Of a DNA stretch of 64,000 bases, positions 1 to 64,000 are shown in pieces. Every line of letters begins with the position of its first letter. Position 1 is the first letter of the stretch. The notes under the pieces are model-generated. The model made no database searches and had not been told where the DNA came from. It worked only from the letters and a program-made list of their open reading frames with translations. This DNA comes from Sipunculus nudus (taxonomy: Eukaryota; Annelida; Sipuncula; Golfingiida; Sipunculidae), in contig CM049320.1 in assembly GCA_026874595.1 (NCBI GenBank), forward strand, positions 5,211,464 through 5,275,463, given 5' to 3'. The position numbers and the translations under genes were made by a program.

Positions 1-932
1 TTCAAAAACACTAACATTCCATACAAACTTTTGTTTTTTTCTTTAACAAATAAGTCAAAGGTTCAGCTACAGCAGAAACATTTGGACAAAACCTCCTGTA
101 GTATCCAACTATACCAAGAAAACTCATTATTTGCTTTTTGTTTTCTGGTCTAGGAAATACAGAAATCGCACTTATTTTAGCATCAACAGGTTTTGCCTGA
201 CCCTGCACTAAAATATGACCCAGAAAATGTTACTTGCGCATGACAAAACTCAGTTTTGACTAAATTGACGGTCAGACGTGCTTCGCTCAGTCTTTCGAAG
301 AGGTAGCGAAAAATTAGTAGATGTTTCTCCCAGGTGTCGCTGTACACGATGAGGTCATCAATATATGCGTCGCAGCCCTGAATGCCCTTGACAACCATAT
401 AAATGAGTCACTGGAACGTGGCTTGCGAGTTCTTCATGCCAATTGGCATAACTGTATAGTGGTACAGGCCTTACGGCGTCACAAATCCGGACACTTATTT
501 CACTTGTTCTGTCAGCGGAACTTACCAGAATCCTTTTAACAAATCAAACTTGGAGCCACCGACTCGATCAATAGAATAATTGATCCTCGGAATTGGGAAC
601 GTATCATTCTTGGTGACAGAGTTCATTTTTCGGTAACTTCCATCAGGTTTTGGCACAAGAATACATGGTGAACTCCAGTTCTGTTACTCGGTTCAGTAGA
701 ATCATTGACCAGCAAATATTGAATATCACCTTGAAGATACTTTTGCTTTTCTGGATTCAATCTATAAGGATGCTGGTTGACTGCACTTGCCTCGCCAACA
801 CCGACGTCATGGCATAAAATGTTAGTTCGCGTTGGAATGTCACTAAACAAATGTTCATAATTCCGCAGCAGGTTTTTGAGGTGTTGTTGTTGTTTTTGTG
901 CGGTAATGTGTGACAGTTTGGCATCTGGTTTG
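1..932 (-). pseudogene. Reverse transcriptase remnant of the Gmr1-like element
   Basis: On the minus strand the frame begins with the linker, continues through HLFSDIPTRTNILCHDVGVG and QHPYRLNPEKQKYL (RT N-terminus, about 850-740), then SKFDLLKGFW (first catalytic Asp region), VMPIGMKN, the catalytic YIDD box at about 365-354, and FLGIVGYYRRFCPN in the thumb/connection region near 120. There are in-frame stops after LKGFW, in the FVTP region and after ATFQ, plus frameshifts near 620, 400 and 190, and a short deletion before SKFDL. RT would copy element RNA to DNA; this copy is dead. RNase H lies off the window. Confidence 0.88.
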
Positions 933-936
933 TTAA

Positions 937-2729
937 GGTAGCAGGACTGGTCAAAATCCTAAAAATTGGTGTTTTTCAATAAAAGGTATACGTAATATTG
1001 AATACAGGGCCGATCTAATGCACCTGAACCCATTTTGGGTCGCCGGTTACATTTTGTGGATAAATGGTTATTTCTATTCAGTAAACACCCAGTTGTGTTG
1101 ACAGGGTGTTTGTAAACTAACTCCAGCCCTGCCACAGGCCTGTCAATCACTCTGCCCCCAGCCCTCACCTGGATCATTCAGCCAATCGCGAGGTGCAAGT
1201 GTTTAATTAATGTATGGGCCAATTACCTCCGTGCACGAGGTGGCAAGAACTGACGGTCGACGTTTGATAGCCCAATCTAATTAGCTGAGCATACAACTGA
1301 TAAGCGTTGGAGAGCAACCCTAACTCTAGCCAATTAGTGTGCAAACAAACCCGTCATTGTGAATGATCTGTTAGTGTCATTGGCCTGTTTTTTTTTCGGG
1401 AATGTTAAGCGGAAACACAAATTATCACTTGACATCATGTTATTTCTGCTAAATCCTGAGCCTTTCGACAGATACGTAAAATTACTTTATAATAAGCTGC
1501 TTCATATCCCAACAATAACGTATATGATATTCATACTGTCAACACCGCAACAAATAAATATTACGCCAATACCAGACGAAACTACGATGGGCCGACGAGG
1601 CAAATCCCGAATGCCATTTGAAAAACTGCAGCAGTTGAATGATATCGAGAAGTCTCAGCGGGCTTTCGACTTTGACAGTGTTATCAACTAACAGCCGCTG
1701 TTGTAACAACATACTATTTCATTTAGATCCACCTTCGGATATGTGCATTCAACAAGAAAGATCTAGTCACTAATAACTAATGGACACTAATTACTATACA
1801 AACAGTTATCACGAGGTCAGTTATCACTAGGTTGATTGTTTAATTTGTTGCCATTTATAGATTCCATGTAAATAAACCTTCTTATAAGATAATCGGGCTC
1901 CTTCTGTGACTTGAATGTGTGTGCATGATGTATGAATGTTACAAACCATCGTCTTCCTATTCAGCCCTCCAATAAACAATAAGTCCAGATTTCACATATG
2001 ACTAGTATGTGTATGCGAGATTTGTATGATTGTTATAAACTCGTCTCTATTGTCAACTCCCAAATACCTATAATGTATGTAAAACGTGAAAAGTAAATCA
2101 ATCTTCGTTCTCCTTGAATGGCCATAGATCCCGCTCCCCTTGTTCCTGTGTAAACACGCGGTTACCTATTAGGCCCAGCTATGCACCTGTTCAGCCGCGG
2201 GTCCCGGTTGTCGGGTGCTCAGCCCACCTTGGCACTCGGCCAAATCTGTAAGCTCCGCCTACTGAAGTCCATGCACGTGCTGTTTGACAAGTCGCTGGTG
2301 TGACAGGTCAAACTTTTATCGTTTTAATACGTTTTTAAAGCAAAATAGTCAATTAATCCATGTTATTATAGCATGGTTTGATAAGAACCACCGTCTTGAC
2401 CAAATTCAAGTAATTTTTAAACTTAAGTCACTAAACAAAAATCGCCCGTGGGTTATTATCTAAATTCTCGATTTATTTAAGAAGATTTTCTGTATTTGCT
2501 TTAGTTGTGCTGGAATAAACTTTTTTTTGTTAAATATTAAAATTTAATTAAAATTCTTACAAATTCAAACCTGTTTCTCAGAAACAAAGTTTATTATCAC
2601 CAAACTATAGACAATTTTCTTAGCTTTCAGAAAATGTTTTCTTTAGGGGGTATTAAAGCATTAGATTGTTCAATGCAAAGGAAAAACTGAAACAGAGTCA
2701 GGTCAGGTGGAGGGACCAGTCCTGCCACC
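937..2729. mobile_element. TTAA-flanked DNA transposon nested in the retroelement (Kolobok- or piggyBac-like, non-autonomous)
   Basis: The left edge is TTAA (933-936) followed by GGTAGCAGGACTGGTC. The right edge, read inward on the minus strand, is TTAA (2730-2733) followed by GGTGGCAGGACTGGTC. The inverted termini match at 15 of 16 positions and the target duplication is TTAA. The insert separates two halves of the integrase-RT linker. TTAA duplications are known for piggyBac and Kolobok elements; the GG-start termini do not look like the usual piggyBac CCY, so Kolobok-like is preferred. The longest interior open frame (1359-1691, 110 aa) resembles no transposase I know, so the 1,793-bp element is probably non-autonomous. 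Confidence 0.75.
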
Positions 2730-2733
2730 TTAA

Positions 2734-3915
2734 GCACGTCTGAGTATTTTAGTTGTACTGTTCCACACTGAATGTCTACATTACACTTTCAATCAGTATC
2801 TACTAAAAATGGGTCAGGGTCAGTTTTTCAACAATTAACAGCAGTAACATTATGTACAACATCTGATGTGCTATTTCTGTCATTAATGTTTCAACATGTC
2901 AACATGGCACAGTTGTTTTTTCTTACCCCTATCTGGTGTTAACAGTATGTAATTTAAATCACTGACTTTCTTGTTCACAATAAAAAGACCAAAATACATA
3001 GCTTGCAGAGGTCTGCCAGGGATGGGTAGTAAGGCAAGGACCTTTTCACCACGCTCAAACGTCCTACTTACAGTGTGCTTGTCATACTTTGTATTCATTT
3101 TACTTTGTGCAGATTTTAGAAAAGAATTCGCAATCTCACATGCATTGTGTAGTTTAGTGCGAAAGTCTGAGACATACTGTGATAAACTGAGAGAATCAGG
3201 ATTTTCACACAAGAGTTTTTCTTTAAGCAGTTTTAATGACCGCGAACTAGTTCAAAGGGACTCCCGAAGACTCCCGAAAGAATTCTCTGACAGCAAACAG
3301 CAATAGGTGGATTCTTTCATCCCATTCTTTCTGTGTGTCATAGCAATAGGTCGTTATCATGTTTGTTTAATGTCTGGTGAAAACGCTCGAGGGCGCCCTG
3401 ACTCTGAGGATGGTATGGCGAAGAGCTGTACTGTTTTATACCTAGATCAAGCATGTTTTCTGGAATAAGCCAGACATTAAATTAGACCCTTGGTCAGACT
3501 GGACGGATTTTGGTACTCCAAAAGTTGTAAAAAATATGGTTAGAGCCTTGACAACACTTTTGGCATTAATTTTGCGCAATTGTATTGCCTCAGTGAACCT
3601 GGAAGATGCGCAAATAATTGTCAGCAAGTATTCATGTCCAGATTTTGTTTTGGGCAGTGGTCCAACACAGTCAACAATAATCCATCCTACAAAATGGTTC
3701 CTCGAAAGCAGGAGTAGGCCTAAGTGGGGCAATAGGATGATTCTGATTGGGCTTGCCTACCATCTGGCATGTATAGCATGATTTGCAACATTGTACAACA
3801 TCTGTTCTGAGGTTAGGCTAATAGAAGTGTGTACTAACTTTCTGATAAGTTTTATTTATACCTAAATGGCTAGACAAAGGAGCCTCATGTACCATGCTTA
3901 GAATATCACTGCGAT
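2734..3915 (-). pseudogene. Integrase remnant (HHCC zinc finger, DDE core, C-terminal domain)
   Basis: The minus strand holds an HHCC zinc-finger region at about 3905-3760 (VHEAPLSSHLGINK, then CCKSCYTCQMVGKP) with an in-frame stop between them. The catalytic core follows at 3732-3442, with the first Asp in WIIVDCVGPLPK and the second in VQSDQGSNLMS. The third acidic residue, in a segment reading YHPQSQGALERFHQ at about 3430-3370, is in another frame, so a frameshift separates the DDE triad. Frame 3212-2883 carries the C-terminal domain (LPIPGRPLQAMYFGLFIV, ending CHVDMLKH). Linker towards RT continues with stops to the TTAA insertion at 2730. Integrase would insert element cDNA; this copy is inactive. 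Confidence 0.85.
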
Positions 3916-4044
3916 AACTTTTGGGCACTACAATTTGATGTTTGATGGCCCACTCATCATCAGCGCATCAGTCGCCTTTTACGTATAAGCACTCCATTTT
4001 AACATAGAAACAAACTGTGTTCCCTGACAGTTCATCCTTAGAAA

Positions 4045-4990
4045 CTACCCTGAGAAACAAACATGAAATATCAGGGTTTTGCGATAAGTTCTGACCTTGA
4101 AAATGCTGCATCCTGCATCCTGTACGGGCGAGTCGTTATACGAGTCACTAGTGACTCCCAGAGTGTTATTATCTGGACCATTATCCTCATGTGTGTTTTT
4201 CTTGGCCATATATCTAGTTACAGCACATGAAGGATACAAACCAGGAATTTCCTGATTTTCAGGATCAGTGTACCGATCAAGTGACGGCTCTTCTGTCACT
4301 ATTGATCCAGGCTTTACTTTTTCACCTGCAATATCATTGCCTAGTAGCAATTCCCTTAAAGGGTAAAGTAGTTCTTATGCCCACAGTAATATTCCCAGAA
4401 ATTAAATCCGACATTAGATGTACACTGTTAAGCTGAAATGAAGTGTGCTTGTCTGAAAACATACCATGAACAAGTGTATATGCACCAGTAAAAGACCTAT
4501 TAGAAAATGGCAAAGTGTTTGCTAACATGAGAGTCCCTCAAAATTCTAATAGGGGTAGCATCTGAAAAATCATTTGAAAGTGATACAAAACCATCATGTA
4601 TGAGTGGCTGAAATAACTCCATTTCAGAGTCAGGAGAGGAATCTACTACTTCAGTTTCATCAAACAAAAAACTGACACAGACAGTGTCAGTAATAAACTC
4701 TTTTTCAGAGTCACTAAAGGAATCTACATCCTTATTACAATCAAACTCCTCACGAGGGTCAACTAAGGAATTTTCCTCAGCAGAAACAAACTTCTGTTTG
4801 TCATAAGAAGACCTAGCCTCATTTGAAATACTCTTGCAAGAGTCATAAAAGGACTTAGCCTTATTTGGTGGATACTCCTCGCAGGAGTCTTGAAAGGACC
4901 TAGCCGTTTTAAATTCCTCGCAGGAATCAAATGAGGTTTTTACCCCGCAAGCTACGGATTCTTCTTTGTAGTCAGACGGCACGTGGGCCT
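4045..4990 (-). pseudogene. Acidic Ser/Cys repeat linker and protease C-terminal remnant
   Basis: Frame 4982-4500 encodes a 160-residue acidic stretch in which a motif like SF-D-SCEE recurs at roughly 13-15-residue spacing (SFDSCEEF, SFQDSCEEY, SFYDSCKS, SSYDKQKF), a degenerate internal repeat. Frame 4350-4045 starts LLGNDIAGEKV, resembling the conserved end of a retropepsin domain (ILG-type motif), followed by the PR-to-integrase spacer with CAVTRYMAKK. The protease active-site triad was not located. The region lies between the gag zinc knuckle and the integrase zinc finger, as expected for protease. Confidence 0.6.
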
Positions 4991-5079
4991 CCGTAGCGTC
5001 AATCCCTTTTTTAGAGTCAAGAAAGGAGTTGAACCCCTTGTTTACATTAAAGGACCTGGCTCTTGTACTATGCTATGCA

Positions 5080-6095
5080 AAGATTTTGAAACAAAACCAG
5101 AAGGTTTGCTCTTTGGTTCAATTGCAGTCAGATATTAGATGACCTTCCTTTTTGCAGTAATTACATATTATATGCAAATGACTGGCCTTGGTTGGATTCA
5201 GACACAGTTATACGTGGACTGAGGTGTAGTAATGGACTTTGCTGAACTATAAGGACTACTAGTACCGGGTGACTGCGCCTTAATCTTCTTTTGAACACAC
5301 TGATTTACATTCTTGTTTGTGAATGATTGGTTTGATTTGCTAGTAAAGGACATTCTGTGTTAATGAATAATCATTACCTAATTGAGCAGCAATGTCAAGT
5401 GTTTCATGACTATTCTCATAAAAATGTTTTAACATCTGCGTTAATGCAGCGCTTAAATTCTGCAGGCAAAATCAACTGGCGCAAATTATCGTAATCTTTC
5501 ATTACATTTTTAGAACTACTCCAGCAATGAAACGATTTCTCTTTTATCCTAGCAAATTCTACATAGGTCTGTTCTTTTCGCTTTTCCCAATTTCTGAATT
5601 TCTGGCGGTAAGCCTCCGGAACTTACTCATAACCTTTTTAGGATTAACTGTTAACCTGGTCATAGGCAGCAGTGGCTTCTACTGAAAGCTGTGTATAAAT
5701 TTCTCTGACCTTGCCAGTCAATACACTTTGTAATAGCATTGTCCAATTTTCCTTAGGCCATTTTAAATTTTCAGCTACCTTCTCAAAGTATAAGAAATAT
5801 TTATCAACCTCTTTTTCTTGAAAAGGTGGCATAAGTCTCATGTGTTTAGTAACATCAAAACTGTGAGTTGGGGCAGCACTTTGACTATGTTTTAGTTTAA
5901 GTCTTTCTAACTCCAGTCGTTTTAACTCAATTTCTTTTTTTTTCTAGTCTTGCTCTTTCTATTTGTTTTTGTTTTTCTAAATTACACTCTTCTCTTTGTT
6001 TTTCTTGTTCTAATTCTAACTGTCTTAATGCTAGCTCATGTTGCATTTCTAACTTTTTAAATTCTAACTGAATAGCAAGGCTGTCATTTTTGGAT
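5080..6095 (-). pseudogene. gag remnant with coiled coil and CCHC zinc knuckle
   Basis: The N-terminal part (about 6090-5880) is rich in K, E, L and Q in heptad-like order, suggesting a coiled coil. The best open stretch, 5841-5644, contains PPFQEKEVDKYFLYFEKVAE, typical of the capsid-like Gag region of these elements. Further on, several stops and frameshifts are visible (about 5640-5380). At 5124-5165 there is a complete zinc knuckle, C-N-Y-C-K-K-E-G-H-L-I-S-D-C (CX2CX4HX4C), followed at once by a stop. Gag would package element RNA; this copy cannot encode an intact protein. Confidence 0.75.
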
Positions 6096-6155
6096 GTTTC
6101 TTATAAATAATGTATTATAAACAATGTGTCTAATAAATTTTCAAAACTATTAAGC

Positions 6156-6173
6156 CTCCCGGACGAGCCCACA
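6156..6173 (-). other. Primer binding site resembling tRNA-Pro
   Basis: The minus strand reads TGTGGGCTCGTCCGGGAG. By my comparison this matches 16 of 18 positions of the tRNA-Pro-type primer binding site used by several LTR elements. It lies just upstream, in element orientation, of the gag-like coiled-coil region, where a PBS is expected. The 5' LTR should therefore begin at 6174 and extend to higher coordinates, but I could not define its outer end. Confidence 0.65.
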
Positions 6174-7600
6174 ATTTTATATTACGGAACCTTATGTCAA
6201 CAGATCACGTATATATATAGGGGGGGGGGGGGGCTTTTGGCAGTCTTATATTCAAGGTAGGGGTAAGGGGTTTAGTCCTAGGGGACTTCCAAACAGGGGT
6301 GCTTTGACCAGGAAGGCTTTTGCCCTACACTTCCATCCATCCTGGGCCTTCGGTTGCCACCCCGTCTTTGTAATTTCATTTTTGTGCTTATTTCCGGAGT
6401 TTCACCCTGAAGAAAACACTGTGTTCTCTGCCTAGCCACTTTGCTTTTGCATAATTATAACATAACTAGCTCAAATCATGATAGGGATGTGGCAGGTACT
6501 TTCTTTATGTCTTAAAATGTGTGTATTATTGTACCAAATTATTAATTTAGGTTGATTAATGTTTTGTTTGATGCCTCGTCTAAGCTTGAATTTCGCCCAA
6601 ATAGCTTTATCAAGCTGAATACAACTGGACTTTCGAAATTCCTCTCTTGTTGCGAATTGATATAAAACTCCCCTTGTTGTAACTAAGGTGTGTTTAGGCT
6701 TAGTAAATTAAATGTAACAGCTATCCTTTGAAAACTACAAAGCGATACGTAAACTACAACATGTTTTAATATGAATGGAAACTATCACCTATGTATAACC
6801 ATTAATTGTATAAGAGATTATAAACATAAAAAATAAGATATACGCTTAACCATGTAAAGGAAATATGTATACAGTTTGCTTTCTTATGGATATACATTAT
6901 ATGTATATAAAAAACTGAAGACGGATCAGTGCAATCAAACGCTGTATCATGCCACGCCGTATATATGTTTTACATGGGAAGTAATCAAGAGAACATAACA
7001 CATGTAGAACAAATCGTTTCGTTTTAACCATTCAAGCACACAAACGTACTCTCACATTTTTGCAGCAGATTTCATTGTAAGGCGCAGTTTTTGAGCATAG
7101 TCGGTACATATATATTAAAATATTTGGAGCAGAACCAACATATACTTATGTATTAATAATATTTGCATACATATGCATTAATACTATTTAATATTTGTAG
7201 CATTGCCAATATTTACAATATAAACATTATATATATTAATATATATACATATATATGTATTTATATATATAAATTAATTATTCTACATTCCTTTCATATA
7301 TTGACTTTCAAAGAAAGCAGATGTATGGAATAATCAACTCCTTATAAACGTGAAAAGGAAAATACTTCACCTGCTGAGCTACCTACTCCTGTTTTCATCA
7401 AGTCTGACTGATACCAAATGACATTCAAATGTGGCTAATACACAGCGAGGTTTTATGTCATGTGGTATTTACTCTAAGTATGTTTGCAAACAATCAACAC
7501 AATATACTCCTAATTAAGAATCTGGGCTTTAAACAGAAATTGTTGTCTTCCGTTGTCTGGTCAAAGGCGATGAAAATAACCGAATAATGGCAAGCACCAC
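6174..7600. other. Non-coding stretch: possible 5' LTR, then AT-rich spacer
   Basis: The first few hundred bases should include the 5' LTR of the retroelement, but I could not define its outer boundary. A poly-G run sits at about 6219-6234 directly after a short AT run. From about 6500 to 7560 the sequence is AT-rich with short TA-rich patches (7200-7280). No supported gene is seen. Confidence 0.4.
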
Positions 7601-7601
7601 C

Positions 7602-8146
7602 TCCCCCCCCCCCCCCCGGGTAGGCTGTGTGACAGGGAACCCGTAATGAAAGACAATGGTGAATGGCTGTGTGTAAGGGAACCCGTGTTGGATGATAATT
7701 GTGTAGGGCAGTACGCCAGGACACCTGTTCCGGAAGACACTACTTTAGGGCTGTGCGGCAGGGTACCAGTGCTAGATGACACAGATGTAGCGCTATGTGA
7801 GAGGTTACCTGTGCTGGTATACACTGGTTTAGGGCTGTGTGACAGGATAAGCGTGCTGGATGACAATTGTTTAGGGCTGAGTGACAGGAAATCCGTGCTA
7901 GGTGACACTAGGGCTCTGTAACAATGAATATCTGTTGGGTAACACATGTAAAAGGCAATGTGACAGGGAACCCGCGTTGAATGACACTGGTGTAGGGCTG
8001 TGTGACATGGATCACGTGTTGTGTGACACTGATGAATGGCTCTGTGACAGGGAACCCGTGTTGGGTGACACTGGTGAGGGGCTTTGTGACAAGTAACCCT
8101 CTCTGAGTGACCCTGGAGTACGGCAGTGTGAGAGAGCTAACGTGCT
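7602..8146. repeat. 42-bp minisatellite array M1 (diverged, about 13 units)
   Basis: After a poly-C run (7602-7617), a degenerate 42-bp unit repeats, beginning GGGCTGTGTGACAGGG and ending near GGTGACACTGGTGTA. In the plus frame the ancestral unit would read GLYDRDTVLGDPGV (14 residues), but here most units have LCDR- or LCGR-like variants. Because 42 is divisible by three and the unit lacks stops in several frames, short open frames appear on both strands; I treat them as by-products. The array sits just downstream of CD225 exon 3 of copy A, as in the other units. Confidence 0.85.
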
Positions 8147-8353
8147 GCTATATATACTATAATGTTTCTATATCCGAGTCTATACATGTTAACTCAGGTC
8201 CCGACTTAATATTCGCGTGACAAATTTGAAGTTAGGGAACTTAAATTCTCCTATCATTACAGAAGGAAGATTTATTACAGCAAATGAAATAGATGCCACT
8301 TTAGCACCACCTTCCTTTTCTGATTCTCAATTTTCTATTGGCAGCATGGGGCT

Positions 8354-9104
8354 TCAAATGATGGCGCACAGGGGCCCAATTCGTTCTCGAGTCTGAATTG
8401 AAAAAAAAGCTCTACGAACTAAGACAATAATGTACACGACAGATGTCATAATGCCGAGCACGTAAAACACCATGGCTTTCCGAAAATCTATTCTATCAGC
8501 GCTCTGCTTAGACATCATAGAGTAGCCCAAGGAAATCGCACCTGCCAATTAAAATGTACAGTGTCACTATTCAGTTAGTTATTTTTCCTTTCACAAGTAC
8601 GCGCCGACGCACACGCATAAATTTTACACCTTTCACAGTAACATTGATAATAAATTATGTAAATCACAGCTGTATATGAGGTCACAGTTTCAATGTGTTG
8701 TATTTGTATTTTCGTATGAGCCGACATTACAGGGATCAGGTGGTGGTGAAGACTGAATGGTATTGAAATATGAAATTATATCTTGAATATAGTTGGTGTT
8801 CTCTTTGCTTCCTGGGGTTAATATACACTGCGCTTTATAATTTCACATTATTTCTCTAATAAGTTGAAACAAATAAATAGACTAATGTTACATATATAAA
8901 AACCCATCACAAGGTATGTTGCAACATAGGATTGTAAAGATGGAACATATCAGGTAGTCCTCTGGTCTAGCATCCCATTGAAAAAGTTCTCTCATAACAA
9001 CCCCATCCTGACCTCTTTGATTGGAGACGACAACTGGTTGCTGGGCATCAGTTTTCTTGTAATGAAGGTCATTCTCCATTGTATCCGAGGGGTTGTATTC
9101 AACA
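8354..9104 (-). pseudogene. CD225/dispanin (IFITM-like) gene copy A, broken
   Basis: Exon 2 (8908-9104) keeps its acceptor (TTTCGTGCAG) and full open frame including VEYNPSDTMENDLHYKKTDA and PEDYLICSIFTILCCNIPC, the first half of the CD225 domain. Its donor is changed from GT to AT (TGTG then ATGGGT). Exon 3 (8354-8541) keeps the acceptor and GAISLGYSMMS but lacks about seven residues before AMVFYVLGIMTS, and it runs past the family stop through a frameshift near RRAFFS. No exon 1 was found between 9.1 and 12.5 kb. Family members are small membrane proteins with two hydrophobic segments. A donor mutation plus missing exon 1 make it a likely pseudogene. Confidence 0.8.
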
Positions 9105-9182
9105 CTGCACGAAACAAGAATATATACTTATAAAGAATATTGAGGCTATGAAACGGTATTCAATACTTTATTAATGTTGGGC

Positions 9183-9790
9183 TAAAATCACTCATATCTC
9201 CGCAGTGTCTTGACTAATTCACCTAAAATTTGGCATGCGCCTACATCCTGGTTAGCTTTCCTGATTTTATGACAGGTGGCGCCACCTACATTTCCGTTCA
9301 CGCTGCAAACACATGCAAAACTGGTGGCGACACCTGCAACCATTTTTGCACAGCGTCCGTCTATTTGTCTGCCGTAGGATAAAATCACTCATAACTTGGC
9401 AGTGGTTTGACATATCTGCCTAAAATTTTGCAGGTATATACATCCTGGACAGCTTTCTTGATTTTATGACAGGTGGCGCCACCTACATTCTAGTTTACGC
9501 TGCAGACATCCAATCTCATATCTCGGGAACCGTTTGACCGATTGGGCCAACATTTTGCATGTGTATAGATCTCACATAACTCTTTTTCATATACAAAACT
9601 GGAGGGGGCTGCACAGCATTCGTTAATTTGTCTGCCGTGGGCTAAAATCGCTCATAGCTCAGTAGTGGTTTGACTTATCTGCCTAAAATTTTGCAGGTTA
9701 TACATCTCGGTTAGCTTTCTCGATTTGTCTGGAAAGTGACGGCACCTACATGCACAATTCGGCTGTAGACATCCATGCTAATATGCAACA
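9183..9790. repeat. Three direct repeats of about 200-270 bp carrying a GGTGGCGCCACC palindrome
   Basis: Three successive copies start near 9183, 9378 and 9648 with GCTAAAATCACTCATA-like sequence, continue through TGACTTATCTGCCTAAAATT, and in copies 1 and 2 contain the perfect 14-bp palindrome AGGTGGCGCCACCT (9274-9287 and 9471-9484). The third copy lacks the palindrome. They lie where intron 1 of CD225 copy A would be. I see no coding sense; most likely a dispersed repeat that duplicated locally. Confidence 0.75.
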
Positions 9791-9799
9791 CACCTCACT

Positions 9800-11740
9800 C
9801 TATTTCCCCTTGCCACTCAATCCATGCCTCACTTCACCCGTTCCACTCTGATTTTGGCATATACACGTAGTCGCTTGTCGACTACCCGTATTCTAGTTAA
9901 TACAGTATTCGGATCATCGCGGTGTCAAAACGCGTTAAATGTATTATATAATATTTCTATCCTCGATGCATATACAAACAGGAAGCATATTTACGCACAT
10001 GCGTTATAACTGCGAACAGATAGTATTATTAACGTATCAGGCACCTCGGACCGAACGCCAACCGATTATGAGTTTCTGACATTCAACGGAAACGTTAGGA
10101 CCAACTTAAATGATCTCTGACCAGACTTTACAAAATTACATGATTAAAAGTGACTATCGATTAAAAGCTTGATGTCCCCGCCAGTGGCCAATTATTCTCT
10201 CAAGCGAAACGTACTCAGTATAAATATTATATTTTGCATATTTGATTTGTTATTTTAACACATCGCGTCGCAAAAATTTCGGGATTCCCATGTATATAAC
10301 CCATTGTGTCCATTGGAGACATATACAGATAACCTTATGATCGACAAGGACAGATGAGTACATAGACCTTCCTGAATATAATCCACCATTAACCAGCAAT
10401 GTTTATACATGTGCAACTAGACCAATATATATTCTATAGTGTAAATTTAATAATTTCCGTATCATCAATACATGACATGTCTTATACTTTCATAGTAGAG
10501 TCTTGCCATTCCGAAAAGTCACGAATGCAATTTTAGTTTTTTTTTATAGCCATGGATATTTTTTTGGCGGTAATATGTGAGAATTGTATATTAGGAAACC
10601 CTCAATCTGCGCTCATTAGACTGTGCTTAAGCCTAATATAGATGCATAATAGGCTCAGATGACGGTGCTCACAGTTGAACAGTGGTTGTCCTCTACCGCA
10701 TTGTAAATTGTGAATAAAGTAGCATCACGTGATCATAACAGGACCTAATTCTAAGAACACAGGAAACATAAAAAAACATATATGATCTCATTGTTTACAC
10801 ATTATTTTCAAATTGTTAACTTCTTGGTCGTTTTAGCAAACAGACCTGGGCTAGTTATACCCATTCTACAAATACAGGATATCAGCTTGAGATAATGGAA
10901 TAGAATATTAAAGTTTTAAAGGAGAAAATAGCCAGAAAATGAGAGGACATGCCAGGCCGCTGTGTATTACACAGAAATTGCGATTTACGATTTCACAACT
11001 ATGTTGCTAGATAACAGAGCAGCTTGAAATCAAAGGCAGTACCATAAAGAGTGAATACCTGTTGCTATACTGGTACAGATTCTTTAACATTAAAAAAATA
11101 ACATTAATTAGTTAACCAAAGATCTGAAGGACTGTTCCTGAAAGTGTACTCTAACATTCACAGATGTTCATCGGAGTTCGTTTTTATGGAGTGAAGGAGC
11201 TAAAAGAAAAACCAAATGACCACCACATCAAAAGAAAATATGATTCCTCGCCATCTGACCGAAGCAGAATAAATTGAATAATGACAAACTAGTTTGTTAG
11301 TACATCCAAAAATAGCTTGCTTATCGGGGCAGATTATGTTGTGAGCAATACGGCTTTCTTTGAGAGTGTGCGTAAGATTTTATTGTATTGGGTCTGTGTT
11401 TCAAGGAACAAGTTAAGCTTTTATGAATAGCTCCAGGCTTTCCTGTTTGCAAAACGTCACTATGTACTACAGATATTCTATTTTAACGTTTTTAAAATAA
11501 TTAACAGAAACGTATAAAAAGTACTAGAAATGTAATTTGATTATTTTTCTAAGTAAACATTTTAATGGTTATTCTTAGGTGAAATTTGGAGTATGCATAG
11601 GAATTATCTATATTTTATTTTGTAAATCCCTAAATGGAACATATACTCCTAAATTGTTAAAAATACTCATGTTTTATAGGGAAAGCCTGTTTTATATCAA
11701 CATTTTATTCTGATTGATCTTATTTTGAGTGAACTTTGAA
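9800..11740. other. AT-rich spacer homologous to 17.2-18.8 kb
   Basis: No supported gene. Segments here recur in the next duplication unit: the part around GAGTACATAGACCTTCCTGA (10,355) recurs at 17,320, CTCAATCTGCGCTCAT (10,603) recurs at 17,699, and the AAACAGACCT region (10,837) recurs at 17,907. This supports segmental duplication of the entire interval. Confidence 0.6.
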
Positions 11741-11744
11741 AGAA

Positions 11745-12545
11745 ACAGGCCTCACTTTATAGTTGCTGACACCACCTATTAGGTCTGACTGATGGCTTAG
11801 AAGAATTGATCACGGGCCGCTGATTGATCTTAATCATTATATAGACTCATTTAAAAATGCTATGTTTGAATAAAAACTCAACATGCCATGTTAGAACCCT
11901 TGTCAATATTGGAAAACGTTAACAGACCTGATGGCTGGTCATAAGTGAGTATGAATGGAGGCAATGTATACATTAATTAAGGGCTGTATAAATAATCGGT
12001 GCTAGATCCAGAGGGCGCGCGCCCTCATGGAGTTTTAACATCTCTCATTTTGTTGGGCGTTTTCTCCTTTATGCGAAATATATTTTTTTAGATTTCTTTT
12101 TATTTCCTAGCAATTAGATTATTAAATTTATTACTGTACAGTTATACGTCAGATTGCTTTTTACATCCAACACAGGATTGCACACGGGCCGCTTATTGAT
12201 CTTAAGAATTATATAGACTTATTTAATCATGTTAATTTTGCATTAAAACTTCCCCGACCATATTAGCATCCTAGTCAATAATCTAAAGCGTCCACTGATT
12301 TTATGGCTTGGCACAAGGGTAGATAATTGGAGACAATGTTTACACTAATTAAGGGTTTATCACTAATTAAGCGCTAATGGTTTTGTACAAGTGCTGAACA
12401 CAGGAACTTTTTGTAGGGAGATACTGTTGAGGGTGTCTATGTCAAGGACAAATTCTTTGCTGAACCCTGGTACATTGTCGACAGCATATATGATCCAGTG
12501 GTTTTGCTGTAGAACAAAAGGGACATCATGCAGCACAACTAATAT
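11745..12545. repeat. P-block copy 1 upstream of minisatellite M2
   Basis: This spacer type precedes each 42-bp minisatellite. Diagnostic phrases are GTCTGACTGATGGCTTA, CGGGCCGCTGATTGATCTTA, AAACTTCCCC and AACAGACCTGATGGCTGGTC. It contains an internal partial duplication (about 11,760-12,080 and 12,150-12,400) and the motif ATTAATTAAGGGCTG followed by TATAAATA at 11,987-11,994. Copies occur near 18.8, 33.1, 37.9 and 44.2 kb. Confidence 0.75.
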
Positions 12546-12548
12546 GTA

Positions 12549-13100
12549 GGAATGTATGAAAACCACCCAATCTTGGGTGACCTTGGTGTAGACCTGTATG
12601 ATAAGGACCCTGTCCTTGTTGATCATGGTGTAAAACTGCACAACAAGAAACCCCTGGTGGGTGACCTGGCTGAAAATCTGCATGATGAGGACACCGTGCT
12701 GTGTCACTCTGGTGTAGGGCTGTATGAAAAGTACACTCTACTAGGTGAACCTTGTGTAGGACTCTGACTGTGACATCGTGCCTGGTGACACTGATGTATG
12801 GCTGCATGTCAGTGGCCCCGTGCTGGATGGCCCTTTTACAGAGCTGTATGATATGGACACCATGCTTTGTGGCTCTGTTGTAGGGCGATATACAGCGACA
12901 TCTTGCTTGATGGCCCTGGTATGTGGCTGTATGACAGAGACAACTTGCTGGGTGACCCGTTGGTAGGGTTATATGACATGGACACCGTACTTGATGACCC
13001 AGGGGTAGGGATGTTTGATAGGATCATCGTCCAGGCGTATAGCTGTATGACTGTGACACCGTGCTTGTTGACCCTGGTGTAGGACTGTATGAGAATGTGT
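12549..13100. repeat. 42-bp minisatellite array M2 (about 13 units)
   Basis: Degenerate 42-bp units such as GGTGTAGGGCTGTATGA followed by CACC-GTGCT-GGTGA blocks. Open frames exist on both strands (for example 12,552-12,767 plus and 12,363-12,707 minus) but follow from a stop-free repeat unit. It sits between P-block 1 and exon 3 of the intact CD225 gene B. Confidence 0.85.
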
Positions 13101-13574
13101 GTGTAGAGTGTTTATTTTGGATACGTTAAAAATTACGACTCTCTGAGATGGATATTCTTTAATATAAGCTCTAAAATGTCTGACTATATCCTGGTATAAA
13201 TCACATTGACAGAGTGAAGCAAATGTAGATGTTGGCCCAAGCAAGTGCTTAGATAGGATGTTATGTTACACGAAGAGTTTAAAGCCACCCCAGTTAAATT
13301 GTTTTAGAACAGTTTATAAGGGCATGCTGAACGACACATATACACAAATAATGTCTCAAAATTCGTGTCTACATGGAAACTCAGATCCTGACTTCAGATT
13401 CGCGTGACAAATTTGAAATTGCGGTACTTGAATGCTCCTTACATTACAGAAGGAAGAATTATATCGACAAATAAAAAAATGCCCCTTAAGCATCACCCTC
13501 CGTCTCTGATTTTCTATTTTATGTATTGGAAGAACTGAGCGTCAAATAATGGCGTCCCAATTCGTTCTCCAAAC

Positions 13575-15056
13575 TTAATAGGAAATATTGGCTCTAAGAG
13601 CCAAGAGGACAATGACAAACACGATAGATGTTATAATGCCCATCACGTTAAACACCATGGCCGTATTCCCATGACTTTCTGCTTGCCGGAAGTTTCTTTC
13701 ATCAGCACTGTCCCTCGACATCATGGAAAAGCACAAGGCGATCGCACCTGCGAAAATATACAGTGTCAGTATTCAGCAAGATATTTCTTTTGAACACATA
13801 CACCAATACACGCACACATTTTAACACATTTAACATTTACATGGCTAATGCATCATGTAAATCCAATGCTTTTAATGTGTGATATGTGTATTTGCTTGTG
13901 AAGCGACATTGCAGAGAATAGGTGGTGCAGGTGAGGACAGATTGGTTTGGAAATATTTGATATCTTGAATTTAGTTGGTGTTCCCTTTATTCCCCGCGGT
14001 TTGTATACACTTCTGTGTATAATTTCAAATTGTTTATCAAATAAGTTGACACAATTAAATATAGACCTATATTAAATATAATAAAACTGACCACACGGTA
14101 GGTTACAACATATGATTGTAAAGATGGAACACATCATGTAGTCATTTGGTCTGGCATCCGATTGTGGAAGCTGGCTCATAGTAGCCCCATCTTGACATCT
14201 TGGTTGGGAGACAACAACTGGTTGCTGGGCATCAGTCTTCTTATAATGAAGATCATACTCCATTTTATCCGAGGGGTTGTACTCAACACTGCAAGACACA
14301 AGTATATATACTGAATATTGAGGTTTTAAAAAGGTATTCGATACCGTATTTATGTGATTACGGGCAAGGTGGTATAATAACTTATGTCGGACATATCCAT
14401 TCAACATAGCACCGAATACCGTTTTACTGCCTTCAAATCCACGTCGTGTTCACTTTATACTCGTAATCAATTGCATATCGATCTGCATCGGTGAAACCAC
14501 GGTGAGAAGTTTTTGTTTCAATCCTGAATTTATTAATGCAGTTTTCGCATCACCGCAGTGTCAAAACGCGTAAAATGTATGATATAATATTTCTATCCTC
14601 GATGCATATAAAAATAGGAAGCATTTTTACGCACATGCGCTATAACGTATCCAGCACCTCGGACCGAACGCCAACCGATTATTAGTTTCTGATATTCAAC
14701 GGACACGTAAGGACCAACTTTAGTGATCTCTGCCTAGATATAACAATATTACATGGTTAAAAGTGAATAATAACAAAAAACTTGATATCTCCGCCAGTGG
14801 ACTTTCATTCTATCAAGAGAAACGTAATGAATATAAATATTATGTTTTCATATCTGATTTGGTATTGAAACACAGAAATTCAGTTAAACCCACGATGAGG
14901 ATATCATACAGATCTACATATCTATACAGATAAAGATTTAGCAAACATATACAGTTAAATCGATATAAACTGTTGCGACTGAAATGAGGACAGACATATT
15001 ATTTACCATTCAGGAAGTTTCATGCTGATGGTTGATATATTGCCGTCGTTCTCCAT
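13575..15056 (-). CDS. CD225/dispanin (IFITM-like) gene B, three exons, 139 aa, intact
   Basis: Three exons join in frame. Exon 1 is 15,007-15,056 (ATG in TGACCATGG, 16 codons plus two bases, donor GTAAAT). Exon 2 is 14,092-14,288 (acceptor CTTGCAG, 197 nt, donor GTCAGT). Exon 3 is 13,575-13,747 (acceptor TTCGCAG, ends TAA). Intron phases are 2 then 1. The N-terminal about 65 residues are polar and proline/glutamine-containing (DAQQPVVVSQPR). The CD225 domain starts at about residue 64: PNDYMMCSIFTIICCNLPCG forms the first hydrophobic segment, AIALCFSMMSRDSADE the cytosolic loop, and AMVFNVMGIITSIVFVIVLL the second hydrophobic helix. Cysteines beside helix 1 could be palmitoylated, as in IFITM proteins. 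Dispanins are small membrane proteins acting in membrane trafficking or antiviral restriction; the role here is unknown. Splice sites are predicted by eye. Confidence 0.85.
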
Positions 15057-15333
15057 GGTCAAACGTTTCTTCGCTGAAACACGCATTGATATTAATAATG
15101 AGTTTTAATATAAATTAAATATCAACATTATTTTTGATATAATTACTTAAAGATATACAAATGGTTTGCAGGTGTGTGTAAGTTGGAGATAAATACAATG
15201 TTCAGATTAATACAATGTATATATATCATGTTATAAATCATATAAATGTGCATTATATGTTATATTTTAAATAAATGTTATATTATTTATATATTATATA
15301 TTAGATTCATAAAATACACTCACAGGCACACGG

Positions 15334-15337
<4 letters not shown>

Positions 15338-15394
<57 letters not shown>
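15338..15394. repeat. (TA)n microsatellite
   Basis: About 28 uninterrupted TA dinucleotides, upstream of gene B exon 1. Confidence 0.97.
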
Positions 15395-15396
<2 letters not shown>

Positions 15397-16425
15397 ACGG
15401 ACGGATAGGAAATTTGATTAATATTTGGTGGGGTCCTAAAATTCATTCACAAGAAATGTCATTGTATAACCCTATTACCGCGTAAAATGTATACAATATT
15501 ATATTCAGAACGCCAAATACTTCGAGATCCGACTAGAGTTGATATGGTGTGATGATTTCAGAAACTAGGCCCATCACTAATGCCGTTTGTGTTTGCCATT
15601 AGTATTTAAAGCAATTTAAATAAACAGAAATGCAAACACCTGTTGACATTTAGTTATATGTATGAATCATTATCAATATCAGTAGACATTACATGAATCA
15701 TTATTAATATCAGTAGACATTGCTTCTTTTTCAGTGTCGGGAATGTATTTGTAAAACTTAAAACGTGCAGTCATCAAACACTTTTTGATAAGTCCTAATA
15801 TATAATAATTTGGATTTAGTGGGCCAGTCGAATTCTCTCTACACACTAAACAGTGATTATATTGTTCATGATATGCTTTTATTCCGAGAACTAGCATAAA
15901 TTGTCGGGCTGAGTTCTGTGAACACAGGAAACACGACAAAAGCATCTCGTATCTCAGGTTTGTACATCACCTATAAAATGGTTGGTTACCAGGTGATATC
16001 ACACTGTTTTTACTTGTTGAAATCAAATAGCTAATTGCGGCTATATAGAAGAGTGTAGGGTAGCAGAGGCCAAAGAGTGGCACTTGTTTTCCTGGTCGAG
16101 ATATAGAGAATAATCTTAGACAATTTTTATCAAAACGAACATTACCCTATAAATAAAGAAAGCTGTGGATGTAACCGCCATGATCCTATCCTAATTACGT
16201 TATATGACAACCTTGTGTGCGCTGATATTCATTTCCACAATGAGAAAGATACTTTAGCTACAGTAATACTGATCAAAATGTATTTTAAATAATAATAATA
16301 ATAATATCATAATAATTATAATAATCATAATATTATTTTTTTATATATTACAACATCTTCCAGGGTAGCCTTTATCAGAATAAAATTCTGTTTACAGACA
16401 GGCTTCAATACATAGAGAAATAAAG
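15395..16425. other. Spacer without supported gene, 5' of gene B
   Basis: An 88-codon open frame on the minus strand (15,945-15,679) resembles nothing I know. The stretch around 15,915-15,990 (AGGAAACACGACAAAAGCAT and following) resembles 27,735-27,800 upstream of gene D, so this is duplicated 5' flank. A short tandem ACATGAATCATTATTAATATC-like repeat lies at about 15,660-15,722. Confidence 0.5.
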
Positions 16426-16429
16426 ATTA

Positions 16430-16432
16430 ATG

Positions 16433-16497
<65 letters not shown>
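16430..16497. repeat. (AAT)n microsatellite
   Basis: About 20 copies of AAT in register; shorter impure AAT tracts flank it at 16,290-16,330 and 16,500-16,520. Confidence 0.95.
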
Positions 16498-16499
<2 letters not shown>

Positions 16500-16849
16500 T
16501 TATTATAATAATAAAAATAATTACTACAGCCACAACAGATTTAAATGTTTTATTTACATACTTTTAAATAAAAGAACTTCTAAATTCTATAATAACAACT
16601 GCAGAAACAACTGCTTATAATTAGGGTCGACTGCATGGAAGAATAGAACCAATAAAAGATCTCAATGTGCCGGCACGCACATTTTTTTAAATTGCAGATT
16701 CGAGTGACGGGTTTCAATTACTAGGATATGGGTTTTGCTGTAAGTATTACCTTAAGGTTAATTATTTGCAAGTTAGATTTTTCTATTTCCCCAGCATTTT
16801 CTGATTTTCTCTGATTTGTCTACACTTTCCCCAAACTTGATATCTCACT

Positions 16850-17016
16850 TGGATGAATAGGCCAGGAGAGTCTTGTTAAGAATGCAAAACACGACAGATG
16901 ATATAATGGTGACGATGATATAACCATTGATATTTGTCCATCCTCTGTTGCTTTCCAGGAATCTCTTTCATGTTCGCTCTCAAAGGACATCATAGAAAAG
17001 AACAAGGCCATCATAC
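16850..17016 (-). pseudogene. CD225 exon 3 copy, diverged and orphaned
   Basis: The minus strand reads GMMALFFSMMSFESEHERD, matching the loop after helix 1 of CD225 exon 3. The frame then breaks after QISMV by a one-base deletion; in the +1 frame it continues IIVTIISSVVFCILNKTLLA, a hydrophobic helix. The expected acceptor CAG is replaced by CCG. No matching exon 2 or 1 was found upstream. It is more diverged from gene B than copies A and C, suggesting an older duplicate. Confidence 0.7.
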
Positions 17017-17229
17017 CGGCCATTTAAAGGTATGCACTGTCACTGTTTTTTTGTTGATAATCTTTATTCCTCCAGCACTGAAGAGTTATAAGCAAGATTA
17101 CCTCTGTAATTGCATAATTAAATCACATATAAGGAAAATATACAAAGAAAACACTTCGGGTATTATTCGACAACAGGACACATACATACGGATGTGTGAC
17201 ATGGGTATATATGTACGTACTTAATGTAA

Positions 17230-18613
17230 AAGTCATAATCATATATTACCCATTTCATCCAGTATATCAATACATACCCGGGAGACATATACACATAACC
17301 ATATCACCGACAAGGATAAATGAGTACATAGACCTTCCTGAATATTTTCCACCATTAGCCAGCCATATATATACATGTGCTACTAGACCAATATATAGTC
17401 TATAATGCTAATTTAATACTGTCCATATCTTTACTATATGATATACACTCTAACTAATTACGATTGTAACTGAACGCACACATATGTGGTGGTCATCCAA
17501 AAGCATGACTAAAGTTCCTTCATGGTCTTTGTCTTAAACGTTCATATATAAAGGTCTTACACGTGGATGCTACTCCGGAAAGTCACCAATGCAAATTTTG
17601 GTTATCTTTTATAGTGGTGGAAGTTAATAGCAACGAGTTCATGTGAGGTACTTTTGTTTCATTGGTGGATATATGTGAGAATTATATTTTAGGAAACTCT
17701 CAATCTGCGCTCATCAGACTGTGTTAAAGCCTAAAATAGATACATATTTAATAGGTTCAGATAACGGCGGTAAAAAATGAACAGTGGTTGTCCTCTACTG
17801 CATTGTTAATTGTATATGCAGTAGTATCTAGTAATCATAAGAGGACCAAATTAAAAGAACACAGGAAACATAAAAAAAAATATATGATCTCATGGTGTCG
17901 CTTTAGAAAACAGACCTTGACTAATTGTACCCAGTGATAACCCTTTGTGTTTATCTCATTGGAATTAAACAATCTAAGCATTCATTACACATATGTACAG
18001 GAGTGCAGCTTGTTTATGCTGCAGTGGTTCCACAACTATGTGACTAGATCACAGAGAAGCTCGAGATCAAAAGCGGTCCCATGCATACCTATGGCTCTAC
18101 TGGTACAAATTCCTTAACATTAAAAACATCAAAGTAATTTAGATTAATCCTTAGAAGTTACCCTAACCATTCACAGATTTTCATCCAAGTTCGTTCATAA
18201 CTTTAGAGTAAAGGTGCTAAACGAAAAACTAAATGACTAACAAACCTAAATAAAAACATAATTCCTCGCCATCTGGCCGAGGCAGAATTAACGGAATGAC
18301 CATAAACCTGTTTGTTCGTACATCCAAAAGTAGCATGCTAAAATAAGCAAATGATGTGCTAAGCAATACGACTTTTCTTTGCGCAAGATTTATTGTTTTG
18401 GGTCTGTGTTTCGTGGAATAAGTTTTCCTAAATAGAACCAGGAGCTTAATGTTTGCAAAACGTGACTGTGTACTTTAGATATGATATTTTAAAACATTCC
18501 CAGTTTTAAAAATAAAGAACAGAAACGGGAAAGTAATATAAATGTAATTTGATAACTTTTCAAAGTAAACTTCTTATGGTTATTCTTAGCTGAATTTTGA
18601 GTGTGCACTAGCA

Positions 18614-18673
<60 letters not shown>

Positions 18674-18800
18674 AAGTAAATCCCTAAATTGAACAGATAC
18701 TCCTAAATTGTTAGAAAAGACTCATGTTTTATTAACAAAGCATGCTTTATCAGCATTTTATACTGATTGAACTAATTTTGAGGGAAATCAATTTTGAAAG
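17230..18800. other. Spacer duplicated from the 10.3-11.7 kb type
   Basis: No supported gene. Matches to the earlier unit are collinear (ATAGACCTTCCTGAATAT, CTCAATCTGCGCTCAT and others). A (TA)n microsatellite of about 50 bp lies at 18,620-18,669 and has no counterpart in the 11.6-kb copy, so it expanded after duplication. Confidence 0.6.
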
Positions 18801-18804
18801 AAAC

Positions 18805-19625
18805 AAGCCTCACCTTGTAGTTGCGGATAAAACTTATGACTTCTGACTGATGGCTTATGACATCCAACAAAGGATTATACGGGCCGCGAATTAATCTTAA
18901 TAACCATTATATAGACTTATTTTAACATGTTATGTTTGCATAAAAACTTCCCCATTCATGGTTGAATCCTTGTCTATATTTGAAAGCTTTAACAGACCTG
19001 ATGGCTTGTCCTAAGTGTATGTGAATGGCGGCATTGTATACACTAATTAAAGGCTGTATAAATAGCCAGTGTTTGATCCAGAGGGGGCGTCCGCGGCGAT
19101 CGTCTCAATGGAGCTTTAACATCTCTCATTTTGTCGAGTTGTTTTCCATATATTCGAAATAATTTTGTTACTTTTTATTTCCTAGTTATTAGATTATTAA
19201 ATTTATTACTGTCTAATTATACGTCTGACTGATTGCTTATGACATCAAACAAAGGATTGCACTCGGATCGCTAATTGATCTTAAAATTTATATTGACTCT
19301 TTCAACATGTTATGGGTGCAGGAAAAACTTCCCCGTTCAGATTAGAATCGTTGTCAATGTTTTTAAGCGTCCACATACCTTATGGCTGGTGATAAGTGTA
19401 GATAATTGTTGGCAATGTGTAAACTAATTAAGGGATTTATCGCTAATTAAGGGCAAATTGTTTTGTACAAGTGCCGAACACAGGAACTTGTTGCAGGGCG
19501 ATACTGGTGAGCTCTCTATGTTAAGGTCAAATTCTTTGCTGAAGCCTGGTACATTGATGACAACATATAAGATCCAGTGTTTTGCTGTAGAATAAAGGGA
19601 CATCATGCAGCACGACCAAAATGTA
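18805..19625. repeat. P-block copy 2 upstream of minisatellite M3
   Basis: Collinear with 11,745-12,545, with the same internal partial duplication (about 18,830-19,130 and 19,225-19,450). The motif CACTAATTAAAGGCTG is followed by TATAAATA at 19,057-19,064. It ends with GATCCAGTGTTTTGCTGTAG just before M3, like copy 1 before M2. Confidence 0.75.
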
Positions 19626-19627
19626 GA

Positions 19628-20145
19628 AATGTATTACAACCACCCAATTTTGTGTGATCATGGTGTAGATCTGCATGATAAGGGCCTTGCTTTTGTAATG
19701 TAGAACAACCTTGTGTTGTATCATGGTCTGGAACTGCACGACAAGAAACCCCTGGTTGGTGTAAATCTGCATTATAAGGACACCGTGCTGTTTGACTCTG
19801 ATGTAGGGCTGTATAAAAAGTACCCCATGGTGGGTGACACTGATGTATGGCTGTTTGACAGGCACCCCGTGCTGGATGGCCCTTATACAGGGCTGTATGA
19901 CATAAACACCGTGCCCGATGACACTGTTGTAGGGCCATATACAGGGACATCTTGCTATGTGGCCCTGGTATATGTCTGTATGATCGAGACATTGTCTGGG
20001 TGACCCATTTGTAGGGTTATATGGCAAAGACACCATGCAGGGTGACCCTTGTGTACGATGTATGATAGGGAAACTGTCCTGGTGTATGACTGAATGACAG
20101 TGACACCGTGCTTGTTGACCTTGATGTAGGATTGTCTGAGAGGAA
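19628..20145. repeat. 42-bp minisatellite array M3 (about 12 units)
   Basis: Degenerate 42-bp units with GTAGGGCTGTATAA/GACA starts. A 301-codon minus frame (20,432-19,527) runs through it and both flanks, but it contains no conserved domain and depends on the repeat being stop-free. Lies between P-block 2 and CD225 copy C exon 3. Confidence 0.85.
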
Positions 20146-20642
20146 TGTTCCTGCATAAGTGGCCATAAGTTCCTGCATAAATGCTGTGTTAGTACAGTGT
20201 TTATTTTGGATGCGTTACAAAATATGACGCACTTACATGCATATTCTTTAATATAAGCACTACAATTTCTGACTTTCTCCCTGGTATAAATCTCATGCAG
20301 AGAAGGAAGCAAATACAGATGTTTGCCCAAGCAAATGCTCAAATATGATGTTATGTTATACGAAACATATGAAGACACCTCAGTTGATTCTGAAATGATA
20401 ATAAGGGCACGTGGAACGACAAAAATACACATATATTGTCTCTAGTATCCTGGTCTACATGGGTACTCAGGTTCTGACGTTAGATTCGAGTGACAAATTT
20501 GAAGTTACGCTACGTGAATCCTCCTTTGTTTTACAGATTGGACATTTATACCAGCAATTGAAATAGATGCCACTTTAGCATCACCTTTAGTCTCTGATTT
20601 TCTATTTTAAGTCTTGGTATAATAAACCGTCAAATAATGGCG

Positions 20643-21392
20643 TCAAGGGGCCCAATTCGTTCTCCAAACATAATAGCCTGATACGGAAAAAATAGTGTAA
20701 AGAGCTGAGACGACAATGACAAACACGACAAATGTTATAATGCCGAGCACGTAAACACCATGTAAGTTTGCCAATGGCGCTCTGCTTTCCGGAATCTTTT
20801 TTATCAGCACTCCAATCGACATCACAGAAAAGCACAAAGCTAGTGTACCTGCGAATGCAAATATACAGCGTCACTATTTATTAAGTCGCTATCCTTTTGA
20901 ACACACACCCCCAGACGTACACGCATCACGCACAGTTAGTGATCACCTTTAGGAAATAATGTGACCAGTAGTTTCTAAATCCAAGACGTATTTGTTGTAA
21001 CTACTTTCAATGTGTGATATGCATATTTGCACGTCATTGAAAGTAGTTACAACAAATACGTCTTGGATTTGTGATATGCGGATTGCACGTCGACATTACC
21101 AGAACCACATCTGATATGGGTACGGGTGCATAGTGTTGGTATTAAAAAAATTGTTGAACTAAGGTATGGTTCCTTTAATTAGGTTGGTATTCTCTTTTTA
21201 CCTCGTTTTACACTTCTATTTATGATTTCAAATCATTTGTAAAATAAGTTGAAAAATATAAATATTATTTACACCGAGCACACGGTAGGTTGCAACAGAT
21301 GATTGTAAAGATGGAACACACCACGTGGTTATCTGGTCTAGCATCCGCTTGTGAAAGCTTCCCCTAGCGAAACCATATTTCCCTATTGGTTT
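20643..21392 (-). pseudogene. CD225 gene copy C, truncated and broken
   Basis: Exon 3 keeps the acceptor TTCGCAG (exon start 20,848) and begins GTLALCFSVMS, but small deletions shift the loop frame before the second hydrophobic stretch (YVLGIITFVVFVIVVSALY). Exon 2 survives only from about 21,272 to 21,392: it encodes SQADARPDNHVVCSIFTIIC in the family frame but its donor GT is lost (TGTG then CTCGG) and a one-base deletion creates a stop. The 5' half of exon 2 is gone, replaced by an A-rich junction at 21,393. No exon 1 was found. The intron holds the perfect inverted repeat at 20,977-21,070. Confidence 0.8.
20977..21070. repeat. Perfect 36-bp inverted repeat with 22-bp loop
   Basis: Left arm 20,977-21,012 (starts AAATCCAAGACGTATTTG) and right arm 21,035-21,070 (ends CAAATACGTCTTGGATTT) are exact reverse complements. 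The loop 21,013-21,034 (TGTGATATGCATATTTGCAC plus GT) is repeated directly after the right arm at 21,070-21,090 (TGTGATATGCGGATTGCACG plus T). A hairpin inserted between two copies of a short direct repeat is a typical template-switching footprint. Confidence 0.95.
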
Positions 21393-21438
21393 GGAGTCAA
21401 AAATAAAAAAAAACAAAAAAAAAAAACAAAAAAAACTA
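21393..21438. repeat. A-rich junction truncating CD225 copy C exon 2
   Basis: Runs of A separated by single T or C replace the 5' half of exon 2. This could be the poly-A end of a retroposed sequence inserted here, or simple expansion of the A/C-rich exon sequence at a deletion edge. Confidence 0.5.
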
Positions 21439-21439
21439 G

Positions 21440-24400
21440 ACGACCATAGGTCGAAAGCTTGCCGGAAGTTAAAAGAGAAATAAATCAAGGTCAAATTTAG
21501 ATCGATCCTTCTTGCGTTTTTACAGATGTTATTTTCATATTTTTTTCAAAAATTATAAAAGAAATCGCTACCAAACTTATTGATGCACTCCAGTGTTTTG
21601 AATTGCAAATGTTTGTAAAAATTCAAACTGTCTAGGCTATATGGTTTATCCAAAAACGTAGCTTAACTAAACAGTACCGAGTCACCTATCTAATATGTTT
21701 CCGCATGAGTGATTTCAAAGCGGTACCCCAGTAATACCGGGAAAGTGATATTATAGGCGATCTTTTTGTCCATTTTTTTGTGCTCTATATAGTTGAGAAG
21801 GAAATACACATTGAAAATCTGGAAAATCGCACTTTTCCATCACTGTGTCCTTGAAAAATAGTTTAAGGTCACTGAAACTGGATTAAATAAATTGGATCAT
21901 GGCAGGGTACATCCCGTGTGAATATGAATGGAATCGGATGGAAAAAGTGCCAAAATAATAAGAATACGACCAAGAAGAAGAATTATAACGGTCAAAACAA
22001 AGATCTCCACCTATAGGACAGGTGGAGTTAATTACAGAAGGTATCACAATTGTAAATGATATTTGTCTCAGAGGTAATGGAAAATGACGTCTTTTGTAAC
22101 AAACCAGAATGACACATACAATGGCACGTTGTCCGGTCAGATAGCAATGGCAGGCTTGCTGGGTTCCAAACGTCAAACATGATTTAACATGGCACCGGCA
22201 CCCCAGTAATTTGTCCATGAGGAACTAGCAAAAGGATATCGACTAGTTGCGGAATCTATTTGACAACATTTTCCAGGATTATAAAACTGACCATGCAGGA
22301 TTCAACCCTGATATACCAAAACCTATTATACACAGAGACGCATCGTTTTTTACAAAGGCACTTGATACCAATACAAGATAAGCGGGAAAACTTAGTACGA
22401 GATGCCCCTCGGATCCAGGTGTTTTATTGGTCGTGTGGAGGCACACCTTATAATTGTATACATGTGCAATCACCCACAGACGTGGAATTGGGGAGTCCTC
22501 CTCTAGAAAATTATATCTAAAAGCAAAAGACCCCATTCCTTAATTTTTAAAATCAAGCTCAAGTCTTAACAGTAAATTAATGTTAAATGAAAGAAATATA
22601 GTTTACTATCTGGGGGATATATGAATAGGGGTAGAGAATTATAGATCGAATGTGCAAGTGTTAAAATAAATCATCAATCCTTCATTGAAACCATCAGGCA
22701 TTTCCACTGATGGTTGTTAATACAGGATATCGCGAATGCAGTTTATCGTTAAGATGGTGGGAAAAAAACAACGGAAAAAAAGCCAGAAGCCCGTTTGTGA
22801 AGGCAAGCGTGATTCAGCGTGATACACCGCTATGAGCTCCATGTAATTAATAAGATTATTGCATAAAAACCAGGACACAATTGTTGCGTGCCAGAAAAGG
22901 CGAGGAATTCAAGGAATGTTGCTTAATGTGACGTTTATCCATGTATGTAATGCGTAACTTTTCCATATATCATCCTGCGGAGTAGTTGATTCAAGATCAA
23001 GCTTTAAGCAAAGTACCGAATGCAGCAATTTCTGCATATTCCTGCAATGTTTTTATCAAAGCAGAATGATATAATGAACGATAACTTTCATGATGATCGG
23101 CGATTAAAAACATTATGGCCAGTGAACCAGTAACCGAGTTGAAGAGGTCAGGTTGGACGCTAAGGAGCTCTAGTTGTTTGCTGCAGTTCTTCAGACAGGC
23201 AGTCAGTCACTACCTTTACATTTGAGAATATCAGTATTAGCGATATCCCGTATTACCAGGTCATTATAGGAAAATATTATTTTAGATAAATTGTATACTT
23301 AATATAATAATGACAGGTAGACGATGCGTGGACCCGCATTGCAGAGGGCCAATTATATCATGTTAACTAATGTATGGAAGGATATCTTGAACAAATTCCT
23401 TCAGCAAAATAAACATATGTCTTGATTAAAAAATGTGATCTCTGGTCCATCTCATAAAGCCCTACCCTATGATTCCTTTTTTAAAGTGGACAGTAGGAAG
23501 TATTCTATTATTGCGATTTAGGTCCGTGCCCCAGTATCACATTTATTGGAAAAATTGCATGTTACTTGTAAATAAAGGTGAAAATAAATTTGACCACAAC
23601 TGACCTTTTAATCTTGAACTGTGACAATGAAGTTCAAATGCCTCCCTGGCAACTGGGTGATTCTGAACCTTAGGTCCATGATCTTGCTTTCTAGTTGCCA
23701 GCCTTGAACAATAATTACCATAGAAAGTCTTAAATTAGCAAATTTCAGGGTTGTTGGTCGCTCGACTTTATGATATAGATCTACAATTTATTATTATCAT
23801 GAAAGATGTTAAGGCATTTGTAAAATGTCTTCATACCTGCTTTATGGCCGATAACTAAACTGTTTTATTTAACTTTAATGTGTGAAATAATAAGAATACG
23901 TGTTTTTTTGACATTGACATGGGCATTTAAGTGCTCTGAAAATTTGTATGCCCATATGTTCTCGATATTTCTTTTTCTGCTGCCTAAGAATCTTTTTGAG
24001 GGGAAGTTCGTATAATGTTGAACGTTTGTGTGTCAATTGAACTCAAACAAAAATGTCCTTTGACGAAATAACGCACCATATTGTTTTCCCGCAATATTTA
24101 TAAATCTATAGCTGTATCATATTTGCGAAGTATAGTGTGCCACTCATGTTTTATATCCAAAGAAGTCATATCCCCTACTCCTATATTGCGCCTTTTTAAA
24201 GCATGCCTAGGCCGTGGATATGACCTTATCACTGTCTAGTCACCCTAACCTATATATATATATATCCTTACTTTATGTCTGAGGGTCTAGTTCATTAATA
24301 TTCACACTAACTTAGGGCTCACCCTATGCACACGGGAAATCCCTCGTTTAATAGATTATAGTTGAACTTGTGTCATGTTGGCCTTGGCAGCTATATGACA

Positions 24401-25090
24401 TTTTGACTCTTACTGCCGTACCGTAAAGGTGCTGTTATTAAGTACACCAAGGAAAACGGAAAATAAAGGCATACGACCTTGATAAATCAGTATATAACTG
24501 CAAAGGTAAATATCGGCACACAGACTATTGAGAAGAGGAAAATTCAAATCTGTAAACATGTACTTTTACAATCTTGTTGTGCATACCTCTGGAAGAAAGT
24601 CACTAATTGTCCCACAACGTCTTTATTGACATGTTTTCTGATTATTTCGGGCCTTTGTAGTGAAGATCGGAGAATTACCGTTGTCCCTGAACAACAATTC
24701 CTGAGAGATGTAAAATTCTTACTTATGCTAGCATTTCGTTACCTTTTGACCTCCGGTGACCTGATTAACGTACTAATTTATGTAAAAATAACTGTAATAA
24801 CTAGTGAAATCTATATATCAACATTTTAAGTGGTTATTTATTTTTTTTGTGATTTGATTGCCCGAAGATAAAGCTGTTTATTTGTCCCTTATCCCTTAAC
24901 TGCGTTCTTTTTAAGTCAGTTTCTTGTTATTGCACGGTTGATTATGCACAACAGTTACCTATATCACAAAGATTGACGGATCTCGGCGGAACCGTGACGC
25001 CGGTTATGGTAATCTTGTGATCAAAAATGTTTGCTGTCCCTATATGCAGACTTACATTTTAACCAATGAAAAACTGTTTCCATGTTCGTG

Positions 25091-25150
<60 letters not shown>

Positions 25151-25990
25151 CACAAAGTATTGATAAACTTATTTGTCTGGAATCTTTGAGTTCACACGGT
25201 CAATATGTGTAAAAGTCGCTCCGGTGTATATCTGATTTTAAGTTGGCAAAGCTATTAAAGCTGCAGTTACACACACATGTCAAAACACAGGACCGGGTAA
25301 TACAAATGATGGGTAATACTTGAAATTAGTACAAAGACAAGACAGAATATATTTTTTTGTACTTAATATGAAGGCTGATAAGTAAATAGAAAGAAAATAT
25401 AGGACAAATATAATTCCACTATATACGTTATAATTGATGGTGGTGAACATAATATGAACGATGCAAATTGTGTCGTAAGAGGATATTTTCCATATTTTTC
25501 CATACACAATGAGGAATTCGATATATTTTCTCCAAAGGTCTATCGCAGCCCCAGCTGCCAGAAATTACAATTGTGTACACTTGTGTGTCCAGGATATTGG
25601 CCTATGATCAGCCGGTCATCCGGTGTGTACGTGTGGACCAGTACCAGCACAATACTGGTAATAGTATGCTAAATAACCCATACTACAAAGTTAACACATT
25701 TATGTAAAAGGGCAAGTCATTCTGTAAAGGTATAACAACGAAAGGGCCCAAAATGGTTACATTTTTTATTGACCTTTAAATAAATCTGGATGTCTGAAGT
25801 GTTAATTCAGAGTGTTTTTAATCTTGCACTCTAAAAAACATTTGTTTTTACACATTTCTAAGAAATATGAAGTGCCACATATGAATATTTCATAATTTTT
25901 CAAAGCACAAAGGCGGCCATCTTTGAAACAGCTGCTGCTCTCGTTCTGGATAAAGTTCGGTTCAGGTTTATAGGTCTGTGTCACTTAATA
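21440..25990. other. Long stretch without a recognised gene
   Basis: No counterpart of this 4.5 kb is evident in the other duplication units. Open frames (minus 22,218-21,883, 111 aa; minus 22,536-22,279; plus 24,479-24,829, 116 aa; plus and minus around 25,280-25,670) resemble no family I know. A (TA)n microsatellite is at 25,096-25,147. A broken open stretch on the plus strand around 21,900-22,430 could be decayed coding sequence, but I cannot name it. Confidence 0.4.
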
Positions 25991-26052
25991 TTTAGTGATG
26001 CGACAGTGGACATCTTAGTAAGGGGTACCGGGGCGCCACTCTTCCTCCCGAC

Positions 26053-27116
26053 TTAATAGGTTGACTTGGATGTATGTGCCTGAAGAGCCAAGGCGACAAT
26101 GATCAACACGACAGGCGTTAAACAGCCGATCACGTTAAACACCATTGCCTTTTTTCCACGGCTTTGTGCCTTCCGGAAATCTCCTTCCGCAGCACTCTTC
26201 CTGGAGTTCAAGGAGTAACTCAAGGCGATGGAACCTGCAAATAGAAAATAGTTCAAATACACATTTTCCTGCTTACTAAGTACTTTTATTATTCACAGGC
26301 ACGCATACAACTAACGTGGCTGTCCCTGCGGCAGTAACAGCAGTGACAGAAACAATAAGTAACGGAGAGTTTAGATATGTCTGTAATATTTGGAGTTTGT
26401 CTCTACCCACAGATATTACAAGAAATAGTTTATTTATGTTGTGTTTGTGTTCTTGTCGAATTCTCAGTATTGGTACACACTTCCGGTCTTTTTTTTCTTT
26501 TTTTTTTACTTTTTTGTTATCTTGATACGTCTTATGACTCTCCTTTATCATGACTGTAATGTCCTAGATCATACTATTATACACCTTTCTGATTCGGAGT
26601 TGGCTCTTGTAGAACTGTATATGCACCGACTTCAAAACCTCTGAACTTTTAAAAAATTTTGAAAACAAAGGTGAATCTATAGTAAATAGCATTTATATAC
26701 ATTAGGGTAACTTTTTTTTTCTTCTTCTATTTTTATTATTATTAGTATTAGTATTAGTGTTATTTCTTTATGTCCATTGACTTCAATTGTATTACAAAGT
26801 TTGTGTGTTTGAATATGTTTTTATGTATCATTTACATCATAATTGTAAAACTGTGAGTCTGAAGCATATAAATTCTTGATAAAACGTGTTCATTCATTCA
26901 TCCTGATAAAATCATATACTTTAACCTTACCACAAAGTACGTTGCAAAATAGCATTGTACAAATGGAGCACATAAGATAGTCAGCAGGTATTTCATTCGG
27001 TTGTTCAGGCTGAACGAGAATAACCCCATGTTGACCTCTTGGCTGAGAAACAGCTGGTTGCTGCGGAACGTAATTGGGATGATACACCATTACATCCGAA
27101 GGCTTGTATTCAACCC

Positions 27117-27180
<64 letters not shown>

Positions 27181-27431
27181 TGCTAAACATAAAGGAGTAA
27201 AAACATGTTTAAAACTCGATAGAGGTGCCAACAAGGAGATGCATGACTATATTTGATTATTATAACTTTTATATATAAGAAGGTTACTGCTTGGAAGTAT
27301 CTGATATAAATTTTCTAACTATTAGGGAGAGACCTGGAGAGACTGTTAAAATAAAGAAGAGACAGAAATAAGGAGTTATTTATTTACCGGCCTGGAAGTT
27401 TCATTATGATGGTTCTCCTTTGGTTCTCCAT
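26053..27431 (-). CDS. CD225/dispanin (IFITM-like) gene D, three exons, 136 aa, intact
   Basis: Exon 1 is 27,388-27,431 (ATG in CCATGG, 14 codons plus two bases, donor GTAAAT). Exon 2 is 26,931-27,115 (185 nt, donor GTAAGG). Exon 3 is 26,053-26,234 (182 nt, acceptor TTTGCAG, stop TAA). Phases 2 and 1 match gene B. The product starts MENQRRTIIMKLPG, has a proline/glutamine-rich N-terminal tail (QQPAVSQPRGQ), then the CD225 domain from about residue 59: PADYLMCSICTMLFCNVLCG (hydrophobic segment 1), SIALSYSLNSRKSAAEGDFR (loop), and AMVFNVIGCLTPVVLIIVAL (helix 2). Cysteines sit at helix 1. Exon 2 is 12 bases shorter than in the other copies, an in-frame difference. The exon 2 acceptor directly follows a (TA)n tract instead of a pyrimidine tract, which may weaken splicing. 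Confidence 0.85.
27118..27178. repeat. (TA)n microsatellite abutting the gene D exon 2 acceptor
   Basis: About 29 TA units end 3-4 bases before the intron's TTCAG. In gene B the same site is preceded by only a short TATATATA and CTTGTGTCTTG, so the tract has expanded into the splice site in gene D. Confidence 0.95.
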
Positions 27432-27587
27432 GGTTCAACTTTCCTTTGCACTGTGAACAGAAAACGGTAAGTTGAGTCCCACATTGACATTCACGTATAT
27501 GATTATACATATAGCACGAGCCAAAAGGGCTTATTTGTCCGTTAGCAAAGCGCGCAAATATATATACTGGTGTGTAAATGTTAGAGG

Positions 27588-27588
<1 letters not shown>

Positions 27589-27639
<51 letters not shown>
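27589..27639. repeat. (TA)n microsatellite 5' of gene D
   Basis: About 25 TA units located about 160 bases upstream of the gene D start codon. Confidence 0.95.
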
Positions 27640-27642
<3 letters not shown>

Positions 27643-28198
27643 GTTTTAACAGTGGACAGTGATCATGTTCAATATGGAATTAGTCATCAAAGGCTTGTCT
27701 AACGACTTATATTAATAAAACAGCTGGATACTAAACACACAGAAAACATGACTAAGTATAAGGTCTCGAATCTCGGGTTTGTAAATCACCCATGACCAAT
27801 TTTGTTTCAAAATGGCAGGGCTCATCTGTTTATCGTATTGAAATCAAAGAACTGTCTGTAGTTATGTAATTTCATATTTATGTTTTAAAACGTTACCGAT
27901 TTGAAAAATTGGTGTAACAATAACAGTATGTAAAAATATATGTTACCATCAATCAATGGAAAAGAGCATATCTAATGTCAAGGTACACACATTATTTGAA
28001 ATTGTCATTAATTGAAATTAATGATCGTTTTAGCAATTAGATTGGGCTAATTATACCGAGTGATAACTCTTTGTGTTCACCCCGTTGAAATAAAACCAAA
28101 TCAGCATTCATTGTGGGTGTATAATGGAGTGCAGCTTGCTTCCTTATGCAGCAGTGCAGTATTAGCGACGTACAGTTTGTTTTATACTTTTTTGTAAA

Positions 28199-28242
<44 letters not shown>
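28199..28242. repeat. (TA)n microsatellite
   Basis: About 22 TA units. Tyr-Ile repeat frames in this area come from this tract and are not genes. Confidence 0.95.
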
Positions 28243-28244
<2 letters not shown>

Positions 28245-28539
28245 TCCGTGTTTGTAATATTCATTAGGGATATCATTTTGAGCCAGTTCCCGCATCGCTT
28301 TTCAGCCTCTTTAAATTCTGATTGGCTGATAGACTATTGCCATCCCCCATGCCGACCGTACCGGCGTTCGTCCGTATGGCGCTTTGGTTTTACGTTTTAT
28401 TTGCTTGCGGGATATTTAAGAAAAAGTTATATTATTAATTTCATTTTAGGACTGAACAACGTATGCAAACAAACAATTACAATTACAGTTACCACTGAAT
28501 ATATCGCATTTTTATACTTAAATAGTCAAAAGTGCTCTA

Positions 28540-29385
28540 CAATCACAACAGAATTTAAATAAATGTGTCTTTAGTCCTGAGTTAAACAATTAAGTAGACA
28601 TGTCATATGTGTTACTGTGGCTCTAGGGTAAAGCATTCTAAAGTCTAGGAGCTACCTGTACAAAACAACCATGTAGAGTTGAAGAAAAATTACATCTGGC
28701 AGGAATCGTTAACCTAACAGCTGTGGCTGACCATAACCGTTCATTACTATTTAATTTAAGAGCTTCAATCAGGAATTCTGGTGCCGTTCCTTTAATTCAC
28801 TTAAAAGTTGATAATAGAATCATATTTTATTCTGTATGGAATTTTCACCCAGTGAAGGGCTTTCAGCGAGGGGGAGATGTGGTCATGTTTATTTAGACCC
28901 GTTACAAGGCGAACACTTGTGTTCTGAATATACTGAATATATATCGCACCAACGAGAAGACTGTTGCTCGACCCTGCTCATAACTAATACTTGAGTTAAG
29001 AGTTTCCTTGAATCTATTTTATATAGTGTTTCACCCTAAACATTCGCTTTAGCATGAAATGTAAGGACGGACATACTTTATTTATGTTCTCTCTAGAACT
29101 GAGTGTACTACCTATATAGGTTTCATACACATCTAGTTGGCTGGATAATATCATCACTAATCTTTACTCAAAGATCCTCATCTTTCTTGAGGTTGACTTT
29201 AGTACCAATTATGATAACTTCAGTCTTATCTTCGTTCAATTTAAGTCTGTTTACCCTCATCCATGCTCTTATGGATGATATACACTTTTCTAATCCAGAG
29301 TCTCATTAATGTTTGGAATGTCCTTCGGATCAAAAGAGCAATTTAACTGCTGATCATCTGCGTAACCATGAAACTTAAAAGGGCT
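28540..29385 (-). pseudogene. Non-LTR retrotransposon RT fragment (CR1/L2-like)
   Basis: Reading the minus strand across frames gives KFHGYADDQQLNCSF with the catalytic YADD box (about 29,372-29,361), then CISSIRAWMRVNRLKLNEDK and TEVIIIGTKVNLKK, the palm/thumb signature of CR1/L2-type non-LTR reverse transcriptases. After a stop, decayed downstream motifs follow, including TLYKIDSRKLLTQVLVMSRV and VAPRL*NALP, which resembles the usual APKLWN-LP end. Several stops and at least one frameshift (after NETLD) show it is dead. The upstream part is missing where the S-block begins at about 29,385. Confidence 0.75.
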
Positions 29386-31350
29386 ACTTCATTTCTTCAG
29401 GACTCATGAAAACAAACAAACTCTTGGTCAAGTTCGAAGACGGTTGCCCTTGGCTTTCAACTGAAGGTTTGGAGAAAAAAAACCTGACCACATTTCTGAG
29501 AAACAAGCAAAATATGTAATATGGTGGGCTTATTTGCCTTGATGATCTGTAACTGCCAAAGCAGCCAGGCGACAGATATATTAATTTGCATGAATTTTTA
29601 TTGCCATTTGTCAATTTTATTGTGAGCCGGATATCTAAAAATTAAACATAGCTACTTCATATCGCCAGGGGAGATGTATACCTTGAAAGTCTTACCAAAG
29701 TTTGAAAATGATTGATTTTGACCTCCTTTTCAAGGTCCAGACATGTTTATAGAAAAAAAAACACATTTCTCATGAACCACTTGATGGAATTTTATTAAAA
29801 GTGGTTGGCTAATTTGCCTTGTATGACCAACTATTCAAGGTGATATGGTAGATACTCATAAGTCATAAAACTTCTACTACAGAGCAGTTTACCTTCATTT
29901 AAAGAACTAAGAGTTATTTGGCTCCATTTACATTTTCCTTCTTCTACTGCTTCTTGGGACATACCACTCTTACTTCCTCTTCCATTTGATATCCTAAAAG
30001 GCCCATTTAATGACATGGCACTGGTTCTGGAAAAGTCACTAATAAGGTTCCAGCTCATCATGATATATCAAAATTGTATTCAAGAAGAAATCTGCAGGTT
30101 TATCTGCCGTTTCCCAGTCAGTCTCTACCTCTGGATGAATGTCGATAGTTGAGTCAGTTCTTGTGACACATTTTTGTAAATTTGTTTTATTTTTGTTCAT
30201 TTGTTTTATTACTCACTAAAAATGTTAATGATTTGATTTAAATAACAGCTGTTTTTGTCAGATTTTGCATGTAAGTATATTTGTTTCGCTCAACTTTGTA
30301 AGCTTTCGATTGATAATCTTTACCATATTTCCGCAAAATGTGTTCTTAAATTCTTATTATTTCTATAAGATTCCCTTCAAGTCACCATTATTAGGACATT
30401 AAATAAAGCGAGTGATGTAATAACTTTCCCAATACCCTCACTAATCTATATCGCATACAAAAAATTCACCCATTCCCTTGAGAGTACAGAATACATACAC
30501 AATGGACAGGATAACATTTTATTAGCTCTGACGTTTAGTGTTTACTTGCTGATTTCGCCCATTCCAGTAGGATAAACTGCATTTTCTCGTGACTGTGGAT
30601 TAAACTCATACGTGACTTCAAATAACGTCATGCAGGGGAATGCAGCTTAAGATAAATAATGCGCAATTTAAATAGAAATAGCAGATAAACGCAAGAGGAG
30701 GCGACCTCTCTCATAACCCAAATCAAACTTTGATGGTCGTACTAAAAAACGGTCACGCTTCATCAACTCCTTGGCTAGATCCCAGGCAACTAGACAACAT
30801 GTATGGTATTGTATGAAAATTGTATGGAATTCTTATAATTAAAAATGTAAAACTATTGCTTCTCATGCTATACGAGTCGATGGCCAAAGGTAAAAATAAT
30901 TAAATATGTTTTAGATCCTTCACCATTTTTTTTATTCATCTGTAATAAGCTTCCTAAAAGAAACGAGTGATCAAGTCAACATTTTAATTTTATTTTAAGT
31001 GTCATGTACAACCTTACAACTTCGATCAAGTCTGTTACATGTGAAGATTAGTTATATTAGATAAGGGTTATACACAATTACGCATTTGTAACGTTAGTTT
31101 TATATGTAAACGACCAATCACAACCATTCGGTTGAATGTGAATGGGCCTGTCCTACATATAATACAGAGACTCAGAAATGCAGCATGTAGATAGGATCTG
31201 TCAGGACACATGAACACGTCATAATTTATATACTAAGTTCATATTTACATGTTCTTAGCATGGAGTTAGATTCTGATTGAAACTCTTTATTCTGAGCATG
31301 GCATATATCTCTAGATACAAGGCGACTTGGAAGACAAGGCGCAATGGGAC
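29385..31350. repeat. S-block copy 1 (segmental duplication)
   Basis: Shares collinear sequence with 35,880-37,640 and 42,040-43,570: CTACTTCAT-x-TTC-x-CAGG near the start, ACATTTCTCATGAACCACTTGATGG, GTTTACCTTCATTTAAAGAA, CACTAATCTATATCGCAT, and TCAGGACACATGAACACGTC near the end. No coding capacity is supported; open frames at 29,614-29,384 and 30,061-29,831 are by-products. Confidence 0.75.
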
Positions 31351-31359
31351 CGTTGAATA

Positions 31360-32100
31360 TGTAACACATAAATGAAATACATATTAAAATTCCCAATAGC
31401 ACAATAACGACAAGAAAAATTAAATTGACATTGTCTAAGTTTCACAGTCAGTGACGGGGCCTGAAATTGGAACTTGAAACTAGAAAGCGGGCATCTGCTA
31501 TAAGGAGTTACAGGTAATACAGGAGTTTTGCCAGAATATGGTAGATAGCCCTTGCATTGGATCTATTTTAAGAGATGTTCAAAATTTTGGTTACGAATAC
31601 TAAGTATGGGAAACTCTAGATATCCTTTTATATGTTATAATGCCGTAAAATAGTTGAATTAAGAGGGAAAACCGATATGGGCAGGTTACATGAAGCATTT
31701 ATTGAATAGGTATTGAATTGGTCAGGCATGGTTAGAACAGGGAGTTGGTAATGAAAGGTTGTTCATTGATATGTTTTTACAAAGGTTCAAAGACGTCAGA
31801 TAGAAAGAGATGTTTACTGAACTGAAGAAAATTTCAGTATATATAGTGAGGTAAAAGCAGGCATTGAACCAGAACGATACTTAAAATATATGCCACACAT
31901 TTATGGATAGGTAAAAGCTAAATATCGACTAAATGACCATGACTATGAGATTGAGGTAGGCTAAAGAATCAATATTCCAATGAATATTAGACTGTAAATT
32001 TTCTGAAAATGATGAGTTTGAAGATATGGCTCACGCTCTTTTCAAGTAAACTAAATATAAAGATTTAAAAAAATTGGATTTATAGCATTTACAGAGATTT
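31360..32100. other. AT-rich stretch, nothing recognised
   Basis: No open frame, repeat or motif that I can support. It lies 3' of the candidate exon at 32,149-32,376 and could be its first intron. Confidence 0.35.
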
Positions 32101-32148
32101 TTTTACTTAGTCAATTATGTTCACTGCACAGTGAAGTTCTCTACTTAC

Positions 32149-32376
32149 ACTACTCCTAATCACAAGACCATCACGCACACGTGACATCGGAATGTCAAAC
32201 CGCTCAGTCATTTCCCTCGCTCTGGTGTATATACACAGGACTCTGACAATCAACGGTTCCTCGCCGGAGTGCACGTTCGCCCCTCGAGGCACAGAGCCTA
32301 TTTTATATGAACTTTGAAAAAATGTCTTATACAGTTCATGTCTCCTGGATTCACCCAGCACTAGGTACCTGAACAT
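32149..32376 (-). CDS. Candidate first coding exon of an unrecognised gene
   Basis: A 76-codon open frame starts at an ATG (GGAGATATGTTC) and ends at a strong donor, TAGT followed by GTAAGT at 32,148-32,143. It encodes MFRYLVLGESRRHELYK at the start and ERFDIPMSRVRDGL near the end; the composition is protein-like, with many charged residues and few low-complexity runs. The surrounding 600 bases have higher GC and CpG content than the neighbourhood, and a CRE/TATA arrangement lies 310 bases upstream. I do not recognise the family and could not find the next exon. Short upstream ATGs precede the chosen start. Confidence 0.4.
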
Positions 32377-32686
32377 ATCTCCACACAACGATATTCGGTA
32401 CCTCTAATTTCTCGTGTGTAAATTATTTCCTTGGTGTGTTACTGGAAGCGCTCACAACAGATACAAGTCACAGAACTACCAGTCCGTTGGCAACTGCGAT
32501 GTCCGCTGTGAAGTCCGATACAGTGGTATCACCGTGGCCCTCCTCAGACACTGACAATTTCCGCTTACAGACATTGCCTCTTAGCTGTTCAGATTCATAT
32601 TAACGCAGACCTGCCAGAAAATAGTGAGACTACACCAAACTGGCGCGCTGAACAGGCAATTGTCATGATTTTTTTTTCAACCGCGG

Positions 32687-32709
32687 CTTATATGTGCTTG
32701 CTGACGTCA
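32687..32709 (-). promoter_or_regulatory. Candidate core promoter: CRE TGACGTCA plus TATA box
   Basis: On the minus strand the perfect CRE palindrome TGACGTCA (32,709-32,702) is followed after about eight bases by ATATAAG (32,693-32,687). Transcription would start near 32,660. The downstream 500 bases are relatively GC-rich and contain the candidate exon at 32,149-32,376. Confidence 0.45.
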
Positions 32710-33064
32710 CAATTCGTGACCTCTTCCGGCCAGTCATCTCACCCGATTATGCCGATTACATTTATTTATTAATAACATTTATATTGATATAGACACGCTT
32801 CCAGAGTTTAACCTTAATTACAAGCGAAAAAAATGAAGAAAAAAGCACAACAAACAATGTTGCTGTAGGAACAATCAAGACATGAACCGGTTCCCACGGA
32901 AATAATCTTTACTGAAATTAACTTGAAATTAACATCACCTGTACTGTCTAATCTAAGTTATCACGCCAATATCTAAACATAATACCCGATATTAATGTAT
33001 AATATATTATAAAATCAATTATTTGGTTATACTCCCTGCTTAAACATGCCATAATATAATTAAA

Positions 33065-33440
33065 TCAGTCCTCTGGTGACAGACATACAACAAAAGATTA
33101 CACACAGGCCACCCTTATCGTAACTGATCTGTATCAATATATAGACCCATTTCAACATGATATGTTTACATAAAAACTTCCCCATCAATATTAGAATCCA
33201 TGTCAATATTTGAAAGCTTTAACAGACCTGATGGCTGGTCACAAGCGTATATAAATGGTGGCAATGTGTAAACTAATTAAAGGTTTTATAAATAAATGTC
33301 AAACATAAGGACCCTTGTAGCGCGAAACTGGTGAAGGTCTCAATGTCAGAGACGATTTCTTTGCTGCCCCTGGTACACTGATGACAGCATATATGACCCA
33401 GCTTTAAAGCTTTAAAAAAAGGACAGCGAGCTGCGTGACC
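33065..33440. repeat. P-block copy 3 upstream of minisatellite M4
   Basis: Contains GATTACACACAGGCC, TAAAAACTTCCCCATCA, AACAGACCTGATGGCTGGTC and CTAATTAAAGGTTTTATAAA; TATAAATA is at 33,287-33,294. It is shorter than copies 1 and 2 because the internal partial duplication is absent. Confidence 0.75.
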
Positions 33441-33442
33441 AG

Positions 33443-33872
33443 TGTGTAGGAATGTATGAAAGCAATACCATTCTTGGTGGCACTGGTGTAGGACTGTATG
33501 ACAGAGACACTATGCAAGGTGACCCTTGTGTATGGCTGTATGACAGGGTCACCGTGTTAGATGACCCTGGTGTAGGGCTGTATGACAGGGTCACCGTGCT
33601 AGGTGGTTCTGGAGTAGGGCTTTATGACAGCGACATTGTGCTGGGTGGCCCAAGTGTAGATCTGTATAGCAAGAACACCACGCTGGCTGACTCTTGTGTT
33701 GGGCTGTTTGACAGGGACACCGTGCTGGGTGTGCCTTGTGTAGGGATGTATGATAAGGAATTCGTGCTAGTGACCCTGCTGTATGGCAGGTGTGATGCCA
33801 TGCTGGGAGAGACTCGTGTATTGCTGTATGAGAGCAAGTTGTTATCCAGGCAGAGTGTTGTTTGACGAGGAC
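33443..33872. repeat. 42-bp minisatellite array M4 (about 10 units, best preserved)
   Basis: The clearest 42-bp array: plus-frame units read GLYDRDTMQGDPCV, WLYDRVTVLDDPGV, GLYDRVTVLGGSGV and so on, open for 137 codons (33,452-33,865). Minus frames read SYSPTPGSPSTVSL-like units and are also open. Openness on both strands and many amino-acid-changing differences argue for non-coding minisatellite. No CD225 exons follow within the next 2 kb, so that gene has been lost from this unit. Confidence 0.85.
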
Positions 33873-33874
33873 CC

Positions 33875-35731
33875 TTGATTACCAAATTCTTTGAATTTCT
33901 CTCACACTTGCCAGCACAGAAGGCCCGGTTATCTCCAACCCTGTAGACTTCCGAACCCACCATCTTAGCCATGGAGAGGGCGGCATTAAATTAAAATAAG
34001 TATTTGTACAATATGTGTAAATTAAATAAGTTTATATCTATTTCATCATGCATAAGTGTCTAATATTGTCGTTAGTAAGGTCTCTATTTACATGACATCA
34101 TCCGGTCGGCATGTAACTATAAAACTTGGTAACACCAAGGTTGAACAGGAATACTTTCCTCTAGAGCTTAACTTAATTCCTTGAATAGGGGAAAATGTGT
34201 TGGTAACTGTATCTAGAAAATATATAGAGAACACTCTTAGACAGTAGTGAAATGTGTATATCTCCCTAACAATTCTGCGGGTACACTAATGTTCCACATC
34301 TGGAGAACTTGTAACTATTGTCTATAATACTATAAGAGCTCAGGATGAAATAAAGGAAATATTACACTGTTGGAGATGTTTTTATACAGTACACTGCATT
34401 ATATATATATATCATTTTCCAATGTAATACATATATACAATACTTGACAGACTGAACTGACATTTAAGAATAAAACGTAAACCATCTTATGTTTGACTCC
34501 ACTGGATATGACCTACAGGAACCAGTGAATCAGATCACTTGACATAAACATTTCCTTCAAGAAGACTTTGTTTTGAACGACTATACTCCTCTCAGCAATA
34601 CAATATACCAAATTTACTTGTCGTGCAAGGCACCTTGTTACTCGGAGAGCATCACAATAATAACCTTATGACATCAATCTTGTACACTGTAGATTTGCAT
34701 TATCAGATGATCAGAACTTGAAAGAAGACCGGCAAAAGAAACTTTCCTCACTCTACGTGTTTGGATACCCAGAGTGACATGTCAACTGATCTACACGTGA
34801 GGGTCTCAGACAATATCGAGCCTTGGGCTTTCACTTGGTTTCGAATGTTTTTAAACACACGTACATGTAGTCAAAATCCATTGAAATAGTGGCATGACTA
34901 ATGTTTAATCAGGATCCTAGCTTTTATTACTTTTAATAAAAGGTCTTGCACAAAAAGTTTACTTGGGAAATTTCAGACGAGGTCGGGTAACAGTCCTAGG
35001 TTGTTGGTTGTGTAATGGTGCAAGCTGTATAGATTACAGTCACCAACTGGAGTTCTGTTATCAGTGACTTGTGTATTATCCATGTTTACCCATGTTTAAG
35101 GAATTTAATTATTCTGAGCAATGTTTTGATAACTTCAGTTATTAAATACATAGGCAGAGGTTTTAGACCTTTAAGACCCTTGCAGAAGTAGTTTCATATT
35201 TATGGTTTCTGTATAAAAAACTGCATACCCATTTGAAATTATCATGGACATATTTTCTGTTGTTATATTGCGACTTGAAATGACATATTAATTGGTAGTC
35301 TTAGAATCAAGTATGGAAAAATTAACCTAACTCAAAAACGCGATGAGAAATGTACTGATTACATACATGTACATGTTTATCCGTAATAAAACACTCTTAT
35401 CGCATTGCGTGTAGAAACAAGAACAATTCAGGCTGAGGTTAGACATGACTGACCACGCCGGTTATACGTGAAGAGAAGTCACGGTTACCTTAAAATAGTG
35501 TTCAAACTGTATTGTTTTATAACAAAATAATATATCCTTTGCGGCGTTCTGGTGGCGGCGTGTTAATGTGCGAGGCACGGTCGGATTTTCAGTATTCTAT
35601 GTATAAAAACGTTGTTTGGATTTCACTCAGATTATTGGTAAATGCCTAATATAGATGTAGACTTAATTAGCTGATATGACGATATTCAAAATGTACTACG
35701 CTTTAGCCCCTACCCGCAATATTTATTAAAC

Positions 35732-35763
<32 letters not shown>

Positions 35764-35870
35764 ACTATATTTTATTGCTACGCCTACATATGATGATCGA
35801 CCGTCTTCGTCACCCCAGCCGCCCGCCTGTCCCTCCGTCCCCGCGCCCGTTAGCCTTGCCATTGGGCGTT
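33875..35870. other. Spacer without supported gene
   Basis: The part from about 33,980 to 34,200 is collinear with 38,755-39,000 (GTGTAAATTAA-TAAGTTTATAT and TTGGTAACACC), so it is duplicated minisatellite flank. A short palindromic TA patch lies at 34,402-34,415 and a (GT)n tract at 35,741-35,764. A CD225 gene would be expected here from the other units but none is found. Confidence 0.5.
35741..35764. repeat. (GT)n microsatellite
   Basis: Twelve GT units following a short TA run. Confidence 0.9.
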
Positions 35871-35879
35871 GTTAACTTT

Positions 35880-37640
35880 TGTTTGCAGAATATCTACACA
35901 AAAATAACAAAGTAACTTCACTTCTTCAGGGCAGATGTAAACCAACAAAATCTCGGTTATGTTTGATGGGTGACCGTGATGTACATATCAAGATCACGTG
36001 GCTGTCTAGAGGGTAAAAAACCTAACAAAATTTCTCAGGAACCACATGATTGATTGTCATGAAATATGGTATTCTTATTGCCGTGATGTCACACCAGTCT
36101 GGTGGCCTAACCTTTTACCTTCATTTAATGACCGACGAGTTACTCAGTTTCGTTTCACATTTTCTGCAATGAGTACTTGCTACGTCTTGAAAATGTCTCT
36201 CATGAGGTTCAAACATATCAATTATATGACTTTTATGCTAGAAGAATTCTGGAAACTTTCCCGCCTTTTCTCTGCGGGAGGTCTCTGGAGGTCATTTCTG
36301 AGCCAGTTAGAGTCGACACCTATCCGTAGATTTGTCTTGTATTTTACACATAATGATTTCATCTGAAATAACTGCTGTTTTAAACAGATTAAGCATTGTC
36401 AGTATATTTGTTTTCTTCAACTCTGTAAGCTCTTCATTGGCGATATTTATGATGTTCCCACATATTTTTTCTCAGTTTCTTGCTGTTTCTATCAGATTCT
36501 CTTAAAGTCGTGATCAATGGTGCGTTATACCCTTCCCAAAAGCCTAACTAATCTGTATCGCATAAAAATAATTAATAAAAAAATCAACCATTCCCTTACA
36601 GAATACTTTTCAACATAAATAGATAGGAAAACGTTTTATCAGCTCTGATGTTCAATGTATACTTTTCAATTCTGTACATTACATGGCATGTAGGAAACCC
36701 CATTTTCTCCTGACAGAGGAATAAACTCAATGGTGACTTTAAACAACGTCTACGCGCAGAGGATTGCAGCTTAAAACGAATAACACAAAATAGTAGAACA
36801 ATAATAGAGATATACATGAAAACACCACCTCTTTCGTGACCCTTGTCAAACTTTGTTTTATTGTACACTAAATTGTCACGGTTTTCACTTAATTTTTGGC
36901 TATGTCTCAGGTCAGCCATTGAACAAAGGCGAATCCATATACAAAGGCAACCCCAATAACTGAACAACTAAATGAAAACTAGTCACCTTGCATATGTAGT
37001 ATTTTTAAACTGTGTACATATTATTACAGAACATTTCTTTTGTGTATCATAATACTATGTTTTCATGATATCTTGGTCGATCGGGCAAGGTAATAATATT
37101 TAAAATGTTTCAGACCACCAGCTGTGTTCATTCATTTGAATTAGCTTGATAAAACATGCAAATGTGTATGTCAACAGTATATCTTTGAGAAAGTCGAGAC
37201 GATTGTGCTTATTTTAATTTATTATATTTCATTATAGCTGATGTTTGGTTCGGGGTTTCATTGAATCAGTTGTACATATCTTAATAAAAATGCTTTCATC
37301 TCAGTACATCAAAGGGAAGCACAACCTTCTTACTGTGATGTAATATGTTGTGTAGATTAGTTATATGAAATAGGGTTGTACTATAATTCCATATGTAAAT
37401 AACAAAACAATATATTTTCCAATATCCGTGGGCCTGTTCTAAAGATGAGAGAATTATTATCGCGTGTTATGAACGCAGGATGTAGACAGGATCTTTCAGG
37501 GCACATGGAAACGTGGATAATGTATATACTCGTTAAATATTTACGAATGTCTAAGCATGGAATTAGAGTCTCCTTGTTTTGAACATACCTTATATGTCAC
37601 TTAGATGACAAAGCACATTTGAACAGTGCAGGATGTAACA
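35880..37640. repeat. S-block copy 2 (segmental duplication)
   Basis: Collinear with 29,385-31,350 and 42,040-43,570: CTTCTTCAGGGCAGATGTAA at the start, CTTTTACCTTCATTTAATGA, CTAACTAATCTGTATCGCAT, and CAGGGCACATGGAAACGTGG at the end. No gene is supported; frames at 36,046-36,366 and 36,967-36,596 are unremarkable. Confidence 0.75.
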
Positions 37641-37944
37641 CATAGGAATGATTCATATATTCAATTTCATACTATCACATAAGTTGAGAAATATGAAAGG
37701 ATTCTTGTCTATGTTGCACAATCCCTGGTGTTGCGAGGTGTAATATACATGTACCTTGTTTAGATCAGACGGTTGCTCAGACGATCAAAGTACTTTGAAA
37801 GTGAGTGTAATATCTAAATTTAATTTGTTAAATATCTACATTGAACAGATACACCTAAATCTTTAGAGATATAATTCACATATACGATACAAAGCATATA
37901 ATATCAAGTAATGATAACTTTCGAATGAACTGAGAAAGAATCAG

Positions 37945-38390
37945 GACTCACCTGATAGTTGCAGATACCGCTTAGTACTACTGAATGATGACTTATGACT
38001 TAAAACAAAGGATTACACACAGGCCGATCCAATCGTACGTGGTCTTTGTCAGTATATAGACTCAATTCAACATGATATGTTTTCATAGAAACTTCCCCAA
38101 CCATATTAGAAACCTTGTCAATATTTGAGAGCTTTTACAGACCTGATGGCTGGCCACATATGTAGCGATGGTGTAGTTAATGGTGACAATGTGTACACTA
38201 ATTAAGGGTTTCATAAATAATGGAGGGCTAATTGTTCTGCGGAAGTGTCAAACATGGGGACCCTTGCACCGCGATACTGGTTAAGGTGTCTAGCTCAGGG
38301 ACAATTTCCTTGCTGACCCTGGTACCCTTATGAGAGCAGTTATAATCCAGCTTTGCAGCTATATAAAAGGGAGAGCGAGCTGCGTGACCA
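37945..38390. repeat. P-block copy 4 upstream of minisatellite M5
   Basis: Contains GGATTACACACAGGCCG, GAAACTTCCCCAACCATAT, ACAGACCTGATGGCTGGCC and ACACTAATTAAGGGTTTCAT; the TATA-like box is degraded to CATAAATA at about 38,212. Confidence 0.75.
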
Positions 38391-38391
38391 A

Positions 38392-38620
38392 TGTGTACGA
38401 ATGTACGAAAGCCATCCCATTCTTGGTTACCTGGTTTAAGATTTTCAGACAGCGACACCGAGCTGGGTGCCCTGGTGTAGGGCTGCATGACAAGAACACC
38501 GTGTTGAGTGTCCCTGGTGTAGGGTATGATAGGCAAATCCTGATGGTGACATAGGTGTTGGTTTGAATGACAGGAACACCATGCTAGCATTACAAGGTTG
38601 TAATTAGATCAGGGTGTTGT
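38392..38620. repeat. 42-bp minisatellite array M5 (about 5 units)
   Basis: Short degenerate array with CTGGTGTAGGGCTGCATGAC and GTAGGGTATGATAGG units, followed by flank shared with M4 (TTGATTCC-x-AAATTG and CCAGCAC-GA-GGCC). Confidence 0.8.
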
Positions 38621-38624
38621 CTGC

Positions 38625-39755
38625 ACTGGGATCCTTGATTCCCTAATTGTTTTAATTTCCCCCACTCACTTTCCCAGCACCGACGGCCCTTATTCGTCCA
38701 CAATTGCAGACTACGATACCCCATCATCTGAGTCATGGAGAATGCTGCGATTAGTTATAATGTCTATTTGTACAATCCGTGTAAATTAATTAAGTTTATA
38801 TTTATGTGATCATTCATGATCAAGTGTCCAAAATTGTCGTTTTTATGTTGTCTATTTACAATGTTCACATGATATCCTCTGTTCAACAAAGAAATTGTTT
38901 TACGCATGTAACCAAAAACTTGTTTGGTAACACCTGGGTTGAACATGGAATTCTAAAGAGTTTAACTTAATCCCTAAACAGGAGAAAATGTATGTTGGTA
39001 ATTGTATTTGTCCCTTCTTACTAGATCGGTTCGGTAATATTGGACACATTTGGTCTTTATGCTATATATACCGGAATATCACACTTATAACAGGATATAT
39101 GATTTTATTACGAGGTGTACGAAGTGAGTACCTGAATAAATGTCTGTAACTGATCCCACAAGTGAGGTGTCTTTGGTTTAATGAAGAAACCGTGTACACC
39201 CAATTTTATATAAAGGTCTGAAAATATATTTTTATTTTCTTAATTTACCTTATAACATAGTTCCATCTCAGATGGATGCAGATAAGGTTTGCTATCGAAA
39301 GTTGAGGAGGAACCCGGGATAAATAAAACAAACGTGCTACGCTCGTTTGTTCAAAAGCAATAAAATATATATGAAAATAAAAATAATCCTGCAAGAAATG
39401 GGATGTATACTTTGGATATATTACAAATTGCCTACACTCTGACATGATTTCTCGTTATACGTCAAAGTTCAGAGTGGAAATCACAAATTTATGCATAGAT
39501 AGAATATCTGGCTTCATCCTGGTATAACTCATATGTTTTTATTTTACAGGAAAGGTGTGAATCATGTTTATTTTGATACAGAATAACAGGGCATGCATGA
39601 GTACAGAAAAACACAAGCCATGTCCAAATATTTAGTTTCTAGTGACAAGTTTGAAGAAGTAGTAACCGATTGCTCATTTCAGCACACAATGAATCTTTTT
39701 TATCACCAAATGTAAGATAAGGCGTCTCTTATTTTCTATTTTTAGTGTTGACAGA
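38625..39755. other. Spacer between M5 and CD225 copy E
   Basis: Duplicated minisatellite flank (to about 39,000), then AT-rich sequence. The last 150 bases (TTTCTAGTGACAAGTTTGAA onward) match the segment that precedes CD225 exon 3 at 8,220, 13,400 and 20,490. No gene seen. Confidence 0.5.
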
Positions 39756-39759
39756 ATGG

Positions 39760-41255
39760 GGCGTCATACGATTGTGTCCAATGATCCCTCTTGTTCACCA
39801 AAATTCTCTTGCTCTCCTGATTTCTTAAAATCAGCACGGAGAGCCAACATGACAATGACAAGAACGACAGCTGTTATAATACCGATCAGGTTTACACTAT
39901 GGTCGTTTTCCCATGCTTTTTATCAGCACACTCCTTCGACTTCACCAAAAAGCACAATGAAAATATACATTGTCATCTCTTAAATAGTTACATGACTAAC
40001 ACGTTATGTAATCACAGTAGCGCTTGATGTAACAGTTTTGAATATGTGGTATGTATAGCGAGTATGTATAGCGTAAAAGCAAGTCGCCATTACCGGACTT
40101 ATATGGGTGAATACGGTTATTAAGAAAACAAAATTATATTGGAATTCGAAATGGTTCCTATAATTTGTTCAGTGTTCTCTTAGTTCAAATTATTTCTAAA
40201 TTAAGTCTATATAATTATATTTGATTTAAACTTACCACACGGTAGGTTCCAACATAGGATTATAAAGACGGAACACATCAGGTAGTCATCAGGTCTGGCA
40301 TCCGATTGTGGAAGCTGACCCCTGGCATACCCATTTTGACCTCTTGGCTGGGACACAACAACTGGTTCGTGGTCAACGGTTTTCTTGAAATGAAGGAAAT
40401 GCTCCGTTTCATCCGAGTCTTTGTATTCATACCTGCCCGAAACAAGTATGTCCTAATGCTGATTATGAAGGCAAAGAAACGATATTCGATGTGAATACTG
40501 GTAATTGGATAACACGGCTTATGTCAGACTTAAACTGAGTACTCGAGTAGTCTGTACGTCCCTCGGACATGTCCACACTTTCAGTGGCGTCCATTTATCT
40601 TCAAGTGTGTTTGTGTGTGTGTGGGGGGGGGGGACGCTGTGTGGTAGGGTCATCAGAGTCTGAAAAACTTTATAAACAGTTATTCCATGTCCAATATATA
40701 AATATAGCAGGGGGCGATTTCATTTACAACTATCCCCAACTGTTGCTAAATGGTGGTGGTGTGTGTGTGTGTGGGGGGGGGGTATACCCACATCCCCCAC
40801 TACATTAACGCCCTTGCACACTATACAACTGTGTTTATTGAATATAGAACGTAATTCCTGTTTCTGCCTCTCGATCCAAATCCTGTTTAAATTAGATGAG
40901 TATTCAATCGTGTTTCGATGACGTCAGAGAAACTACGACAGGGGTAGTCTCAATACCTAGTGCAATTGAAACTGGTCATGTTACAATATTTTTACTGCCC
41001 TAAAGTGCGTAAGGATTAAATTGAATGTTCCCTGCCAGCGGCCGTTCATTCTACCAAGACAAAACTTGTGACGTTTAACTTTTAACGCGTGGAAATACGA
41101 AAATATGATGAAACCAACAATGACGTCGTCGTACAGGTCTACATAGAAAAAAGTTAACATTTTTAGGGTTTACATGGATTGTACAACTAGCCAAAGACAT
41201 GGTGGAGTTTATTTTATTACCCGTCGGAAATGTTCATCCAGCCGTTGTTCTCCAA
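39760..41255 (-). pseudogene. CD225 gene copy E: exons 1-2 conserved, exon 3 destroyed
   Basis: Exon 1 (41,221-41,255) keeps its phase and donor GTAATA, but the start ATG is TTG; the next in-frame ATG is at codon 7. Exon 2 (40,236-40,432, 197 nt) is fully open with acceptor GGGCAG and donor GTAAGT, encoding EPVVVSQPRGQNGYARGQLP and PDDYLMCSVFIILCWNLPC. Exon 3 (about 39,775-39,960) has lost its acceptor and first codons, contains in-frame stops and a deletion in the loop, though the second hydrophobic stretch (IITAVVLVIVMLALRADFKK) is recognisable. Probably recently inactivated. Two GT/G-rich tracts (40,608-40,632 and 40,758-40,782) lie in intron 1. Confidence 0.8.
40600..40800. repeat. Paired GT/poly-G tracts
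   Basis: Two tracts of GTGTGTGTGTGT followed by eight to eleven G lie about 150 bases apart in intron 1 of CD225 copy E, perhaps a local duplication or a retroposed segment between them. Confidence 0.6.
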
Positions 41256-41259
41256 GGTC

Positions 41260-42035
41260 ACCTTTTCTTGGGCTTCAGTTTACACAACACTGGATGCTAA
41301 AACACGCAGGCATTGATATAGATAATAAGTCATACCAGACTCGTTTGTCAATAAGCTAGGAGTACACTCTACATGATATATTGCAAAAATTGGTCGAACC
41401 AATAGCGAATTAAACCTTGAATGTCCTCCATTAGTGACCCATGATCCTCAGTTCCTTACATAGGCAGCCTTTCTGCGATACTTAATTTCGATGGGTCTGA
41501 AATTCGAGATCGCAAATCCTGTTATGGGTGCTTATCTACGGTAATTTTTTACAGCAATCGTTTGAATGGTTCTTGAGATAATGCACGAAAAGAATTTCAA
41601 TCGTGGGCATTATGTATTTCCGACTGGCTTGAAATTAAAAAGCGCACATAATCTCATGGGTTTCAATTTTCGTAAAAACCCTTTGCAGCAAGTTCTTGAA
41701 CGTTTCTTTAAATAATGATCAAAAAGTATTCGAAGATCACTGCATGAGGCCCTGATTGTATTTCCGAAGAGTCTGAAATCTGATAATACACATCTTCTCA
41801 TGTGCATCCGACTTCGGTGATATTGACAAGACAGTTGCTGAACGATTCTTGACATGAAGCATGAATTGTTACTTTTCAGTTTCCGAATGTATTTGGGATA
41901 CTCCCCATGTGCAGTAATCAGCTACTTTTTCGCTGGACTACATGTATAATAATTCAGCTTTGATCGGGTCAGGTCAATCTAACGCGGTCTCCAACATAAT
42001 CAATGATCTTGTATTCAGAGAACAATTATCGTTTA
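41260..42035. other. Stretch without supported gene
   Basis: Contains several loosely related sentences of the form GTGGGC-TTATGTATTTCCGA followed by TCTGAAAT (41,470-41,880), suggesting an old tandem repeat of about 130-150 bases. No coding signal. Confidence 0.35.
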
Positions 42036-42039
42036 GAGG

Positions 42040-43570
42040 GATTTTATGGGATACAGTGGCTTATTGTTCGTGATGACCTGTAAATACCACAACAGCCTTG
42101 TGGCGCCATCTGCAATGTCTTGATTTATACGTATTTTTATGACCTTTCGTAATAAATTCTTGTGAACAGGATATCTCAAAAAGAATTGAACAAATCTACT
42201 TCATTTCATCAGAACAGATGAATGCTGTGAACATTTTTGTCACAGAACACATCTTGAGCACATTTCTCATGAATCACTTGATGGATAATTATGAAATGTG
42301 GTTGGACTATTCCCTTGGTCATCTGTCACTGCGGTAACTGTTATTGTTGCCTTGTGAGCGGAGTATCTCAAGAAGAATAAAACATAGCCTCTTTCATTTA
42401 CTTAGGGCATATGTATACCAACAAAACCTCAAATTTGAAGATAGGTGACCTTGACCTACTGTTCAAGGTCGTATGATAGATACCGGGGAGTCATACTACT
42501 ACTTGAGCAAAGCATTTTACCTTCATTAATAGAACTAAGATATACTAAGCTCCATTTCACATTGATCCCTCTATTGCATCTACTACTTGCTAATTATTTC
42601 GAAAAATGTCTGTCATAAGGTTCCGTAACATTATTGTATAAATTTTATGCAAGAAGAAATCTGCAAATTTCGAGCCGTTTCTCAATACGTCTTTCCATAT
42701 GGAAGTGCATTTTTATAGATGGGTCAGTTGGGGTCTACACCTATTTGTAGATTTGTCTTGTTTCACATATTAATGTTGATGATTTTATTTCAAATAATAG
42801 CTGTTTTAATCAGCTTTAACTTTTAGTATGATTTCGTCAACTTTGCAAGCTCTCCATTTCTATCATAGTTGTTGTCCGTTTCTTGCTGTTTTTATAGGAT
42901 CCCCTTAAAGTCATCATGATGGTGTATAATATCTTTTCCAACAGCCTCACTGATTTGTATCGCATATAAAATGAAATATTTCACCCTTGAGTGTTACATA
43001 ATACTTACAAACACAAATAGACGGGGCAAAATTAAAACAGCTCTGAAGCACAATGTATACCTGTCGATTTCGTTCATGGCATGTAGGAAACTGCATTTTC
43101 TCCAGACAAAAAATTAAACTCAAAGGTGACTTAAAACAACGTCATGGAGAGGGTTGCAGCTAAAGACGAATAATACCGAATGTAAGTAGAAATAGTAGAA
43201 CAATAGTAGACCGGAACAAGAGAACGCAACCTCTTTCAGGACCCTAATCAACTAAAATTCGACATGTAGACAAGAAACCAACGATAAACGGATTGATTGA
43301 ATGTAAACAGGCCTGTCCTAAAGACAATACGGATACTGACAAGCGCATGTCATCAACGCAGCATGTGTTTTTGATCTGTCAGGACACATACAAAAACGGA
43401 TTATGTACATACTCGTTTTATATTTACATGCTTTGAGGTTAAAACTAGAGTGTGACTCCCCTTGCTCTTGCTTTTCGATTGGAATTAGAGTGTGACACTT
43501 CATGCTCTAAGCATGCCATACCATTTCTTTAGATACAAGAAGACACGGCCCAGTGAAAAAACTTAATATA
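42040..43570. repeat. S-block copy 3 (segmental duplication)
   Basis: Collinear with copies 1 and 2: CTACTTCATTTCATCAGAAC, CATTTCTCATGAATCACTTG, TTTACCTTCATTAATAGAAC, CACTGATTTGTATCGCAT and GTCAGGACACATACAAAAAC. Followed about 600 bases later by P-block copy 5, as in the other units. Confidence 0.75.
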
Positions 43571-43934
43571 TAACATAAAATGACATACATATTGAATTTC
43601 TTACTTCCACAAAAACTGTGAGAAAAATGAAAGGGTACTTGTCAAAGTTGCACAATTACTGGCGAAGAGTAAAGAAGTAGCTGGAAACTGGAAGATTGTT
43701 GGGCAGTTGTTTGGGTATACCAGCCGTTCAGTCCATCACGCGAGGTGTAGTTGCTCAGTCAATGAAATTACTTTTGTTGATGTATATGGATGATTCCGTG
43801 TAGCAACAACTATACATAAAGATGCACTAAACCATGATATATAATTATATATTTAATACAATCAAGCACATCGCGGTACTTATTCCCCTGTTGGTATTCA
43901 GGGTGACAAAAAAGTGTGTAATCATTTATAAGCA

Positions 43935-44042
43935 ATTTTAGGACATTTTTCTGTATTTTTATTTTGCTTCAACAGGTATTCCGTTCAAGTAATTAAAAGA
44001 AAGGAAATATATGTCGAAAGTAATTGAAAAGTGTGTCACTGA
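43935..44042. repeat. Direct repeat with 45,775-45,868
   Basis: TTTCTGTATTTTTATTTTGC through AAGTAATTGAAAAGTGTGTC occurs here and again at 45,775-45,868 with only a few differences. A local duplication 1.8 kb apart. Confidence 0.85.
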
Positions 44043-44159
44043 AATTGTTATTCGGCATTTTGTAAATACCTAAAGTGAACAGATATTGCACAAGAGATTA
44101 TTCATGTATACGTTGCAAAGGATATTTTATATCAAGATATGATAAATTTGGATTAAACA

Positions 44160-44345
44160 GAGAAAGAAGCAGGCCTCATTTTGTAGCTGTTATTACCAAT
44201 TACTACGTCTGACTGACTGCTTATGACATCCAGCAAAGGATATCACGCGGGGCCACTAATTGATCTTAGCCATTATTTATTTCGGCACGTTATGTCTGCA
44301 TAAAAACTTAACCATCCAAAATATTGTCTGTGACAAATATTTCAA
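44160..44345. repeat. P-block copy 5, truncated
   Basis: Matches the start of the P-block (ACGTCTGACTGACTGCTTAT, GGGGCCACTAATTGATCTTA, CATAAAAACTTAACCATCC) and then diverges; the TATA-like box and the minisatellite junction are absent. The 66-bp satellite begins 3.3 kb downstream. Confidence 0.65.
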
Positions 44346-45503
44346 ACTTAATGTTTCGTATAGTTGAAACACTAGAGACAAAAAATTCTCATTCCAGATA
44401 ATATTATGTTATTATTGTAACTATAATCTCTTAGCCATATTATAGCGGAGAAAGTCTTGATATTTTTGCACATGTGACGCTTCCCATATTGACAAATAAA
44501 CTGGCTTAAAATAATTAGTTAATATGCTCCTGTGAACCACAAAGATTGCAAATGAGAAAAAAAATTATACAATAAAAAATACGAGGTACGTAAATTACTT
44601 CGCATATTATCTTGTTGTGTTATTTTAGAAAACATAATTTAGCTTACTTCACCTAGTGTAATGATTTTGTGTTTATAGTGTTGAGATCAGGCAGCTGCAT
44701 TTCGGATGCAGTACGGATGGAAAGATTAAAGCAGATTGCATGTAAACCTCTTCAGAGAGGTCAGGGTCAATATTGTGGTCCGTTTTATCATTGAAGGACA
44801 ATCAGAGTTTGGGAATGTGGTCACATGAGTTAACATGATAGCTTCGAAGATACAATCTGAATTAACATATACGGTATATTCTTATAACAAATAGCAAGAA
44901 GTGCTAATATACCTCTGCCGGACAAATAGCCTTTAAAATGCCTTTTTTTCTGCGGGATTAATTTACCTTGACATTGTTTTATCTACATACATTTCCCCCC
45001 AGCATTTTACTTTTTTCCCTATAGATTCCCTTCACTTTCGTTTTGGTGCCTTGACAAAATGAACAATACACCCCATCAGCCCACTTTTTTCTGTATTGCG
45101 TAGACAAATTTCAAGCTTATACCGGTTCTCCTGAGTGTCAATGTTTGTTTACACCCATAAACACAATACTTTAGTCACTGCCATATTTAGAACCAACTCA
45201 ATCACATGTATTTAACTGTATTTGCTGTAACCGCTGGGTCTGATATGTGTCTAAATATGTCCTCCATCCACTCAGGTGGTTGCAATCTTAATGCTTTGCA
45301 GTGCAGGAGGACAGAGCTTTGCAGTTTTCCGAGGGCAAGATAATATAGTGATGTATATATAAAACGTAATATTTAGAGTAAATTTCATCGTGTTTTTTAT
45401 ACTGCATTTGCTTTTACTTCACAACCTTAAGGAACATCAGACACATTCATCTGAATAAAGATTTCTTAACAAATAAATAAATAAATTACATATTAGAGGC
45501 CAG

Positions 45504-45741
45504 AATTAATATGTATCCTGTCTTCTACAATATACATCTGGATATATGTGACGGTATTATTGGCATCAAGAAAGGAACAATTTGAAGCGTAGTTCTCATA
45601 CAAATAAGGATGAATGAAACGAAATTAATATGTATCCTGCCTTTTAGAATATACATCTGGGGTTATATGACGGTGTTATGGGCATCAAGAGAGGAACGAT
45701 TTAAAGCGTAGGTCTCATACAAATAAGGATGAATGATAGGA
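45504..45741. repeat. Tandem duplication, 119-bp period
   Basis: Two adjacent copies (45,504-45,622 and 45,623-45,741) both run from AATTAATATGTATCCTG to ATACAAATAAGGATGAATGA. The copies are about 85-90% alike by eye. Confidence 0.9.
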
Positions 45742-45925
45742 ATATTCACGATTATAATAGACAGAATAGGTCATTTTCTGTATTTTTATTTTGCTTCAGC
45801 AGGTATTCCATTCAAGTAATTGAAAGAAAGGAAATATATGTTGAAAGTAATTGAAAAGTGTGTCACTTAAATGGAATATTCACTTTTATAATAGACAGAA
45901 TGACAACATATGATTATATATATAT

Positions 45926-46338
45926 CAGGGCTTTTAGGAATGCGGGGGTAAGCGTCTCTGACGCTCGAAATCTCTTCGCGAACGCTCGGTTCGAAGTGTA
46001 CAAGCGTCCAATGAGACGCGCGAATTTCTGGATGATGCACCTTATGGAAGTCATTATAGCAATGATTATTTCCGAGTGCCTCATCTGAACACGTCAGTTG
46101 TGTAAACGCCGCGTTGATAACTGAGGCTTACATCAAATATCCATATAATAACACAATTTCTAGTCATAAAATGATATGATGATTGCATAAAATACGAAAA
46201 AGATTCAATTGTACATAACCCTTCAAACTTGGCACATAATATCATCTCTTCTCGGGATGCTCTGAACTTAGATGGGACTCTCAAAAATTTTTCCTGAGCG
46301 TCCCGAACTCCCGAATTTTCTTCCAATTGAAAGCCTTG
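45926..46338. mobile_element. hAT-like MITE inserted in a TA tract
   Basis: The element begins CAGGGCTTTTAGGAATGCGG and ends, read inward on the minus strand, CAAGGCTTTCAATTGGAA. The inverted termini match at 8 of the first 9 bases (CARGGCTTT) and loosely afterwards. Both sides are flanked by ATATATAT, compatible with an 8-bp target duplication, although the TA tract makes that ambiguous. The 413-bp interior has CpG-containing palindromic pieces and no transposase. CAGGG-type termini and 8-bp duplications are typical of hAT elements. Confidence 0.6.
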
Positions 46339-46419
46339 ATATATATATATATATATATTCAGGCCCCAAAAACCATTTTCTTCGTACATCTGAGAATATT
46401 CTGTCAAACATCTAAGGAT

Positions 46420-47690
46420 TCTGGTCAGTAGTTAAAAGTGAAATTTATACTGGAATTCAGTAATTTTATTTAATACATGACAAAGTGTGTAAAGTTTACT
46501 TACACTGACCAAGAGATATCAAGACCTGCTTTGGGCCAGCTCAAGCATGAAAGGGATGGGGGTTTCAGTTTTTATATTTGTGATATCAGTCTAAATATTC
46601 TGACTGAATCTTACAGATATATAATGGTTCTATTGAGGTCACATATAAGTGTTTTCTTTTCAACTAATTGGATCAACCCGATTACAATTATCCTTTCTTC
46701 TCCATGTTTTCATTCAGCTTTCGTATTTTGAATATATTATTAAAATGTGTCCTTCTTCCAATACATTTTGTGGAATTATACACAGTAATTCTTTTGAAAG
46801 TGGCTTTCGATATATAAGCTACTAAATGTGGTAGTATATTATCAATTTTTCAGCTTACGTAAAAGGTCATGAACATATGTAGACTTGAATCATCAGGTAA
46901 TATTGAGACTTGGTCAGGTGGGACCACTGAAGGTTGTTTTATATTAACATGCCATGTCTTATTTTTATTCGGTAACCAGGGGACACCATACCCTCGAACA
47001 CATTGTTTAACATTTAACACGCACAACAGCATGATATTAACTTTTAAATCCCTGCTAACATGACAACTACGGAACCATTGACAGAATTCATGTCAAAGTC
47101 GTAAATTTTCCAGCGGGAGCCACACTCACATGATGGAGATAACGAGATGTTCATGTAACAGTTTTGAATCATTTAATATTTGTGATATTCATTTGTATTT
47201 ATAAACTCATTAAAGTGTTGGAAATATCTTCCGAATTTGAGAAAGTAACCATTAAAATCAAACATTCAAATACCTATTGCCGTTGTCAAGCGTAAAAGTT
47301 GCATGATTTGGGCGACAGTGACAAACAGACAACGTGTAGTCTGTACCAGTACCCGTGTCAGCATGTTTTCCGGGACATTTTAACAGTTCTAGGTCGTGGG
47401 AGCAATTCCTTCGACTGCCGAGTGAATGACCATGTCTTTACTTGTAGTGAATTTGTATGAGACACATAATTCAAAATATGAGAAAACACTTTACAGTTAT
47501 AACGAAATATTCAACACTTGACAACAGAGATATAGCAACTCCAGCTGTTGATGTCAGTCAATGCGATGTCATACGCAACCGGCCTTTGTTACGTCAACAT
47601 GACGTCACTATTGTCTATAAACACCTGTAGCAAACATTTAAATTCGAAAGCCTTCTGAGAAGGAGCGCATATGGGTTCATTAGCAGAAGG
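46420..47690. other. Spacer before the satellite array
   Basis: Open frames of 60-84 codons (46,477-46,731; 46,869-47,063) match nothing I know. The final 50 bases before the array contain CCTTCTGAGAAGG, a short perfect stem-loop, then AGAAGGGCTGTGATGG, where the first satellite unit begins. Confidence 0.45.
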
Positions 47691-50600
47691 GCTGTGATGG
47701 TTAGTGGCTATGTCATGAAGGAACTACTTTCTCCTGGTGATACTGACTGTAGGACTGTTGTGATGGTTAGTGGCTATGTCATGAAGGAACTACTTTCTCC
47801 TGGTGATACTGACTGTAGGACTGTTGTGATGGTTAGTGGCTATGTCATGAAGGAACTACTTTCTCTTGGTGATACTGACTGTAGGACTGTTGTGATGGTT
47901 AGTGGCTATGTCATGAAGGAACTACTTTCTCCTGGTGACATTGACTGTAGGACTGTTGTGATGGTTAGTGGCTATGTCATGAAGGAACTACTTTCTCCTG
48001 GTGATACTGACTGTAGGACTGTTGTGATGGTTAGTGGCTATGTCATGAAGGAACTACTTTCTCCTGGTGATACTGACTGTAGGACTGTTGTGATGGTTAG
48101 TGGCTATGTCATGAAGGAACTACTTTCTCCTGGTGACACTGACTGTAGGACTGTTGTGATGGTTAGTGGCTATGTCATGAAGGAACTACTTTCTCCTGGT
48201 GACACTGACTGTAGGACTGTTGTGATGGTTAGTGGCTATGTCATGAAGGAACTGCTTTCTCCTGGTGACACTGACTGTAGGACGGTTGTGATGGTTAGTG
48301 GCTATGTCATGAAGGAACTGCTTTCTCCTGGTGACACTGACTGTATGGCTGTTGTGATGGTTAGTGGCTATGTCATGAAGGAACTACTTTCTCCTGGTGA
48401 CACTGACTGTAGGACTGTTGTGATGGTTAGTGGCTATGTCATGAAGGAACTACTTTCTCCTGGTGACACTGACTGTAGGACTGTTGTGATGGTTAGTGGC
48501 TATGTCATGAAGGAACTACTTTCTCCTGGTGACACTGACTGTAGGACTGTTGTGATGGTTAGTGGCTATGTCATGAAGGAACTACTTTCTCCTGGTGACA
48601 CTGACTGTAGGACTGTTGTGATGGTTAGTGGCTATATCATGAAGGAACTACTTTCTCCTGGTGATACTGACTGTAGGACTGTTGTGATGGTTAGTGGCTA
48701 TGTCATGAAGGAACTACTTTCTCCTGGTGATACTGACTGTAGGACTGTTGTGATGGTTAGTGGCTATGTCATAAAGGAACTACTTTCTCCTGGTGATACT
48801 GACTGTAGGACTGTTGTGATGGTTAGTGGCTATGTCATGAAGGAACTACTTTCTCCTGGTGATACTGACTGTAGGACTGTTGTGATGGTTAGTGGCTATG
48901 TCATGAAGGAACTACTTTCTCCTGGTGATACTGACTGTAGGACTGTTGTGATGGTTAATGGCTATGTCATGAAGGAACTACTTTCTCCTGGTGATACTGA
49001 CTGTAGGACTGTTGTGATGGTTAGTGGCTATGTCATGAAGGAACTACTTTCTCCTGGTGATACTGACTGTAGGACTGTTGTGATGGTTAGTGGCTATGTC
49101 ATGAAGGAACTACTTTCTCCTGGTGATACTGACTGTAGGACTGTTGTGATGGTTAGTGGCTATGTCATGAAGGAACTACTTTCTCCTGGTGATACTGACT
49201 GTAGGACTGTTGTGATGGTTAGTGGCTATGTCATGAAGGAACTACTTTCTCCTGGTGATACTGACTGTAGGACTGTTGTGATGGTTAGTGGCTATGTCAT
49301 GAAGGAACTACTTTCTCCTGGTGATACTGACTGTAGGACTGTTGTGATGGTTAGTGGCTATGTCATGAAGGAACTACTTTCTCCTGGTGATACTGACTGT
49401 AGGACTGTTGTGATGGTTAGTGGCTATGTCATGAAGGAACTACTTTCTCCTGGTGATACTGACTGTAGGACTGTTGTGATGGTTAGTGGCTATGTCATGA
49501 AGGAACTACTTTCTCCTGGTGATACTGACTGTAGGACTGTTGTGATGGTTAGTGGCTATGTCATAAAGGAACTACTTTCTCCTGGTGATACTGACTGTAG
49601 GACTGTTGTGATGGTTAGTGGCTATGTCATGAAGGAACTACTTTCTCCTGGTGATACTGACTGTAGGAATGTTGTGATGGTTAGTGGCTATGTCATGAAG
49701 GAACTACTTTCTCCTGGTGATACTGACTGTAGGACTGCTGTGATGGTTAGTGGCTATGTCATGAAGGAACTACTTTCTCCTGGTGATACTGACTGTAGGA
49801 CTGCTGTGATGGTTAGTGGCTATGTCATGAAGGAACTACTTTCTCCTGGTGATACTGACTGTAGGACTGTTGTGATGGTTAGTGGCTATGTCATGAAGGA
49901 ACTACTTTCTCCTGGTGATACTGACTGTAGGACTGTTGTGATGGTTAGTGGCTATGTCATGAAGGAACTACTTTCTCCTGGTGATACTGACTGTAGGACT
50001 GTTGTGATGGTTAGTGGCTATGTCATGAAGGAACTACTTTCTCCTGGTGATACTGACTGTAGGACTGTTGTGATGGTTAGTGGCTATGTCATGAAGGAAC
50101 TACTTTCTCCTGGTGATACTGACTGTAGGACTGTTGTGATGGTTAGTGGCTATGTCATGAAGGAACTACTTTCTCCTGGTGATACTGACTGTAGGACTGT
50201 TGTGATGGTTAGTGGCTATGTCATGAAGGAACTACTTTCTCCTGGTGATACTGACTGTAGGACTGTTGTGATGGTTAGTGGCTATGTCATGAAGGAACTA
50301 CTTTCTCCTGGTGATACTGACTGTAGGACTGTTGTGATGGTTAGTGGCTATGTCATGAAGGAACTACTTTCTCCTGGTGATACTGACTGTAGGACTGTTG
50401 TGATGGTTAGTGGCTATGTCATGAAGGAACTACTTTCTCCTGGTGATACTGACTGTAGGACTGTTGTGATGGTTAGTGGCTATGTCATGAAGGAACTACT
50501 TTCTCCTGGTGATACTGACTGTAGGACTGTTGTGATGGTTAGTGGCTATGTCATGAAGGAACTACTTTCTCCTGGTGATACTGACTGTAGGACTGTTGTG

Positions 50601-53600
50601 ATGGTTAATAGCTATGTCATGAAGGAACTACTTTCTCCTGGTGATACTGACTGTAGGACTGTTGTGATGGTTAGTGGCTATGTCATGAAGGAACTACTTT
50701 CTCCTGGTGATACTGACTGTAGGACTGTTGTGATGGTTAGTGGCTATGTCATGAAGGAACTACTTTCTCCTGGTGATACTGACTGTAGGACTGTTGTGAT
50801 GGTTAGTGGCTATGTCATGAAGGAACTACTTTCTCCTGGTGATACTGACTGTAGGACTGTTGTGATGGTTAGTGGCTATGTCATGAAGGAACTACTTTCT
50901 CCTGGGGTTTATTGACTGTAGGACTGTTGTGATGGTTAGTGGCTATGTCATGAAGGAACTACTTTCTCCTGGTGATACTGACTGTAGGACTGTTGTGATG
51001 GTTAGTGGCTATGTCATGAAGGAACTACTTTCTCCTGGTGATACTGACTGTAGGACTGTTGTGATGGTTAGTGGCTATGTCATGAAGGAACTACTTTCTC
51101 CTGGTGATACTGACTGTAGGACTGTTGTGATGTTTAGTGGCTATGTCATGAAGGAACTAATTTCTCCTGGTGATACTGACTGTAGGACTGTTGTGATGGT
51201 TAGTGGCTATGTCATGAAGGAACTACTTTCTCCTGGTGATACTGACTGTAGGACTGTTGTGATGGTTAGTGGCTATGTCATGAAGGAACTACTTTCTCCT
51301 GGTGATACTGACTGTAGGACTGTTGTGATGGTTAGTGGCTATGTCATGAAGGAACTACTTTCTCCTGGTGATACTGACTGTAGGACTGTTGTGATGGTTA
51401 GTGGCTATGTCATGAAGGAACTACTTTCTCCTGGTGATACTGACTGTAGGACTGTTGTGATGGTTAGTGGCTATGTCATGAAGGAACTACTTTCTCCTGG
51501 TGATACTGACTGTAGGACTGTTGTGATGGTTAGTGGCTATGTCATGAAGGAACTACTTTCTCCTGGTGATACTGACTGTAGGACTGTTGTGATGGTTAGT
51601 GGCTATGTCATGAAGGAACTACTTTCTCCTGGTGATACTGACTGTAGGACTGTTGTGATGGTTAGTGGCTATGTCATGAAGGAACTACTTTCTCCTGGTG
51701 ATACTGACTGTAGGACTGTTGTGATGGTTAGTGGCTATGTCATGAAGGAACTACTTTCTCCTGGTGATACTGACTGTAGGACTGTTGTGATGGTTAGTGG
51801 CTATGTCATGAAGGAACTACTTTCTCCTGGTGATACTGACTGTAGGACTGTTGTGATGGTTAGTGGCTATGTCATGAAGGAACTACTTTCTCCTGGTGAT
51901 ACTGACTGTAGGACTGTTGTGATGGTTAGTGGCTATGTCATGAAGGAACTACTTTCTCCTGGTGATACTGACTGTAGGACTGTTGTGATGGTTAGTGGCT
52001 ATGTCATGAAGGAACTACTTTCTCCTGGTGATACTGACTGTAGGACTGTTGTGATGGTTAGTGGCTATGTCATGAAGGAACTACTTTCTCCTGGTGATAC
52101 TGACTGTAGGACTGTTGTGATGGTTAGTGGCTATGTCATGAAGGAACTACTTTCTCCTGGTGATACTGACTGTAGGACTGTTGTGATGGTTAGTGGCTAT
52201 GTCATGAAGGAACTACTTTCTCCTGGTGATACTGACTGTAGGACTGTTGTGATGGTTAGTGGCTATGTCATGAAGGAACTACTTTCTCCTGGTGATACTG
52301 ACTGTAGGACTGTTGTGATGGTTAGTGGCTATGTCATGAAGGAACTACTTTCTCCTGGTGATACTGACTGTAGGACTGTTGTGATGGTTAGTGGCTATGT
52401 CATGAAGGAACTACTTTCTCCTGGTGATACTGACTGTAGGACTGTTGTGATGGTTAGTGGCTATGTCATGAAGGAACTACTTTCTCCTGGTGATACTGAC
52501 TGTAGGACTGTTGTGATGGTTAGTGGCTATGTCATGAAGGAACTACTTTCTCCTGGTGATACTGACTGTAGGACTGTTGTGATGGTTAGTGGCTATGTCA
52601 TGAAGGAACTACTTTCTCCTGGTGATACTGACTGTAGGACTGTTGTGATGGTTAGTGGCTATGTCATGAAGGAACTACTTTCTCCTGGTGATACTGACTG
52701 TAGGACTGTTGTGATGGTTAGTGGCTATGTCATGAAGGAACTACTTTCTCCTGGTGATACTGACTGTAGGACTGTTGTGATGGTTAGTGGCTATGTCATG
52801 AAGGAACTACTTTCTCCTGGTGATACTGACTGTAGGACTGTTGTGATGGTTAGTGGCTATGTCATGAAGGAACTACTTTCTCCTGGTGATACTGACTGTA
52901 GGACTGTTGTGATGGTTAGTGGCTATGTCATGAAGGAACTACTTTCTCCTGGTGATACTGACTGTAGGACTGTTGTGATGGTTAGTGGCTATGTCATGAA
53001 GGAACTACTTTCTCCTGGTGATACTGACTGTAGGACTGTTGTGATGGTTAGTGGCTATGTCATGAAGGAACTACTTTCTCCTGGTGATACTGACTGTAGG
53101 ACTGTTGTGATGGTTAGTGGCTATGTCATGAAGGAACTACTTTCTCCTGGTGATACTGACTGTAGGACTGTTGTGATGGTTAGTGGCTATGTCATGAAGG
53201 AACTACTTTCTCCTGGTGATACTGACTGTAGGACTGTTGTGATGGTTAGTGGCTATGTCATGAAGGAACTACTTTCTCCTGGTGATACTGACTGTAGGAC
53301 TGTTGTGATGGTTAGTGGCTATGTCATGAAGGAACTACTTTCTCCTGGTGATACTGACTGTAGGACTGTTGTGATGGTTAGTGGCTATGTCATGAAGGAA
53401 CTACTTTCTCCTGGTGATACTGACTGTAGGACTGTTGTGATGGTTAGTGGCTATGTCATGAAGGAACTACTTTCTCCTGGTGATACTGACTGTAGGACTG
53501 TTGTGATGGTTAGTGGCTATGTCATGAAGGAACTACTTTCTCCTGGTGATACTGACTGTAGGACTGTTGTGATGGTTAGTGGCTATGTCATGAAGGAACT

Positions 53601-56600
53601 ACTTTCTCCTGGTGATACTGACTGTAGGACTGTTGTGATGGTTAGTGGCTATGTCATGAAGGAACTACTTTCTCCTGGTGATACTGACTGTAGGACTGTT
53701 GTGATGGTTAGTGGCTATGTCATGAAGGAACTACTTTCTCCTGGTGATACTGACTGTAGGACTGTTGTGATGGTTAGTGGCTATGTCATGAAGGAACTAC
53801 TTTCTCCTGGTGATACTGACTGTAGGACTGTTGTGATGGTTAGTGGCTATGTCATGAAGGAACTACTTTCTCCTGGTGATACTGACTGTAGGACTGTTGT
53901 GATGGTTAGTGGCTATGTCATGAAGGAACTACTTTCTCCTGGTGATACTGACTGTAGGACTGTTGTGATGGTTAGTGGCTATGTCATGAAGGAACTACTT
54001 TCTCCTGGTGATACTGACTGTAGGACTGTTGTGATGGTTAGTGGCTATGTCATGAAGGAACTACTTTCTCCTGGTGATACTGACTGTAGGACTGTTGTGA
54101 TGGTTAGTGGCTATGTCATGAAGGAACTACTTTCTCCTGGTGATACTGACTGTAGGACTGTTGTGATGGTTAGTGGCTATGTCATGAAGGAACTACTTTC
54201 TCCTGGTGATACTGACTGTAGGACTGTTGTGATGGTTAGTGGCTATGTCATGAAGGAACTACTTTCTCCTGGTGATACTGACTGTAGGACTGTTGTGATG
54301 GTTAGTGGCTATGTCATGAAGGAACTACTTTCTCCTGGTGATACTGACTGTAGGACTGTTGTGATGGTTAGTGGCTATGTCATGAAGGAACTACTTTCTC
54401 CTGGTGATACTGACTGTAGGACTGTTGTGATGGTTAGTGGCTATGTCATGAAGGAACTACTTTCTCCTGGTGATACTGACTGTAGGACTGCTTGTGATGG
54501 TTAGTGGCTATGTCATGAAGGAACTACTTTCTCCTGGTGATACTGACTGTAGGACTGTTGTGATGGTTAGTGGCTATGTCATGAAGGAACTACTTTCTCC
54601 TGGTGATACTGACTGTAGGACTGTTGTGATGGTTAGTGGCTATGTCATGAAGGAACTACTTTCTCCTGGTGATACTGACTGTAGGACTGTTGTGATGGTT
54701 AGTGGCTATGTCATGAAGGAACTACTTTCTCCTGGTGATACTGACTGTAGGACTGTTGTGATGGTTAGTGGCTATGTCATGAAGGAACTACTTTCTCCTG
54801 GTGATACTGACTGTAGGACTGTTGTGATGGTTAGTGGCTATGTCATGAAGGAACTACTTTCTCCTGGTGATACTGACTGTAGGACTGTTGTGATGGTTAG
54901 TGGCTATGTCATGAAGGAACTACTTTCTCCTGGTGATACTGACTGTAGGACTGTTGTGATGGTTAGTGGCTATGTCATGAAGGAACTACTTTCTCCTGGT
55001 GATACTGACTGTAGGACTGTTGTGATGGTTAGTGGCTATGTCATGAAGGAACTACTTTCTCCTGGTGATACTGACTGTAGGACTGTTGTGATGGTTAGTG
55101 GCTATGTCATGAAGGAACTACTTTCTCCTGGTGATACTGACTGTAGGACTGTTGTGATGGTTAGTGGCTATGTCATGAAGGAACTACTTTCTCCTGGTGA
55201 TACTGACTGTAGGACTGTTGTGATGGTTAGTAGCTATGTCATGAAGGAACTACTTTCTCCTGGTGATACTGACTGTAGGACTGTTGTGATGGTTAGTGGC
55301 TATGTCATGAAGGAACTACTTTCTCCTGGTGATACTGACTGTAGGACTGTTGTGATGGTTAGTGGCTATGTCATGAAGGAACTACTTTCTCCTGGTGATA
55401 CTGACTGTAGGACTGTTGTGATGGTTAGTGGCTATGTCATGAAGGAACTACTTTCTCCTGGTGATACTGACTGTAGGACTGTTGTGATGGTTAGTGGCTA
55501 TGTCATGAAGGAACTACTTTCTCCTGGTGATACTGACTGTAGGACTGTTGTGATGGTTAGTGGCTATGTCATGAAGGAACTACTTTCTCCTGGTGATACT
55601 GACTGTAGGACTGTTGTGATGGTTAGTGGCTATGTCATGAAGGAACTACTTTCTCCTGGTGATACTGACTGTAGGACTGTTGTGATGGTTAGTGGCTATG
55701 TCATGAAGGAACTACTTTCTCCTGGTGATACTGACTGTAGGAATGTTGTGATGGTTAGTGGCTATGTCATGAAGGAACTACTTTCTCCTGGTGATACTGA
55801 CTGTAGGACTGTTGTGATGGTTAGTGGCTATGTCATGAAGGAACTACTTTCTCCTGGTGATACTGACTGTAGGACTGTTGTGATGGTTAGTGGCTATGTC
55901 ATGAAGGAACTACTTTCTCCTGGTGATACTGACTGTAGGACTGTTGTGATGGTTAGTGGCTATGTCATGAAGGAACTACTTTCTCCTGGTGATACTGACT
56001 GTAGGACTGTTGTGATGGTTAGTGGCTATGTCATGAAGGAACTACTTTCTCCTGGTGATACTGACTGTAGGACTGTTGTGATGGTTAGTGGCTATGTCAT
56101 GAAGGAACTACTTTCTCCTGGTGATACTGACTGTAGGACTGTTGTGATGGTTAGTGGCTATGTCATGAAGGAACTACTTTCTCCTGGTGATACTGACTGT
56201 AGGACTGTTGTGATGGTTAGTGGCTATGTCATGAAGGAACTACTTTCTCCTGGTGATACTGACTGTAGGACTGTTGTGATGGTTAGTGGCTATGTCATGA
56301 AGGAACTACTTTCTCCTGGTGATACTGACTGTAGGACTGTTGTGATGGTTAGTGGCTATGTCATAAAGGAACTACTTTCTCCTGGTGATACTGACTGTAG
56401 GACTGTTGTGATGGTTAGTGGCTATGTCATAAAGGAACTACTTTCTCCTGGTGATACTGACTGTAGGACTGTTGTGATGGTTAGTGGGTATGTCATGAAG
56501 GAACTACTTTCTCCTGGTGATACTGACTGTAGGACTGTTGTGATGGTTAGTGGCTATGTCATGAAGGAACTACTTTCTCCTGGTGATACTGACTGTAGGA

Positions 56601-59600
56601 CTGTTGTGATGGTTAGTGGCTATGTCATGAAGGAACTACTTTCTCCTGGTGATACTGACTGTAGGACTGTTGTGATGGTTAGTGGCTATGTCATGAAGGA
56701 ACTACTTTCTCCTGGTGATACTGACTGTAGGACTGTTGTGATGGTGAGTGGCTATGTCATGAAGGAACTACTTTCTCCTGGTGATACTGACTGTAGGACT
56801 GTTGTGATGGTTAGTGGCTATGTCATGAAGGAACTACTTTCTCCTGGTGATACTGACTGTAGGACTGTTGTGATGGTTAATGGCTATGTCATGAAGGAAC
56901 TACTTTCTCCTGGTGATACTGACTGTAGGACTGTTGTGATGGTGAGTGGCTATGTCATGAAGGAACTACTTTCTCCTGGTGATACTGACTGTAGGACTGT
57001 TGTGATGGTTAGTGGCTATGTCATGAAGGAACTACTTTCTCCTGGTGATACTGACTGTAGGACTGTTGTGATGGTTAGTGGCTATGTCATGAAGGAACTA
57101 CTTTCTCCTGGTGATACTGACTGTAGGACTGTTGTGATGGTTAATGGCTATGTCATGAAGGAACTACTTTCTCCTGGTGATACTGACTGTAGGACTGTTG
57201 TGATGGTTAGTGGCTATGTCATGAAGGAACTACTTTCTCCTGGTGATACTGACTGTAGGACTGTTGTGATGGTTAGTGGCTATGTCATGAAGGAACTACT
57301 TTCTCCTGGTGATACTGACTGTAGGACTGTTGTGATGGTTAGTGGCTATGTCATGAAGGAACTACTTTCTCCTGGTGATACTGACTGTAGGACTGTTGTG
57401 ATGGTTAGTGGCTATGTCATGAAGGAACTACTTTCTCCTGGTGATACTGACTGTAGGACTGTTGTGATGGTTAGTGGCTATGTCATGAAGGAACTACTTT
57501 CTCCTGGTGATACTGACTGTAGGACTGTTGTGATGGTTAATGGCTATGTCATGAAGGAACTACTTTCTCCTGGTGATACTGACTGTAGGACTGTTGTGGT
57601 GGTTAGTGGCTATGTCATGAAGGAACTACTTTCTCCTGGTGATACTGACTGTAGGACTGTTGTGGTGGTTAGTGGCTATGTCATGAAGGAACTACTTTCT
57701 CCTGGTGATACTGACTGTAGGACTGTTGTGATGGTTAGTGGCTATGTCATGAAGGAACTACTTTCTCCTGGTGATACTGACTGTAGGACTGTTGTGATGG
57801 TTAGTGGCTATGTCATGAAGGAACTACTTTCTCCTGGTGATACTGACTGTAGGACTGTTGTGATGGTTAGTGGCTATGTCATGAAGGAACTACTTTCTCC
57901 TGGTGATACTGACTGTAGGACTGTTGTGATGGTTAGTGGCTATGTCATGAAGGAACTACTTTCTCCTGGTGATACTGACTGTAGGACTGTTGTGATGGTT
58001 AGTGGCTATGTCATGAAGGAACTACTTTCTCCTGGTGATACTGACTGTAGGACTGTTGTGATGGTTAGTGGCTATATCATGAAGGAACTACTTTCTCCTG
58101 GTGATACTGACTGTAGGACTGTTGTGATGGTTAATAGCTATGTCATGAAGGAACTACTTTCTCCTGGTGATACTGACTGTAGGACTGTTGTGATGGTTAG
58201 TGGCTATGTCATGAAGGAACTACTTTCTCCTGGTGATACTGACTGTAGGACTGTTGTGATGGTTAGTGGCTATGTCATGAAGGAACTACTTTCTTCTGGT
58301 GATACTGACTGTAGGACTGTTGTGATGGTTAGTGGCTATGTCATGAAGGAACTACTTTCTCCTGGTGATACTGACTGTAGGACTGTTGTGATGGTTAGTG
58401 GCTATGTCATGAAGGAACTACTTTCTCCTGGTGATACTGACTGTAGGACTGTTGTGATGGTTAGTGGCTATGTCATGAAGGAACTACTTTCTCCTGGTGA
58501 TACTGACTGTAGGACTGTTGTGATGGTTAGTGGCTATGTCATGAAGGAACTACTTTCTCCTGGTGATACTGACTGTAGGACTGTTGTGATGGTAAGTGGC
58601 TATGTCATGAAGGAACTACTTTCTCCTGGTGATACTGACTGTAGGACTGTTGTGATGGTTAGTGGCTATGTCATGAAGGAACTACTTTCTCCTGGTGATA
58701 CTGACTGTAGGACTGTTCTGATGGTTAGTGGCTATGTCATGAAGGAACTACTTTCTCCTGGTGATACTGACTGTAGGACTGTTGTGATGGTTAGTGGCTA
58801 TGTTATGAAGGAACTACTTTCTCCTGGTGATACTGACTGTAGGACTGTTGTGATGGTTAGTGGCTATGTCATGAAGGAACTACTTTCTCCTGGTGATACT
58901 GACTGTAGGACTGTTGTGATGGTTAGTGGCTATATCATGAAGGAACTACTTTCTCCTGGTGATACTGACTGTAGGACTGTTGTGATGGTTAGTGGCTATG
59001 TCATGAAGGAACTACTTTCTCCTGGTGATACTGACTGTAGGACTGATGTGATGGTTAGTGGCTATGTCATGAAGGAACTACTTTCTCCTGGTGATACTGA
59101 CTGTAGGACTGTTCTGATGGTTAGTGGCTATGTCATGAAGGAACTACTTTCTCCTGGTGATACTGACTGTAGGACTGTTGTGATGGTTAGTGGCTATGTC
59201 ATGAAGGAACTACTTTCTCCTGGTGATACTGACTGTAGGACTGTTGTGATGGTTAGTGGCTATGTCATGAAGGAACTACTTTCTCCTGGTGATACTGACT
59301 GTAGGACTGTTGTGATGGTTAGTGGCTATGTCATGAAGGAACTACTTTCTCCTGGTGATACTGACTGTAGGACTGTTGTGATGGTTAGTGGCTATGTCAT
59401 AAAGGAACTACTTTCTCCTGGTGATACTGACTGTAGGACTGTTGTGATGGTTAGTGGCTATGTCATGAAGGAACTACTTTCTCCTGGTGATACTGACTGT
59501 AGGACTGTTGTGATGGTTAGTGGCTATGTCATGAAGGAACTACTTTCTCCTGGTGATACTGACTGTAGGACTGTTGTGATGGTTAATGGCTATGTCATGA

Positions 59601-59978
59601 AGGAACTACTTTCTCCTGGTGATACTGACTGTAGGACTGTTGTGATGGTTAGTGGCTATGTCATGAAGGAACTACTTTCTCCTGGTGATACTGACTGTAG
59701 GACTGTTGTGATGGTTAGTGGCTATGTCATGAAGGAACTACTTTCTCCTGGTGATACTGACTGTAGGACTGTTGTGATGGTTAGTGGCTATGTCATAAAG
59801 GAACTACTTTCTCCTGGTGATACTGACTGTAGGACTGTTGTGATGGTTAGTGGCTATGTCATAAAGGAACTACTTTCTCCTGGTGATACTGACTGTAGGA
59901 CTGTTGTGATGGTTAATAGCTATGTCATGAAGGAACTACTTTCTCCTGGTGATACTGACTGTAGGACTGTATGAAAGG
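47691..59978. repeat. 66-bp satellite array, about 186 head-to-tail copies
   Basis: The unit starts ATGGTTAGTGGCTATGTCAT and ends GACTGTAGGACTGTTGTG; 12.28 kb divided by 66 gives about 186 copies. In one plus frame it reads a 22-residue repeat starting MVSGYVMKEL and ending DCRTVV, giving open frames of 1,073, 1,191 and 1,834 codons. Two +1 indels, near 50,905 and 54,489, separate these frames. I regard it as non-coding: 66 is a multiple of three, so one stop-free frame is unsurprising; most variants change the residue (S to N, M to I, V to I, T to N/A); and there is no signal peptide, domain or exon structure at either edge. The right edge (GTAGGACTGTATGAAAGG) turns into the 42-bp family, and the unit resembles about 1.5 such units. 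Confidence 0.95.
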
Positions 59979-60084
59979 TATACTCAGTTGTGCGTGTGCG
60001 TTTTATATAAAGTGATTTGCAAGTGTGAAGAAATCCACATAAAGAAAAAATATGGTAACTGTTCTTTGGTGGGTTACCTTATAG

Positions 60085-60550
60085 TGAAGGTCTTTATGAC
60101 AGGGACATCTTGTTGGTTGACCCTTGTTATGGGCTGTATAACAGGGACACCATGCTGGGCGATGTTGGTGTAGAGCTGTATGACAGGGACAACATTCTGG
60201 GTGGCCTGGTTTCGGGCTGTATGGCAGTGACACCGTGCTGGGTGACCCTGGTGCAGGGCTGTATGACCAGGACACCGTGCTGGGTGGTCTGGTGCAGGGC
60301 TGTATGACGGTGACACCGTTCTGGGTGTCCCTGGTGTAGGGCTGTGTGACAGTGACACCGTGCTGGTAACCCTGGTGTTTGGAAATGTGATAGGGACACC
60401 ATGATGGGTGACCCTAGTGTTGGGATGTGTGACATTAATAACGTGCTGGGTGACCCTGGTGTAGGGCCGTATGACAGGGACACCGTACGGTATGACAGGG
60501 ACCTGGTATACTTAGTGACCCTAGTTTAGGAATGAATGTCAGGACACCGT
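60085..60550. repeat. 42-bp minisatellite array M6 (about 11 units)
   Basis: Units such as GGGCTGTATGACAGGGACAC followed by CGTGCTGGGTGACCCTGGTG are close to the family consensus. Five of six frames are open for several units. It lies between the 66-bp satellite and exon 3 of CD225 gene F, the same arrangement (minisatellite downstream of a minus-strand CD225 gene) as M1-M3 and M5. Confidence 0.88.
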
Positions 60551-60848
60551 GCACAATTAAATAATCTTATGCGTTTTAATTGTCTCATTCATTTTAATTG
60601 TGAGCGTACCTACTGTGACCTGTCAAGGGGTGTCACAATTCCCATCCTCATTGAAATCTACAGTGCTGTTTTCGACATATGAATGCATGCCACCCTGACA
60701 TCACGATAGATAATCCTATGTCAGACGGGAAAATGCATCTGGGATAACCAAGTTAAGTCAGGGGAACATGCAACTGCAATGTTCTTTGAAAATGTCTCTG
60801 GTTGCCCCTCATATGAAACATTTGAAAATCTTGAGAGTAGGTAGAGGT

Positions 60849-61594
60849 TCATCCTCTCTGTAGTATGGCTGGAAATCCATTGAACAGAAAGTAAATTAAG
60901 ACCAGGGCAGGAGGAAGTATGGCGCAGATAAAACAGACATTAGCAATTATTCCATATTTGCGTGCTCTCTGATAGTCACTTTTATCAGCCCTCGATTCTG
61001 ACATCAAGGCAAAGATGAAACCGAATAAGCCTGAAAACGGAAAAGAGACCTAATATATAACCATATTTTACATTAGTATGACAGGGGAATCAAGATTGAA
61101 AAACAGTCTAATATATGCAACAATACTAGTACCAACGATTCTTAGGGGATTTAAACAACATATGATATCATTCCATATAATTCATATTTACTGATATCCT
61201 AAACATGAGTATATCAAGTCTTGTAAAAGTATTAGCTAAATCGGAACACACGATTTGCGGAAAACCCCGTTGCACTGCTGCCGCAATATTTAACGTCTAA
61301 ATCGCCAGTCTTACCGAAAGGTAATGGACAGAAGAGGCAAGTTATACTGGACAGACACAGACAACTACTAGGCCTCTTTGGACGGGCCGGGGGCGATGGT
61401 TGGCACACTGTCGTGTTCTTAGCTTGCGGATGAAACAATAATTCTTGTTGTTGCTCTTTGTCTATGTAACCTAATGGCTGTGCGACTTTAGCCATTGGTA
61501 CAGGCTTGGCCACCTGCTCCGAAGATTCTGGCTCAATTATGTGATCGCCATCTGGCAGGTGTGTCACGTGGCCATATGCTGGTACCTCGGCCAT
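60849..61594 (-). CDS. CD225/dispanin (IFITM-like) gene F, divergent, two coding exons, 153 aa
   Basis: Coding exon 1 is 61,315-61,594 (ATG of AGAGTCATGGCC; an in-frame stop lies upstream at about 61,640; donor GTAAGA). Coding exon 2 is 60,849-61,030 (acceptor TTTTCAG, stop TGA). The single intron is phase 1 and falls at the same place in the CD225 domain as the second intron of genes B and D. The N-terminal about 70 residues are polar (EPESSEQVAKPVPMAKVAQP). The domain follows: RPKRPSSCLCLSSITCLFCP and LPFG (hydrophobic segment 1), LFGFIFALMSESRADKSDYQ and RARKYG (loop), then IIANVCFICAILPPALVLIY (helix 2) and a short tail. The intact frame despite divergence from B and D suggests a functional, older paralogue. 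A non-coding 5' exon is possible, since TTTATTATAG lies upstream. Confidence 0.82.
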
Positions 61595-61639
61595 GACTCT
61601 GTCCGATGATGATTGGTGCTGCTCGAGGTGCCGCAGACT

Positions 61640-62615
61640 TGGTTATGTGACCAGCAGGCTTGTAAAACCGAGGGCCTCTTATGAGCTATAATAAATATGA
61701 GGAGTAAAACTGCATAATTATAAATATTAAATTCAATAAGCTTTCCTAACATGCTAATGAATCTATATACAAGTTTTGCGAACTTCCCGTGCATATACAT
61801 ATATATCATTGTGTATATTACATTGTCGTCATGTTCTCATGCTAAGTCTTATCTGTTCATCGAATATAGGAGTTGTCCTTTTTAGGTATCACGACCAGAA
61901 CAACTGATGGTTAAGGATGTAACTGAGAAATATTCCATTCCCTAAGGCTGCCTTTGAAAATTGCATTTCCCAAATACAATTCCGATTTAAAGTATTCCCC
62001 GATAAAGGTAAAAGTGGATGCATGGTGAAACATCTATAGGGCCTTAAAATAAAATTATATTAATAATAATATATTAATATTAAGAATATCAATGATAACA
62101 TTAAGAATAAAAGATGAGTAATAGACATTTGTTCATGCACCTAAATCCAGTTAACATGATTTAATAACTATGTTAGATACGTCCCTCTTTAGAAACCCGT
62201 TATGTTATACTTTACCAAATTTTAATGAACTTACCCGTTGATCAGAGACTGCAAATATAAATGTACACGCTTTTCTCAGACTTGATTGGAACATAGAGTT
62301 ATTAATCCTTCCTTGTATTAAATGCACTTATCAAATGAAGCACGAATCATCGACAAGCATGCCTGTAAAGATGATTTGTGTCTGCCTGAGCGCACCTGGA
62401 AACGTGTGTGTGACCACATGGCTTTTAGACGTGCACGCATGCTATTTGTCATTATACTGTGTTACACCAAGCTAAATGACAAGATATTTATGACAATAAA
62501 TATGCATGTTGTGTGACGCCATGCGTGAAAACTCCATATTATTCTCTCTTCATCTATATTTGACCGGACTTAAAGAATATGTTAACGGTACGCATGCACA
62601 CAGAAAATTGTGGAA
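61640..62615. other. Spacer 5' of gene F
   Basis: AT-rich; presumably includes the promoter of gene F but no convincing TATA box or initiator could be fixed. Short open frames (61,809-61,564; 62,322-62,516) are not supported as genes. Confidence 0.4.
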
Positions 62616-62621
62616 TTTTCA

Positions 62622-62674
62622 AGGTGATGTTCTCTTTCATGCAATCACACCCTTTTATGTAAACTAAATGCATA

Positions 62675-62720
<46 letters not shown>

Positions 62721-62740
62721 TATGCAAGAGAACATCACCT
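62622..62740. repeat. Hairpin-forming inverted repeat around a TA tract
   Basis: AGGTGATGTTCTCTT (62,622-62,636) is the exact reverse complement of AAGAGAACATCACCT (62,726-62,740). Between them lies a second palindrome, GCATATATATGTATATA to TATATACATATATATGC, spanning the (TA)n microsatellite at about 62,681-62,714. Confidence 0.85.
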
Positions 62741-62989
62741 ATATATATATACAAGAATGCATGTGCTCTTGACAATCAATTTTCCGAGTCAAAGTACACG
62801 AATGACACAAAATCTTAAAGGAACCTTGCTTTAGGTGACAGGACAGCGGCCGGACATTCCCTCGTGCATTTCCAGTGTGCCTGAAGTAGTTGGCAAAATG
62901 TTAAAATATCGACTCTATTCATGCTGCAGTAATTAATAAAGAGACTGGTTTAATCGAAAATTGGTCTTTTGTCCGTCATGAGTCCGTCT

Positions 62990-63690
62990 TTTATTGTGTG
63001 CAGCAGTCTTACATTTGTCTGTGTAGCGCTAGCATTGTCCGTTGCCATGGGAGACGCGCGAGCTGGCCCGGCCCACGTGTGGGGTCTGACGTGTAGAAAC
63101 ACAGTGCTAATGCTAATCTGGAACTTTCTGGGCTGGTCGCGCCCGATGAGTGCGTCTTGTAATGTTCTTTGGGCGCGTGTATTATGTATTGTTGGGTTCT
63201 TTGGGATTGTTCGTGAAATAGAAGTTTCTAGAATTTTCGGATTAAAAGTTATAAATAGGGGCTGTTTTTTAGAGCAGGGGAAGAGAGAGAAATATTCCAG
63301 CGGACACGAAAGGGTGTGAGTCAGTTTTGGACCTGTCCCATAATTGCAGTAGTGTCTGGGATTCTACGAACTACGATTTAGTGCGGCCTGTCCCCAGTTT
63401 GCTTTCGGGATTATTACGAGAACCTCACTTTTGGATTACAACAGATTGATTTTGTGATTGGACTATTATTCTCTGAGAAGATTTATGTGAACTGTTCATC
63501 TGGATTATACGTTTTAAAAGACTTGTTGTCGCTGTGACAGTGGTGGTATCCAGGTATTGTACATTTTGTTTATTATACTGTGTAATTGTATTGATTTACT
63601 GTTATACTGTTGTTATACTGTGTAATTGTATTGACTTAGTGTATTGTAATGTTAGGATTTTTTAAAGAATAAATTATGGCTATTTGTTAA
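62990..63690 (+). promoter_or_regulatory. Candidate solo LTR or TATA promoter
   Basis: TTATAAATAGGGGCTG at 63,249-63,264 is a strong TATA context, and AATAAA follows at 63,669, about 420 bases later, so promoter and polyadenylation signals occur in LTR-like order. The GC- and CpG-rich part (63,040-63,180) precedes the TATA box. A tandem GTGTAATTGTATTGA repeat lies at 63,580-63,635. Terminal TG...CA ends, target duplications or a following primer binding site could not be fixed, so a host promoter with 5' exon remains possible. The 116-codon frame 62,969-63,319 crosses the TATA box and is not credited. Confidence 0.4.
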
Positions 63691-64000
63691 CAAACAAGTG
63701 ACCCATGGGTCATGACGCTCAGCTGCCAAGTATGACCTGCGACATCATGGGCTGAGATTCACAACTTCCAGTCAAATTTTGAAGAACCAATTTGCCAATT
63801 TGTTGAAATTTTCTAGGACAACAGAAATATATATCACCTATGTCTGGTTAAAACATAGTGAAATGATGGTCTGAGGAAAATGTATGATTGTTAAGGTAAC
63901 CAGAACTATTCCCATAGCTTACTTGATACCTGTCAGTCTCAAAAGGAACACCACAAAGGGCAAATATAAGATCAAAATATATAGCAAAAAATCAAGGAAA
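63691..64000. other. Right edge, nothing recognised
   Basis: No supported open frame. If the preceding segment is an LTR this would be element leader or host flank; no tRNA-complementary primer site was recognised. Confidence 0.35.

Follow-up and report, generated by a model that had tools for sequence, protein, structure and literature searches.

A single-locus 66-bp minisatellite beside a CD225-like gene of Sipunculus nudus, with a likely origin in a neighboring 42-bp repeat

The window, by which we mean the whole 64,000-nucleotide stretch of Sipunculus nudus DNA analyzed here, corresponds to C15:5211464-5275463 (contig CM049320.1) of an assembly with 1.43 Gb in 153 contigs. It contains a two-exon CD225-like gene on the minus strand and, 0.9 kb from the stop codon of this gene, an array of 66-bp units. 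The gene looks intact, and its spliced product matches Pfam CD225 with 41.9 bits (cut-off 27.1, E = 1.1e-10). The gene also carries the intron that is conserved in CD225/dispanin genes: it separates the end of exon 1 (61315) from the start of exon 2 (61030), in agreement with the conserved splice site between the two membrane helices described for dispanins (PMC3282796). The exons and the 42-bp arrays found in the window are the following (window coordinates).

61315..61594, minus strand: exon 1 of the CD225-like gene, from the ATG to a GTAAGA donor (Pfam match of the spliced protein)
60849..61030, minus strand: exon 2 of the same gene with its stop, the arrays lying 3' of it (Pfam match of the spliced protein)
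60084..60486, plus strand: 42-bp array of 9.7 copies (TRF), proposed parent family of the 66-mer
7623..8131, plus strand: 42-bp arrays 3' of the CD225-like copy at 8417-9079 (-)
12544..13076, plus strand: 42-bp array 3' of the CD225-like copy at 13578-14263 (-)
19759..20123, plus strand: 42-bp array 3' of the CD225-like copy at 20700-21360 (-)
33421..33777, plus strand: 42-bp array near which no CD225-like exon was found, the nearest exon 2 in the 3'-to-5' direction being 6.1 kb away
38434..38516, plus strand: short 42-bp remnant 3' of the CD225-like copy at 39830-40404 (-)

The gene is part of a tandem cluster. A tblastn search over 180 kb located 11 CD225/IFITM-like copies, all on the minus strand, which span about 168 kb (C15:5121520-5289222, including window 8417-61594); one of them has no detected exon 1 and several contain gaps or stops. 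Enlargement of the CD225 family in invertebrates was already known, since ten IFITM/dispanin proteins have been reported for the mollusc Aplysia (PMC9334734, in its available sections).

Over the same 180 kb, we found 11 clusters of the 42-mer, all on the plus strand, with 138 places at which at least 29 of the 42 bases are identical, compared to 0 on the other strand. Seven of these clusters sit 302-1314 bp 3' of an exon 2, and for the remaining four, the nearest exon 2 is 3.7-6.5 kb away. Sequences related to the array at 60.1 kb occur at five further places in the window, and a genome-wide search for this array, in which 11 of 11 first-look candidates were scored, gave at least 24 matches, all within C15:5125425-5271963 (147 kb on one contig). 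Further CD225 matches are located on six other contigs (C1, C2, C3, C5, C7 and C16), and therefore, within the scope of this search, the 42-mer belongs to this cluster and not to the whole gene family.

Five copies in the window adjoin an array, and in a motif scan that had no chance control, four of these (at 8, 13, 20 and 39 kb) had AATAAA in the interval from exon 2 to the 42-mers. The 61-kb copy has only ATTAAA, at 60598 and 60580, and the 26-kb CD225-like copy, which has no 42-mers nearby, also contains AATAAA. Judged from these sequences, the 42-bp arrays would mostly lie just past the transcripts. Separately, the 8-kb and 13-kb gene copies are paralogous from 8150 onward, right at the end (8147) of a 42-mer array, and the partner start position, 13338, is away from the 42-mers. 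Window 8147-8150 is possibly a rearrangement breakpoint within the minisatellite.

The 66-bp array itself was delimited by TRF at 47693-59970 (period 66, 186.0 copies, 99% matches, score 24132). The initial annotation, which had placed about 186 copies of a 66-bp unit at 47691-59978, was thus only a few bases off. Such tandem regularity is far beyond chance. The copy number of 186 is that of the assembly, and the true number could differ through assembly collapse or expansion. Features within the array and at its right edge are as follows.

47693..59970, plus strand: the 66-bp array, 186 units (TRF and unit splitting)
47891..48616, plus strand: left-edge units 4 and 7-14, with C at unit position 49 (GGTGAC; unit table and comparison with the 42-mer)
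50861..50927, plus strand: unit 49, first frame break, caused by a complex change of net +1 (unit splitting, frame listing)
51192..54425, plus strand: homogeneous core, an unbroken series of 49 identical units, 54-102 (longest consensus run)
54426..54492, plus strand: unit 103, a net +1 insertion and second frame break (unit splitting, frame listing)
59971..60083, plus strand: right flank, whose first part continues 42-mer-like sequence from the last 66-bp unit (nhmmer, pairwise alignment)

Unit splitting yielded 23 distinct unit sequences including the consensus, to which 139 of the 186 units are identical (mean divergence 0.46% from the consensus, 0.9% pairwise). The 47 variant units are unevenly distributed, with 20, 3 and 24 in the successive thirds of the array. 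An uninterrupted run as long as the 49 identical units was obtained in 0 of 20000 permutations. Additionally, identical variant units were adjacent in 8 pairs, compared to a permutation mean of 0.63 and a maximum of 4 in 5000 permutations. This combination of an identical core and variable ends had been overlooked in the initial annotation. Variants at both ends of an identical center are as expected of unequal exchange, which we take to be the probable mechanism.

The identical core also raises the question of misassembly, by which a short real array would have been inflated, as 49 identical consecutive units are impossible to anchor with short reads. However, the edge variants, the two distinct indels and the gradient of variants give the array an internal structure, and it is located at about 5.26 Mb on a 64.2-Mb contig, suggesting long-read assembly. 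We therefore consider an artefact very unlikely. The unit contains zero CpG, compared to 2.9 expected by composition (observed/expected 0.70 in the window outside the array), and the GC skew of the array is about +0.31.

As far as the assembly goes, the unit is confined to one locus. A 34-base core of the unit was found exactly at 160 places in the assembly and at 160 in the window, and a 36-base core, when up to 3 mismatches were allowed, at 186 places in each. Control patterns (the cores read backwards) had 0 places in the assembly. By these equal whole counts over 1.43 Gb, no unit within 3 mismatches of the 36-mer lies outside the window, a single-locus count that presumes that the assembly neither lacks nor has collapsed other 66-bp arrays. 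Therefore, we regard the array as a single-locus minisatellite and not as a dispersed satellite.

The initial annotation had favored satellite DNA. It was right as to a non-coding tandem repeat, but the assembly search, which it had itself suggested, gave no further locus and does not support the abundant, dispersed family that the term implies. The 186 near-identical, head-to-tail copies would indeed suit one array of a satellite family abundant throughout the genome, but the count of the 36-base core, as high in the window as in the whole assembly, makes this highly improbable. Arrays abundant across the genome are the mark of classical satellites, and the 66-bp unit has no such distribution in the assembly.

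A 37-base stretch of the unit had no exact match in collections of virus or bacterial/archaeal contigs, which is little informative for animal DNA, and a similarly little informative search of the virus contig collection gave no exact match for a 38-base stretch of the 42-mer. In the literature, as represented by partial texts, we found no prior description of the 66-bp repeat of this locus. The one paper retrieved for a 66-bp repeat together with satellite DNA is on sandalwood.

The array is open in one reading frame, and the initial annotation had weighed a giant repetitive protein against satellite DNA. Exactly one of the six frames of the consensus is open, as it had stated. A protein of 22-residue repeats would account for a unit length divisible by three and for a frame that is open across the array save two breaks. 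However, 22 random codons are free of stops with a chance of about 0.35 per frame, so that one open frame in six is unremarkable. Unit 49 and the end of unit 103 each carry a net +1 change; neither change is compensated, and together they divide the array into three stop-to-stop frames (1094 + 1205 + 1840 aa). On the left side, the open frame runs only about 20 codons past the array, and on the right side it closes at 59974, four bases beyond the last unit.

The types of variants were also compared with those expected with and without selection on the frame. After exclusion of unit 49 (complex indel), and with one of the three T66C entries (that of unit 103) assigned to the +1 insertion there, the array contains 55 substitutions in total, of which 23 are distinct: 7 synonymous, 16 replacement and 0 stop. 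The earlier remark that most unit variants change the amino acid thus stands. Without selection, 6.03 synonymous changes and 0.38 stops would be expected among 23 substitutions, as calculated from the observed split of transitions and transversions (P = 0.64 for the 7 synonymous observed). There is thus no synonymous excess, and the substitutions are spread evenly over codon positions 1, 2 and 3 (8/7/8). The absence of stop variants is uninformative, because just 0.38 are expected without selection. The probability of at most 7 synonymous changes is 1.4e-6, 0.0011, 0.019 and 0.19 at a dN/dS of 0.1, 0.2, 0.3 and 0.5, respectively. Strong constraint on the frame (dN/dS of 0.3 or less) is disfavored, and weak constraint is compatible with the data, as the test rests on 23 variants.

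A peptide of three units gave one Pfam match over the cut-off (Prot_ATP_ID_OB_C, 29.7 bits compared to 23). This match stems from a 20-residue piece that recurs in every unit, and we take it as a chance similarity summed over copies. Based on the variant types, the frame breaks and the end of the frame at the right edge, a giant protein of 22-residue repeats was rejected as a candidate, and we assign it a very low probability. The array has neither the kept frame nor the purifying selection of a repetitive protein-coding gene. It resembles coding minisatellites such as the Prdm9 zinc fingers (PMC3890296) in that the repeated unit consists of whole codons and has an open frame, but unlike these it carries no sign of selection on residues, and its frame is broken. 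The open frame would be a chance property of a 66-bp unit divisible by three. More generally, an open frame that extends over kilobases of a repeat array does not count as evidence for a protein, since the present unit is divisible by three and one of its six frames is expected to be open.

Searches for a ribozyme-bearing or other known RNA repeat were negative. Rfam had 0 matches at the gathering score in the whole window and, with E relaxed to 5, 0 within 47500-48200, and no tRNAs were found. RNA folding of the 66-bp unit was unremarkable on both strands (z = -0.44 and 1.29).

We propose the 42-bp minisatellite of the CD225 gene cluster as the likely source of the 66-bp unit, an origin that the initial annotation had missed. 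Aligned with the tandem 42-mer, the consensus unit reached a score of 40, and together with 40 bases of the right flank a score of 56 (0 of 2000 shuffles as good in either case), compared to a score of 14 for the opposite strand. For a real left-edge unit with C at position 49, the score was 44 on its own (1 of 5000 shuffles did as well) and 61 with flanking sequence added, 25 bases on the left and 40 on the right; shuffles of the latter averaged 23.6 (sd 5.3), and 0 of 5000 matched it. The part of the window before 47 kb was scored in 359 chunks, of which 16 came out as high, all of them inside 42-mer arrays. C at unit position 49 occurs in nine left-edge units (4 and 7-14) and in 46 of the 54 42-mer places in the window, and because of this shared base, these units look closer to the parent.

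Further, a profile HMM of the 42-mer matched the right junction of the array with 13.4 bits, compared to at most 8.1 bits in shuffles, and the collapsed locus with 16.5 bits, again at the right junction. The profile had no match in the bare 66-mer array or in the left flank (47500-47760), and this flank contributes only 2 of 25 bases to the best 42-mer alignment; its inclusion with the consensus unit and right flank raises the score only from 56 to 57. Weaker tests were the tandem 66-mer consensus (24 of 2000 shuffles as good), the consensus unit in shifted phase (170 of 5000) and the first real unit with its left flank (5 of 2000), each compared with the 42-mer. Taken as sequence similarity, the 66-mer looks like a decayed stretch of about 1.5 periods of the 42-bp minisatellite.

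A possible history can be outlined from these comparisons. The 42-bp minisatellite would have become a resident of the tandem CD225 (IFITM/dispanin-like) cluster and spread with gene duplication, as suggested by its co-location with the genes and its single orientation. Next, about 1.5 periods of this repeat, in decayed form and today 66 bp long, would have been duplicated in tandem near the gene at 60.85-61.6 kb, most likely in place. We favor amplification in place because 42-mer-like sequence continues across the right edge and the number of units is whole; the left edge is silent on this point. Repeated unequal exchange or gene conversion, suggested by the variant map, may have brought the array to 186 copies with an identical center and variants at the edges.

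Insertion of the array from extrachromosomal circular DNA, or within a transposable element, would be a different route to the same locus. Mobile elements often carry tandem repeats, and the left flank has no 42-mer-like continuation. However, the 1.5-kb flanks share no inverted or direct repeat above the shuffled level (best 22.3 bits, compared to a mean of 23.0 in 30 shuffles), so that no transposon ends were found within 1.5 kb. The continuation of 42-mer-like sequence from the last unit into the right flank also speaks against insertion, as do the 186.0 units, although on visual inspection an imperfect partial copy of about 10 bases may be present at the left edge. We consider insertion improbable. 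A non-coding, single-locus minisatellite that arose from a decayed 42-mer stretch by a CD225 gene, was amplified most likely in place and was enlarged by exchange is the reading we prefer, with a probability of roughly 0.88.

Human MS32 is a hypervariable minisatellite, and the classical variant maps of such loci are interspersed. The 66-bp array shares with the hypervariable minisatellites MS32 and MSY1 the unit length, the single locus, the kilobase-long array, runs of variants and highly similar units, but its core of 49 identical units is more uniform than the interspersed maps of the classical loci. Its tandem unit of 66 bp in 186 copies falls within the 10-100 bp given for minisatellites in the accessible part of PMC5615363, and it occupies a discrete locus in gene-bearing DNA. 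The same part of that paper describes that the center of tandem arrays is homogenized more efficiently than the ends, and that longer units of satellite DNA arise from shorter ones by duplication and divergence. The array has in common with satellite DNA under concerted evolution, as treated there, the homogeneous center and a unit born from a shorter one, but satellite DNA forms long heterochromatic arrays or a genome-wide family, whereas here a single 12.3-kb locus lies beside genes.

The 66-bp array is a real but ordinary kind of minisatellite expansion, young and restricted to a single locus. It is a clean example of the birth of a minisatellite, with a likely parent repeat, a homogenized core and edge units that retain the parental base all visible at a single locus. 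Based on position, the 42-bp arrays and the 66-bp giant might conceivably be recombination-prone elements that aid duplication and diversification of the IFITM-like cluster, or might act in 3'-end formation or local chromatin; we consider such roles doubtful at best.

Other sequence features were observed nearby. An open frame of 190 aa at window 4500-5072 (-) is rich in serine and aspartate and has no Pfam match over the cut-off. Reverse-transcriptase-like remnants lie at window 28804-29302 (-), where two pieces were searched and one gave a sub-threshold RVT_1 match (14.9 bits compared to 29.6). Within the CD225 cluster, C15:5155831-5168331 (L040, L041) contains arrays with units of 101, 138 and 207 bp, some of them in larger blocks repeated at intervals of about 2.8 kb. 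The central part of the cluster, at C15:5168671-5201306 (L041-L044), carries about 32 kb of 77-bp tandem repeats with 78-79% matches.
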